64,000 nucleotides of DNA from Magnolia sinica. Lineage: Eukaryota; Streptophyta; Magnoliopsida; Magnoliales; Magnoliaceae. The stretch is taken from contig NC_080587.1 of assembly GCF_029962835.1 (NCBI RefSeq), positions 58,123,528 to 58,187,527 of the forward strand, in the 5' to 3' direction. The notes under the pieces were generated by a model. That model worked only from the letters and a program-made list of their open reading frames with translations, searched no databases and had not been told where the DNA came from. Positions 1 through 64,000 of this stretch are shown piece by piece. How positions within the stretch are numbered: the stretch's first letter is position 1; each line of letters starts with the position of its first letter. Position numbers and translations under genes: made by a program.

Positions 1-1559
1 CGGTCAGCACCAGCGCTGACCTGTCTCTCTCTCTCTCTCGCCGCTGCAGCGTCTCCGCAAGCCAAGCCGTCCACCAGAATTCCAGTGTCCCTAGTACCAT
101 AGCCTAGGTGGAGGTATTTGAGAAGACAGTAAATATTGGTTTTTTTTACCCTTCAAACGCAGGTTGAACGGTGGAACAGAAACATTCTGTGTACCACACC
201 AAAATGAAGAAAAACCGTGGGTTTTCGACCAAAATTTCGAGATGAATTCGGTGAACGGATTGGATCTTTCAATATAAAATCCAAATGGGCCTCACCGTTG
301 TCATAGCGGAAGCAATCCGCTGCTCTGTTCGCGTCTGCGAAATCCGGGTTTTGCGGGAGTTTGTGAACCCCACCGGTAGCACGTACGGCCGATCTGATCC
401 GTCCATCGTGTAGAGGGCTTCGAGAGCTTCAAAACTATGTTGACATTCTTCTCTCATGCGTGCACACGTGCGTGATACAGAGGCCACAAACAGGCCGTCT
501 TGTGACGTCCAAAACTGATTTTGTTGAGATTTCTTCTGTGGGTCGCGCTAATGGACCTTCAAAACCACCCATTCTTGACTGAAATTTCGTCCTGAATCCA
601 ATGGACGTGGTAGATTTTCCAGAAAATACCTCTGTGGGGCCCACCGATCACGGCTACGAAAAATTGCACTTCGAGTCCTTCTACGACTCTGCCACCGACC
701 TCAGCCATCCAGCAGCTATAAAAGGGGAGTTTTGGACGTGGGAAAGGCATTCAGAACCAGGGGATTCCAGATCTGGAGCAAGGAAGAGAAGAAAGAGAAG
801 AAAGAGAAGGAAGAAGAGAGAGATCGATTGGTTTGGTGTTTAATTTTTATGAATTTTATTTAATATTTTTCATGAATTTTATGGGTCACTAATCTCTCAT
901 CTAGGGAAGCCCCTAATTTGATTAACTCTTGTATTGGTTGATTTACTTTGAATTTCAATTAATTTGTTTCTTTCTTTAAGTGGGCTTTATGGGTTTAAAT
1001 TCTATACTTCTCCATTTATGAACTTGACCAAAGTATATATATGGATGTTGTTTGGATGCTTATTGGAGGTGCCTGTGTCTGATCAAGAACAGGTTTCCTA
1101 TAGAGGAAGAAACAGGGTGCTTTAATGAATGTACATCCCTTATGCCCGACCAAGGATATGGGATATGTCATTCATGGCATTGTTTAAAGGAATTAGACAG
1201 TCTGTATGCCCGATTAAGGACACAGATTGCGCTTTCTCTATATAAGTGGTATCAATCTAGATCAAGGTGAATCAACAGACAAAACAAGGGTTAGGATAAT
1301 TAGGGGTGGATTCGAAAGTCCTAGTGCTCTCTTTCTGATTGAATTTTCTTCCCTGTTCTTAATTAATTATTTTTCATAAAATTGTGCCAAGTAATTCATT
1401 CCATTATTTGTTGGATTAGTTAAGGAGAATCATAGATTTGAATTGTGACGACCAGTCCTCGTGGGAACGATCTCGTGATACGTACCGTATCTGCATCTGA
1501 TTCGTATACTTGCGAGTTTAAAAATCATTTAAATCGTGTTGGTTTAAATAAAAACATCA
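1..1559 (+). mobile_element. LTR (3' part) of an Asp-primed Ty3/gypsy element
   Basis: The segment ends in CA at 1559 and is followed after six bases by a tRNA-Asp primer-binding site, so it is the downstream end of a 5' LTR; its start lies before the window. A TATA box (TATAAAA, 717-723) followed by a purine-rich stretch (780-825) marks the likely promoter and transcript start. Part of it (about 600-650) resembles the LTR beginning at 34053, both having a 'gat-ttt-ccagaaaat ... ggggcccac' core, so the two belong to related families. Small ORFs here (601-843, 1052-1270) have no recognisable product. No internal coding region follows because another repeat begins at 1598. Confidence 0.75.
717..723 (+). 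promoter_or_regulatory. TATA box of the LTR promoter
   Basis: TATAAAA lies in the middle of the LTR, about 850 bases before its end, preceded by GC-richer sequence and followed by GGGGAG and a purine-rich leader. This is the usual place for an LTR promoter. Confidence 0.5.
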
Positions 1560-1565
1560 AGTTTT

Positions 1566-1582
1566 TGGCGCCGTTGCCGGGG
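1566..1582 (+). other. Primer-binding site, tRNA-Asp
   Basis: TGGCGCCGTTGCCGGGG is an exact complement to the 3' end of plant tRNA-Asp (GTC), including CCA. It sits six bases after the LTR end, with the same AGTTTT spacer as the copy at 36225. This is the minus-strand priming site of the gypsy element. Confidence 0.9.
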
Positions 1583-1597
1583 ACTGTTTTGTCTTTT

Positions 1598-1841
1598 GGA
1601 GCTTGATTTTTGATTTATGTATTTTCCTTTCAGCATTGTACTTAAATGATTATATTAGTGGATATGTGATGATGATGTTGCCTATGTGAATTGGGTAATC
1701 TTGTGGTTATGCTTATTATGAGTTAAATGTACAAAAAACTCCTCCTTGTAGGATCCCAGGATCGGAATCTAGGGTATGGACGTTAGGATCCGAGAATGGG
1801 GTACTACGAAAGCTGTCGGCACCGGATTCGGTGATCGGGAT
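1598..1841 (+). repeat. Fragment of the giant chromovirus LTR, inverted orientation
   Basis: This segment matches the reverse complement of 22545-22790, including shared stretches such as 'ttatattagtggata', 'gagaatggggtacta' and 'caccggattcgg'. It is therefore the 3' part of the LTR described at 22505-26380, on the opposite strand. The match begins directly after the Asp primer site region and ends where the minus-strand gag remnant begins, so both edges are recombination or insertion junctions. Confidence 0.75.
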
Positions 1842-1849
1842 TCCTGCAA

Positions 1850-2935
1850 GGCCTCTTGCAATAGGTACACCACACGTCTGGTCACCTCATCGGGGCCGGT
1901 GAAGCCATAAGCCTAGGTGGTGAATTTGTACATGGCCTCTTACCGAGAAACGGTCTGCTCGGAAGGTCTGGTCATGGCCTAGAAGCTATAGGTGCTCGCA
2001 TACGGGACTACCTGTCCCCATCCTACTCCGCTCGCATAGACATGCTCACTAGCTCAGCATAGCCAGGTATGCTACGCAACACATCTTCGAGCGGATCTCG
2101 GGTCACAGACTCTCAGAAAATCATCGCATGCGCATCAGCTCATCGGCCAATCAATGGAGCGTACCTGCCCAGTTCCGTGAATTTGTTCTCATACTCCGCC
2201 ACTATCATCCCTCCCTGTTGGAGGCAAAGGAACTCACTCTCCTTCTCGTGACGATGAGGGGATAGTATTTCTCGTGGAAGCGAGTCTCAAAGTCTGCCCA
2301 CGTCCATACATATTCGACTGCAACAGTGCAGAGAATGTTATCCCACCATAAGCTGGCCTCCTTCTCAAACATGAAGGTGACTAGCTCAACCTGCTCTGCC
2401 TCAGTGCAGTGCAGCGACTTTAGCATCTTAGAGATGCGGTCAAGCCAATACTCGGCCTCCTCAGGTCGGTGAGTACCCACAAAAGTAGGGGTCGCAAGCA
2501 CTGGAATCGCTCAAACTGACCGCTAGCACCTGCATTCCCATCAAGGGGTGTAAATGGAGCAGGCAGAGTCGCACCCATGCTCTGAGCAAAGAAACCCTCA
2601 AGGGTGGCCAAGAGCTGCTGCTGCTGCTGGTGGTGCTATATCTGCTACTGCTGCATCAATAACATCATCTGCTCTAGCTTATCAGTAGGAGGAGTGGCCT
2701 GAGGCATGTGGGGCACCGAGGTGGACGCACGGTTCTGCTCAGGAATCGGTGGTGCAATTGGTGGTGCCGCAGGCCTCAGCCCATTAGTGGGGCCAGTGGC
2801 CGGTTGAGAATTCGGCATAGTGTGGTGAGTAGGGTCCAAACTGGGGTCCGTCTGGCTATCGCTTAGGGGAGGAGTGCCGTTAATCGAGTCGCCAGGCGTG
2901 TGGCGTGCCGTAGTCCGTGCGGCCTTAGGTGGCAT
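1850..2935 (-). pseudogene. gag: Decayed Gag of a chromovirus-type Ty3/gypsy element
   Basis: Structural capsid/nucleocapsid protein of a Tekay/Del-like element. The start at 2935 reads MPPKAARTTARHTPG, followed by a Pro/Thr-rich N-terminus. After a frameshift near 2500 comes a Retrotrans_gag domain (2501-2205) with 'EAEYWLDRISKML', 'VELVTFMFEKEASLWW' and 'FETRFHEKYYP'. It continues with 'MIVAEYENKFTELGRYAP' and 'GYAELVSMSMRAE' down to about 2030, interrupted by stop codons. Near 1860 a CTYCKRP motif may be the start of a zinc knuckle, and homology stops at 1841. No protease or polymerase follows, so the element lost its left side. The frame is clearly dead. Confidence 0.85.
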
Positions 2936-3231
2936 TCCCTATATTCAACATAGGGTGCATCCTAGGTCAGATTCAGCATAGTCACAAACTCAAACACAAC
3001 ATTCACACACAGTTTAAGGAAACTTCATGCATTTCATTTACCAAATTGTCACAATACATGAAATATAGTATTACATGGATCATGATAGAAGATGCATGTG
3101 AGCTAATATAAGAGGCTCCAAACACTTAAAACACGCTAACTATCTGACCCCAGAACTAAGCCCAACAAGGCTATATATAGCAACAAAGAAAGAAACACAC
3201 AAGGCAACTAAAAGGACGACTACATGCAGGA
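2936..3231 (-). mobile_element. Spacer between extra ORF and gag
   Basis: About 300 bases of AT-rich sequence between the stop of the upstream ORF and the gag start. I see no domain, RNA gene or repeat in it. It belongs to the internal leader of the minus-strand gypsy element. Confidence 0.5.
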
Positions 3232-4485
3232 CTAGTCATCAGAATCTGGCGATGGTGGAGGCACACTCTTATCCTATACACAGCATAGGATGGACCTCAA
3301 GGTGTGAATCACCTTCTTGAATTTTCATTTCATGAAGGCCTCGGTCTCTTCAACCTTGGTTCGGATCTGCACGATCTCCTGTTGTAGGGCAACTTGTCCC
3401 TCTTCCAATTGAGCCAAGAGGGCTTCCCTGGCAGCCCGATCACCATCGCGGCTCTATGCAGTAGGAGGGGAACCCTCATCAGTGTCTTGGGCCTCCTCTT
3501 CTTCCTCTCCCTGCTCTTCTTCTATCTCATCTCTGCCTTCCTCGTCACTCTCTTCCTCTTCACTCTCCGTTTCATCCTCACTCTCGTTGAGTCGAGCTTG
3601 ACGCTGTCGTGGCCTAATCTCCATGTTGTTGAGAGTAGTGTCATTGATGTAGTGAATTAGCACAGGAACTTCAACGCCAAGTCTATAGGCGAACTCGCGC
3701 GCAAGCTTGCATATGAGTTAGCTGAATGGAAGTGAAATAGCCTTCTTAGTAGAGCGTGCGGTCAGAACTATCTATCGTAATGCATACGTAGGCACGCACA
3801 ACTTCTCTCCCTGCCCAGCCCAGTACAGGAAGTCCACCATCAGGCGGGTGCACTCGCTGCGGTTGCTCCATTTAGGATAGACGTTATATGTGAAAATGTG
3901 ATGGAGCAGGCGAAAGTCGTCGGTCATATTGGTCGCTAGGAGGCTATTGTTTGGATTACAGTGGGCCAATTGGCCACAAAGGAATAGCGTACAACGATCT
4001 CTTTCACACGCGGTCTTGAGGCTCTTCTCACTAGCATGGACTTCGCCAAGCGGCATTCCCATGACTCGGGCTATCAAGCTAGCATTGATTGTGAGTTCTT
4101 GCCTTCCCACGGGAAATTTGAACTATAAAGGCTCAAGCGTAGGCTCCAGTATATGTGCGTAGAAGGCTCGAACAGTGGTCGCATTCGCATGAGATTTGCC
4201 CTCAAACACGGGACCCCACCCGGCCTCAGCCAGGCGGTCCATCAACAGATGCTCCCCAAAGAGCTGCTCATCCACGTGCGCTTCAAAGAGAACCCTACGG
4301 CCCACATATCTTCATGAGATAACTCTGCCAGCAGAGCCCTTTTCCAGGGGGGCCTGGGGATCGAGGTCCCGCTTCATTCTTATCTCACGATCGACGCTTG
4401 TACTTGCGGTGGCACCTCTCGGTCTCCTTGCACAAGTAGGGCGACTAGGCCCGGCTTCATCCACGGGAACTCTCTTCTTCCCCAT
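3232..4485 (-). pseudogene. Extra ORF upstream of gag, plant-transposon-protein-like
   Basis: One reading frame runs from ATG at 4485 (MGKKRVPVDEAGPSRP) to a TAG at 3232 (PSPDSDD), about 417 codons, with only in-frame stops and no frameshift that I can see. Stops at 4312 (TGA) and 4123 (TAG) are one C-to-T change from Arg and Gln codons. The middle, with 'ATTVRAFYAHI', 'LFLCGQLAHCNPNNSL' and 'RLMVDFLYWAG', resembles the 'putative plant transposon protein' domain often seen beside gypsy elements. A strongly acidic tail (3663-3454, Glu/Asp runs) and a short coiled-coil-like end (about 3440-3320) follow. It lies on the same strand as gag, between primer site and gag, where ordinary Tekay elements have no ORF. 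The family assignment is tentative. Confidence 0.55.
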
Positions 4486-4590
4486 TAGGGAAAGAAGCGT
4501 GGAAATGGAGAAAATGTCTGTCATTAGCTCGAAAAGAGACATGAAAGTGGAATGATATGGGGAAATAGAATGGGTTGTTGGACTTAGAGA

Positions 4591-4730
4591 TATATGAGAC
4601 ACAAAGTAGAGGGGTGTATGTCTTGAAGGAAAATGAGAAAATGAGAGAATGGAGGAGAGATATATGAGACACAAAGTAGAGGGGTGTATGTCTTGAAGGA
4701 AAATGAGAAAATGAGAGAATGGAGGAGAGA
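4591..4730. repeat. Perfect 70-bp tandem duplication
   Basis: Two adjacent units, 4591-4660 and 4661-4730, each begin TATATGAGAC and end GGAGGAGAGA and look identical over 70 bases. They lie in the purine-rich leader upstream of the extra ORF. Identity in such a decayed element implies a recent slippage event. Confidence 0.9.
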
Positions 4731-5359
4731 TTTGAGAGAGGAGGAAGGGTTTTTGGACAGAAAGAAAAACATGGAGGGGTGGGAAATGAAGAGGGGAAGC
4801 AAATGAAATGGAAAAATCCATTTCAACTTGATTTGGTGGGCCATACAGCAGCCCACATGTGTCGGCCCGCCTGGCCCGGTCTGGGGAATCGGCGAGGCCT
4901 CGCCGATGCCATCACCAGTCCTTGGACACTCCAGTGAGGGATCACCCTTTGGGCAATGGCATCCCCTCCCCGGGATGCTAGAATGATGCAGGTCCACTTT
5001 GGATCCCCCTAGAATGCTCTATTTGGCCCCCAACTTCGTTTCGAGTCGTTTCGGGTCGTTTTGGGTTCTAGCTGGCACACATTCACGTATTTTCGATTTG
5101 CTGAGTGTGGGAGCAGCCAGATTTTCATCTAAACCCATCGATTGATAGTCTAGAAGGGCATTGGAATCATTTCACGTGATCGGGAAAGCCTATGGGGTCA
5201 ATTTCTATGGTCGATTTTTCGTTGATTTTAATCGATTTTGCCATTTGGCGAAATTGGGGATCCTAAGTCTATTTCTACATTTTCTCATGCCCTCTTACTT
5301 CAAAATGAGTCAGCATGCATCATGTGACCATAACCCAGGTCTATTTTAATCCAAATCAC
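4731..5359 (-). mobile_element. Untranslated leader of the minus-strand gypsy element
   Basis: Sequence between the primer site (5360) and the extra ORF. It is pyrimidine-rich on the minus strand near 4800 and otherwise plain. ORFs here are low-complexity (Phe/Leu/Ser/His-rich) and I do not consider them real. Confidence 0.5.
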
Positions 5360-5371
5360 GCTCTGATACCA
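5360..5371 (-). other. Primer-binding site, initiator tRNA-Met
   Basis: On the minus strand TGGTATCAGAGC follows the LTR end (GCGTTAAA then AGT). This is the standard complement of initiator tRNA-Met used by many plant chromoviruses and copia elements. It fixes the direction of the element as right to left. Confidence 0.9.
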
Positions 5372-7409
5372 ACTTTTAACGCTCTGAAAATCGGGGGCAG
5401 AGCAGGTACCCAACTCCCGAGTTCCAACACATCACTTATGCAACATAGATAATGATGATTTAATGTTGTTCATGTTAGTGCATAAAACATGAATGAGATT
5501 AAGCTAAATCAGCAAATCATTCTCCAGGGACAGTTGAATTTACGCAAGCGGAAGACTCTGATAAGTGTATAAAATATATAAACCATTGTAGGTCCCCAAA
5601 GTATAAACGCATTGCCAGGTCAAATAGTTACAAGTATTGTTTCAAAATACAATATATCAAAAAGTGATGGTCCACTACAAGTTTAAGCCTTGAAGCCCTG
5701 TCGATCAGAACGGTCTATAGAAACCCACCTGAATACTACATATATGAGAATGCCTCATCATCCTCAAAGTCCGGCTCTGCCTCGTAGACTGCGCCATCAT
5801 CTGAAACTACAATACGGTCTGGTTGGTGTTTAAAACACTATCCCGTAACGTGAGAGTGAGTGATTAACTCAGTGGAACCATAAAGCAAAGGTTAACATGT
5901 TATCAATTCAGTCAAGCAGTAATGATAAAGCACTATAATCAAGTAACCCTAATTAGTATGATTAATGCAAGAATGGTATATAATAATGATGCATGCCCTC
6001 GCCTGCACTCCCTCTGTGATCTTCATCTCACGGTCGCGCATGTCAGTCACTTCCTCAGCGCTCTATCCAATGCCAAACGGCACATGCAATGTGGTGCATG
6101 AGCGTGATTACCAAGTTCTTATTAGGCCTTTTCATACAGCAGAATTAGGAAACTAAGGTACCTCCCTTATATCATTTCCCAAATGATGATCCATTCTAGG
6201 GTCGTCAGTCCTAGCCAGTCTCATACGATGTTGCGGTTACAGGTTACTACAAAGGGCTCGTCACCTCGATGCATACCTGGTTTATACTCTTGTTTACTAT
6301 GGCAAGGCTCGTCACCTCAGCGCAGTCTTATAGTATGCTTGAGGTCACTATGAATGGTTCGTCACCTAGACGTAGGCCGACAGCTCGAATACAGTGTCCC
6401 ATACCACCGTATTTGGCTCACGAGTTTGGGTTGCTCACTGGTCACTACGGGGAGGCTGGTCACCCCAGCGTAGGCTGACAGCTCGACCATGGTGTCCCAT
6501 ATCACCATGCCCAGCTTATGAGTCTTAGCGGATCGAGGTACCAAGGTTAATGGGGTTTCCACTGGTGAGTTTGGTACCTTAGATTCAAGCAGTAGCGTCC
6601 ATACATGGTGAATATACATCGGGTCAATCGGGTTACTTGACGAGCTCGACTGGTACGAGCACATGTCGAGCCGATCGACATGGAGCGCGTAAGTACTCCG
6701 CGTGGCCTAACCACTGTCGACAACCCAAGTACGACTCGGATTCATCGAACACGTCCAGTGTGGCGAAACAACCTCAGCCACCAACCCAGGACCTGTTACC
6801 AATTGCCTGAACTATACCATTGTCCCAAACACACTCCAAACAATTTATTTCACATGTGATAGTCAAGAACAGCATGTATTGATCAATCCACATAGAGATC
6901 TTATTTGAGCATTTTAACAAACACATAGTATACATGTCAACATACATAGGCATTTCATCACAAATCACGTAATAATAGATAGGTTACATAAGGAAACCAT
7001 AAGTATAGATAAGGGGGCTGAGGATCCTGTCTCAACGCCCTTATGTCATACCATTAAACAAGCATTTACTCATTCACTCATTTTGTCAAACACTTAAACT
7101 ACACATATTACATACATGTGATAACTTAGTTAAAACACATGTTATAGCAAATCCTTCTACAAGTAGATGCCACGTATACAATGATCATGCATTTACAATT
7201 AATAATCATGGCAAGCATGAATCATAATTCCATATTCATTCAAGTATATCAATAAACACATGGATTTCACTATATTCAACATAGTTCATATATGTGTGTA
7301 AAGTGCGAGAAACATCGCATCTAAGCATGTGATAGCATTCAAGTCAGTCATAAATCATTAACTGACATTGAAAACCTTGAAAACCATAACCTAAACATTC
7401 ACTACTAGA

Positions 7410-7895
7410 AAATAGGCCAAAGGCTACGGCTAAAAACCGTAGCTAAAAGCCTATGGCTACGGTTAAGATCCGTAGCACGACCGTAGCCATTGGTGCCGCA
7501 GCCATAGGTCTAAAAGCTATGGCTACGGATACAATCCGTAGCTATAGAGATAATGGATACGGATTAAATCCGTAGCTGTTTCTTCTGTAGCGCTAAAGTA
7601 TTTACAGTTACGGTTTATATCTGTAGCTAAAAGTTGAGAACGAACCGTAGCAATAGGCTTAAATTAGCAACTACGGTTTGTAGAAACAGGCTACGATTAA
7701 TAGCCGTAGCTAATTATACTATAGGTACAGATTAAATCCGTAGCAATATTGTTCGTAGGTTAAAATGATATACAACTTCAGATTTTATCTGTAGCTAAAA
7801 GTAGAATGAGAACCGTAGCAAAAAGCTGAATTTAGCAAGAGCTACTATTTTCAACAAAGTGCTACGGTTAATAGCCGTAGCTAATGCCATTTGTT
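7410..7895. repeat. Left subterminal hairpin repeats of the CACTA element
   Basis: At least eight short inverted units of the form GCTACGG, 6-8 bases, CCGTAGC (for example 'ggctacggttaagatccgtagc' type) lie next to the left terminus. In CACTA elements such subterminal repeats bind the TNPA-type protein. Here each unit is itself a small palindrome. The same motif returns at the right end. Confidence 0.85.
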
Positions 7896-8063
7896 AATAA
7901 AAAAATTAATTTGTAATGGCAGCTCTTACCATTGTAGTACACCCTGATAACTCATATAAGCAAGATCCAATTCATGGCTAAATCATTCATTCATTCAATC
8001 AAACACAATCATTCATTTCCATTCACAAAAGTACAATGCCAACATAATAGTTATATGTCTATT

Positions 8064-8163
8064 TAAAGTTCTCATTAACAGTGAGATCCAATGCCTTCTC
8101 ATAGCTAAATAGCTTCTCAACAAGCGCAAGCGAAAACTCCATGGTTGTGCATCCGAAAGCTTA
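8064..8163 (-). pseudogene. Captured terminal exon candidate, unidentified
   Basis: On the minus strand an acceptor-like CATGTGCAG precedes 8163. One frame gives 'AFGCTTMEFSLALVEKLF' and ends with Leu/Asn-rich residues and a TAG stop near 8064. Codon composition looks protein-like, unlike the surrounding AT-rich DNA. The frame does not follow the phase of the exon at 8186-8288, so it may come from another gene. I do not recognise it. Confidence 0.35.
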
Positions 8164-8185
8164 CTGCACATGGATGATCATATAC

Positions 8186-8288
8186 CTATTTGATCTGAAG
8201 GAGAATCAATGTTATACGCTGTTAGTCGTTCTTTCAGCTGGAGCACCTTATCATCTTCCTCTTCACTATCAATGGCAGTCGGCATTTT
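8186..8288 (-). pseudogene. Captured exon, acidic segment, host gene unknown
   Basis: Bounded by TTTCATCAG before 8288 and a GT donor after 8186, this 103-bp exon reads MPTAIDSEEEDDKVLQL followed by KERLTAYNIDSPSDQ. It joins in phase 0 with the exon at 8382-8446, across an intron that keeps GT-AG ends. The combination of a Lys/Pro/Ala-rich segment, an acidic patch and 'LKERLTAYN' vaguely recalls the C-terminal tail of plant DNA topoisomerase II, but I cannot confirm this. Confidence 0.5.
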
Positions 8289-8381
8289 CTGATGAAAGGC
8301 CCAAACCAAAAAGGCAATGAGAAGTCCACAAAAATAGGGAGATACGTAGGAAATAAGAAGTTTCAGGATTTGCAAACACAC

Positions 8382-8446
8382 CTTTCTAGCAGGAGCCTTC
8401 TTCGGAGCTCCCCTGCCTTTGGGTTTTACCCCCTCGGAAACATGTC
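8382..8446 (-). pseudogene. Captured exon, basic Lys/Pro/Ala-rich segment
   Basis: Minus-strand exon between a polypyrimidine acceptor (TTTTTCTCTCTGTAG) and a GT donor. It reads HVSEGVKPKGRGAPKKAPAR and K, 65 bp with two leading phase bases. It is open throughout and precedes the acidic exon at 8186-8288 in the correct phase, so the two were probably captured together with their intron. Parent gene uncertain. Confidence 0.55.
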
Positions 8447-8580
8447 CTACAGAGAGAAAAAGATAACATGCATTGAGATGAATGAAATCTTCAAGATGGA
8501 AATAAAATAGTAATTGACAATCTGCCTGTACCGAGTTCTGTTCCCAGCAAGGTTCGCAAAATTCAGGTTAACAGTGAAAC

Positions 8581-8659
8581 CATGTGATCCTCCATTGATG
8601 ACGTTAAATGCAGGCACAGGCAGAACTAGAGATTTGTTCCCAGCAAGGTTCGTAATGTG
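8581..8659 (-). pseudogene. Captured enolase exon
   Basis: The 79-bp minus-strand exon starts after CATGCAG and ends at a GT donor after one base of a split codon. It reads [20 protein letters not shown] and then INGGSH. This is the highly conserved enolase block (usually [29 protein letters not shown]) leading into the substrate-loop region. The phase-1 donor falls where the next codon of real enolase (Ala) would be completed. Enolase converts 2-phosphoglycerate to phosphoenolpyruvate; this single exon cannot do so. A short repeat of 'cgaaccttgctgggaaca' (8543-8570 against 8630-8652) follows in the intron. Confidence 0.85.
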
Positions 8660-8839
8660 CTGCATGACAAAGAGTGCAACTTAACAAACATACGCTTCAA
8701 CAGTGAGTGAAGGGCCAGTGAATAATCATACATTTTGAACTGTGTTTGGACAAGAGATGCTAAAAAAGATTATTTTCTGTTGATCTGAAGAGGCCAGTGA
8801 ATAATCAGATATGATGCATCATGTGTTGATGATTTGTAC

Positions 8840-8947
8840 CTCCACCATTTTGCAATCTTAGATTAACATGCACAGATGATGCCTGCAACCTTCTCAATTC
8901 TCAGAAAGTTGGTGGGAGATGAGCTGGCCAGAATGGGCTTGAAGGAC
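8840..8947 (-). pseudogene. Captured exon of unidentified host gene X (third)
   Basis: Between TTCATAG (8948-8950) and a GTACAAAT donor (8838-8839) the exon reads VLQAHSGQLISHQLSE, then after a one-base frame change LRRLQASSVHVNLRLQNGG. The Gln/Leu/Ser-rich character suggests a helical protein. It follows the exon at 9040-9162 in the same phase, so the three exons at 9307, 9040 and 8840 may be successive exons of one gene. I cannot name the gene. Confidence 0.45.
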
Positions 8948-9039
8948 CTATGAATTATTTATGTAAACTACAATATGCATAATAGTTCTTTATGACCCTA
9001 TGTATAGGTAATAGAAAAAGAAATTTTGGAAGCAAAAAC

Positions 9040-9162
9040 CTTCAAAAGAGTAGAACTTGTCTCTAGATAAAGATTCATGACAGAGCTGGAATGTTGGAAA
9101 GGATTGGCAGATGCATCATTTGTTGCTGCAGAAGGCATTTCTTTTAAGAACTTGAGGCAATC
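9040..9162 (-). pseudogene. Captured exon of unidentified host gene X (second)
   Basis: This is a clean 123-bp exon, exactly 41 open codons in phase 0, between TTTTTTCCCAG and a GTTTTTGC donor. It begins DCLKFLKEMPSAATNDASAN and ends LYLETSSTLLK. The composition and bordering splice signals are those of a genuine coding exon. The parent protein is not recognised. Confidence 0.6.
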
Positions 9163-9306
9163 CTGGGAAAAAAGAAAGAAAGACATGTCCATTAGTGGAC
9201 TCTAAACATTTTCATGTTCAAGAAGCTTTAAGAGGAAAAAAAATGCAGCATATATTGAGGACAAGTTCATTCATACAATGGCAATGAAATAAAGCATGTG
9301 AATCAC

Positions 9307-9352
9307 CTCGAAAAAGTATCCTTGTATGTGCTTAGATTTTCGTTCAGCCATT
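9307..9352 (-). pseudogene. Captured exon of unidentified host gene X (first)
   Basis: Reads AMAERKSKHIQGYFFE and ends at a GTGATT donor in phase 0, matching the phase of the next exon at 9162. The upstream boundary is uncertain. Probably the same captured locus as the exons at 9040 and 8840. Confidence 0.45.
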
Positions 9353-9520
9353 GCTCTAGATTTATGTGTTCCTTATGAGAAGCAACATAGCCAGTTTGAT
9401 GCTGAATGTAAATGGAGTCATGTCCAATTAATAATGATAGTCTGATTGTAAGATTTATGAGATGACATGTACATGAGTACAAAAAACAGCAAATGCAGAC
9501 ATGGAAGAGAGTTGTAATAC

Positions 9521-9638
9521 CTGTAAACTTCTTGTGCTGTAACCTTCAACTGTGATAGTGCCACCGGTGACTGCTGCGCCTGCTAGGAAATAACTCATAC
9601 TTGATGCATCGCCTTTAACATACGCATTTCCAGGGGAC
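9521..9638 (-). pseudogene. Captured EPSP synthase exon
   Basis: The 118-bp minus-strand exon lies between AGAAACAG (9639-9646) and a GTATTAC donor. After one phase base it reads [20 protein letters not shown] and then [19 protein letters not shown]. Plant 5-enolpyruvylshikimate-3-phosphate synthase has [35 protein letters not shown] here, and the exon ends at the same Gln. EPSPS makes EPSP from shikimate-3-phosphate and PEP in plastids (shikimate pathway). Differences from the usual sequence are E-to-K, A-to-M and CG-to-YS, consistent with relaxed selection after capture. One exon only, so no enzyme is encoded. Confidence 0.9.
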
Positions 9639-9642
9639 CTGT

Positions 9643-9749
9643 TTCTACATTTTCTTCATGTTACTCCCTATATATACTGATTCTACATTTTCTTCATGTT
9701 GCTCCCTACATATACTGATTCTACGTTTTCTTCATGTTACTCCCTAGAG
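9643..9749. repeat. 38-bp tandem repeat, three copies
   Basis: Units starting at 9643, 9681 and 9719 begin TTCTAC(A/G)TTTTCTTCATG and recur every 38 bases, the last one incomplete. They lie just upstream of the captured EPSPS exon, in what would be its intron. Confidence 0.9.
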
Positions 9750-10153
9750 CATGTTTATCTCTGTGTACAAATAAAACAATCATGTTGATGGTATATATGT
9801 AGGAAATTCCTCATATGGCAGAATATACACAATGGTAAGGGTATATACATGTTCAGCTATATACACAACCATATGACTATGTATTGAGCCCCAATGCATA
9901 GCCCCAAGAGAGTACACAACATATTATGATAATAATTTGAGTTATTTCCTATTTTATAGAGTTTTATCAATATTGTGGGAGATCCTCACCACTACTAATT
10001 ACGCCAAGTGCATTCGTACTTTTGCCAATCCACACATGTTAGTTCTAGCAGATCAAAGGCAATCGAAGTTGTCCATAAATTTTGGGTAGCCTAGTTTTGC
10101 ATAAATCAAGGGAATGGCTTGAATATAAAAAGGGATATGTGTACACAACTTAC
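9750..10153. mobile_element. CACTA interior, no gene seen
   Basis: AT-rich sequence with no convincing exon, RNA gene or repeat; treated as intron-like filler of the CACTA element. Confidence 0.5.
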
Positions 10154-10219
10154 CTGCATAGGGAAACTTTCGATTGGTGAGTCGATACATCAATTTCTTC
10201 TTTGGTGATTTGTTTGGGG
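10154..10219 (-). pseudogene. Captured exon candidate, unidentified
   Basis: Sixty-six minus-strand bases between GATTTGCAG and a consensus GTAAGT donor. One frame is open: KQITKEEIDVSTHQSKVSL. The donor match is strong. The acceptor segment 'gtgatttgtttggggctgcaaat' is duplicated 50 bases away (10206-10228 and 10256-10278). Parent gene unknown. Confidence 0.4.
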
Positions 10220-10279
10220 CTGCAAATCATTAGGTAGGCTTTCAATTTTGGAACAGTGATTTGTTTGGGGCTGCAAATT

Positions 10280-11211
10280 CCTGTAACCCATATCAAATTT
10301 CAGAATCTTCGACAAATAGCGTAACTAGCAAAAAAAAAAAAATCTACTGTGAGACAATGTTAACATTTCCATTTGTGGACTATAGTAGGAGAATCAAGTG
10401 ACCCACATTGAATTAAAAAAGAGAACTGATTACCTCCAGGCACCTCTACCACAATTTGCAGTACGGGTGTTCAGCCACAAAATGGAAAAAGAAAAGGAAA
10501 AAAAAAACCTTTTTTACATCACGGAGCTAAAAAATGCCTTGTACTGCATATAGCAGTATAGGTGCCTGTAGGTGGTTAGTTCCGATTGAGAGAAGTCCCA
10601 GATTTGTTGCTAAAAGGATGCAACAAATCCCGGGGATTCTCAGGGCACAATCTATCCACTAGGATGCAATGGATGAATGGTCTGGATTACTGATCCATGG
10701 GCATCATTTCCATCAAATAACTCAGCACAAAACCAATAGATGATCAAACAAGCATAACTATTCTGTTCATTATACATCTAAACTAGGCCATAATTTGGAC
10801 AGTTCAATGACCTGTACGCCACGTACACAATTTCAAAGTAATCTAGGTGCTTGCGTAACCTGCATTGCACACTGCCAGTATCGAAGTTTTTAGTCTTTAG
10901 AAAAACAAAGGGGCAAAAGTCAAAAAAAAAAAAGGATCCCCAAATACCCAGTCCTGTTTAGATGTAAAACAAGGCATGAAAAGATTGGAAGATCCCAGTC
11001 GTTCCAATCTTTGGCCTTTTTCCTGAAAATGTAGGCCGTTGTTGTTTCTTCTTCCCAATCAGTTAGGATTGTTATATCAGTGAGATTTTTTGGAAATTCC
11101 CAATTCTAAAATGGGCCATCAGATCAACAGTCTAGATCACTAGACCACGGGCCTGCCCCATGTATAAAAACATATTCTCAGGTCTGATGGCCATAGACAC
11201 TTCTGTCTAAC
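10280..11211. mobile_element. CACTA interior, no gene seen
   Basis: Includes A-tracts (10329-10342, 10922-10934) and sequence resembling MITE edges near 10560-10700, but no supported exon. Confidence 0.4.
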
Positions 11212-11259
11212 CTGAAAGCATTTGGCTGAAAACCGATCCAACAAACGTCCTTGGTTTTG
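11212..11259 (-). pseudogene. Short captured exon candidate
   Basis: Forty-eight minus-strand bases between ATATTTGCAG and a GTTAGAC donor, open for 16 codons (QNQGRLLDRFSAKCFQ). Very short, so the call rests on the splice signals alone. Confidence 0.28.
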
Positions 11260-11787
11260 CTGCAAATATATATAAGCCATCATTAGTGACAAGTTCTTAA
11301 TCAGGTAGCTACACATTCCATAGAATTTCAAGTTTATAGGCTATGACAGATTCGTTTACAAACACTGATGCAGAGATTAGTGCCATGTTCTTTTCTTTTC
11401 TTTTCTTTTTTATTTTTTGCCATTTTTGGTTTCATGAAAACCGGAACCCAGATTTAGATAGCAATGAACTGAACATAACATTATTCATGCAGTGCTCATA
11501 CCAGGATCATGATATGATGATACCAATGCCTTGAGAATATTACTAATATCCGTGGCAATAATTACATAAAAGAAAAGAGAAAAAGGAAAAACACTCATTC
11601 CATCTATATGTATATGTGTGTCATCATCATAGCTTTGTCTCAGCTATTTCGAGTCAGCTTCTCAAGAATGCTGAGTTGCCCATCTGACACCAACCGTCCA
11701 AATTTACCTGGGCTTGGGACCTGTTAGTGTGTGTCACAAAAAACACACACATGAACACACACACGCACAGAGGGAGGGAGGGAGGGG

Positions 11788-11819
<32 letters not shown>

Positions 11820-13720
11820 TGACTCTTACGGGAGTTCAAATCTAGCATTTGCATGATCATGAATGTGATATTTACACCAGCCACAGCAAATGGATATTCC
11901 CAAGTAGCTCACTTTCCACCTTACTTGTTCAATAGCCTCTAAAAAGTTAGGATGGATAGAATTATCCCAGTGATAGCGAAGCCACTAACTCAGCTATTGT
12001 CTCTGTAAGAACACCCTGCCAATACAATTCATATAAGAATTCAATCGATTTCTATGTCAAGAAAACAAAAAAAATCCTGACAGATGGCTCACAGCTGATC
12101 TTTACTGCCGCCTGGAGCATGCAAAAAGAAAAAAGAAAAAGAAGATGAATATGCTAAATGGGTAGTAGTCGAAATCGCCACTTAGTTTCATTTAGGTGGG
12201 AAGCAGGCCCTTAATTTCATTCAAATTCAAAAAAGCATTCGCTTTGACAAAAAATGAGTAACAAGCACATTACTAGAGGGGAAAAGGCCGAAACTGCAAA
12301 TTCAGATGATTTTGAGTCTGAATTAAAATACATGATATGCAATGCCAACCTCATTCAAATTAGAATAATGATACCTGATTCAAGATTTTTTTTTCCATTT
12401 TTCTTTGTTTCCTTTAGTTCAATTCAACTGAGCATGCCTTGCATCCAAACACGCCTTACGTTTAATATAACAACCTCGCCAAAATCTGTGGCCCATAAGA
12501 CATCTGCATTGAGATCCATAAATTGAGTTTGGCAAACTACATTATGACATTAGAATTATTCAAAAGAGCTTTTCTTTTCCAAACAAACACAAACCCATGT
12601 AACTTAAGTACATAATCAAGTAATAAGTAAAAAATATGGGAAAAGAAACTGAAAAGCACCACAAACATATCAAAAGGAATGCTTAAAGCACCACAAACAC
12701 ACACCGCTCAGAAACTGAAAAGCCAATTGCCTTCCATGGTTCTCCTCAATATAAACGAAAAGATGTATGATCTGCAAAATGGAGTGCCACATTCATCCAG
12801 AGTTATTAAGCAAGTCTAGTCAGCCATGTTTAGAAAACCAATAACTAGGCACTGAACATGCCCCACAAGTGTTATATGATTTTTAAATTGTTAGGGAAAT
12901 GATAGTTGGGTCACTTGGTAAGATTTCATTATTCTCACCTTTTGCACTCCATCCCTAGTCTCAATGTTGAAATGGACTCTGTATCTGCTTCATTTGAATA
13001 GTTAAGGGTGTAAACAGGCCATCCTCTAAAAGTTGAGCTGAGCAAATTAAAATTTTGAATAGTAATGGCCTAACAAGCCAGCCCCAAACAGTTCAAAATC
13101 CAGTCCCAAATCCTACATGTGGTGCTTGTGAGGATAAACAAACGAAGTGATCAATAAAGCATTAGATTGAAGCCTGAAGGCAAGAAGAATGAAGCATGTA
13201 TCGATTTATAAATACTGTTAATTACTTAAGAAGAAAATGTACAAGTAAAACATACCATTCAGAAGAAAAACATCATTGTAAGTGCTGCTAAAATGGATAT
13301 TGTTGCACCTGATAATGATGCCTCTGTCAAATCTAGGAATTTTCATGTCAATGTGTGTGTACACACACACACACACACATAGATGAAAGATATACATACA
13401 ATCAGGGTAACCACTAAATAGTGAAATACATAAAGATTACATGTCAGCCAAGAAACTTACTCGGGGTGCATTGGAATGCACTACTGCAATGAATCACAAT
13501 TATAATCTAATACACATTTTGGAGGATTCTGATTAAAGGCTGCCAAACATGACAGATAATTCAATTCTTGAATTCTTCAATCTTGAACCCTGAGACTCAA
13601 AACTCCTTTTCAATTGGTCAGCAAATATAATTGAATTAAAGAGGAGAAAATAAAACATTTGTTGGCTGCTTTTAATGACCCACCAGATGGGTTTAAACGA
13701 TATGCAATTGTGGCAACAGT
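11260..13720. mobile_element. CACTA interior, no gene seen
   Basis: About 2.4 kb of AT-rich sequence with a CA tract (13365-13379), a GGGA/GA tract (11770-11819) and pyrimidine runs. ORFs here are short and low-complexity. I see no transposase motif on either strand. Confidence 0.45.
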
Positions 13721-13905
13721 AAGTCATGCACAAGCAACTACAGGAGCTCCAGAGACAGCAACAACTTCAGCAACTAGATCAGCAGGCAAGGCAACAACAT
13801 TCTTTGAGTCAACTGTCTGGAGTTGTAAAGCAGTCTAGTGATCAATTACCTACCTTGGACAATGGTGCACCTATGCATGATGCAACTAACTACATGTGGT
13901 CATAG
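13721..13905 (+). pseudogene. Captured Gln-rich C-terminal exon, plus strand
   Basis: From about 13732 an open frame reads KQLQELQRQQQLQQLDQQAR, then HSLSQLSGVVKQ and a hydrophilic end (HDATNYMWS) before a TAG stop at 13903-13905. The Gln-rich coiled-coil-like segment followed by a distinct C-terminus looks like the last exon of a regulatory or scaffold protein. It lies on the opposite strand to the other captured exons. Not identified. Confidence 0.45.
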
Positions 13906-14752
13906 GAACATGTAGGAGGTTAGAGGAAATGGTCGTTGCTGTGTTAGCATATATACAAATGCATGAAATTCCGAAGTTCGTATCAGTTAAATTTTTATAA
14001 CTTCTTAACCTTGCTCTTCTTTCTATAAAATTAAAACACTCATGAAGAAATAGAGAAAGAAAGAAAGAAAAAAAGAAAAAAAGATATCAACCAGAGGTAA
14101 TCCATGTCAGAAAATGTTGCCATTGACAATCGAAGAGAAAAATGATAAATGCATAAGGAACTTTGGCCTTCTCTTCATTGAATGTAGAATGTTGTCACAT
14201 TTCTTTTTTAATTAATAGCCTATCCGCTGACAACTAATTGAAGGATTTGGGATTACACATATTGAAGAGTAATTGAAGGATTGGTGTGTTTTATGGGGTA
14301 TCCAAATTGAGCCAATCATATCAATAGTTTGGATCACTAAACTACATGCTCCATTGTACCTGAAATTAATGGTGATCCTAACCATCTAATCACTAGATAG
14401 AAAATGGGCAATTTATATCTATTATACTAGAAAGGTTCCATCATTCTCTGGACCAGCCATTATGTGAGGCTCGGCCTTGATCATCAATTGTTTCCAAAAA
14501 ATATGCTATGTTTCAATTTAATTAAGAAATGGTAAGTAATGTAATGAAAGCACCATTTGATGTTAGCATTGGGATTTAATTAAGAAATTGTCAGAAATGG
14601 TAATCTTTTTCCTTTTATTTTTGGGACAGACTAGTCAATTTGCATTCAATATATGTGCCTAATATATGTATGTACTTTTATACCATTTTCTCTAATATTA
14701 ATCTAGTGGAAGAAAGGAGCTATTCAACAGGTGAGAAATTACTATTTTGATG

Positions 14753-14854
14753 CAGGGAGCAGGTAAAAGATCTTAAGCCTCTGAAACAGGGGATGCCCAA
14801 TAAAGTTGAAGAGCACCCTCGTTCTTCTTCTTTGTATCCTTTATAACTATAAAT
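14753..14854 (+). pseudogene. Captured exon candidate, plus strand
   Basis: After TTTGATGCAG an open frame reads EQVKDLKPLKQGMPNKVEEH, then PRSSSLYPL and a TAA stop. Protein-like composition in AT-rich surroundings. The upstream partner, ending before a GTGAGAAAT donor at 14731, would leave an intron of only about 25 bases, so the locus has suffered a deletion. Parent gene unknown. Confidence 0.35.
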
Positions 14855-15035
14855 TGCTTTTTTTTATACCCTTATGTATAAAACATAATGCTGACTGTTC
14901 TAAGAAGTGGCTACAAAAATAATAATAACCATCATCATAAACATTGATAGACCCAAAGTAAATGGCTGGTGTACAGATTTTACAGGAAACGAAAATCCTT
15001 AAATGTCAATCGACAATGGATCAATTGAGAGAAAT

Positions 15036-15039
<4 letters not shown>

Positions 15040-15066
<27 letters not shown>
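15040..15066. repeat. GA microsatellite
   Basis: Uninterrupted GA dinucleotides. It lies between two copies of 'aaatgtcaatcgaca(a/c)tggatcaattga' (15001 and 15071), suggesting a small tandem duplication with the tract in the middle. Confidence 0.9.
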
Positions 15067-15071
<5 letters not shown>

Positions 15072-15607
15072 AAATGTCAATCGACACTGGATCAATTGAA
15101 TAGAGGAAGATCGAAAGACCTAAGTGTACAAAAAAAATCCTTAAATACCTTGCAAAAAAAAACTTTTCCATTTTCTCCTATTACAGATTTTACAGAACCC
15201 TAAATCCTTTTCCTGTTAGAAATTTTACAGGAAACGAAACCCTAATCTGTGTATTTGAAGATTTAGAAATAAAAACTCAAAATCAAACTTAGAATATATG
15301 GTGAGAGAAATGGGTACCTGGTCAGAGAGGAGAGACGGAGAAGAGGTGAAGGGTGGGGGGCCGCAGGGGTGGATTTTCGCTCGGGTGAAGGGGGTGCGTC
15401 GCTCAAGGGTTGCAGTCGAGAGGGAGAGGGAATGAGAGAGGGAGAGGGAGAGGGAGAGTGGAGCGAGAGAGAGAGAGCACACAAGAGAGAAAAGGGACGC
15501 ATGGACTTGGGTTTTTTTCCCCGAAGTGGAGGGAGAGAAATTTTAGAATGTTTCGTTTGAGGGGGAAGGAGAAAAAGGGCAGCGCGCGGGCTGAGTTTCT
15601 GAATTTT

Positions 15608-16130
15608 TTCTGCTACGATTTTAGACCGTAGCTAAATCCCATTAGCCGTAGCTGTTATTGCATCCTTCACAGCCTCTCCGCATTTGCACATTTGACGGGT
15701 TCTGGACGGACGGTCCAATCAGGAGCTTTGTGGGGTCCATCATGATGCATTTGATAAATCCACTCCGTCCATTAATTTTGTAATTTTTTTTATAGAGAAT
15801 GGCCTAAAAATCTAGGCAAATTTAAGGGCTAATTGAACCACACCATCGATCAATGGTACGCATATAATCTTCACTGTTTCCTACCGTGTGGTTCACTTGA
15901 GCCTTTAATCTACTTCCTTTTTTAGGATCTTTCCCTAAAATGATCTTTCAAAATGTATAAACATATTATATGGAGCATAAAGATTTTAATGGGCCTCGTA
16001 GAGTTCCTTATGGGGTTGTCACATGGTGTAGGCATGGGTGGTGGCATTAGCTTTTAGCTACGGTTTTAATATTTTTAGTTACGGTTTTAAGCCATAGCAA
16101 TAGAGCTACGGTTTATATCCGTAGCTAAAA
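15608..16130. repeat. Right subterminal hairpin repeats with a nested MITE-like insert
   Basis: The CCGTAGC/GCTACGG motifs of the left end return at 15608-15655 and 16053-16126. The roughly 390 bases between them contain 'ggggtccatcatgatgca' and 'aaatccactccgtccat', typical of the fold-back repeats elsewhere in this window, so a MITE probably split the right subterminal array. Confidence 0.65.
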
Positions 16131-18359
16131 ATCAACATGTTCCATAGCCTTTGGTCATTTTTTTGGTAGTAATTTATAGTCCGCACCTTTCGCCAGTAAA
16201 CAAGTATCGAACTCAGTTTGTATACCGAGTCTTTGTCTACGGCATAACGACAACCTACAATATGAAATAGGTTAGCTATTTCATCACTCACACGATTTGA
16301 AACCCAAAAACAGGTTAGAGTTAGGTTCTTCTTACCTAAGAACGGAATCGGAATCGCCCATGTAGCGATACAAGAATCATGGTTAAGCATGTGGAGCGTC
16401 AGGGAAAGATCCTGGCAACTAACTCCCACTCTCACTCATTTCTCCTCCCTTTCTCCTTCTCTTTTTTCTCTCTCTTTTCTTCCTAGGGTTTGGAAATTTG
16501 TATGTAGTGAGAGAGAAGTGGGTTTAAGCCTTTATATAGGTCCAGGTCTGATGGAAATGGCCACAGGGCCAAGGTATACTTAGGTTATATCCAAAGGGCG
16601 TCTGTTTCAGTCCAACGGAGCACTTCTGGTGGGCCTTCTTCTGCGTGCGGTCGGACTTAAGCTCCCTGACATTGGATCTAGGTCAGGCTAAGTTTTTAGT
16701 CCGATCGGATTTACTAATCGACCATGGTGGATCGGTTTCAGTTCTATGGTCATCGGTGCTCGATCAAGGCCACTAGTGTACTGACATGTGTTGTAAATTT
16801 TTCCTGATTCGAGGGTGTAATTGGGTCAGATTATGACGGTCCGAATCCTTATATTTGGACCTACAAGTGAACGACTCAGTTTACTTAAGTTTGGGTTTAT
16901 TTCTTAAAGATATTCGTGTTTCTCACACACTTCGCTCCGGGCTCAAGTTGTGCATTTCTGGATACTATTAGGACTTTACTTCTGGGATGATTATCAAGTC
17001 CAATGAGGAGGTCATATTCGTATAGTTTCATAGTTATCAGACTTTCAACGTGCGGTCCAGGTCCGATACGGAGTTTCGATGTACTCTCGAGAGCAACTGG
17101 GACTGGAGATTGATCCTAAGTTTTAAGGTAATGTAGCGGTAATGATTCTACACGGTTTGGGTCTTGCAGATCATATTTAAAGTGATTAGTGCTAATTTCA
17201 TAGATAAGCTAGTTTAGTACTAGTTAATTCTCGCCTAATTTCTAAAGGATTTGGTCCTGTGTGATTTCCGCCTGAGGTGGTACTCGAGCCTTTGTACGGA
17301 TTTTTCCGAGACGTTACATGAAGTGTGAAGTTGGAATGATAGTACGTAGTATTGCAAGCTACGGGGTCTACCACAAGAACTTCTATTCAAACCAGTCCCA
17401 TACCTAAATTTAGATAGTCAGACTCAATGTGGTAAACTCCTGATCTCAGGTTAATCCGCGCCGCAACCGAAATCCTGGCCATTGCGAAGGTACACGTAAT
17501 AAATAGTTGCGCACCACCAGCCCGAGTGAATAGTGAATAAATGAATGAATGAGTATGCAACTCCTGCTCAATAAGTTCACATATCAGTACAGTTCATCTT
17601 TGGGATCATCACCGGGGTCTATTACACTTTACGCCAGCTTGCCGCCCCTATCCGAGCGCACATCTGGGTATGTGGAAGAGACCTCAATATTTGCCTGCCA
17701 ATATTAGGCCCGGCTCGTTGATAGTGGACCCATTCCTCAAGCTGGTCAAACTCAACCTAGAAATTGCCCCCTCACTCAGGTGGGTAAGGTCACACCCCCT
17801 CCCAACCGACCACGACATAGTGGGAGACGCGGCTTACTGGTATACGGCCCTCATGCGCTCATATATATCCACTCGGTCTCGATGTTGGGTCATCTCCTGA
17901 CCATGGAGGTTTTGAGATTTTCACCCAGGGACATCTATGACACCCGTATGCTAGAACCAAACATTTTTGGTGTCCCATCTGGCCATCCAGGATATGCCTG
18001 TGGAGGCTATGGCCCTGATGTCGTAAGGGCATACAGTAATCACAACACAATGCAGGATGCATGAGTCATACAATCTAGTCATGCATCAATCCTGTGCATA
18101 TCGTGCGCTCATGTGAGATAACCTTCGCCTATTAAGGAGTCTCATAACAACCTGCCCAATGACATATGTAATGGTCAACCACATCTCATAACAGACATGC
18201 GGATGATGCGTATGGGCATGTATCATGATGCTATGCTGTCACATACTCATAATCGGTATCAATAACCGACATCAACAACCGGCCTCGACAATGTGGACAT
18301 TTAACCAACATTGCCCCCAAGGAATGGCCCACATAGAGCCAAACTGCAATGGGCCCACG

Positions 18360-18720
18360 GCCTCACACAATGGCCTAATATACAACACAATGGGCCTTAC
18401 TCAAGGGCCACATATACACAACAGGTGGGCCCTGCTCATGGGCCTCAAATACATGACATGTGGGCCCTATACATGGGTCTCGAATACATCAAATGGGCCA
18501 TGCATTATGGACCTAATACATATCACAATGGGCCTTGCCCATAGGCCACGAATACATCACAATGAGCCTTGCCCATGGGCCTCAAATACATCACAATGGG
18601 CCCCATCACATAGACCTCCTATTAATCACATTAAGCCTTAAACACGGGCTACATATACATCACACAGGCTGAATACACATCACAATGGCCCTCAACTACG
18701 GGTCACATATACATCATATA
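18360..18720. repeat. Degenerate array around 'atacatcacaatgggcc', copy 1a
   Basis: Irregular tandem units of about 30-35 bases built on 'ggcc-t-aatacatcacaatgggcc'. A second block occurs at 19330-19680. Long ORFs reading through it are His/Gly/Pro repeats caused by the array and not genes. Confidence 0.8.
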
Positions 18721-19235
18721 GGTCTCGACAATCAGCCTTGGAAATTGAAATCGGCCTCAATAATCGAAATCGGCCTCGATAATCGGAATCGACCAATACA
18801 ATCGGCCTCGACAATCGGAGTCAGCCTCGATACTCGGCCTCAACAATCAGAATCGGCCTATACAATCGGCCTCGACAGATCGGAATCCACCTCGATACTC
18901 GACCTCGACAATCTGAATCGGCCTATACAATCGACCTCGACAAATCGAAATTGGCCTATACAATCGGAATCAGCCTATACAATCGGCCTCGACAGATCAA
19001 AATCGGCCTTGACAATCGGAATCGATCGATAATCAGAATCGGCAAACCGGTCATGTCAATCGGAATCTGCAATCGGCCACGACAATCGGGATCAACGATA
19101 ATCAGAATTAGCAAATTGGTCACGTCAATCAGAATCGACAATCGGTCACGACAATCGGAATCAACAATTGGCCACGACAATCGGGATCAATTGATAATTA
19201 GAATTAGCCACGATAATCGGCCGAACAAGGCCTAA
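18721..19235. repeat. AATCGG array, copy 1
   Basis: Dense array on the core 'cgacaatcgg' with variants 'cctcgacaatcgg' and 'cctatacaatcgg'. The same array occupies the same LTR position in the partner copy (24485-25145), so it predates or accompanied LTR duplication. Confidence 0.85.
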
Positions 19236-20267
19236 GGGAAGGTCACAATGTGGACGTTAAACCATCATTACCCAATGATAACAATGTGGCCATTTAACCA
19301 ACATTACTCCCAAGGAGTGGCCCACATGGAGCCTAACACATAGTGGACCCATGGCCTCACATAATGGCCCAATATACACCAGCATGGGCCTCTCAAGGGC
19401 CTAATACACATCATGATGGGCCTCACATATGGACCACACATACATCACTTTGGGCCTCACTCATGGTACTTATATACATTACATTGGGCCTCAACCCATG
19501 GGCCTCAAATACATCAAGTGGGCCGCATCCATGGACCCATATACATCAAATGGGCTACATCATGTGGGCCGCAATTGCAATCAAGGCGGGCCTTAATGGA
19601 TGGACCACCAATACATCAAGGTGGGCCTTATGGATAGGCCACAAATACATCCGGGTGGGCCTCATCACATGGGCCGCACGAAAAATCATTTCAATAGTTG
19701 TAGGTGTATCATATGTATCACTGCACACATGGTCCACGAATGATGATCAACACTGTCCAAACATTGTCCAGGTAAACCAATACTGTCTAAACATTATCCA
19801 TGTAAGTCGGCGCCATCCAAACATTATCTAGCACCGTTCAACACAATCTGGACGGTGTGGAATAAATACATCACGCTGGGTCCACGGTCCAGATGGACAA
19901 CGTGGATTACAAAACATACACACGATGGGTTTCCACGGAACTTGCTAACATCATAAGCAGCAGGTGGGTCCTATGGTTGCTGACGTGAGGGCAGCAGCCA
20001 ACCCAACAGATGGACAATTAGGATTTAACACATACATCAATGGCCCACACAACTCGCTACATCAGTCAGTAGGTGGGATCATGCAACACATACATCATAG
20101 AGGGGATCCACGTCCCACCCACGTGGAAGGCCACATGTGTGGCTGTCCTCAGGCCAGCCCTGGACGGATGGCCAGACACATACATCACTTGGGTCTCACC
20201 GTCCCTATCTGGGCAGTGGACTGCATGGATGAACACATGCATCAAGATAGGGCCCACCGCCAGATCT

Positions 20268-21770
20268 GGTGGGCCATGTCAAAATGGATGGGCGGTGGGA
20301 CATGGGACACAGGTATCAATGGTGGTGGGGTCCACGTCCTCAGCAGAAGGACGATTGGGATTTAACCCGCACCTCGTAATGGACCACAGATTGGAGGCGT
20401 TAATACAGTAGCTATTGCTGCTGTAACGTTAACGTACACTGACCAATCTACTTCCGAAAGTGGGTCCCACATACATCAGGGCCCACCGAGCCATGGTTCA
20501 CAAATCCAGCCCATCCATTTAGTGTGTGCCACTTGGTTAAGGGGTAAAATCGAGTTTCAGAAGCATCCAAATTTCAAGTGGGCCCAGCAAGTGCTTTTAT
20601 ATGGCTTAACAGGTCTTCACAAGATTGTAGATGATGTGGGCCACCTAAGTTCTGTTTACGACTGATTTTTGGAGACACTGCGTAAATAAAGGGGACCCAT
20701 CAAATGGATGGTGTGGATGCTCTACATGCATCATGGTAGGGGCCTGAGGTGGGGCTCACTCTCCCTGCCCATGCGTACAAACAGCAGGACGCAGCTGCTG
20801 CCAGCGTCAACTTCTCATTATTATTATTATTTTTGGTTTTCTCGCGGTTTTCCACAGGTGGGGCCGTTATCAGGAGAATATACTCCATTGGTTGGATTCC
20901 TAGACTCGGGATCAAATATGTTTCGGTGCATAGAAACACATAGCGACCCCAAGTAATTAATATCACTCAAAACCACTAGTTTCCACAATATGGCCCGCCA
21001 GAGATTCGGATTAACTCCATTTTTTGGCTCAACGCCTAAAATGAGCGAGGAAATTGAATGGACAGTGTGGATCAGATTCAAACATCAAGGTGGGGTCTAC
21101 TTAATCAAACCTTCAAAGCTTGCTAACCCCGATGCACTGCTGTGTCGTGGAGAAGCCAATCCACTTCCACGAACAAGGTAGGCCACATGTGTGGCCACCT
21201 CATATTGGATAATATGATATTTGTGTTTTCCTTTCGTTCAGGAACACTGGATGTCCAGCAGATGGACGGCGCCTAGATGGGGCACACCATCAGGGAGGGT
21301 CCCACGGTTAGATGGCATGGATATGCCACACATACACACATTAGGTGGGCCACCAAAAAATCAAGGAGGAGAGGGAGAGGGAGAGAGGGAGAGAGAGAGA
21401 AGACAAGTGGGCTACACATACAAAGCATACATTAAGATGGGTCCCACCATGTGGACCCTCAAATAAAAAAATCAAGTCATAAAATCACCCACCTTTGATT
21501 TTCATGGACTTCTTCCACCAACATGATCCAGAGCTCCAAGGGGACAACTTCGACGGTTAGGATGATGATCCAAGGGTTGGATTGAGTGGTATAAAGGTGG
21601 GCCACACTTGGCTCCTCTCATGGAGAGCTTGGACGTTAGAATCTCATGGTTGCTTGAAAATGAAGAAAATGAGAGAGAGAGAGAGAGGATGGGATGGGTG
21701 AGTGAGGTGATGGGTTTACTTGTGTAAGGCAGAGAGTTGACTTTAAGGGGGGTGGTTGTACTTGGGGATG
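20268..21770. mobile_element. LTR segment absent from the partner copy
   Basis: In the partner LTR 'agatagggcccac' (26160) passes almost directly into 'gtgtgagtgatgggagtgatg' (26181), whereas here about 1.5 kb lies between. It contains 'gtgggcc...acatacatca' motifs like the rest of the LTR, plus a GA tract (21370-21402). A deletion in the partner is the simpler reading. Confidence 0.65.
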
Positions 21771-22098
21771 TGTGTGAGTGATGGGAGTGATGTGTACTTG
21801 ATTGATGTGATTGATGTGATAATTTTTAGGGATTGTAACGCACCGCGTTCATCCTCGAACTGAATGCGGGCCTACATCTCTTGGCTTGGGTATCGCCTCG
21901 GCGGGTACTACGCGGCATCAGAACCGCGGTGATGGCGCGGTCGCTAGGGTACAAGTCTCGGGTTGAGCTGACTCTGGAATACGGGATGCGACTTAAGGTT
22001 GTGCGTAACTGCCGATAACAGATTACGGGTCGCCAGAATTCGACCGGAAAGACCAAGGAATCCTATGGAACAGTACGGGATAAGATACGGGTCTTACA

Positions 22099-22115
22099 AC
22101 TCTCCTTACCTAATA
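22099..22115 (-). other. Polypurine tract of the giant-LTR element
   Basis: On the minus strand TAGGTAAGGAGAGT directly precedes the LTR start TGTAAGACC. This is the plus-strand priming site position and supports calling 22098 an LTR start. Confidence 0.6.
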
Positions 22116-22214
22116 AAAAATTTTTCCTCAAAATTTAAATCACAATACAACCCATACAGAGCTCACCAAGGGAGGGAAATCATATCAGAACACTCCATAC
22201 CAACATAATCAAAT

Positions 22215-22300
22215 ACCCAAGGGATGGGGATGTCGCCCACGAATCTCAGCTTCTTGCTCTCAAGACGCCTCATCAGCACTATGATAATCCCACTGAACCT
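22215..22300 (-). pseudogene. Chromodomain end of a chromovirus polyprotein
   Basis: On the minus strand the frame reads VQWDYHSADEAS, stop, EQEAEIRGRHPHPL. This fits the end of the integrase chromodomain in Tekay-type elements (V.W....S.EEATWE.E.EMR..YP.LF), the stop (TGA) standing where the conserved Trp (TGG) should be. It is the only coding remnant left between primer site and polypurine tract and identifies the element as a gypsy chromovirus derivative. Confidence 0.65.
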
Positions 22301-22486
22301 CGGATCCCGGATAAAGAACGATCGAAACTATGCAGCCTCATAATCTCAATGGTAGGGAGTTATATCAGAAAATGTCTAAGTTATTCGAGCTTGGGGATCT
22401 AACCATTTTAGGTTCTCAACAATCATAGAGTGCATGATAGCTTATCAGTAGATATGTGATGTTATCTTCAGGTATTCCCAAGTTAT

Positions 22487-22498
22487 GCTCTGATACCA
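22487..22498 (-). other. Primer-binding site, initiator tRNA-Met
   Basis: TGGTATCAGAGC on the minus strand, following LTR end GGGCGTGATA and a short GAAGT spacer. It defines the right edge of an internal region only about 400 bases long. Confidence 0.85.
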
Positions 22499-22504
22499 AC
22501 TTCT

Positions 22505-25500
22505 ATCACGCCCTAAACTCGGAAACTGGGCTCACAAAATTTTCGATCGCCGAATCCGGTGCTGACAGCCTCCATAGTACCCCATTCTCGGCTCCCAGCG
22601 TCCATACGCTAGGTCCGGATCCTGGGATTCTACAAGGAAGATTTTCCAACGTACATTTGTCTTATATGAAGCATAACCACAAGTATGCCCAAGTCATAAA
22701 GGCAACATATCATCACTTATCCACTAATATAAACATTTGAATACAGTGTTGAAAGGGAAATACATATATCAAAAATCAAAGCTCTAGAAGATAGCTACAT
22801 GCTCTAAGATCCACGCCGCTGCAACCTAAAATCACCTACATGCATCTATCGTGCATAAGCTTATAGAAAGCTTAGAGGGTGGTGTAAGTGTGTGCACAAG
22901 CTAAGTGCCAAGTATTTAACACAACGCCATAATCATACAATATCGAGAATACTAGTAAGATCATGAATCATACGATATCAAAGTAAAGCAGAAATACTGA
23001 CAAGTCCATGAGTCAGATGATATCAGAGTACGGAATACAGATCAGCTATGCAAATAAGGGGTCATAAAGAGCTAAATATCAAATGTCGAGAATGTAATGC
23101 AATATACAATTCCTGATGAGTTCACAAATACTATCAGCCGTATCTAGACCAAATAAATGCAGAAACACAATAACCCAAAATACCATATGCTGTGGATGTA
23201 ATGCAATATGCGGTGCAAATGGAATGACCATGCTGAAGTGTGAAGTTAGAATGATAGTACGTAGTATCACAGGCTACGGGGTCCACCACAAGAACTTTTA
23301 TTCAAATCAGTCCCATACCTAAATTTGGATAGTCAGACTCAATGTGGTAAACTCCTGATCTCAGGTTAGTCGCACGCCCCAACCGAAATCCTAACCATTG
23401 CGAAGGTACACGTAACAAATAGTTGCGCACCACCAGCCCAAGTGGATAGTGAATGAATAAATGAATGAGTATGCAACTCCTGCTCAATAAGTCTACATAT
23501 CAGTACAGTTCATCTCTGGGATCATCACCGGGGTCTATTACACTTTACGCCAGTTTGTCGTCCCTATCCGAGCACACAACTGGGTAAGTGGAAGAGACCT
23601 TAGTATCCGCCTGCCAATATTGGGCCCGGTTCGTTAATAACGGACCCATTTCTCAAGCTGGTCAAATTCAACCTAGACATTGCCCCCTCACTCACGCGGG
23701 TAAGGTCACACCCCCTCCCAACTGACCACGAAACAGTGGGAGACGCGGCCAACTGGTATACGGCCCTCATGCGCTCATATATATCCACTCGGTGTCGACG
23801 TTGGGTCGTCTCTTGGCCACGGAGGTTTAGGGATTTTCACCCATGGACATCTATGGTGCCCGTACGCTATGCGCTCATGTGAGATAACCTTCGCCTATCA
23901 GGGAGTCTCATAACAACCTGCCCAATGACATATGTAATGGTCAACCACATCTTATAACAAACATGCAGATGATGCATATGGGCATGCATCATGATGCTAT
24001 GCTGTCACATACTCATAATCGGTATCAATAACCGGTATCAACAACTGGCCTCGATAATGTGGACATTTAACCAACATTGCCCCCAAGGAATGGCCCACAT
24101 AGAGCCAAACATACAATGGGCCTATAACCTCACACAATGGCTTAATATACAACACAATGGGCCTTACTCAAGGGCCACATATACACAACAGGTGGGCCCT
24201 GCTCATGGGCCTCAAATACATGACATGTGGGCCCTATACATGGGTCTCGAATACATCAAATGGGCCATGCATTATGGGCCTAATACATATCACAATGGGC
24301 CTTGCCCATAGGCCACGAATACATCACAATGGGCCTTGCCCATGGGCCTCAAATACATCATAATGGGCCCCACATAGACTTCCTATTAATCACATTAAGC
24401 CTTAAACACGGGCTGCATATACATCACATAGGCTGAATACACATCACAGTGGGCCTCAACTACGGGTCACATATACATCATATAGGTCTCGACAATTGGC
24501 CTTGGCAATTGAAATCGACCTCAATATTCAAAATTGGCCTTGATACTCGGCCTCGACAATCAAAATCGGCCAATACAATCGGCCTCGACAATCGGAATAG
24601 GCCTCGATATTCGGCCTCGACAATTGGAATCGGCTAATACAATCGGCGTCGACAATCGTAATCAGCCTCGATATTTAGCCTTGACAATCGGAATTAGCCT
24701 ATACAATTGGCCTCGACAAATCGAAGTCGGCCTCGATACTCAGCCTCAACAATTGGAATCGGCCTATATAATCGGCCTAGACAAATCAGAATCGACCTCG
24801 ACAGATCAGAATCGGCCTCGATACTTGGCCTTGACAATCTGAATCGGCCTATACAGTCGGCCTCAACAAATCAAAATTGGCCTGTATAATCGGAATTGGC
24901 CTATACAATCAGCCTCGACAGATCAAAATCGGCCTTGACAATCAAAATCGATCGATAATCTGAATCGACAAATTGGTCATGTCAATCGGAATCAGCAATC
25001 GGCCACGACAATCGGGATCGACGATAATCAGAATCGGTAAATTGGTCATACTAATCGGAATTGGCAATCGGTCACGACAATTGGAATCAGCAATCGGCCA
25101 TGACAATCGGGATCGATCGATAATCAGAATCAGCCATGATAATCGGCCGAACAAGGCCTAAGAGAAGGTAATAATGTGAACATTAAACCATCATTGCCCA
25201 ATGATAACAATGTGACCATTTAACCATCATTGCTCCTAAGGAGTAGCCCACATGGAGCCTAACACATTGTGGACCCATGGCCTCACACAATGGCCCAATA
25301 TACACCACCATGGGCCTCTCAAGGGCCTAATACACATCATGATGGGCCTCACATATGGACCGCACATACATCACTCTGGGCCTCACTCATGGTACTTATA
25401 TACATTACATTGGGCCTCAACCCATGGGCCTCAAATACATCAAGTGGGCCGCATCAATGGACCTATATACATCAAATGGGCTGCATCATGTGGGCCGCAA

Positions 25501-26380
25501 TTGCAATCAAGGTGGGCCTTAATGGATAGGCCACCAATACATCAAGGTGGGCCTCATGGATAGGCAACAAATACATCCGGGTGGGCCTCATCACATGGGC
25601 TGCCCGAAAATCATTTCAATAGTTGTAGGTGTAACATATGTATCACTGCACACATGGTCCACGAATGATGATCAACACTGTCCAAACATTGTCCAGGTAA
25701 ACTAGTACCGTCCAAACATTATCCATGCAAGTCGGCGCCATCTAAACATTGTCTAGCACCGTCTAACGCAATCTGGACGGTGTGAAATAAATACATCACG
25801 GTGGGTCCACGGTCTAGATGGACGACGTGGATTACAAAACATACACACAATGGGTTTCCACGGAACTTGCTAACATCATAAGCAGCAGGTAGGTCCCATA
25901 GTTGCTAACGTGAGGGCAGCAGCCAGCCCAACAGATGGACAGTTAGGATTTAACACATACATCAATGGCCCACACAACTCACTGCTTCAGTCAGTAGGTG
26001 GGATCATGCAACATATACATCATAAAGGGGATCCACATCCCACCCACGTGGAAGGCCACACGTGTGGCTGGCCTGGACGGATGGCTAGACACATACATCA
26101 CTTGGGTCTCACTGTCCCTATCTGGGCAGTGGACCACTGTGATGAACACATGCATTAAGATAGGGCCCACTGTCTAGATGGGTGTGAGTGATGGGAGTGA
26201 TGTGTACTTGATTGATGTGATTGATGTGATAATTTTTAGGGATTATAACGCGCGGGTTCATCCTCGAACTGAAGTCAGGCCCACATCTCTTGGCTTGGGT
26301 ATCGCCTCAGCGGGTAATACGTGGCATTGGAACCGCGGCGACGGCGTGGTCACTAGAGTACAAGTCTCGGGTTGAGCCGA
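22505..26380 (-). mobile_element. 5' LTR of the giant-LTR chromovirus derivative
   Basis: Ends on the minus strand at 22505 next to the iMet primer site. Its outer end is cut at 26380, about 120 bases short of where the partner copy shows the LTR start, where copia-type LTR sequence begins. It contains the 3' region missing from the other copy (22505-23234) and lacks the 1.5-kb block seen at 20268-21770. Arrays equal to the partner are at 24110-24480, 24485-25145 and 25260-25600. Confidence 0.75.
24485..25145. repeat. AATCGG array, copy 2
   Basis: Same 'cctcgacaatcgg'-type array as 18721-19235, about 150 bases longer, so copy number has changed since the LTRs were identical. Confidence 0.85.
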
Positions 26381-26593
26381 CTCAAGCTTTAGAAGATCTC
26401 AAGTTCAAGCTACATCTTATAGAGATCTCAAAGTTTCATAATCTTCAAAGGTCAACTATCATTTGAAGAAATGAAGATTCAATCTCCTTATTTCACATTT
26501 AAGGTATGGATGACCTTAGATTGACCTTAGGGTAGGTCATTCTGTATACATAATTCAAATTAAATCTTTTTATATGCATTTGGTCTGTTCTAA

Positions 26594-26968
26594 GACTAGT
26601 CTTGGACCCTGTTCGACTAGTCCTAGAACTGGCTCGACCAGTCCAAGAAATTTCAGGACCTGTCCTAGGTTTGTTGCAATTTTTCAAAATTTTATGATTA
26701 AGCTACGACCAGTCCTGGAGTCTGCTTGAGTGGTCGTAGGAACAGTGACGACTCGATCCAGGACCAGTCGTGCACTTACGACTCAAACTACAATGACTAA
26801 ACCTGGTGTCACATGACTAGTTGTGGGTTGGTCACGATCAGTTGTGGAGGGCTCACAACTGGTCGTGAAAAGCCTACGACCAGTCGTGGAACAGTTTTAT
26901 CTGATCGCGCTTAAAATTTTAAAAATCCGTTTCTTCTACGACCAATCGTAGTGTCCTTAGGACTATTC
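26594..26968 (+). promoter_or_regulatory. Array of GACTAGTC-like octamers at 21-bp spacing (copy A)
   Basis: Octamers start at 26594, 26615, 26636 and 26657 (GACTAGTC, GACTAGTC, GACCAGTC, GACCTGTC), at 26707 and 26728, at 26815, 26836, 26857 and 26878, and at 26940 and 26961. Within each group the spacing is exactly 21 bases, two DNA turns. The core is palindromic or nearly so. It lies just upstream of the LTR TATA box, so an enhancer or protein-array role is possible. Confidence 0.75.
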
Positions 26969-26988
26969 GTAGATGCAATTTCTGCAAC

Positions 26989-26997
26989 TATAAATAG
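26989..26997 (+). promoter_or_regulatory. TATA box of copia-like LTR copy A
   Basis: TATAAATAG immediately downstream of the phased octamer array, at the same place as TATAAATAG in copy B (42514). Confidence 0.65.
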
Positions 26998-28013
26998 AAC
27001 ACGAATTTCAGAGTTTCATATGGAATTCAAGTAAAATCAAGGCTTCACTCTGAGATAAGTTTGTGTTCATTTTAAGCTACTCCATGCATATTTAAAGTTC
27101 TCTTTTGTTAGCTTTATTGATATGATTTTGTTTCTATATTCCAATCTGAATTGAAAAGAGGAATTGTTGTGTTCCTTCTTCTTGGAATCAAAATCAAATA
27201 TAGCTAGCCCATCTAATTTAATTTAAAATCAATTAAAACTTAAAACCATTTCAAAGTGAGTATTGGACACTGAACTTCTATATTCGAACTTCGACTCTGA
27301 TTGGTTCTTCTAGGCTACAACAAAAGGAGAAATCTAGGTATTTTACTTTATTGTAAATTTTCTTCTTTTGATTTTATTTGAGATTAAGCCAGAAAAATCT
27401 CAATTTGTTGGTTATCCGAGGAGAGCCAGAAAACTCAGAAGTGGGGTTTTTTGAATTGTGTAAGCCCATTTGAAAGACACAATTGTGAAGGTTTTAGGTG
27501 AACCTGTGAAACCTATTTTCATAGTGAATGCTGATATCCCCTGTGTGAGGATATTAAGAGTGGAGTAGCAAGCTGTGCGGCTATTGTTTAACAATTGGTG
27601 TACACACGGGCAAACCACAATAACTCTTTATGTTTTGTGGATGTGTGATTTATTTTCTATATCTTTTATCATTCAAGTTTGTGGGATGTATGTGTGGATG
27701 TGAATGTTGTAATATTTACATTTCAAGCATTGTGGGGAATGTTGTAATAGTTTAGAATTTATTTCTTGCTATTTCCTTTATTTCCTTTCAATTTGAGTTT
27801 TTGATATTCAAATTATTCTAGTAAGGTTGTCCTACCATAAACCCTTGATTTTTATGGTGCAAGGTTGTCCTTAGAGCAACATTGATATCAACCTCATTGT
27901 TCTAGTATTTGAAAGTTGCTTTACAATTTCATACAGTGATTGGTTTATAGTGCTATCATTACTTTATTCATTTAAAATCCGTTGTTAAAGTTTTAATTTG
28001 GCATAGTCCTATT

Positions 28014-28028
28014 CCCCCCCCCCCCCCC
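28014..28028. repeat. C homopolymer at LTR/leader junction
   Basis: A run of C inside 'cctatt-Cn-taggac'. The same spot in copies B (43456-43480) and C (58340) holds a shorter or broken C tract, so it expanded by slippage. Confidence 0.85.
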
Positions 28029-28059
28029 TAGGACATATAGTTAGGCCTTTTCACCATCT

Positions 28060-28345
28060 CACCACCTCCACCACTCCCTCTAAGGATAAACTCCTATTCC
28101 TTTCCTTTAGCACTAGATAACTCAGTAGGCAGCCATGAGGATAAGATGCCATACTACCTTGCCCTCCTTCCCAAATCTTCCACCATGCCAAGTCCACAAA
28201 AGGTCCTTAACAGAGCGATATTAATTCATCACCCACAGAATGTTGGATAGGGCAACAAAGAACTCCCATACCTTGCAAGTAAAGGAACAATGGATGAACA
28301 GTGGTTGATCGTCTTGCAAGTAAAGGAATAATGGATGAACCGAGC
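28060..28345 (-). pseudogene. LINE ORF2 zf-RVT fragment
   Basis: On the minus strand the frame reads QPLFIHCSFTCKVWEFFVAL and continues, past a stop, into SVKDLLWTWHGGRFGKEGK and VVWHLILMAA. The zinc-binding 'H.F.HC.F...VW' block followed by 'W..WKGRFGKE....W..IP..' is the C-terminal region of plant L1-type LINE reverse transcriptases. Stops and a 28-base duplication ('cttgcaagtaaagga') break it. Only this 3' piece of the LINE is present. Confidence 0.7.
28276..28341. repeat. Short direct repeat inside the LINE scrap
   Basis: 'cttgcaagtaaagga(a)caatggatgaac' occurs at about 28276 and again at about 28314, with a single base difference. Confidence 0.85.
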
Positions 28346-28504
28346 AAGCAGGTATGTACATTAAACAAATACCTTTTTTCTCTTTGTTTTGTTTTTGTTT
28401 TTTGTTTTTTTTTATGTTACTTGAAAGGTGTTTGATAAAATACTTGTAAAAACATTGCCTTTGTTTGTAAAACAGTGGTATTTTGAAGTTCCAGATTAGG
28501 TGTT

Positions 28505-28670
28505 TGTGCAACTACCTCAATGACAACTCGGCTCGATCTTGGCCCGAGCTGCTGACTGAACTGAGCCGAGTTGGCCAGTCAGGCTCGAGGACCGAGCTGA
28601 GCTGAGTTCGAGCTGAGGTCAGCCAATGTTTGAGCCGAGTCGAGTTGAGGCGACTCGATGTACACCCCTA
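28505..28670. repeat. Possible hAT/MITE end, GAGCCGAG-rich
   Basis: Composed of 'gagccgagttgagc'-type units and ending TGTACACCCCTA. Many plant non-autonomous hAT elements begin (T/C)AGGGGTGTACA followed by such units, so this would be one end read outward. I do not find the second terminus. Confidence 0.4.
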
Positions 28671-28671
28671 A

Positions 28672-28683
28672 TGATATCAGAGC
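28672..28683 (+). other. Primer-binding site of the copia element, altered
   Basis: TGATATCAGAGC differs by one base from the iMet site TGGTATCAGAGC. It lies upstream of copia gag on the same strand. The sequence just before it is the GAGCCGAG-rich repeat and not the copia LTR, so the 5' LTR was lost or replaced. Confidence 0.65.
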
Positions 28684-28699
28684 CATCATCCAGCCACCG

Positions 28700-29302
28700 C
28701 AGATCTCTGTCATTCCATGCATCATCATCGTCATAGCTCCACTCCTTCATTGATTCTGGTGGCCCATTCCTGCTGCACGACCAGCCACATCATAGCTCCA
28801 TTGATTCCGGTGGCCCATACCTACCGCCTGACCAGCCACATCACTCCTCCATTGATTTTGGTTGGCGCACGATCGACCGATCATCGGCTGCATGATTGGC
28901 CACACCTCCAGATCCAGCGCATGACCAGCCACACGATCGACCACACCTCCTGATCCAGCGAACGATTGGCCGCACGATCGGCCACACCTTTAGATCTGGC
29001 GAACACCTCCAGATCCGACGACACCTTTAGATACGGCCATACCTCCAGATTCGGCCACACCTTCAGATTTGGTCCGATTCGACGAATATCTCTATTGAAA
29101 CCCACCTCCAGATCCGGCCACATCTGGATCTACCTCTGTCTTCACATCTGGATTCATTGATCTAAGATTTGTTGAACCCATCAAGTTGATTATTCGTCAG
29201 ATTCAGTCCATCAACGACAGTGGCTCTATCTCTACTCATTAGATTCAGTCCTGCTCGCCTAGAAATCAATGGTACATTTCTTCTTTGTGGTTTTTCTTTC
29301 TT
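28700..29302 (+). mobile_element. Leader of the copia element with degenerate repeats
   Basis: Two imprecise tandem blocks: 'ccattgatt(c/t)tggtggccca' units near 28745-28870 and 'cacctccagatccggcc' units of about 18-20 bases near 28885-29125. ORFs through them are repeat artefacts. Confidence 0.6.
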
Positions 29303-32300
29303 ATGACATCCATGAATCCCTCCGATAAGATCAAAACTATCCATGTTAGGTTGGATGGGAAAAAAATTTCCCTATGGCAGTTTCAATTCAAGCATTTTTT
29401 AGCAAGAAAGAGCCTCTACGGCTATGTAGATGGTTTTACGGGCAAACCAAATGATGAAAAGGAACTCCTATCTTGGACCACAAATAATTCAAAGGTGGTC
29501 ACATGGATCCTTAACAATGTTGAGAGCAACATTGCAATTAACCTCACGTCATTCGAGACTGCATCTGAAATATAGGCTTACTTGAAAATATGTTATCAAC
29601 AATCAAATCATGCTCATCGCTATCAAGTAGAGTATGAGATGTCAAAATTAGAACAAGGAGCTCTGAGTATATAAGATTTCTATTCTAAACTTACCTCCCT
29701 TTGGCATGAGATTCAACTTATGGATCGAGTTATTCTCCCTGCGGTGGTAGAGACAGTAAAGATACTTCGCGACATAAGTAAATTGATGCAATTTCTATAT
29801 AAACTTCGTCCGGAGTTTGAACCAACTCGAGCTGCTCTAATGAATTGGCCTCAACTTCCATCCCTTAAGGCGGCTCTATCTGATTTGATGGCAGAAGAGA
29901 CACGTTTGAAAACCCTCACTTCTATGACAGAGATTGTTCCTAATGCTGCCTTCATTACTCGTAATTTTTCAGGAAAGTCACGATACATGTCGAAAGTTAA
30001 ATTTTGAGTGTAATGGTTTTGGTCATGTGGATATTCGTTGTCCTAATAAGAAAGCAAATCTGAAATCTTCTGGACCCAATACTCTGTTTTGTCGATACTG
30101 CAAACAAGAAGGACATGATATAGCCAATTGCCCGACTCGCCCTCCCCTACCTCCTCACTACCAACGAAGTGGATGTGCAATTCTGGCTCCCTCTGCTGAG
30201 AAGCCTGACTCGTCATCTATGGCTCCATTAGTACAACCTAATCTACTTTCCCCAGAACAAATTCAGCAAATCCTTCAAGCGATGGGTTCTTTAGGTTCGA
30301 TAGGTAATATTGATCCTATAAATTCTTGGTATATTGACTCAGGGGCATCTAATCATATGACTGGGGACCCTTATTGTCTAACTAATTGTGTCCCTTATAG
30401 AGGAATGGGCTCCATCTACACTGCAGATGGGAACCATTTACCTATCTCTCATATTGAGTCCTTAAAAGTCTCCCCTTCATCATCTTGCAATTTCTTCCTT
30501 CGCAAAGTATTTTATGTTCCTAAATTATCTGCCAACTTGGTTTCGGTTGCTCAACTACTGGAAAATAACTGTTTGGTTTTGTTTTCTCGGTCTGGTTGTT
30601 TCATACAGGATCTGGAAACAAGGAAGCTGATTGGGAGGGGACATAAGAGAGGAAGGCTATTTACTTTGGAGTTTGATCCCGAAGTTGTCTCATCACGTTG
30701 TTTCTTTCTTCCATCTTCACATGATATTTCTTTTGCTAATAAATGCTGAAAACTTTAGCATAGTCGTTTAGGGCATCCAAATTCTAAAAACATGCTTTTC
30801 TTATTTAGATCTAGTCTTTTAAATGATGAAATCAATATTAGTCTCATTTCCATTAATATCAGATATGTTAGTTGCAAAGTGTGTAAATCTACTGCATTGC
30901 CATTTTCATTAAGTAACTCTCGTACTTAGAATTTGTTTGATCTCGTTCATACTGATGTTTGGGGTCCATCTCCCATCATGGCTTCTGCTGGTTCGTTGTA
31001 TTACATCATCTTTGTGGATGACTATTTAAGGCACACTTGGATTTATTTCATGAAGTACAAGTTTGAAGCATTCTCATGTTAAAGACAATTTTCCTCATAT
31101 GTGGAGACCCAATTTGCAAATAAATTTAAAATTCTATGGTCTAACTATGGGGGAGAATACATGTCTTCCGAGTTTGAGACTTTTCTAAGTTCAAATGGTA
31201 CTATACGTCAGTGAACGTGTCCTCACACACCGGAACAGAATGGAGTAGCAGAACGAAAGAATCGACACATTACTGATGTAGAAACCACCATGATGGAATA
31301 TGCACGTGTTCCAAAATTTCTTTGGGCTGAAGAAAAATCAACAGCTATGTATTTGATCAATCGATTACCTTTCAGTGTTTTGGCCAACCGAAAAACTCCC
31401 ACGTTCTTCCTTCATGATAAAGATTCAGATTATAGTTGGTTAAGAGTGTTTGGTTGCATTGCTTTTGTTCATCTTCCAAAATGAGAACGGGATAAACTCA
31501 GTCCCAAGGCAGTTAAATATATATTTCTTGGATATGGGGAGCATCAGAAAGAGTATCGTTGTTATGATCTATGTGCTCATCGTGTTCGTGTGTCTAGATA
31601 TGTCACATTTTTTTAAAAATTTACTATACTATAAAGTTTTCCATGCATCTCCTTTAGTTACCGTTGTTCCATATTCCATTTCTCATATATCCTCATTTGA
31701 AGAAAATCATTTTATGCTTCCCTCTCCCACTCCTCCTTTGCAGGTCTACCAACGTCGTGCGATGCCTATCTCTCTTGGGTCCTCTCCCTCAACTGCTCTT
31801 GCTTCCAATCAGGTGTCCTCTTTTCCTACAGCGTAGGTAACTGTCCCACTTTCCACTGCAATCCAATTACGTAGTTCTAGTCATCCGTCTGTTCCTCCCC
31901 GTCGATTAAATCTTTTTGCCTCTCATGAAGCCTTGTTTTCTTGATTAGATTCTTTGGATGTACCTACCTCTTATTCTTAGGCATCTACACAACCGTGTTG
32001 GGTAAAGGCCATGGATGATGAGATTCAGGTACTCAAGGAATATGCTACTTAGACGCTAGTTCCATTACATGAGGGGAAGCAAGTGATATGCAGTAAATGG
32101 GTATATACTATAAAATTAAAATCTGATGAGAGCTTAGATCGATACAAAGCTCGACTAGTGGCCCAGGGCTATAAATAAGAGTATGAAGTTGATTTTGATG
32201 AGACATTTGCTCCAGTGGGAAAAATGAAAACAGTCTATTCCTTGATCGCTATAATTTTTTCTAAAGGTTGGCGACTCAGTCAACTCGATGTCAAGAATGC

Positions 32301-33492
32301 TTTCCTCCATAGAAATTTCAAAAAAGAAGTTTACTTAAAGCAACCTCCCAGCTATAAGTCCAAGGATCCACACTTAGTTTGCAGGCTATCTAAAGCTTTA
32401 TATGGACTCAAGCAAGCACTGAGAGCATGGTTTGAAAATTTCCATGGGGTGTCAACCACAATAGGCTATTCTCAAAGCCAATATGATTCATCACTGTTTA
32501 TTCTCAAATCTGATTCAAGTCTTGTTGTTTTATTGGTCTATGTTGATGATATCCTCATCACATGAAGTGATGCTCAAGGAATTGTCGATCTCAAATCCTT
32601 ACTTCACTTCTCATTTCATATGAAGGATATGGGGCCATTAACATATTTTTTGGGTCTTGAAATTTCTCATAATATTCAAGGTTATCTCATGAGTCAAAGG
32701 AAGTATGCCTGTGATTTGATCAAGCTAGCAAACCTTATAGATAACAAGACCCATGAGACTCCTCTAGAATTAAATGTCAAGTATGGGAAAGATGATGGAG
32801 ACATTCTCTCCGATGTTACATCCTATAGGCAACTGGTGGGGAGATTAGTTTATCTCACTATTTCTTACCCTGATATCTCATATGCAGTTCATGTCGTTAG
32901 CTAGTTTGTTGAGGCACCTTGCACATTGCATATGATGGCATTTCATCACATTATTCGATACCTTTGAGGTACCCTTAATTAGGAACTTTTTTCCATCATC
33001 GCACGCTCTATAATTACTTGCTTACTCTGATGTAGATTGGGTAGGTTGTCCCATTTCATGATGATCCACCACTGGCTATTGTGTTTTCTTTGGACAATCA
33101 TTGGTTAGTTGGAAGTGCAAGAAGCAAACCACAGTATCTAGATCGAGCATAGAGGCCAAATACCGTGCAATGGCAGAGGTATGTAATGAAATTACTTGGT
33201 TCCGAGGATTGTTGACAGATCTTAGGATTCATTTGTCTGGTCAAGTCCATTATATGTTGACAATCTCAGTGTGATTCAGTTGGCTTCTAATCTAGTATTT
33301 CATGAGCGCACTAAACACATTGAAGTTGACTGCTACTTTGTGAGAGAAAAATACACAGCTAGAATCATTTCTCTTCCTCATGTGACATCAGAGCTACAAC
33401 TTGCTGATTTTATTGCCAAAACTATGACCTCATCCAGTCATAGGTTTCTTCGTGGCAAACTAATGTTGGTTCATTATCTCACATCAGTTTGA
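29303..33492 (+). pseudogene. Ty1/copia Gag-Pol polyprotein, decayed
   Basis: Gag starts at 29303 (MTSMNPSDKIKTIHVRLDG), with stops at about 29573 and 29670 and a frameshift near 29990. Two zinc knuckles follow (CNGFGHVDIRC; CRYCKQEGHDIANC). Protease has WYIDSGASNHM at 30327. The integrase HHCC region lies at 30753-30910; its core shows HTDVWGP and then SNYGGEY at 31140, where the second catalytic Asp should be in (R/S)D, and later EQNGVAERKNR. RT spans about 31990-32900 with YVDD at 32539. RNase H contains SSIEAKYRAMAE and ends at 33492. The domain order protease-integrase-RT-RNase H defines copia. At least ten stops and shifts make it inactive. Confidence 0.92.
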
Positions 33493-33516
33493 GGGGGGAG
33501 GGGGGGGGGGGGGGGA
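33492..33516 (+). other. Expanded polypurine tract of the copia element
   Basis: A G-run with two A interruptions directly follows the pol stop codon (TTTGAGGGGGG). The usual copia PPT (TTGAGGGGGAG) has expanded into a G homopolymer. Confidence 0.75.
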
Positions 33517-33522
33517 GAATAT

Positions 33523-33684
33523 TGTGTATATGGGATTGTGGGATTGTGTATATGAATTATTAGTTGTAAAATACTATGTATAGAGAAGCTCTAAATAAGC
33601 TTCCTAGTATAGTCTTGTAGAGGGGTTATTTAAACCCACCTTTGGGTTGAAGAAATACAGAAAACTATTCTCTAGATTCCTGCA
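33523..33684 (+). mobile_element. Probable 3' LTR of the copia element
   Basis: Starts TGTGTATATGGG after the PPT and ends near TTCCTGCA. It contains 'ggttatttaaaccc' and an 'agaaatacagaaaa' stretch typical of short copia LTR ends. No matching 5' copy is present in the window, so the ends are estimates. Confidence 0.5.
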
Positions 33685-33721
33685 TTTTTAGTCGATGCTC
33701 CCGAGGTGGAGCATGTCCATT

Positions 33722-33738
33722 GGGGGGGGGGGGGGGGG
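33722..33738. repeat. G homopolymer
   Basis: A run of G between 'catgtccatt' and 'tctcctac', reading as a C tract on the other strand. It may mark another copia LTR/leader junction. Confidence 0.85.
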
Positions 33739-33789
33739 TCTCCTACTCATTCTGTATAAGCGCTGTGATGTATAAAGCACATTTATTTG

Positions 33790-34052
33790 TCAAATTTCGG
33801 TGGACAAAACAACTTATGTTTAAGTCATGAAGATGAAAAATTCACATTCAAGTTTAAGTCATGAAGATGGAAAGTTCATCTTCAAAGTTCAAGACATGAA
33901 GTTTGAAAGTGCAAGTTCAGAACATGAAGATAGTTACGTTGAAGTCCAATGTACTCAAGCTCTACTCCTCTTCTAGTTCAAGATCAAGCTACATTTATAA
34001 GATTACATCAAGTAGAAGATCGAATGAATGCAACTGAAGATACAAGTATAAG
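33790..34052 (+). mobile_element. Copia-like LTR copy B, first part
   Basis: Contains imperfect units 'aagtcatgaagatg(g)aaa.ttca' and 'caagatcaagctaca', then is interrupted at 34052 by the Asp-primed element. The rest resumes at 42077. Confidence 0.55.
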
Positions 34053-36218
34053 TATTGAGGGTCAAATATTGCATATTAGACCCCAATTATTACCTGCTTT
34101 TACAAACATGATACTGTTTAATGCCTTATTTTAATCATGCTTTTGTTGCAAGGTGAATTTAGGAGCCTGGACTGAAAAAAGGGTACTAAAAGCATGGATT
34201 TAACACTCAGAAGTCACCAAGGCAAGGCATGGACCCTAAGGGACCGAGATCGAAGGATTTACACGCCAGAGATCTGACAAAATCACGCCACTCACGTTAA
34301 ACGTGCCTGAAAATCATTTAGAATGCAAGATCACAGGGTTTTCACCATTCGTTCAACTTGAAACTTTATATCTGGCCTGAGGACCCTAAATTAACCGTCC
34401 AAGTCAAATTTTAACCATTGGATCCTTGTGAAAGTGGCCCAATAGACAGATCAGCCCATAAATCTCTGATTTGGGGCCCACCTGATCTCTGCGTATGCTT
34501 CCATTTTGTACTCGACCACTTAAATTAGATAGGGCAGCAGATGGACGGAGAGGATCTCTTATAAACAACACAATGGACCCCACATGAGAGCGTGCGTGTG
34601 CACCATGTGCACACTCCTGCCGTGCAACGAATCCCATAAAGACCAACTCAAATCTTCAAAGCACAAGAAACAAAAGCGCACGCACCACGCTGACCATTTT
34701 TGTGTAGTGGGGCCTACAAATCATCCAAATCAGTGATCTGGACCGTCTATTCACTCCAGAGAGGGGGTATGACCCTCGTTTAGGTGTCATTTTGGCCCAA
34801 TGAACACATAAGCACGTGGATCGTCGAAAAACGTGGGATGAACGGTGAGTTGATTTAATACAGTGGACCACATCAAAACTCGACCAAAACCACTCATTTT
34901 CGAATGAAATTTCTCTAGGAATCCAATGAACGGGGTGGATTTCTCTGAAAATATCACCACGGGGCCCACTGAACACGTCAGCGCGGTACGTGCAAAAGGA
35001 AAACGTTCGGACGTGTCTGAGATTTTTGGGAGGTTATGGCCCACCATCTCTGATCGGTTGGTTGATCCAAATCGTTCAGATGATGCTCAGGCCAAGGCTA
35101 ACCCTAGTCAAGAAGAAAAAAAAACGAGGATTTGGACAGTAAGTGTCCCGAAACTTGTGGCCGAACGCAACTTGGTTGCGTTTTTCTTTTGCGGATGCAT
35201 AAAAGCTAAGCGTGCACGCAACCGACTTTCTTCATTCCAATCTCTCCACCGACTGGAAATCCATATAAGAGAGAGAGAGAGAGAGAGGTAGCCAGTTAAG
35301 GGGGATCAAGCCATCAGTGCAGCCGTGGAGGCAAGGAGGACATGAGCAAGGAGGACGGGAGAAATTCCAGGCAGCCGTGGAAGGCATCATCAACTGAGCA
35401 TCAGATCAGAGGAGTTTTCTTCTTTCTCCTTCCTTGTTTTTCTTCTTTTCCTTATGTTTTTAAGAGTTTAGTTTGATCATGTTTATGATAAGTTAAACCT
35501 CTTAGCTAGGGCTAAGAGGTGAAGCTTGTAGTGTGATGGATGGTTTTCTATGCTTTGATTTATACTTTAGTTGAACTTTCTTTTGATTATAATTAGATAT
35601 TAAGGAATGCTTTCAGTTTTTAATGGTTCGTTGTAACTTAAATTACAATGGATCTGTGATAACTTTGATCATGTTCTTAGCATTATAGGGTTTGTGAATT
35701 TGGGAACCCTGTTGTTCACCATCGTCTCTTGGGCATGGTTGCATGATGGAATACTTCCTAACATTCATACATCCCTTAGATTGGATGTGGATTGGCTAAA
35801 TTCTGTTGTTTGCTTTGTCTCATGGGCATGCTTTTGTGATGGAATCAATTCTAATTCTTATACCTATCTTCTCTTGAAAACTGAATTAAAGGAAGTTCAG
35901 ATTTTGATTTTAACGTTATATCCTCCAACTGGATGAAGATGGGTCTCTGATTCCAATTATGTTCTTGAATCAAGCATAGATCTCCCTGATCTTTACGAGT
36001 GGATCCTTTGCACCCTAGTTTCCCACCTTTGAATTCTACAAGTTTTAGTTAATTAATTCACCATTATTCTCTTAATTCTCCCTGATTTAGATTACATCTT
36101 TTTTTAGTTCTAGTTATAGTTACTTTCAGATTACATACAAGGTTCAGTCCCTATGGATTCGACCTCGGTCTCACCGAGATTATTACTACATCATAACCCT
36201 ATACTTGGGGTGTGAACA
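34053..36218 (+). mobile_element. 5' LTR of an Asp-primed non-autonomous element
   Basis: The 2166-base LTR starts TATTGAGGGTC (TGTTGAGGGTC in the 3' copy) and ends TGTGAACA. It aligns along its whole length with 39948-42071; in the stretch I compared by eye about one base in ten differs, so the insertion is not recent. A TATA-like ATAAAAG at 35199 is followed by a GA tract (35269-35287). The flanks ATAAG (34048-34052) and ACAAG (42072-42076) are a 5-bp target duplication with one mismatch. Confidence 0.9.
35199..35205 (+). promoter_or_regulatory. TATA-like box of the LTR
   Basis: ATAAAAG in 'gatgcATAAAAGctaag', about 70 bases before the GA tract. The 3' LTR has 'gcgtaaaag' at this place, so its TATA element is lost. 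Confidence 0.45.
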
Positions 36219-36224
36219 AGTTTT

Positions 36225-36241
36225 TGGCGCCGTTGCCGGAG
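36225..36241 (+). other. Primer-binding site, tRNA-Asp
   Basis: TGGCGCCGTTGCCGGAG matches the complement of tRNA-Asp with one change near the end, six bases after the LTR end (AGTTTT spacer). Confidence 0.88.
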
Positions 36242-36882
36242 ACTAATGGTTACGTTTTTCTGAGATTAACTAGTTTTAGAATTAGTTTAATATTAGGGTT
36301 TTCTAACTTTAGGATTAGATTTTATTTTTTCTAACTTTAATTCTAGGACTTCCTTTTTAGAAATTGACTTACGTTTTAACTTTAGGTTTAGAACTTTCCT
36401 AATTATTTTTAGAAACTCTCTAATTCTATGTTCTATGTTCTCTTTTTAGAAATTTTCTAATTCTAGGATTTTTATTTTTATTTTTAGGAACTAGTTTATT
36501 TTAAAAAACTTTCCTCTTTTGTTTTTAAAAACTAGGTTAGTTGTTTCCCTTTTTAGAAACTCTTTTTAATTTTAGAAACTCATCTTTCCTTTATTTTATT
36601 TTTAGAAGCTTTCTAATTCTAGGTTTTCTTTTAGAAACTAATGTAGCTTTCTATTTCTAGGTTTAGAAACTAACATTTTATTTTTGTTTTTAGAAACTTT
36701 CTAACTTTAGAATTTCTATCTTTAAAAACTAATTTCTTTTGTTTTCTTTTGCAAGATCTTAACATAGGAACTTCTAATTTGGTAACTTCTTTCTAACTTC
36801 TTCCCTCTTCTTACTTTCCATACTGCTGTAGGATCTTTTATTTTATTTTTCTTAGGATTAAATTCAGAGTTAAGGTTTCACC
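36242..36882 (+). mobile_element. Leader of the Asp-primed element
   Basis: About 640 bases built of repeated 'tttagaaact(t)tctaattcta' phrases, very T-rich. No coding potential. Such leaders follow the Asp primer site in related elements. Confidence 0.6.
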
Positions 36883-38770
36883 ATGTATATACAAGAATGG
36901 GAACATCAGTATGCTAAGATAGCTAAGAGACACTGGGAAGGGATGTATGATGATTATGAGAGAAATTAACCTATGTCTCAGAATTTTTCTGAAATAATCA
37001 TCGTGAACTAACTAGAGTATAACGCTCCATTGGTTAAGAAATCCTTACGTGATCATATACGGGAGAACAATTACACCCCACGGACAATACGTGAGTGTTG
37101 GGGTTATCATAACTATGGGAGTAAGAATTATTATCACCCATCTGATAAAAAGAAAACAATGCATGATTATATTATGAGTAATAATATGTATTACCAACCA
37201 TCAGATTCTTCCACCTATGATCTGTATGACTATAATCAGTGGAAACATTAATGTTGGGAAGATGAACCAGCAATATATCATAGTGATAATTCTCTTGGGT
37301 CCTCTACCTTTGGAACCCAATCAGAAACAATCCAAGAGGATTCACTTCAGAAACTCATGAATGCACAAGAGCAGTTCAATCAAATTGTCATAGAATCATG
37401 TGAATTGCTCAAATCCTCAATTCAAAGAATTCAGTCACACCTTATGGAGGAGGAAGAGGCTTACTTATCCCAGCCTCAACCCAATCTAGAAGCACAATGT
37501 GAAGAAAGTGATCATAACTCGCTTGTGGAAGAAATTGAAATTATGAATGAGGAGCTGGATTCCATTAATGAGCATATGGTTCAATTTTTCGATGAGTCGA
37601 TCTCGATGACTATCCCAAGGAATGATCAAGAGATGTGGGTGTCTTTCAAAGATAATGATAGTGACACACTTCACTCACATTACACACATGATTTCAATGA
37701 TGAGGTAAAGGTTAGTTTATTCGAACCTCAACCTAATTTAGGAATAGAGTGTGAGGAAAGTGATCTCATCCCAAGTGTACACTGCACGGAATTAGACGAT
37801 GATGCGTATTGGGATGACGATTATGAATGTGCAGCCCAAATTCCCCTAGAATCAATCTCAAGTTTGGTCCAGGTCAGTGATTAAGAAGTACACGAAGTTA
37901 TCAGTTATAAGGATCTACTCCACTCATCTGACATGCCTGATTTAAATGTGGAGGATGAGCCCCTTACAACCGACCCTTCTAACTCTTGTGAAACATGTTT
38001 AGACCACTCCTCTGAATTGAATGATGATATGATTCAGGAGAGACGAGTTGCTCAATATGACTTCGGAATTTGAAACCTCTGAATTAAGGCCACCATCTAA
38101 GCTATCAAGTTTTGACGTTTCAATGTCTCTTCTAAGTAGTATCAATGAACAGAGTCCTCACATCAATACATCGTCTATTGACCCTCAATCTGTCTGTGCA
38201 GGACTGGAGTAAGAGAGTGTACCTCCATCTACTTTTAAATACGATGGAGTCTTCGAGCATCTCATTATAGATTTCAATGTGAAATTTTCCAACTCTTTGG
38301 ATGATTGCTTGGCACACTTTACAGATTCAAATGATCATATGATAAAAGAAATAGTGGATGCCTTGCAAGATAATACCTCGATGGTTGTCACGGATCGAGG
38401 GAACCCTTACTTTGAAATCCTTCCATCCATAGATCTTGAATGCTTACCATTAAAAGAGGAGGAGCTGAAAATTGAACCGCAGTCTGAAACTCCGGAATGT
38501 GTCGAGACTACATTACTTTCTGTGAATTTTTCTGAATTTTATTTATGTGTAGCCTCTGATTCACCATGGAATATTAACAATGCAACTTTTTCTGTCACAG
38601 GTGAATCATATATACTTTGTATACCTCTAGTGATTAAACGACAATTTTTTGTTGAGGTACATAAGTCTCTCTGGACATTCATGCTCCAGGGTATCCACGC
38701 CTATTGCAAAAAGGGCTTTTGGATTATCCTGATGAGAAACCTACTGAGAAATTTATCCAGATATTGGTAG
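36883..38770 (+). pseudogene. Degenerate acidic ORF of the Asp-primed element
   Basis: Start at 36883 (MYIQEWEHQYAKIAKRHWEG). One frame continues to 37884 with stops near 36967, 37010 and 37249, and a second frame covers 38279-38770. The protein is hydrophilic and Glu/Asp/Gln-rich, with a repeated motif 'SQPQPNLEAQCEESD' (about 37470) and 'FEPQPNLGIECEESD' (about 37720). I see no gag, protease, RT or integrase motif. The arrangement Asp primer site, lone ORF and no pol fits a non-autonomous gypsy derivative that kept an unknown structural ORF. It is not functional in this copy. Confidence 0.6.
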
Positions 38771-39947
38771 GAAGAGGAACCTTGCGGCATAACTGAGTAG
38801 CTTTTCCACTACTTTCATAAGACTAGGGTAGTTTGCTTTATGCCGTTAGGTTAATTTGCTATCTAAATTGTTTTAAGATAGGTTGCTTTCGTTGGTTTCA
38901 CTCTTGTGCTGACCTGCTCTCACGCTGATATCTCTTTGGAAAGGTCGTTCAATTTCCTTGACAGGTACTATCTTTTCATCACTTATCTTTTACTTTCGTT
39001 GTCTCATGAGCATTGCATTCTTATATCTTTTACATTGAGGACAATGTAGATTTTAGGTTGGGGTGGGAGTTAGGTTACCTAATCAGTGTTTTTTTTCAAT
39101 TTTGAGCAAAAAATGTAAAAAAATTTAACATTTTTCTCACCATTCTTGTGAATTCGAAGTGATTTTGAAGGATAGTCGTGATATGAGAAGTATACGATAC
39201 AGAGTGTTGGGGATTTACGTCTCTTAGATTTAGTTATCTGATAAATTTCATAATTGAGTTCAAATTATCAATCCATGATTAGAAATTGTAAACATTGATT
39301 GAATCATGATTTCACATGTCACATCTTGCTTACACATTGAGGTTTCAGTTCGATATTAAAGGATTAACTTGGTAATCACTAAGCATGAAAGGAACCAGCC
39401 TGAGAAATTTGCCCATCATGCTAGAATTGAAGAAAAAGAAAAGAAAAAAATAAAAACAGTTGCCTTTGGAAAGGGTTGGGCGACTGGTCTTCACCATAGG
39501 TTTGCTCCCTATAGGTGAGGATTTGATTCCCCTCTTTGGCGTTACTTTTCATGGAAAAATCAAAAGCTGGAAGAATGAAAAGATGTTCTGTGAGGCAAGT
39601 TTTGGTTTAGGTTTTGGTTGTCCTGAATACCCTTTTTGATTATCAATGTTATCATGAAATTGACGATTGCATCTCTTAATGATGATAAGCTGAGATTAAC
39701 TATACACCCGTGGAACTCAATGTTTAGAATTTTTTCTAATTGATGGATTAATACCTTGAACTTGACTATAAAGTTTACCATATGCTTGAGTCCAAGAGAA
39801 AGTATTGCCCAACATTCATGAATCATAGAATTCTCGTATCTGGGATATTTTGCCAAATTCACTCGAGTTTATAAAAAATTTTCTATAGTTCTCAACTTAT
39901 TTTTCGCATACTTTGCTCGGGACTAGCAAAATGCTAGTTGGGGGTTG
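38771..39947 (+). mobile_element. 3' non-coding internal region and polypurine tract
   Basis: Contains 'acattgaggacaatgtag' followed by 'taggttggggtgggag' (about 39030-39070), a signature of Asp-primed gypsy elements downstream of their ORF. It ends with the polypurine stretch TAGTTGGGGGTTG directly before the LTR at 39948. No gene seen. Confidence 0.65.
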
Positions 39948-41089
39948 TGTTGAGGGTCGAATATTGCATATTAGACCCTAGTTATTACATGCTTTTAAGA
40001 ACATGATACTGTTTAATGTCTTATTTTAATCGTGTTTGTGTTGCAAGGTGAATTTAGCAGCCTAGACTGAAAAAGGGTACTAAAAGCATAGATTTAACGC
40101 TCACAAGTCACCAAGGCAAGGGACGGACACTAGGGGACCGAGATCGAAGGATTTACATGCTAGAGATCCGAGAAAATCACGCCACTCACGTTAAACGGGC
40201 CTGAAAATCGTCCAGAATGCAAGATCACAGGGTTCCCACCATCTGTTTGACTCAAAACTTTATATCTGGCCTGAGGACCCTAAATTAACTGTACACATCA
40301 AATTTCAGCCATTGGATCCTTGTGGAAATGGCCCAACGGATAGATCAGCCCATAAATCTCTGATTTGGGGCCCACCTGATCTCTGGATATGCTTCAATTT
40401 TGGACTCGACCACTTCAATTAGATGGGGCAGCAGATGGACAGAGAGAATCTTTCATAAACATCACAATGGACCCCACTTGAGAGTCGTGCACCGAATCTC
40501 ACCACGCCGACCGTTTTTTGTAGTGGGGCCCACACATCATCCAAATCAGTGATCTGGGCTGTCCATTCACTCCATGTGGAGGGAGGGGGGGGGGTGTGGC
40601 CCTCGCTTAGGTGTCCTTTTGGCCCTATGCACACATAAGCACATGGATCGTCAAAAAATGCAGGATGAATGGTGAGTTGATTTGATATAGTGGACCACAT
40701 CAAAACTTGACCAAAACCACTCATTTCCGACTGAAATTTCACCAAGAATCCAATGAACGGAGTGAATTTCTCTGAAAATATCACCACGAGGCCCACCAAA
40801 CACGTCAGCGCGGTACGTGCGAAAGGAAAAATGTCCGGATGTGTCCAGGATTTTTGGGAGGTTGTGGCCCACCATCTATAATCGGTTAGCTGATCCAAAC
40901 CATTCAAATGATGCTCCGGCCATGGCTAACCCTAGTCAAGAAGAAAAAAATAGGGTTTGGACAATAAGTGTCCCGAAACTTGCGCCCGAATGCAACTTGG
41001 TTGCATTTTTCTTTTATGGATGCGTAAAAGCTACGCCTGCACGTAACCAACTTTCTTCATTCTAATCTCTCCACCGACTGGAAATCCAT

Positions 41090-41141
<52 letters not shown>

Positions 41142-42071
41142 TAGCCAATGAAGGGGGATCAAGCCATCAGTGCAGCCGTGGAGGCAAGGAGGATGTGAGC
41201 AAGGAGGACGGGAGAAATTTTATGCAGTCGTGGAAGGCATCATCAGCCGAGCATCAGATCAGAGGAGTTTTCTTCTTTCTCCTTCCTTGTTTTTCTTCTT
41301 TCCCTTATGTTTTTAAGAGTTTAGTTTGATCATGTTTATGATAAGTTAAACCTCTTAGCTAGGGCTAAGAGTTGAAGCTTGTAGTGTGATGGATGGTTTT
41401 CTATGCTTTGATTCATACTTTAGTTGAACTTTCTTTTGATTATAGTTTGATATTAGGGAATGCTTTCAGTTTTTAATGGTTTGTTGTGACTTAAATTACA
41501 ATGTATTTGGGATAGCTTTGAACATGTTCTTAGCATTATAAGGTTTGTGAATTGGGGAACCCTGTTGTTCACCATCATCTCCTAGGCGTGGTTGGATGAC
41601 GGAATCCTTCCTAACATTCATACATCCCTTAGATTGGATGTGGATTGGCTAAATTCTGTTGTTTGTTTTGTCTCATGGGCATGGTTTTGTAATGGAATCA
41701 ATTCTAATTCTCATACCTATCTTCTCTTGAAAACTGAATCAAAGGAAGTTCAGATTTTGATTTTAACATTATATCCTCCAACTGGATGAAGATGGGACTC
41801 TGATTCTAGTAGTGTTCTTGAATTAAGCATAGATCTCCTTGATCTCTACGAGTGGATCCTTTGCACCCTAGTTTTCCACCTTTGAATTCTACAAGTTTTA
41901 GTTAATTAATTCACCATTATTCTCTTAATTCTCCCTAATTTAGATTACATCTTTTTTTAGTTCTAGTTCTAGTTACTTTCAGATTACGTACAAGGTTCCG
42001 TCCTTGTGGATTCGACCTCGGTCTCACCAAGATTATTACTACATCACGACCCTATACTTGGGGTGTGAACA
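39948..42071 (+). mobile_element. 3' LTR of the Asp-primed non-autonomous element
   Basis: Starts TGTTGAGGGTC and ends TGTGAACA, 2124 bases, matching the 5' LTR. It carries a longer GA tract (41090-41139) and a G run (40575-40583) absent from the 5' copy. Confidence 0.9.
41090..41139. repeat. GA microsatellite
   Basis: Dinucleotide run more than twice as long as the matching tract in the 5' LTR (35269-35287), showing slippage after insertion. Confidence 0.92.
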
Positions 42072-42201
42072 ACAAGCTACAAGGTATACACTTCAATGTT
42101 CAATGTTTTCAGGTATATTTGACCCTAGAAAGACCTTAGACTTAGGTTCTTTCGAATGCCAAACATAACTGAGTTTCTATACTTTATTTAGGCTTAAGTT
42201 C

Positions 42202-42493
42202 GACTAGTCTAAACTTTAATTTGACTAGTCTTGGCTTTGGTTCGACTAGTCTAGGAAAAACTTCGACCAGTCTAAGCTTTCAACTGAAAATCAGATAAAA
42301 TTTATTGGTTTCTCGATTAGTCCAGGAAAGGGCTCAACCAATCGAAGGTGGCTCGACTCGAAGTCCAGCAATGAATTTTAGGCATCCTCATCCAGTCGAG
42401 CAGACCAGTCAAAGGACGGTTCTGATCCGATCCTGCCTGAATTTTAAAAGTCGGTTGTTTCTTAGACCAGTCAAATGAGACCTTAGACCAGTC
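42202..42493 (+). promoter_or_regulatory. Array of GACTAGTC-like octamers at 21-bp spacing (copy B)
   Basis: GACTAGTC starts at 42202, 42223 and 42244 and GACCAGTC at 42265, exactly 21 bases apart. Further pairs start at 42315/42336 and 42465/42486, again 21 apart. The arrangement is the same as in copy A although the bases between differ. Confidence 0.78.
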
Positions 42494-42513
42494 GAAGCAA
42501 CAACTTTTTAGCA

Positions 42514-42522
42514 TATAAATAG
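42514..42522 (+). promoter_or_regulatory. TATA box of copia-like LTR copy B
   Basis: TATAAATAG 21 bases downstream of the last GACCAGTC octamer, corresponding to 26989 in copy A. Confidence 0.65.
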
Positions 42523-43499
42523 AGGTCTTTTCTCACTCCAAATTATATCATTCAAGCCACCAAAAGCCTTCACTTTGAGAGAGAAAAGCCCTTATCTTCT
42601 TCAAGCTATAAAACGGTATTTTAAATTCTTTTTAATAGCTTTTTGTTTCATAATTTCTAGATCTCTTTTTATGAATCATATGTTTTAAAGAGATTTTTTA
42701 TTATTCCTTTTGAGATCTTAAAAATTCAAACAAGTGGCCCAGGTTTGAATTAAATTAAAATCTATTTAGAACCTATAACCCTTCATTTTGGTTATTGGAC
42801 ATTGGACATTGAACATTGAACATACGTCATCAACCGAAGTGGTTCTATAAGCTACATCATTCAGCGTTTTCTGAAGAAGATAAGTGTATAATTTCTATTT
42901 TTTAGTTTATTTGTGATATCCGGGAAAATCTCATGTATTGGTTTTGACTGAGATAGCCAAAAAATCTCAGTGTGTGGGTTTTGATTGTGATAGCCCTCCT
43001 AAAATCACATCTGTATAGGTTTTAAGGTGAACCTGAGAAAACCTTATTTTTAGTGAACACCAATATCACGTGGGTTGTGATTATTGGGAGTGAAGTAGGT
43101 GTGGCTATTTGAGAATAGTTGGTGTACACACCGAACCACTATAATTCCTGGTGTTTATATGGTGAATGATTTTTGAGATGTACATGTGGTGAATGTTTGT
43201 AAATCTTTATGTACATGGTGATTGCTTGTAATAGATAGCTACATTTTCTTTTATTCTCTTGTTCTACTTTGTGACCTTGATCCTTACTAGTTCATGTAAG
43301 GTTGTCCTACCTCAAACCTTGGTTTTTTGTGTAAGGTTGTCCTATAAACACGGTTTGAATCAATTTCTCAATACTATTTCAATTGAGATCTCTGATTAAG
43401 TTCTGATTTATTTATTCTTTCAATACTTTAATTTTTATTTGGCATAAGTCCTATTCACACCCCCCCCCCCTCCCTCCCTCTAGGACTGTAAGCTCACAT

Positions 43500-44321
43500 C
43501 TTTCATTCTGTTATTCCTGAGGCGGAGGGAGGAGCTCATTCCGCCCCTGGTGCTGGGAATCCTACACATGAGGCGGAGGGCAGTGGGTTGACCTCTGGGT
43601 TGGGCCCTCTAGCGAAGCTTGCCAAGTGGGCAGCTCGCCATGTTGACAAGCGAGACATCACTGCCTTATTCGACCTCCACCCAATGGATGTGCTGCACGA
43701 GGCAGCTATTCATCTTATAAAGGTACGTCCTCGGACTATTCGCTAAGTCTTGTTTCCTTGCGTGGTTTTTTCTAAACTTCATTTTCTTTTTTAGGTGGCT
43801 CTCGCCCTCTTGTCAACCCGGCTGGTCTTTCAGGATATCGACAGTGGTTACAAAAAAACTCAAGGCCAATCTCCAGAAGATGATCTCCGAACTTCAGGTC
43901 ATGGCTAGCACCAGGGATGCCGTTATGACTCAGTTGAAAGCTCTACAGGGAGCTCTGCAAGCATCGGGGGGTCTTGAGGGCCCACCTGGACGAGGCTCTC
44001 TTGGAGGGTGCCTTGAAGTAGTTGGCACTGGAGGACGTGAAGGCCGCTCTTGCAGAGTCGAACTCCAAGTTAACGGAGACTTCGGCTTGGCTGACAAAGG
44101 TTGAGGCTTCCATCCCCGAGATAAGGTCAGATGCGGTGGAAGCTTTCAATCCTTCTGAGGAGCAAAATGAGGTGCTCAAGGATTATTTCAACCTCGGTTA
44201 TGCTCAGTGTGAGGAGCTGGTTAGGCTGAAGCATTTGAGCATCTATTTGGACGCCTTGGCCAAGGATGCCGCTACTGAAGCTCCTACCTCTGTCGGGCCC
44301 AGGGCTGGATCCGTTCCTTGA
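43500..44321 (+). pseudogene. Antisense, intron-containing ORF of the Tat-type element
   Basis: Lies on the plus strand, opposite to gag-pol, between the integrase end and where the 3' LTR should be. Antisense ORFs occupy this place in several Tat-lineage elements (Grande is the classic case). The first visible exon ends DLHPMDVLHEAAIHLIK at 43722. A 72-base GT-AG intron (43723-43794) follows, and the second exon opens VALALLSTRLVFQDID in phase 0. After one or two frameshifts comes a coiled-coil segment (ALEDVKAALAESNSKL, EIRSDAVEAF), then DYFNLGYAQCEELVRLKH and a stop at 44319. The N-terminus is cut at about 43500 by the copia-like LTR. Confidence 0.7.
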
Positions 44322-44870
44322 AGATCGGCCTTTTCTATTCTTTTTTCGTGTACCTATTTTTATACGTTTTAAATCATATCAATGGAAAATTTTTGCTACA
44401 ATGGTTGTTTGTGAATCTGACTTTCCTAACTGTGTTGGTTGATTTATTATATCGTTAATGGCCGGGTTGACCTTTTTAGGTCACATTGTTGTAGTGATGA
44501 TAGTAGGAGGCCTGACCTCCTTATTACGGGTCGATCAACTGGCCGTTAATGATGATAGTAGTGATGATACTAGGTCTGACCTCCCCAGTAGGGATCCCTT
44601 GTATTAGTCGACTTGATTGTTGGCCCGAACTCTTCTTTAAGGGCCAGGCTGTTAAGGAGGGCATATTTTTCCTTATAAAAAAAGGGAGCCATTAGTAGAT
44701 TTTGTAGGTCGAGCGCTAGTAGACAGGAATGTAGTGTAAAATTCCCTTGACTTGGGATTTTTATTGTAATTTCTTAAAGAAGTATGTAGATTTTTGACAT
44801 CATAGATTCAATGTAGTGGAAAAAAGTGGACTTTGAGCTCAAGCTCAGTCGATCACACATGGTAGATCTT
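44322..44870 (-). mobile_element. Spacer between antisense ORF and integrase end
   Basis: Non-coding on both strands as far as I can see. It contains imprecise repeats of 'gatgatagta' and 'gacctcc'. Confidence 0.5.
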
Positions 44871-44872
44871 TA

Positions 44873-46031
44873 GGTGCTCGGCGTTCCATGGATGCGATAG
44901 GGGTCGTCTCTCCATGTCCTCGAGTAGGTATATGTTCCTAATCGACTCATGCTTGTCATTGCGCAGGAGCCTTCCCAATTCGAACCTAAGGTCCCTAAAC
45001 CGAGCTCCTTGGTATTCTGAAAGGTCCTACGGAGGACTAGGTCCCCAGCTCGGAATCTCCTCGCCTTTACTCTAGAGTTGTAAAAACATGCAACTTGCTG
45101 TTATCGAGCAGCGACTCTAAGTTAGGCTTGCTCCCTTCTCTCTTCGACTAGGTCTAGGTCTAGTGTCATTTTCTCAACGTTCTGTTGTTTGTCGTAGGAG
45201 TGGGTTCGAGCGGTTGGGAGTCTGGTCACGATTGGGACAACGACTTCGGCGTCGAAGGCCAGAGAAAAAAGGGGTTTCTCTCATGGCTATTTGGGCCGTA
45301 GTTTGGTATGCCCAGTGAACAAGAGGGAGTTCTTCTACCCAGGCTCCTTTGAATTTTTCAAGCTTGGTTAGGAGATGACCATTGATGATCTTATTGATTG
45401 CCTCGACTTATCCATTGGCCCGGGGGTGCCGAGGTGATGAGTAAACATTCCGAATTTCGAGGTTTCTGCACATGTCTCGCAATCGGTTGTTGTCGAACTA
45501 TTTCCTATTGTCTGAGGTGATCATGTGGGGGATTCTGTACCAGCATATAATGCTCTTCCAGACGAAGTCGGTGATCTTCTGCTCGAAAATTATGGACAGG
45601 GGCTCGGCCTCGGCCCATTTAGTGAAATATTCGATTGCGACGACTGTAAATTTGGTATGCCCTTTTCCAGTTGGTAGAAGGTCGATAATGTCAATTCCCC
45701 ATTGAGCAAGGGGCCATGGCCCGGTTATAGGAGTTAGCTTCTTAGGGGGTTGACGGGGTATTGTCACGAATCGATGACACTTGTCACATTTCTAGGTATA
45801 CTGCGTGGCGTTTATTTGGATGGTTGGCCTAAAATATCCTTCTTGGATAACTTTACAAGTGAGGGCCCAACTGTCGGAGTGGTTACCACAAATGCCTTCA
45901 TGGGTTTCTCTCAAGACGTAATTGGCTTCATCAGGTCGGAGGCAACCGAGGTAAGGAAGGGAGTATCCTTTTTTGTACAAAATATTTTTAACCATAGTAT
46001 ACCGAGTTTCTCTGGACCAAAGTTTGCACAC
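44873..46031 (-). pseudogene. Integrase of the Tat-type gypsy element
   Basis: DNA strand-transfer enzyme, C-terminal part of Pol. The zinc-binding region (46031-45792) includes 'YVLRETHEGICGNHSDSWAL'. The core (45767-45498) has WPLAQWGIDIIDLLPTGKGH and FTVVAIEYFTKWAEAE, with 'MITSDN' near 45500 for the second Asp. The end, with GDLVLRRTFQNTKE and PLSHPWNAEHLKIYHV, reaches a stop near 44873 after a frameshift. Many stops; not active. Confidence 0.85.
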
Positions 46032-46058
46032 TTTTAGTCGATCTTTGGGTAATTTACC

Positions 46059-46600
46059 TTATTTGAGATAGTTGATTATTGGGTCCATCCAAGTCGATCC
46101 TGAATTTACTTGAAGGACTGCGATTGGGTCAATCTCACTGATGCTTGGCTCGGTTAGGAACTTGATTGGGGATGATTTCGGGATATCATCCTCTGCTGCT
46201 GTGGCTAACTTTACCAGTATGTCTGCCTTGGAGTTTTCCGACCTAGGGATTAGGCTGATTTTACGCTTCGGGAATTTTTTGATCATTTCTCGAGCTTTTT
46301 GCAAGTAGGCTTTCATTCTCTCCTTTTTGGCTTGGTACTCGCTAGCTATTTGATTGACGACGAGCTGTGAGTCATTGCAGACTTCCAGGTGTTGGGCTCC
46401 CATAGTTGCTGCCAGCTTGAGTCTGGCCAACGGGGTTTCATATTCTGTTGCGTTATTCGATACTTGCAATCCAAATCTCAAGGTATACTTATGCAGGTCT
46501 GGTCAGGAGCTTTTAGCACTATCCTGGCCCCACTGCCTTTAGAGTTAGATGAACCGTCTACGTATAATGTCCATGCCTGTAAATTCAATTTCACAGTCTA
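46059..46600 (-). pseudogene. Second (archaeal-type) RNase H of the Tat-type element
   Basis: Contains NNATEYETPLARLKLAATMG, then DSQLVVNQIASEYQAK and ISLIPRSENSKADILVKLA, matching the additional RNase H that follows the ordinary one in Tat elements (usual motifs NNEAEYEAL, DSQLVVNQ and NA.AD.LA). The presence of this second domain is what assigns the element to the Tat lineage. In-frame stops interrupt the N-terminal part. Confidence 0.85.
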
Positions 46601-46828
46601 ATCTGTAGGTTGTTCGATCTGTTCATTGGGGTTGGCTTCAAGATCATTTTTGGGCATGAGCTCGACAATGAAGTTAGCCACTAATTGGCCTTTGATGGTT
46701 GTTCAGGGTCGATAGTTAATATCGAACTCACTGAGTTTGACTGCCCATTTCGTTAATCTCCTTGAGACTTCGGGTTTTTGGAGTACTTGGCGGAGAGGTT
46801 GGTCTGTTGGGACCACGATGGTATGGGC

Positions 46829-47062
46829 TTAGAAGTACGGCCGTAGACGCTGTACTGTAACAACTAAGGCTAGAGCAAGCTTCTCGATGTTTGGGTACCT
46901 AGTTTCTACTAGGACCAGGGTCTTACTGACATAGTACACATGCAATTTCTTTCCTCCCTGCTTCATAATGAGGGCCAAGTTGACTGCAGCTGATGAGATT
47001 GTTAAGTATAGTAGAAGTAGCTCACCCTGTTCGGGCTTTGAAAGCAACAGTGGAGACCCCAT
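46829..47062 (-). pseudogene. RNase H of the Tat-type element
   Basis: MGSPLLLSKPEQGELLLLYL leads into 'YYVSKTLVLVETRYPNIEK' and 'LALALVVTVQRLRPYF', the connection/RNase H region of gypsy Pol. It follows RT on the same strand. One uninterrupted 77-residue piece remains. Confidence 0.85.
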
Positions 47063-47099
47063 GTATTGCTTGAGCTTTTAGTAGGCGAGCTCGAATTCT

Positions 47100-48129
47100 T
47101 CTATCCACTCTCTGTTTTTATTTCCCTTCAACTATTTGAAAAAGGGAAGGCATTTATCCATAACTCGGGAGACAAAACGACTGAGTGCGGCTATTCTTCC
47201 TGTGAGGCACTGGATCTCTTTTGTCGTTCTTGGTGAGCTCATATCAAGCAGGGCCTGGATCTTATCGGGGTTTGCCTCTATCCCCCTCTGGTTGACCAGG
47301 AACCCGAGGAATTTTCCCAAACTGACACCAAAGGCACATATGCTTAAATTTAATTTCATCTGATATTTCCTACGGATCACAAACATCTCCTCAAGGTCGG
47401 AGAGGTGGTCTGCAGCTTTGATGCTCTTGACTAGTATATCGTCAACGTAGATTTCCATGGAGCTCCTGATCTGCCATGTGAATATCTTGTTGATAAGTCG
47501 TTGATACGTGGCCTTAGTGTTCTTTAAACCAAAGGGCATGACCTTATAGAAGTAGAGACCTTTATCGGTGACGATGGTCGTCTTTTACTTGTCGTAAGGG
47601 TGCATCGTGATTTAGTTGTAACCTGAATAGGTGTCCACGAAGCTCAGAATTTCGTGCCTGATTGTGCTATCGATGAGCTAGTCAATCCGAGGGAGAGGGA
47701 AGCTGTCCTTGGTATAGGATTTGTTCAGGTCTGTGTAATTAACACAGACCCACCACTTCCCATTGGACTTTTTCCCTAGGACGACGTTGGCTATCCAGTC
47801 TGGATAGTATATTTCTTATATAAAGCCAGCTTTGATGAGTTTCCCAACCTCTTCTCCTATGATGGCGTATCGTTCAGTTTTAATTGCTTTCTTTTTTTGC
47901 CTGACTGGTCAGTGGTTAGGATCGACATTCACTTTGTGAACAATTATCTTCGGGTCGATGCATCCCATAATATTGGAGTTATTGATGAGCTGACCTGGAC
48001 TGTACAGGTCGGGTCGGATTCGTTGAGCGGAATTGGTATGAGGTCCTCCACTATATGCCCTTTGTTAATAGAGTCTTCCCGGGGATTGAGAGAGGTGATG
48101 GTCATCGTATGATGTTGTTTCCTCAACAC
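47100..48129 (-). pseudogene. Reverse transcriptase of the Tat-type element
   Basis: The lead-in (48129-47944) has EDLIPIPLNESDPTCTVQV. After stops comes 'SGYN', then MPFGLKNTKATYQRLINKIF (47539) and MEIYVDDILVKS, with the catalytic YVDD near 47440. A thumb region, 'KFLGFLVNQRGIEANPDKI', ends near 47132. Several stops lie in the palm region (47650-47580). Confidence 0.88.
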
Positions 48130-48420
48130 TAAGGAGTAGCATTGTCGAGCTTCCTATTAATCTCCTTTGACTAGCCCAATGCCATGATTGGTTGAGAACT
48201 TCATTGCAAGGTGATATGTTGACACGACTGCTCGAAAAGTGTTAAGGGACAGTCATCTGAGGATGACATTATATATGGAGGGGTAGTCGACGACTAGGAA
48301 GTCGATCATGATCGTCGTTTGGTTTTATCCCTTCCCTGCGGTGACCAAAAGCTGAATCGATCCTTTTGAGGTGACTTTGTCCCCCGCGAACTCGATTAGA
48401 GGGGTTCTGATAGGTCGGAG

Positions 48421-48657
48421 TCAAGACCTTTTAACCCCCATCTTATTGAACGTCTCCGTGAAGAGGAGGTTTGACAAGCTGCCAGTGTCCACTAAGATTT
48501 GAAACACTTTTCGGTTGGCTATTGTCATAGCCACCACTAGTGCATTGTCATGTGGGTGGTGGACACCTCGAGCGTCCTCTTCGGTAAATGCCAGATTGCA
48601 AGGTGCCATTCTCTTTTCATTTGGAGGTATACTAGTGATGCAAATTTGGTGTTTCAA
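48421..48657 (-). pseudogene. Aspartic protease of the Tat-type element
   Basis: Contains HHPHDNALVVAMTIANRKV and FQILVDTGSLSNLLF, the DTGS catalytic loop of gypsy proteases (usual form VDTGSSA.ILF). It follows the zinc knuckle on the same strand, in the usual Gag-PR-RT order. Confidence 0.85.
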
Positions 48658-48699
48658 GTTGTAGTGGCTGATATTTGGGCATGGGCCCTCTGACCTTTG

Positions 48700-49342
48700 T
48701 TTAAGTTGCCTCCCCTAGTGGGTCCGCCGAAGATAGTGCGGATTTTCCCACTGGGTTTGTTGTTAATGGCTTGCTCGTTCTTTGGGTTCGCTCGCTCTTC
48801 TCTTTTGGTAATATATTCCCGCAAGTTCCCGTTGCGAATGAGGGCTTTGTTTGTTCTTTTAGATTGAAGCAGTCGCCAATTGAATGGTCGTGGTCACGAT
48901 GGAAGTGACAATACTTCCGCTTATCTCGCTTATCGGCATTGGATTTCATCTTGTTCGGCCACTTGAGAATTCGTTTGTCCTGAACTTCCATGAGGACTTG
49001 CTCAGGCATCGTTTTGAGAGGGGTGTATGAGCTGAACCTGATCTCAGGTCGTCTGCTCGAGCTTTGGCCCCTAAGGGGCTCGTCGTCTTTCCTGCTTTTG
49101 TTGTCGTTTGTTAAGGTCGACTTCTCCTTAGGTCATTTTTTTTGTCAAGCATCCCTTATTCTGAACATCTTTTCATAGACTAGTAAGCTCCTCAGCATTG
49201 GAGAATTTCTAAGCTCTAATGAGTAGGTCGGCCATTATCGTCAGAGGATTTTTGTCAAGTGAAAAGAGAAATCTTCCCTCTCTGAGGCTCCCCATCATGG
49301 TGGTGAGAGCGATCTCATCCAAATGTCCTTATAATTGCATCA
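48700..49342 (-). pseudogene. gag: Gag C-terminal part with zinc knuckle (Tat-type)
   Basis: Downstream of the solo LTR insertion gag resumes with LREGRFLFSLDKNPLTIMAD and 'KFSNAEEL'. Then, at 49009-48701, comes 'KYCHFHRDHDHSIGDCFNLK', the CCHC-like nucleocapsid motif typical of Tat elements. Together with 52663-53616 it formed one Gag. Confidence 0.8.
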
Positions 49343-52300
49343 TGTAACATCTCGGAAAAACCCGTACAAGGACCCAAGTACCACCTCAGGCAGAAATTAC
49401 CCAGGACCAAAACCTTTAGAAAATTAGGTTAATGTTAGCAAGTGCTAAACTAGAGTGCTTATGAAATTAGCACTAATCACTTTAAATATGATCTGTAAAA
49501 CTCAAAACGTGCAGAATCATTGACGCTACATTACCCTGAAATCTAGAATCTATCCTTAAACCCGGTTGCTCTCGGGAGCATCTTGAAACTCCGTATCGGA
49601 CCTAGACCGCACGTCGAAAGTTCGATGACCGCGAAACTATACAGTTATAACCGCATTATTGGACTTGACAATCCCTTCGGAAATCAAGTCCTAATTGTGT
49701 CTAGAAATGCACAACTTGAGCCTGAAGCAAAGTGTGTGAGAAACGTGAACATATTTAGAAATAAAAATTTGAATTTAAGTAATCTGAGTCGTGTTACTTG
49801 CGAGCCAAATATAAGGATTCAGACCATCAGAATCTGACCCAAATACACCCTCGGATCAGGAGCAATGTCCCACACATGTCGATGTACTTGTGGCCCTGAT
49901 CGAGTGACCGTGACCGTTAAACTGAAACTGGTCCACCACGGCTGATCTGTAAATCCGATCAGAACGAAAAATCAGCCTGACCTAGATCTATGGTCAGAGA
50001 GCTTAAGTCCGACCGCACGTGGAAAAGGGGCCACCAAAAGTGCTTCGTTGGACCGCAACAGTCCGTATTTGGATATAACCTAAGTATACCTTGGCCCTGG
50101 GGCCATTCCCATCAAACCTGGGCCTATGTAAGGACCTTAAACCCTCTCTCTCTCACCCCATACGAATTTGAGAAACCCTAGGGAAGAGAGGAGAGAAAAG
50201 ACAGTAAAGAGAGAGAAAGTGAGAGAGAACTTGGAGAAGATTCCTGGTATTCTACCCTGCCTCTTCCCGTGCTTATTCATTGCTACTGGATCGCTATTCC
50301 GGCGAATTCTATTCCACTATTGAGTAAGAAAACCTAACCCTAATCTGTTTTAGGGTTTCAGATAATGTAAGTTATGAAATAGTTAACCTAATTTATGCTA
50401 TAGGTTATCAATCTGCCGTAAACAAAGACTTAGCTTTAAAACTGAGTTCGTTACGAGTCTACAAGCGTAAGGTGCGGACTATAGACGTATAGGTTATGGT
50501 TTTCAAAGCTTTCACTATCGGTTAATGATTTATAACTGACATGGGTGCTATTTTACATGCGAAATGCGTCGTCTGTTTCATTTTACAAGTATATATGAAC
50601 TATGTGACATATAGTGTATTCTATGTATATATTGTGATATTTGAATACGTATGGAATTTAGATTTGTGCCTAACATGATTATCTGTCGTGGATATATACT
50701 TGTTATACATATAACAACTCCTTAGCGAAATGACTTGCCCTAAATCACGCCACGGTCAATATACGTTATATATGTTAAAGTGTGTAGCCCAAGTGTTTGT
50801 GGAAATGATTAAATGAATATGGAACCCAGATTCATGTATGCCATGATTATCCACCATGGGTATATGTATGTGGTATACGGGGCAACTCCCTAGTGAAAGG
50901 ATTTGGCCTAATACATGTGTGATCAACATACATCATGTATGAAGATGTATGTTGACTAAGTGTCTGTAGAAATGTTTGAATTAGCTAGTTGTTACTAAGG
51001 AGTAATTTGTTTGAGGGTGAATCTCGGCTACCTTAATTATGTGTACGATTTCCTCCATGTATGTTACACTATGATGTTTGTTTCATTATGGAATGAATGT
51101 GTGTAAACTCATGTTTACGTTGCTTTGCATTACATGCTCATATGATAGTAGAAATTGAATTATTGTCCGTTATTGCTTTGACGGTCTCGTATGATTACTT
51201 GTGGAAACTGAATGAGGTTGGGACTATGATATAGTCCAGGCAATCGGTAATAGGCCCTGATTTGGTGGCTGAGGTTGTTTTCGCCACATTGGACGTGTTA
51301 GGTGAACCCGAGTCGTGCTTTAGTCGTCGACAGTGGTTAAGCCACACGAAGTGCTTGCGCACTTCATGTCAATCGATTCGATGTGCGCTCGTACTAGTTG
51401 AGCTCGTCCAGTAACCCGATTGGTCCTATTATATGTTCACCATGTATGGACACTACTATTTGAACCTAAGGTATCAACCTTACCAGTGAAACCCCGTTAA
51501 CCTTGGTACCTCGATCCGCTAAGACTCATGAGCCAGACATGGTGGTATGGGACACCGTGGTTGAGCTGTCGGCCTACGCTGGGGTGACGAGCCTCCCCGT
51601 AGTGTCCATTGAGCAATATAGACTCGTGAGCCGAATACGGTGGTATGGGACACTATATTCGAGCTGTCGGCCCACACTGATAAGGTGACAAGCCCTTTGT
51701 AGTGACCTCGAGCGTATGCTAAGACTGCATAGAGGTGACAAGCCCTTACATAATAACAAGAGTACACTAGGCCTGCACTGATGAGGTGATAAGCCCTTTA
51801 CAGTGACCTAGAACCATATCTTCGTATGAGATTTACTAAGATTGACGACCCTAGAATGGATCATCATTTGGGAATTGATACAAGGGAGGTACCTTAGATT
51901 CTCAATCCTGCTATATGAAAGGGACTAATAATAACTCGGTAATCACGTTTATTCCATCACACTACATGTGTCCCGGGTTGAAGAGCACAAAGGGAAGAAA
52001 GCATGCCGCGACCGTAAGATGGTGTCGCACGAGGGAGTGTAGGCGAGGGCATGCATCATGCTTACATTTCATCCTTGCATTAATAAGAGTATCTAGGAAT
52101 GTCTGATATGTCTGCTTTATCATTACTGCTTAACTGAATTGATAACATGTTAACCTTTGCTCTATGATTCCATTGAGTTGATCACTCACTCCCACGTTCT
52201 AGGACGGTGTTCTGAACACCCACCAGACTCTGTCTTAGTTACAGATGATGATGCGACTTAAGTGGCGGAGCCCGATTACTATGACAATCAGGATGAGTTC

Positions 52301-52662
52301 TCATATATGCAATTCTTCGGTGGTTTCGCTTAGGCCATCCGGATCGACAGGGCTACAGGGTTTATTATTGTAGTTGAACTATTTTGAACTATTACATGTA
52401 TATGGTAACTCAGTGATGTATTCATACTCTGGAGACCGATCGTGATCCTTTTGGCTCATACACGTTTATATACATTTTCCAGTCTTCCGCTTGCGTTATA
52501 TGAATTGATCTGGAGCATGAATTACTGTTTTGGTATAATCCCGCTCATGATTAATGCGCTAACACAGACAACATTTAATCATCATTATCTATGTTGCATA
52601 AGTGATGCGTTGGAACTCGTGGGTTGAGTTTATGCTTGACCCCCAATTTGCAGGGTGTTACA
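49343..52662 (+). mobile_element. Solo LTR of the Tekay-like family with perfect target duplication
   Basis: Starts TGTAACATCTCGG and ends GGGTGTTACA, 3320 bases, flanked on both sides by CATCA (49338-49342 and 52663-52667). No internal region is present, so the element was reduced to a solo LTR by recombination. It is the family of the LTR at 5375-17318 and lies within gag of the Tat element, so it arrived later. Internal tandem units are visible: a unit of roughly 165 bases around 50690-50960 and shorter units at 51540-51810 ('gaggtgacaagccctt'). Confidence 0.92.
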
Positions 52663-53616
52663 CATCATTTCTAGATTAAAAAGATTGATGTAGTTTTTCA
52701 ATAGTTCGTTGTCCCTCTGAACAACATTTAGGAGATGGGAAGCCGGCTTGAGTCTTTCTTTTCCTCTGATAAAGTTGGTGATGAATACCTTGTTGAGTTA
52801 TATGAAAGAGCTGATCAATTGTGGCTTTAGTTGTTGAGCCACTTCTGAGCTGCTCTTATTAGGGTTAGGGAAAACGCTCAGCACATTACTGCAATTGACA
52901 CGCCGTCAAGTTCCATCTAAGCCCTAAAGGATTCCAGATGCTTGGCTAGGTTAGTGGTCCCAAAGTACAGGGTGATCTGTGGCATCCGAAATCTCGGTGG
53001 GAGCTAAGTGTGCATGATGTCGGCAGTAAATGGCAGCTCAGTTTCCTCCAGTATCACTTTGACTGAGGTTGGAGCGATCGGGTGGTAAGCCTGTCGTATA
53101 TCACTGATCTGACCTTACAAGTCATTGAGCTCAGCTTCCCAAGGGTCTCCGCTCTCGGCGATCACCTCGGCACTGCTTCGGGAATTTTGTTGCGTTTATT
53201 TTTCTCCAATTCCTGGCATAAGTCGGATGCAGCCAACGTCGCAGTGCTCGAGACGTGGGAGGGTGGTGGCATTGAGGTTCTGATCTGCCTGCTTCTTTGA
53301 GAGCCAACGGGCGCTTCGGATGGGTCGGGTATTTCTGTAATCGCTTGTCTTGTAGCTTGTTCAGTCTTTTGGACGAGGTGAGGTTGCAAGTATTCTAACA
53401 ATTATTTCATTGAGTTCAAGTTATTATTCAGGGCCTCAACTTGTTGTTCAAGGGAGATAAGCCGACCACTCTGGCTCTTAGATCATTGTATTGGTCCCGC
53501 GGGCGCAGAATCAGCCTAAAGTTGGGAAGAGGAATCCCGATGGCTAGCAGATTGATCTGGTGGCATGAGATCAGGGTAGCGGTGGAGGGGACTGTCTTCT
53601 TCTTCCCTTTCGCCAT
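52663..53616 (-). pseudogene. gag: Gag N-terminal part of the Tat-type element
   Basis: Start at 53616 (MAKGKKKTVPSTATLISCHQ) about 40 bases after the primer-site region. After stops and a frameshift there is 'PPRFRMPQITLYFGTTNLAK' and 'VMCRAFSLTLIRAAQKW', the Tat-type Retrotrans_gag domain. It is interrupted at 52667 by the solo LTR and continues at 49342. Confidence 0.82.
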
Positions 53617-53654
53617 CGTTGAGCCTAGAGAGGTGAGAACGACTTTCGATGTCG

Positions 53655-53674
53655 ATTCCCACAGACGACGCTAA
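53655..53674 (-). other. Primer-binding-site region of the Tat-type element
   Basis: On the minus strand TTAGCGTCGTCTGTGGGAAT. Tat-type elements commonly have (T)TGGCGCCGTCTGTGGGAA here; two changes fit C-to-T and G-to-A decay of CpG-rich sequence. Confidence 0.75.
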
Positions 53675-53676
53675 TT

Positions 53677-54356
53677 TGTTGATGTAGAAATACGGTTAGC
53701 CTTACCTAGACCTTCGCGTACCTGCACAAGCAACAGATAAAGGAGACCCTGGCTAGTGCAGGGGACCCTCTGATGCCTAAGTCAGGTAGGGGATCTGGGT
53801 CTAGTTGAGTCGATGTGTTTTAGGCTAAAGATTTGCATACCTTATACCATCGAGGGTACTCTTATTTATAGGTGGGGAGAGGCAGTGACATAGATGGCAT
53901 CTCCCTATTTTGGTAGGGACGGATTATAGTAGGATTTAGACTCCTTACTTGGCAGGGAGGATCTTTCTGGATCCTTGGCTAAAATCCTAGGTAGAGCCAT
54001 ATTGGAGTCAGTTTCCTGGATCTTCAGCTGGGATCGTGGATAGACCAGATAGAGGTCAAATCGGATTCCATGGAGGGCGGGTTTAGTTGACCTGAGGTGA
54101 TCTGACTTGGCCCACACAACTGGGGTCAGGTCACATCCGTCAGAGAGCAGGTCTTGCCGACCTGAGGTGAGTAGCTTGTTTCTTTCAGATTGTGGTCGGT
54201 CAACAATTGTCCCGACCTTGTGCTAAGAGGTCGACCTCGGCCTTTCTCTACACTTGGTCGAGGAGATGAGGGTCAAGATCATTAGGTTACGCGTGCTACT
54301 TTTTGAAGTGCTGACCTGGCCTGCAGATAGTTGGTCAATCTATTTTTCCCATAACA
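53677..54356 (-). mobile_element. 5' LTR of the Tat-type element
   Basis: On the minus strand it starts TGTTATGGGAAAAATAG at 54356 and ends CTACATCAACA at 53677, 680 bases, TG...CA bounded and followed by the primer site. The matching 3' LTR is not found to the left, where the element is cut by a copia-like LTR near 43490. Confidence 0.8.
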
Positions 54357-54479
54357 AAAATGATCAAATATCGTTCTACCATTTTTCTAAGAATGTAATG
54401 TATTTGTCGTTAGCCTAAATAACAAAAAAAAAATGATGATTCAACTCAAAACTAATCTAAGAGCTAAATAGATGTAATT

Positions 54480-56745
54480 CAATGCATATAGATTGAGAAT
54501 ACTCACAACGCTGTCAACCCATACATCTTTCACCCATATTGAGTTGAACCAAATTCCCATTGTCAACTCTTTATTTGCATCATACTAAGCCTTCAAATTT
54601 TGAACTTCCTCCTCTGATAACACTCTAAATGGGTCGATTTGCATAAGAAAGGGTATATGAGAAGTACAAAATTTTTTGGATTCTTCAGAGCCGATGATGA
54701 TGTTGTGAGTTGTAAAAAGGGCAGACAGGGACAAAAATGGAGAAACCTTGCAGTAAGAATGCTTTAAGATCCTTTTTGGTCTTCCTTCATAGGCAGGAGT
54801 AACTATCGTTGCTTACTCTTCTTTCTCTACTGCAGTAGAGGCTTATCTCTCCATTTCTTCTGTATTCTCTATCGCAATAAAGGGTTGCATCTGTACCTCT
54901 TCCTTCCCTTCTTCATTCTCCTATAAAGTAGATAAAAATATTTAGTAAATGATAAAATAGTTCACAAAAGAGTTCATAATTAATATATCAGGGACACAAA
55001 ATAATAGTATGACATATATCACAAATATATCAAGGATTTTGCAAAATATATTACAAAATAGTTCGTTGAACATTAAATAGTTTACTCAATACACAAACAC
55101 ACCTTATGAGAGCCTTCTTTCAACTACTTTATCCGCATCTCCTTCTTCAATCATCCACTATCCTTCTTCAACTCTTCTATTTCTTTCTTCAACTCTTCCC
55201 TCTCCTCCTTCAGTTTTTGAACCAATTCATATCCCTTTCCCTTCTCCTCTCCCTCTCCTTCTCAACCCTTCCCTCTCCTTCTTTAACCATTACCTCTTCT
55301 TCTTCAACTCTTCCATATCCTTCTTTAACCATTCCCTTTCCTTCTTTAACTATTCCCTCTCCACCTTCAGTTCTTCAACCAATTCATATCCCTTTCCCTT
55401 CACCTCTCCCTCTCCCTCTCCTTCCACATCTTCTTCATCATCCTCATCTTCCTCCTCCTCATCTTTGTCTTCCTCATCTTCATCTTCCTCTTGCACATTG
55501 AATCTTATCTTCTTCCTTACTTCCATCGTCCTTTCAATATAACCCACTTTAATGCCCTATAAAATGTAATGCATATATCCAAGATGTAATATATTAAAGA
55601 TGTATATGAAATTAATAATCTTGAACAGAAAAAAGAGAGATTGTATGACATCTTAGCCCAAGCTTTTCATGGACCAAATGAATGACTTCCATCTCCAGTT
55701 CTTGACTAAGGACTACTTTAGTTTGCAAAATAACTTGTTTCAAGTTCACGTATAGAACCTATATGTTAAAATAAGCAACCAAATAGCTTGAAATAAATTA
55801 ACTTACGTCTTCACTCCCGAAGATGTTGTATATTGTGTTGTACCTTCAATCCTTACAGTCTCGATATTAAATGAAGTGTAGAATTTGGGAGGGAACAAAT
55901 GATATCACACAGTCTTTAATGGCCAATACTCTCTCAATTGCCCATATCTGTTATAATGAAATTAAATAAGGTTAAAAAAGTATAATTTAATACAAATACT
56001 AGTTATATGGAATAAGGAAAGAATCATTACTTGCAACAAAAAGATGGAGCTATAAACGTTGTAGGTTTTTCCTGTCCCATTTGATGCCTCGACGGTTCCT
56101 TTAACTCTTAACTCATTATCTTGAATGCCAAACTACCCTAAGGATACTTATTGAACTCTTCTAAAGACTCAACCAATTCAATGTACTCCGATTTGCATTA
56201 AATTTGATATCTGTCCCCCCAATAAACCCCTCTACACAAATTAATAAGGCAACCTTCACAACATCTTCATGCTTATTAGAGTCGACAATCTTATCAAACA
56301 CCACTGCTAGATGTTTCTTTAATATTGGATATTATTTTTTCATGTACTTCTCTCTTATGGACTTCTTAGTAGTCCATATTTTGGGTATACAAAGGGCTTT
56401 AGTCTTAAGCCCTATTATAAGGGTAATGTCCATCTTAGTAAATTTCAAAAGCTTTCCTCGTATCTCAAATACAAAATCACCTCTGTATCTCAAAAAAAAT
56501 ATATATGTATGAAATAGCTCCTATAAATCTAAATGATGGAATGTCAAACAAGACAGAAACTTGGGACTACCTAAATAGACTTAACCTAGTCTCATTCTTC
56601 TCAAAACTGCTCTTGACTTTATCAAACCACCATGTTAATGAACATTTCGCAGATAGGTTTGGGATCCCAAAGTCACTTCCCTTCTTCAAAGGCTCTTCAA
56701 TTTATATAAATATGAATGAATTGCAAAATATATCACAAATTGTTT
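54480..56745 (-). pseudogene. DUF1985/Ulp1-type transposon gene, decayed
   Basis: The minus strand carries a DUF1985-like region: GDFVFEIRGKLLKFTKMDIT (about 56480), EDVVKVALLICVEGFIGGTD, then 'LEEFNKYP' and 'SLAFKI' near 56130 after a frameshift, and 'VLAIKDCVISFVPSQIL' near 55910. An acidic Glu/Asp segment (55547-55350) follows. A piece with 'IDPFRVLSEEEVQNL' and WFNSIWVKDVWVDSVV (about 54640-54500) resembles the lead-in to the Ulp1 cysteine-protease domain found behind DUF1985 in plant transposons. The protease core itself is missing, cut near the Tat LTR. The transposon class is not settled; Mutator-like elements often carry such genes. Confidence 0.65.
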
Positions 56746-56780
56746 AAAAGTTCACAAAAGAGTTCACAATAAAGTTTACA

Positions 56781-57272
56781 ATACTCGGTCAAATTTACAA
56801 TGTACTCGGTGAATATTGACTGAGTACAGGTAAAAATTCACCGAGTATATGTGCAAATTCACCGAGTACATGTGAAAATTGATCGAGTATAGCTGCATAT
56901 TCACCAAGTACAAGTGAATATTGACTGAGTATGGTTGCAAATTCACCGATTGCAAGTAAATATTGACTGAGTACAGGTACAAATTCATCGAGTACAATGT
57001 GAATATTGACCGAGTACAAGTGAAAATTCACCAAGTATAAGGTAAATATTGACTAAGTACATGTGCATATTCACCGAGTACAGGTGAATATTGACCATAG
57101 TATAAGTGAAAATTCACCGAGTATATGTGAAAATTCATTGAGTATAGGTGCAAATTCATCGATACAGGTGAATATTAACGGAGTACAAGTGTACATGGCG
57201 AATATTGACCTAGTACAAGTGAAAATTCACCAAGTATTGGTGAATATTGATCGAGTACAGGTGAAAATTCAC
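56781..57272. repeat. 21-bp minisatellite, about 23 units
   Basis: Unit close to 'ttcaccgagtacaggtgaaaa', alternating 'ttcaccgagta' and 'attgaccgagta' forms, repeated every 21 bases with variation. Since 21 is divisible by three, reading frames stay open and give YSVN-type heptapeptide repeats (for example 56776-56997, minus); I regard these as by-products. It lies just upstream of the DUF1985 gene remains. Confidence 0.92.
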
Positions 57273-57355
57273 GTTTCACCATTTCAACATTCAACACATC
57301 CGCACAATTTAGAAATGGAAATTAAAGTTTTGAATGTTTAGTTCGAATGGTCAGT

Positions 57356-57988
57356 TAAAAATAAAGTTTACAGAGGAGAATTTCTCTGAAACGATTATAC
57401 CACAATGTGTGGCTTCTTAGACGTATGCACCATCTTCTTCCTCTTCTATCTCTTCAAATCTCGAATCAAATCCCTCTTCAACGTAATCGATTCGAAGTAA
57501 TAATGAAAATAAAGTGGAGATTTTAGGAAGAAAAATGAAGAGAAATTTTGAGGAAGAAAGGTGAAGAGACGAGATGATTTCAGGAAGAAATACGAAGGCA
57601 TAAAAATGAATTTTTGGTATAATAAAGATATTTTCATCCAAAAAAAAAAAAAAAAAGATCCAACATTTAGAAATAAAAAGTAAAGTTTCGAAGGTTTATG
57701 TATCTTGGTAGGTTAAAATAAAAAGTAAAGTTATTGAGGTTTACATATCTTGATAAGTTAAAAGGAAAGTCTAGGAATGAAAATTTCTCCTTTCTTTTCT
57801 TCCATGCTACCGCATGGTTGCCTATGCAACTTCAGAGAGTGGTCCCAAAAAGCCCGCATACTAGGACACGACTCGCCACGCTTGTACTATATCCACCCTC
57901 CATCCGTTTTTCCATCCCATTTTAGGACATGGTCCTAAATATGAGGGAAGTGGGGCCACATCACATAAGACACTACCGAATAAATTAC
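57356..57988. repeat. Direct repeat, copy 1 (0.63 kb)
   Basis: Aligns in the same orientation with 58378-58997 from 'agtttaca...gagaatttct' to 'gggccacatcacataa.acact'. It includes an A tract (57641-57657). The minus strand of the first part encodes an acidic 'FEEIEEEEDG' stretch in a pyrimidine-rich ORF, perhaps the 5' end of the DUF1985 gene. Confidence 0.88.
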
Positions 57989-57989
57989 G

Positions 57990-58375
57990 AAGGAAGTAGT
58001 TTTGAAAGTAGAATAGGTGTGACTATTTTTTAAAGCACCGAACCACTATAATTCTTTGTGCCATGTGGTGAATGCTTTCTTTCTAGTTGTGGTGGATTGA
58101 ATGTATTTAATTTCAATTGAGTGGTGAATGTTGTAATACTTTTATTTACTCTTGTTAGTTTGAGGTTTTAATTTTAAAGAAATTAGTGAAATAAGATTGT
58201 CCTGCCTAAAACTTTAGGTGAAGGTTGTCCTACGAATTATTTGGAATTAATGTTTCAATACTCAAGCAATTGAGATCTTTGTTTTATATACATATTCAAC
58301 ACTTATTTCGATTATTTGACATTGTCCTATTCACCTTCCCTCTAGGATATTTTAAGCTCTCCTTTTAAGATAGTC
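57990..58375 (+). mobile_element. Copia-like LTR fragment (copy C, 3' end)
   Basis: Contains 'gcaccgaaccactataatt', 'aagattgtcctgcc', 'gaaggttgtcctac' and 'gacattgtcctattcaccttccctctagga', matching the 3' ends of LTR copies A and B. It sits exactly between the two direct repeats. Confidence 0.7.
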
Positions 58376-58377
58376 AA

Positions 58378-58997
58378 TTAAAATGAAGTTTACATATGAG
58401 AATTTCTTCGAAACGATTATACCTGCATTGCATGGCTTCTTGGGCAAAGGCATAATTTTCTTCCTATTCTATCTCTTCAAATCTCGAATCAAATCTCTCT
58501 TCAATATAACCGGTTCAAAGTAATAATGAAAATAAAGTAGAGATTTTATGAAGAAAAATAAAGAGAAAATTTGAGGAAAGAATGGCGAAGAGACGAGAGG
58601 ATTTCATGAAGAAATATAAAGACATGAAAATAAATTTTTGGTATAATAAGGATATTTTCATCAATAAAAAAAAATGATCTAACATTTAGAAATAAAAAGT
58701 AAAGTTTTGAAGGTTCATGCATCATGGTAGGTTAAAATAAAAAGTTTTGTAGGTTTACGTATCTTGGTAGGTTAAAAGCAAGGTTTAGGGAGGGAAATTT
58801 CTCCTTTCTTTTCTTCTGTGCTACCGCATGTCGCCTTTGCAACTTCAGAGAGTGGTCCCACAAAGCCCGCATACTGGGACACGACTCGCCACGCTTGTAC
58901 TATATCCACCCTCCATCTGTTTCTCCATCCCACTTTAAGACGTGGTCCTAAATATGAGGGAAGTGGGGCCACATCACATAAAACACTGCCGAATAAA
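58378..58997. repeat. Direct repeat, copy 2
   Basis: Second copy of 57356-57988. This one continues naturally into the second half of a fold-back MITE (59000-59290), so it is probably the original position. Confidence 0.85.
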
Positions 58998-59290
58998 ATG
59001 CACACCGTTGAAACCTTTCCAAGGGCGACAGTAATTTTTATTGGCCATCTACATCTTTCATAAGATTATTCAAAGGCAAACATGGGCCTAATCCAAAACT
59101 TCCGTGGCCTCTAAGAATGTTTCAACCGTACACCTTCAAGTCCCGCTCTTTCCAGTGGTGTGGCCCACTTCACTTTTAGATTTCCCTCATGTTTACTCTC
59201 ATTACTTAAAATGACCTGAAAATATAGATAGACGGAATGGATATAATACAAACATTATGGTGGGTCCCACAGAGCTTGGGCTAAGTCACG
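58890..59290. repeat. Fold-back MITE copy
   Basis: The first half reads 'tatatccaccctccatctgtttctcc...ttaagacgtgg', the second 'ttaaaatgacctgaaaatatagatagacggaatggatataat', close to its reverse complement, ending 'aacattatggtgggtccca'. The halves enclose 'ccgttgaaacctttcc'. Copies at 61790 and 63600 have the same order. Confidence 0.7.
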
Positions 59291-60040
59291 CCGGCCATAC
59301 TGCGAGGCACAATTTATGGTACACCGGCAAAGTAAACTCCCACATTACCTTTCCGTTATGCCTTGATCATCAGCCCATGAGAAAACGACACGTGTCCACA
59401 TTGTGACATTGCAGAGAGGTGAGGCTGTAATCCAACCCATAAAAGAACAAGGACTAACTAATATTTTTGTCCCCAACCTACGATTCTAGATCCTTCCTAT
59501 CCTACTTCACGTGCATTGCAACATGTGGTCTGTACGTGTATCAAATAAGTGGGGTCCACCTCATCTCAACACTATCACCCTATATATATTCGGACCTACA
59601 ATCCATCACATGAGGCCAAGAAATCTGGTACCTTGTTTCCCTCCCTTGAAGAAATTGAAAACTTTTCTACTAAGCATCAGGCAGAAGGAATCCTTCTTAA
59701 CTGGGGAGTGGATGAGGTGTTACCTGACGTGGCAGCATATCATCCATACGCGGGTTATCATTTATTGATTAATATTAGAATATGGTAAGATCCTGGACGT
59801 TGAATATTTTACCGTTTATTGATTGAATGGCAACATTGTCGTTTCCTTTTTATTAACCATTTCTTAGTTGCCTACCTATTGAGAGGTTTAAAGTTACAGT
59901 ACATTGACCATTTACAGCCAGTACAAGTGGGGCCCATGATTCATTGCTCTGAACATTACTATGATGGGCCTCATTTAAATAAGATGATCCTGGACGTTGA
60001 ATATTTTACCTTTTATTGATTGAATAGGAACATTGTTGTT
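59291..60040. other. Spacer with a local duplication
   Basis: No gene seen. 'gatcctggacgttgaatattttacc.tttattgattgaat' occurs at about 59790 and again at about 59987, so a segment of about 50 bases was copied 200 bases away. Confidence 0.6.
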
Positions 60041-60044
60041 GTAG

Positions 60045-60565
60045 GCATGTTTGGGAGCGTGGATTTGGAATCCCTTGGATTTGAAATCCTCCTATTGTGT
60101 TTGACACCAGAGTTTTAATTTAATTACTAAATCAACTTTAATATCTTTAATTAGTGATGTATGTAATATTTTAAACAATAGTTATAACAAGCCCGATGAA
60201 ATATATGCTTTGCCCGAAAATAATGAAATTCCAAATCTCGAATGGGCCACAAGTACAAGATCATGTCCCAGTGACTAACCAACGATTTTTAACTATTGAT
60301 TTACATGAACATTGTTTGGATGGTGCCCATCATCATATTAAAGTAATTATAGTGATGCAATTGATCATCTAATTGTTTTGGGATATCACTAGTGGGCCAT
60401 GTACCCAATAGATAATAGTCTAGTGACACACATGTTACACATGCAGCTCCCGTAAGGATTTTAGATGTAATCCAATCTCTCCCTGTGGATTTCAAACCCC
60501 TAGATTTGCTTTATGCTGCCAAAGGGGATTTGAAATCCCCCCAAATCCCCCCAAATCCCTGGTGC
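60045..60565. repeat. Possible MITE with GGATTTGAAATCC edges
   Basis: Begins near 'ggcatgtttgggagcgtggatttggaatccc' and ends with 'ggggatttgaaatccccccaaatcc'. The edges are loosely inverted and rich in GATTTGAAATC, as in some Harbinger or hAT-type MITEs. Termini and target duplication are not fixed. Confidence 0.35.
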
Positions 60566-61785
60566 CATGATATTAATGGCTATAGTTGATATTGGACCAT
60601 TTATGGTTGGGGCCATGATATTAATGGCTTAGATGACTACTGAATGGGTCTTGCTTGTATAAAATGAAAACCCAAGTTGAAAACCCTAATCATTATTGTG
60701 CAATCTCTTGGCCAAAGCATTGTATAATATCTCATAACACAAGGAACACTGTATAATGCTTAGTTAAGAAGGTTGCTACACTCATTCATGATGAGCTATT
60801 GGCCCAAAAATCAGGTCAATTAATGATTTAGGTGGGGAACACCATAGACAACAATTGACAGTGGATGGCCGCTGATTGAAACCTTCTTGATTGTATAGAG
60901 GGCACAGAAAAATGTGGTTTAGACATTTAGCCCATTCCTTGTGTGTGTCCCACTTAGATGAGAGCTCACACCAAATTTTAGGCCATTTCAAAACTTGGAT
61001 AAACCCTATCAAGTGTTTTTAGATGTTTTAGGCATAATTTTTCATTGTTTGGAATGGCATGGCCCACTTAAGTTTCGGATAGTGTTGATTTTTTACACAT
61101 CCAATGGCCTAAAGGAACCTTCCAAATGCATGGTGCATATATCCATCACCATCATAGTAGGCCCCACAGAGCTTTCCAGAGGTCCACCTCATAGTATCAT
61201 TTCCCATATAACATTTCAAAATAGATGAAATAAAGTTTGCAATGGCCATTCAGGTTTCCAAGTTTGTACAAGTAGGGCACATGGTTCAGTGATCCAAGCC
61301 ATTAATCAACCACCCCAACATGGCCAATGGTCAATCCATTCCCAAGATTGAAAGATGTTAGTTATTGGCATTTTGACTTTGATTTTGCTGAATGCGACCT
61401 GTTGCCTCATTTTCTTTCTCATAGACTTTTATTTGTCGTCAGCCACCTGTTGACGATTAAGATTTTTTCTACGCCACATAGCGTCCGTTAATTAATGGGC
61501 CCAGTGATATCAGCTATTTAAATCATGGAACCATTTAATGACAGCCCAAGGATTGCATCGATCCCATGTTCTTATGCGATGTCCATAAAAGTCATGATTA
61601 ATGGCCAGGATTGGTCGATTGGATGGTGTGGCCCATCAAAGTGCTGCCCATGTAGTTAGACGGATATTAGTTAATCAGATGTGTACTTACTGATGATGGT
61701 ATATACACTTTCCTGTTCTTAAACTGCGCACTGTGGAGCACTGGTACATTTTAAATGGACGAGGATTGTGTACTGCACTCACCAC
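60566..61785. other. Spacer, no gene seen
   Basis: About 1.2 kb with scattered MITE-like phrases ('gtaggccccacagagctttcc' near 61155; 'ggtggggaacaccatagacaa' near 60833). No coding frame, RNA gene or clear repeat boundary. Confidence 0.45.
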
Positions 61786-61789
61786 AGGC

Positions 61790-62205
61790 TGGGGCTCTGA
61801 GAGGCCCACATGATGTATGAGTTTTATCCACACCGTCCATACATTTTTATATATTGTTTTAGGATGTAAAGCCAAAAATGAGGGAGATCCAAGGTTCAAG
61901 TGGTCCACACCACAGGAAACAGCAGTTATATTGACACTCACCGTTGAAACCTTTCTAGGGCCCAGCGTGATGTTTATTTGATATCCAACCTGTTCATAAG
62001 ATCACAGAGACCCTGATGAAGGAAAAAAACAAATATAAGCTTGATCCAAAACTGTTGTGGACCTCAATGGTAGAAATTTAATCCCCACTGTGTGGTCGAT
62101 TTGAGCATTGAATCTAACTCAATTTTGGGCTTGTATCTTAAAATGATAGGCATAAATGGATGGACGGTGTAGATCAAACACAGGGTGGCCCCTCATAGCC
62201 CCATC
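61790..62205. repeat. Fold-back MITE copy
   Basis: 'ggcccacatgatgtatgagttttatccacaccgtccatac' at the left and 'ttaaaatgataggcataaatggatggacggtgtagatc' at the right are near reverse complements. The centre carries 'ggtccacaccacaggaaacag' and 'accgttgaaacctttctaggg'. Confidence 0.75.
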
Positions 62206-63599
62206 CCGTGCCGAGGGCGGGGGTAGTACCCAATCCGCGTCCATTTTAAATGCACGTAGAAACCGTAACATGGCACGTTTGGACAAGATCTGGACTGTTC
62301 ATTAGGTGGGCCCTATCGTGGGGTATCCATATCTATAAAGAAAAAACACTGATCAGACGCTGTCTGCCACGTCATCGGCCTACGAATAGACACCTGTAGA
62401 AAAGTGAAAAGAAAACCAGAAAACTCTCCACATTCAACGGGTAAAAGTGTTCTTTAATCATTCGATCAATGCGGTTTTAACGGTGTGGGCCACCTGAGTT
62501 TGAATCTCATCCATGAGTACGGGAAATTCCAACCAACTACTAACTACTTTCCCATGAGATCCCCACCAAACAACCCGTCAATTCAGGATCACTGTTGATT
62601 GACAGCCATTCAATCAAGATCAGATTATCAGGGAACATCTCACACTGTTGACTGGATCTCAGCTTTACACACCGGACCAACTGTACGAGAAGGAGAAATG
62701 ATGGATTTGATTTCTTGGTTTGGTAAGCTTACGTGCGTGTGTCGCGTGGGCCTACTAATCTACACTTGCACACGTGCCAATATGATACATGTGTGAGATC
62801 TGAGCTTTCCATGAGATGGGGCATATTTTTTAGAACGTCTGGCCCAAAAACTAGGTTAGTTCAGTTCTCGGGTAATCTAGAACGTAAAAAAATTAAATGG
62901 AAGGAATACGTGATTTTTTTCAAGCCGTCCATTTGTTTTGTATGGTGTGACCAACCTGAGGAATGATAGGCCTGATTTTTGGGCAAAATGAAATGTCCCA
63001 GATCATGAAAGGATTGGATCTTGTACAAATGTGCCACGTTGGCTCTTGTGGTGGCGTGTAGATGAGCAGGGCTATACACGCGCGTGGGCTCAGCTAATTT
63101 CGCAGATTTCTAAAAAAGAGAAGGAATTGTTTTAGGAATGTGGAACACATGTGTGAAATCCACACCATTCATTTGGCGAGGCCCAATATTTACATGCATT
63201 CTCCCAAAATTCAAGAAATTCTAGTCATCATATGGGCCACACGAATGTGGAGAACATTCACCATTGGCGTTTTTCTCTTTCCATCTATTTTTATACCAAA
63301 CATATGGTCCGCTTGATGATTACACCAGCCCGATTCTTGGGCTGCAGCATGTTGGCAGCGTGCCATACCTCATTCATGGCCTAATTCTCACACACGTGTT
63401 TTAGCACTTGCCAGAAAGGCCCTCTATTCATTTCACATGTACGTGCTCCACACTGCACAGGTTTCACAGGACTCAGATTAGGTAGTGATCCCTCCCGTAC
63501 CGAGCTCGGTAATGGTCGTACTGGAAAGCTCTGTGGGCCCCACCAATGGAAGCGGATTGCGCGCTGTGCCACCCACCACTGACCTCCAAGGTGTGTTGA
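62206..63599. other. Spacer, no gene seen
   Basis: Intergenic sequence with CACGTG-like and 'tgtgggcc' phrases but no supported ORF. The short frames 62599-62796 and 62733-62966 lack any protein signature. Confidence 0.45.
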
Positions 63600-63990
63600 C
63601 GTGGCAAACTTCTGTAGGCCCTACAATGATGTGTGTGTTATATCCACACCATCCATACATTTTTTGAGATCATTTCATGGCATGAGACAAAAATTGAGTA
63701 AGATACATAACCAAACTGGACCACACCACAAAAAGCACGGGGACAATGAGGCCTACCATTGAAGGCTACGGAAGCTTTGGATTAAGCTGATATTTGTACT
63801 TTCCCATGATCCTTGTCTATGAGATCTTGTGAAGAGGCTGGATGGTAAAAAAAAACATCATGATAGGCCTTATAAGCCCTAGGAAGGTTTGAACCGTAGG
63901 CATCATTGTTCCCACTACTCCCTAAAATGGTCTCTCAAAATGATTAGACGGTGCGGATATAATACATACAAGGTATCAGGGGCATAGCAG
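63600..63990. repeat. Fold-back MITE copy near the window end
   Basis: 'gtaggccctacaatgatgtgtgtgttatatccacaccatcc' to 'aaaatggtctctcaaaatgattagacggtgcggatataatacatac'. Same orientation and order as 61790-62205, with 'ggaccacaccacaaaaag' and 'accattgaaggctacgg' in the middle. Confidence 0.75.
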
Positions 63991-64000
63991 TTTGCCACGA

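Follow-up and report, generated by a model that had tools for sequence, protein, structure and literature searches.

How did fragments from six or more unrelated plant genes come to lie together in 8.8 kb of Magnolia sinica DNA, and do they form anything more than the interior of a mobile element? The window analysed here is the whole stretch of 64,000 nucleotides. The original prediction read positions 7400 to 16171 as a Pack-CACTA element, filled with exons of several unrelated host genes and not with one continuous gene. The structural tests fit this reading, and insertion is proven independently by an empty paralogous site. The segment is very probably a non-autonomous CACTA DNA transposon, the interior of which was replaced by or filled with genomic pieces of these host genes, introns included.

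Borders and class of the element

The features that delimit the element are as follows.
7397..7399: left target-site duplication, ATT
7400..16171: whole element, 8772 bp, read as a non-autonomous gene-capturing CACTA from its ends, target duplication and empty paralogous site
7400..7429, plus strand: left terminal inverted repeat, CACTACTAG..., 23/30 match to the right end
7413..7886: left subterminal array of GCTACGG/CCGTAGC hairpin repeats, part of it duplicated internally (7521-7714 and 7689-7885, 74%)
15606..16130: subterminal repeats of the right end, clustered at 15606-15652 and at 16045-16130
16142..16171, minus strand: right terminal inverted repeat, TACTACC..., differing from CACTA by one base
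16172..16174: right target-site duplication, ATT

Both ends had been predicted to be canonical. This holds for the left one, which starts with an exact CACTA (CACTACTAG at 7400). The right end at 16171, read as the reverse complement, is TACTACC; its TACTA is one base off CACTA, and it is therefore not canonical. The outer 30 bases of the two ends agree at 23 positions, which has a binomial probability of 2e-8 if a chance match of 0.27 per base is assumed. In the window, the left 13-mer has a single exact occurrence, and allowing up to two mismatches yields 4 matches versus 1.97 expected, so that this word alone is little proof. Searching by the two ends and the left 13-mer gave no second copy of the element in the 64-kb window.

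The insertion target is old retrotransposon-related repeat DNA, which makes up the flanks. A related copy of this repeat, at around 50.5 kb, is without the element and carries precisely three bases (GTC, not ATT) at the insertion point. Near the site, the two repeat copies are 76-78% identical. This means that the borders of the element are fixed independently: 7400-16171 is a single insertion unit with a 3-bp target duplication. The predicted ATT duplications are present on both sides, and the empty site gives the length of the duplicated unit.

The predicted hairpin-type subterminal repeats were also found. All five GCTACGG..CCGTAGC hairpins in the 64 kb lie inside the two ends of the element, against 0.00 expected. 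Exact copies of CCGTAGC, counted in either orientation, number 14 in the left 501 bp and 5 in the right 572 bp, with none in the 7.7-kb interior and 3 in the 55 kb outside the element. Subterminal repeats clustered like this, in both orientations, are a hallmark of the CACTA superfamily.

As predicted, the element appears to lack a transposase: its six-frame translations gave no transposase profile at E <= 0.5. Having no transposase profile of its own, and host coding DNA from six genes, it has the makeup of a Pack-TYPE element. Pfam matches to DSRM_RDM1 (E 0.095), CdiI_N (E 0.084) and DUF3467 (E 0.23) fell below their cut-offs and were rejected. The interior also contains low-complexity DNA and small local duplications.

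It is extremely unlikely that a Helitron, a Pack-MULE or some other capturing element is involved instead of CACTA. Against such an origin stand the 3-bp target duplication, the CACTA-type inverted ends and the subterminal hairpins, while the empty paralogous site argues against true borders elsewhere. The target duplication of MULEs is around 9 bp, and Helitrons are not known to have target duplications or inverted ends. What these elements do have in common with the present one is that they likewise carry several gene pieces (PMC1947982, PMC13317346).

The captured gene pieces

The pieces, most of which have native splice sites, are listed here.
11830..11908, minus: 3' part of an ELMO/CED-12 domain exon, donor GT at 11829, no acceptor seen
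10154..10219, minus: exon-like segment with AG and GT borders
9521..9638, minus: EPSP synthase (EPSPS) exon of 39 aa, with intact AG and GT borders
9307..9427, minus: NOT1 exon a, frameshifted and truncated at its 5' end, where there is no AG
9040..9162, minus: NOT1 exon b, frame open, bordered by AG and GT
8808..8947, minus: NOT1 exon c, with acceptor AG, a truncated 3' end and two frameshifts
8581..8659, minus: enolase exon of 26 aa, with intact AG and GT borders
8533..8559, minus: second, partial copy (27 bp, 89%) of a stretch that overlaps the start of the enolase exon
8382..8446, minus: DNA topoisomerase II exon 1 of 2, AG and GT borders intact
8190..8288, minus: second of the two DNA topoisomerase II exons, with an intact acceptor and a 3' end that is truncated or falls at an exon border
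13684..13929, plus: part of an exon for an uncharacterised Gln-rich plant protein, three in-frame stops

The genes represented are thus an ELMO-domain gene, EPSP synthase, NOT1, enolase, DNA topoisomerase II and the gene of the Gln-rich protein. Six unrelated genes rule out a single decayed host gene, in agreement with the original prediction. That prediction also placed all exons on the minus strand, in a single direction. This is not so: the other five genes are on the minus strand, but the Gln-rich exon, which that prediction did not list, is on the plus strand, so the captured pieces do not all point one way. The predicted GT/AG borders are in place at 10154..10219, EPSPS, NOT1 b, enolase and topoisomerase II exon 1, but are incomplete for NOT1 a, NOT1 c and ELMO.

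For the EPSP synthase exon, the prediction is borne out by Pfam (E 8.7e-9, above the curated cut-off) and by the structure of an EPSPS, PDB 9uow (E 6.2e-15; 33/39 identical, counted by eye in the alignment). The enolase exon, also correctly named, scores E 9.5e-4 and 19 bits in Pfam. Since this is under the curated cut-off of 21.5, its identity rests on the PDB match (E 3.5e-9). The ELMO exon matches PF04727 at E 1.1e-5, with 26 bits versus a curated cut-off of 23.3; within its long translated frame it comes out 0.2 bits under the Pfam cut-off. The segment at 10154..10219 has no Pfam match. There is a possible further exon on the plus strand (around 14755-14846); like 10219-10154 on the minus strand, it stands outside the six-gene count, which takes in only pieces assigned to a parent gene.

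Protein searches covered the topoisomerase II, NOT1 and Gln-rich pieces, with candidates limited by length range and shared words. For topoisomerase II, 32 scored candidates gave 4 hits, for NOT1 4 gave 1, and for the Gln-rich piece 112 gave 4.

The single NOT1 hit is Magnolia sinica protein P0005. Exon a is identical to its residues 541-579 at 36/39 positions and exon c to residues 623-669 at 40/47. Exon b (E 2.6e-17, 91%) is identical at 43/46 positions of residues 578-623, the span extending a few codons beyond the exon edges. The Pfam scores of 18.6 and 19.2 bits are both under the curated cut-off of 27, and the NOT1 identity therefore rests on the protein search. The three exons in a row, which are consecutive in NOT1 and keep their introns, do come from one gene as was suspected. 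The reading frame they were said to share did not survive: exons a and c are frameshifted, so the three are not readable in one frame.

What had been described as a Lys-rich/acidic exon pair was identified by the protein search as topoisomerase II, with Magnolia sinica as best hit. Exon 1 matches residues 1218-1241 of P0001 at 20/24 positions and exon 2 residues 1240-1274 at 28/35, both spans reaching slightly past the exon edge. In the PDB, the pair has 0 matches at E <= 10. The Gln-rich exon matches Phoenix dactylifera P0006 (E 1.6e-17; 51/83 identical). Its sole PDB match, to a capsid protein at E 1.7, was rejected.

Introns are kept between the NOT1 exons and between the topoisomerase II exons. 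This means that the captured material was DNA and not processed RNA, and it rules out a cluster of processed (retro-) pseudogenes.

Whether the gene pieces travelled with the element is a separate matter. A small, empty CACTA element might have inserted first, and have gained its gene pieces later by nested insertion or break repair. The low-complexity DNA and local duplications of the interior would suit such a history, and the pieces are not datable from one copy. Even so, it is improbable: several unrelated gene pieces sit within 8.8 kb, versus no host-gene profile at E <= 0.01 in long six-frame translations of 17.2 kb of flank (1-7399 and 16172-26000). The only flank matches were Transposase_32 and gag, both below their cut-offs. 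Treated identically and at that threshold, the element itself yields EPSPS and ELMO, although two families versus none is a small comparison. The protein-family scans also covered 44000-53900 on both strands. In addition, elements of this group are documented as habitually capturing sequences within their CACTA ends.

The preferred reading is capture before insertion. Mobilisation in trans would depend on an autonomous relative, whose transposase would bind to the subterminal repeats and cut the DNA at both ends of the element. Capture may have proceeded via fusion of neighbouring insertions or via gap repair. The gene pieces were probably aboard, as far as one copy tells, when the element jumped as a single unit into the retrotransposon-related repeat, duplicating the 3-bp ATT.

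An in-phase chain of exons

If NOT1 exons a and c are skipped, the EPSPS, NOT1 b and enolase exons and topoisomerase II exons 1 and 2 join into 164 open codons. These five exons come from four genes, and the three between-gene junctions are all in phase. The frame stays open through the 10219-10154 exon if this is placed first.

The chain is suggestive of a chimera, though explicable by chance. One could propose a putative chimeric gene, kept by selection, that joins these pieces into one protein; this is compatible with a CACTA element as its carrier, and we give it little credence. Three in-phase junctions have a chance of 1/27 with equal phases, and phase-0 introns are in excess, which raises that chance. 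An acceptor is present at NOT1 exon c, and if this exon is spliced in, the frame closes after 97 codons. The exon grouping was also chosen after seeing the data, there is no known promoter or parental start codon, no domain is complete, and the flanks are retrotransposon-related DNA.

More favourable to a chimeric gene is the distribution of minus-strand frameshifts: 4 in the truncated NOT1 exons (261 nt) and 0 in the five joined exons (484 nt), a chance of 0.015 if frameshifts fall at random. Of these four, three come from the alignment (both of those in NOT1 c and one in NOT1 a), and the second one in NOT1 a was seen in the reading frames. A frameshift at the edge of NOT1 exon b is left out of the count, as it falls in intron sequence ahead of the acceptor. 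An expressed minigene, maybe with 10219-10154 as first exon, in which the frame was selected while the truncated exons decayed, is similarly a long shot.

A functional product is unlikely, given the frameshifts in NOT1 a and c and the location in retrotransposon DNA. Most likely the element is now mobile DNA only and not a gene. Perhaps it is a source of small RNA, and an occasional chimeric transcript is possible.

Relation to known gene-capturing elements

The present element is a gene-capturing (Pack-)CACTA like soybean Tgm-Express1, a kind already known. What it adds is a clean multi-gene capture by a CACTA element in a magnoliid genome, with an insertion that can be proven inside the window. 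With at least six donor genes represented in 8.8 kb, and native splice sites on most of the pieces, it is well suited as a natural construct for studying how capture proceeds one piece at a time, and whether chains of in-phase exons are chance products or are retained.

On CACTA gene capture in Magnolia or Magnoliaceae, the open-licence literature gave only a study of Chenopodium, so the magnoliid lineage is lightly studied, not proven blank. That study describes such capture events as scattered through the angiosperms and cites a CACTA transposase in Magnolia ashei (PMC8978399), so CACTA elements as such are not new in Magnolia. The gene combination had been called undescribed, and no earlier description was found in open-licence literature.

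The Chenopodium elements likewise hold captured host gene fragments, but they have transposase domains, unlike the present one (PMC8978399). The Pack-CACTA elements of Arabidopsis and maize share with it the terminal inverted repeats, a target duplication, the lack of a transposase and host coding DNA from multiple loci; host lineage and the particular gene set differ (PMC8903248, PMC13317346).

The Tpn1 family of Japanese morning glory is also non-autonomous CACTA with conserved terminal regions and an interior substituted by host sequences. It has known mutagenic activity and 339 identified copies, compared to one copy here in a 64-kb window (PMC5105172).

Tgm-Express1, a 5.7 kb CACTA element at the soybean wp locus, similarly carries exon and intron pieces of unrelated host genes, five in its case versus at least six here (PMC1947982). 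It lies within an intron of an expressed gene and becomes part of that gene's transcripts by splicing, and some chimeric transcripts are open across pieces of two genes; the present element, known from DNA alone, sits in retrotransposon-related DNA (PMC1947982).

Borders of the insertion and its target

The element is 8772 bp long (7400-16171). Its left end starts CACTACTAG and its right end, read on the opposite strand, TACTACC; 23 of the 30 outermost bases agree between the two ends, and ATT adjoins the element on either side. The borders do not rest on these ends alone, because both flanks align to one other repeat in the window: the left flank (7202-7396) to 50682-50487 with 76% identity, and the right flank (16175-17321) to 50483-49340 with 78%. 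This second copy is without the element, and exactly 3 bases (GTC) separate the aligned parts. This means that the entire 8.8 kb is a single insertion with a 3-bp target duplication. No further copy of the element was found within the 64-kb window.

At full length, 5377-7396 plus 16175-17321 and 52660-49340 are an inverted pair of retrotransposon-related repeats, 76-78% identical in long pieces. The element sits in the first copy; the second, which is the empty site, is located 5' of matches to reverse transcriptase, RNase H and integrase (47773-45423, minus strand). This order is the Ty3/gypsy arrangement, so the target is probably part of a retrotransposon of that type.

The window also contains other repeats. 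Direct repeats of ~3 kb (17319-20257 with 21767-21974, versus 23234-26383) are 85-91% identical in pieces and carry AATCGGCCTCGACAATCGG-like arrays; they could be a pair of LTRs, or one unit that has been duplicated. Those of ~2.1 kb (34052-36219 and 39947-42072; 89-90% identical) resemble the LTRs of an old retrotransposon. There is a further direct repeat of ~0.64 kb (57347-57984 and 58370-58997; 87% identical), and 56808-57272 is a small satellite array whose 21/42-bp units (GGTGAAAATTCACCGAGTACA) are palindromic in part. The protein-family scan outside the element covered 1-26000 and 44000-53900; at 4224-3694 and 2256-2152 (minus) its matches were to Transposase_32, a putative plant transposon protein, and to retrotransposon gag, both scoring below their curated cut-offs.

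Captured gene pieces

Six donor genes were identified, five on the minus strand and one on the plus strand.

Captured pieces, with the minus-strand cargo in 5' to 3' order
11830-11908, minus: ELMO/CED-12 exon piece (Pfam 1.1e-5)
10219-10154, minus: exon-like segment, parent not assigned, between the ELMO/CED-12 piece and the EPSP synthase exon
9521-9638, minus: one complete EPSP synthase (EPSPS) exon (Pfam 8.7e-9; PDB 6.2e-15)
9307-9427 (a), 9040-9162 (b), 8808-8947 (c), minus: three consecutive NOT1 exons and two introns (Magnolia sinica NOT1 protein P0005, residues 541-579, 578-623, 623-669)
8581-8659, minus: one enolase exon (PDB 3.5e-9)
8382-8446 (a), 8190-8288 (b), minus: two topoisomerase II exons and their intron (Magnolia sinica topoisomerase II protein P0001, E 4.9e-12, best of 4 matches)
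13684-13929, plus: piece of a Gln-rich plant protein, function not assigned (Phoenix dactylifera P0006, E 1.6e-17; 51/83 identical)

P0005 was the sole match of the NOT1 pieces in a protein search that scored few candidates. By Pfam alone, enolase and NOT1 score below their curated cut-offs. The topoisomerase II exons are identical to P0001 at 20/24 and 28/35 residues. One-base deletions excepted, no residues are lost where exons of NOT1 or of topoisomerase II meet, so the captured material, judged from these junctions, is genomic DNA. The Gln-rich piece has three in-frame stops, and found no named Magnolia match among the few candidates scored.

At 14755-14846 (plus) there is a candidate additional captured exon, reading EQVKDLKPLKQGMPNKVEEHPRSSSLYPL. 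A 38-bp unit in 2.8 tandem copies (9639-9746) directly precedes the EPSPS exon acceptor, and a perfect 23-bp duplication (10205-10227 and 10256-10278) doubles the acceptor of the exon-like segment.

Mobilisation, capture and coding potential

The GCTACGG..CCGTAGC hairpin occurs five times in 64 kb, all in the element ends, with 0.00 expected. CCGTAGC, in either orientation, has 14 copies in the left 501 bp and 5 in the right 572 bp, none in the interior, and 3 in the 55 kb outside. On the right, the subterminal region is interrupted by ~390 bp (15656-16044) that lack exact subterminal motifs and may represent a small insertion of later date.

Scans of the element in all six frames gave no transposase profile (E <= 0.5). 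By analogy with En/Spm, whose proteins bind subterminal repeats and ends (PMC5105172), proteins of an autonomous relative would bind those of this element. The gene pieces may have been acquired by fusion of neighbouring insertions following aberrant excision, as PMC8903248 and PMC13317346 describe; for unlinked genes, a separate capture mechanism may exist (PMC13317346). Small local duplications adjoin captured exons, and a 27-bp partial second copy adjoins that of enolase. Such duplications would fit repair-based filling, which a single copy cannot decide.

Both borders are intact in the EPSPS, NOT1 b, enolase and topoisomerase II a exons, as is the acceptor of topoisomerase II b. These five join in phase into 164 open codons, the final three of which extend past homology. 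It is nevertheless very improbable that they constitute a chimeric gene. Three in-phase junctions between genes have a chance of 1/27 if phases are equal, but a higher one given the excess of phase 0 among introns. All 4 frameshifts counted lie in the truncated NOT1 a and c (261 nt), and the chain of five exons (484 nt) has 0, a chance of 0.015, although this grouping was chosen after the fact. NOT1 c also intervenes with an acceptor, and its inclusion closes the frame after 97 codons. There is no known promoter or parental start, and the flanks are retrotransposon-related DNA.

Relation to known elements

Among open-licence papers, none was found with this gene set in one element. Among the same papers, only PMC8978399, a Chenopodium study, came up for Magnolia or Magnoliaceae; a CACTA transposase of Magnolia ashei is cited there, and captured fragments are described as scattered across angiosperms. 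Soybean Tgm-Express1 contains fragments of five unrelated genes; these are spliced into chimeric transcripts, and in some of them an open frame spans two fragments (PMC1947982). Tpn1 elements have host gene regions aboard (PMC5105172). Like these, the present element carries host gene pieces, and it is another member beside them.
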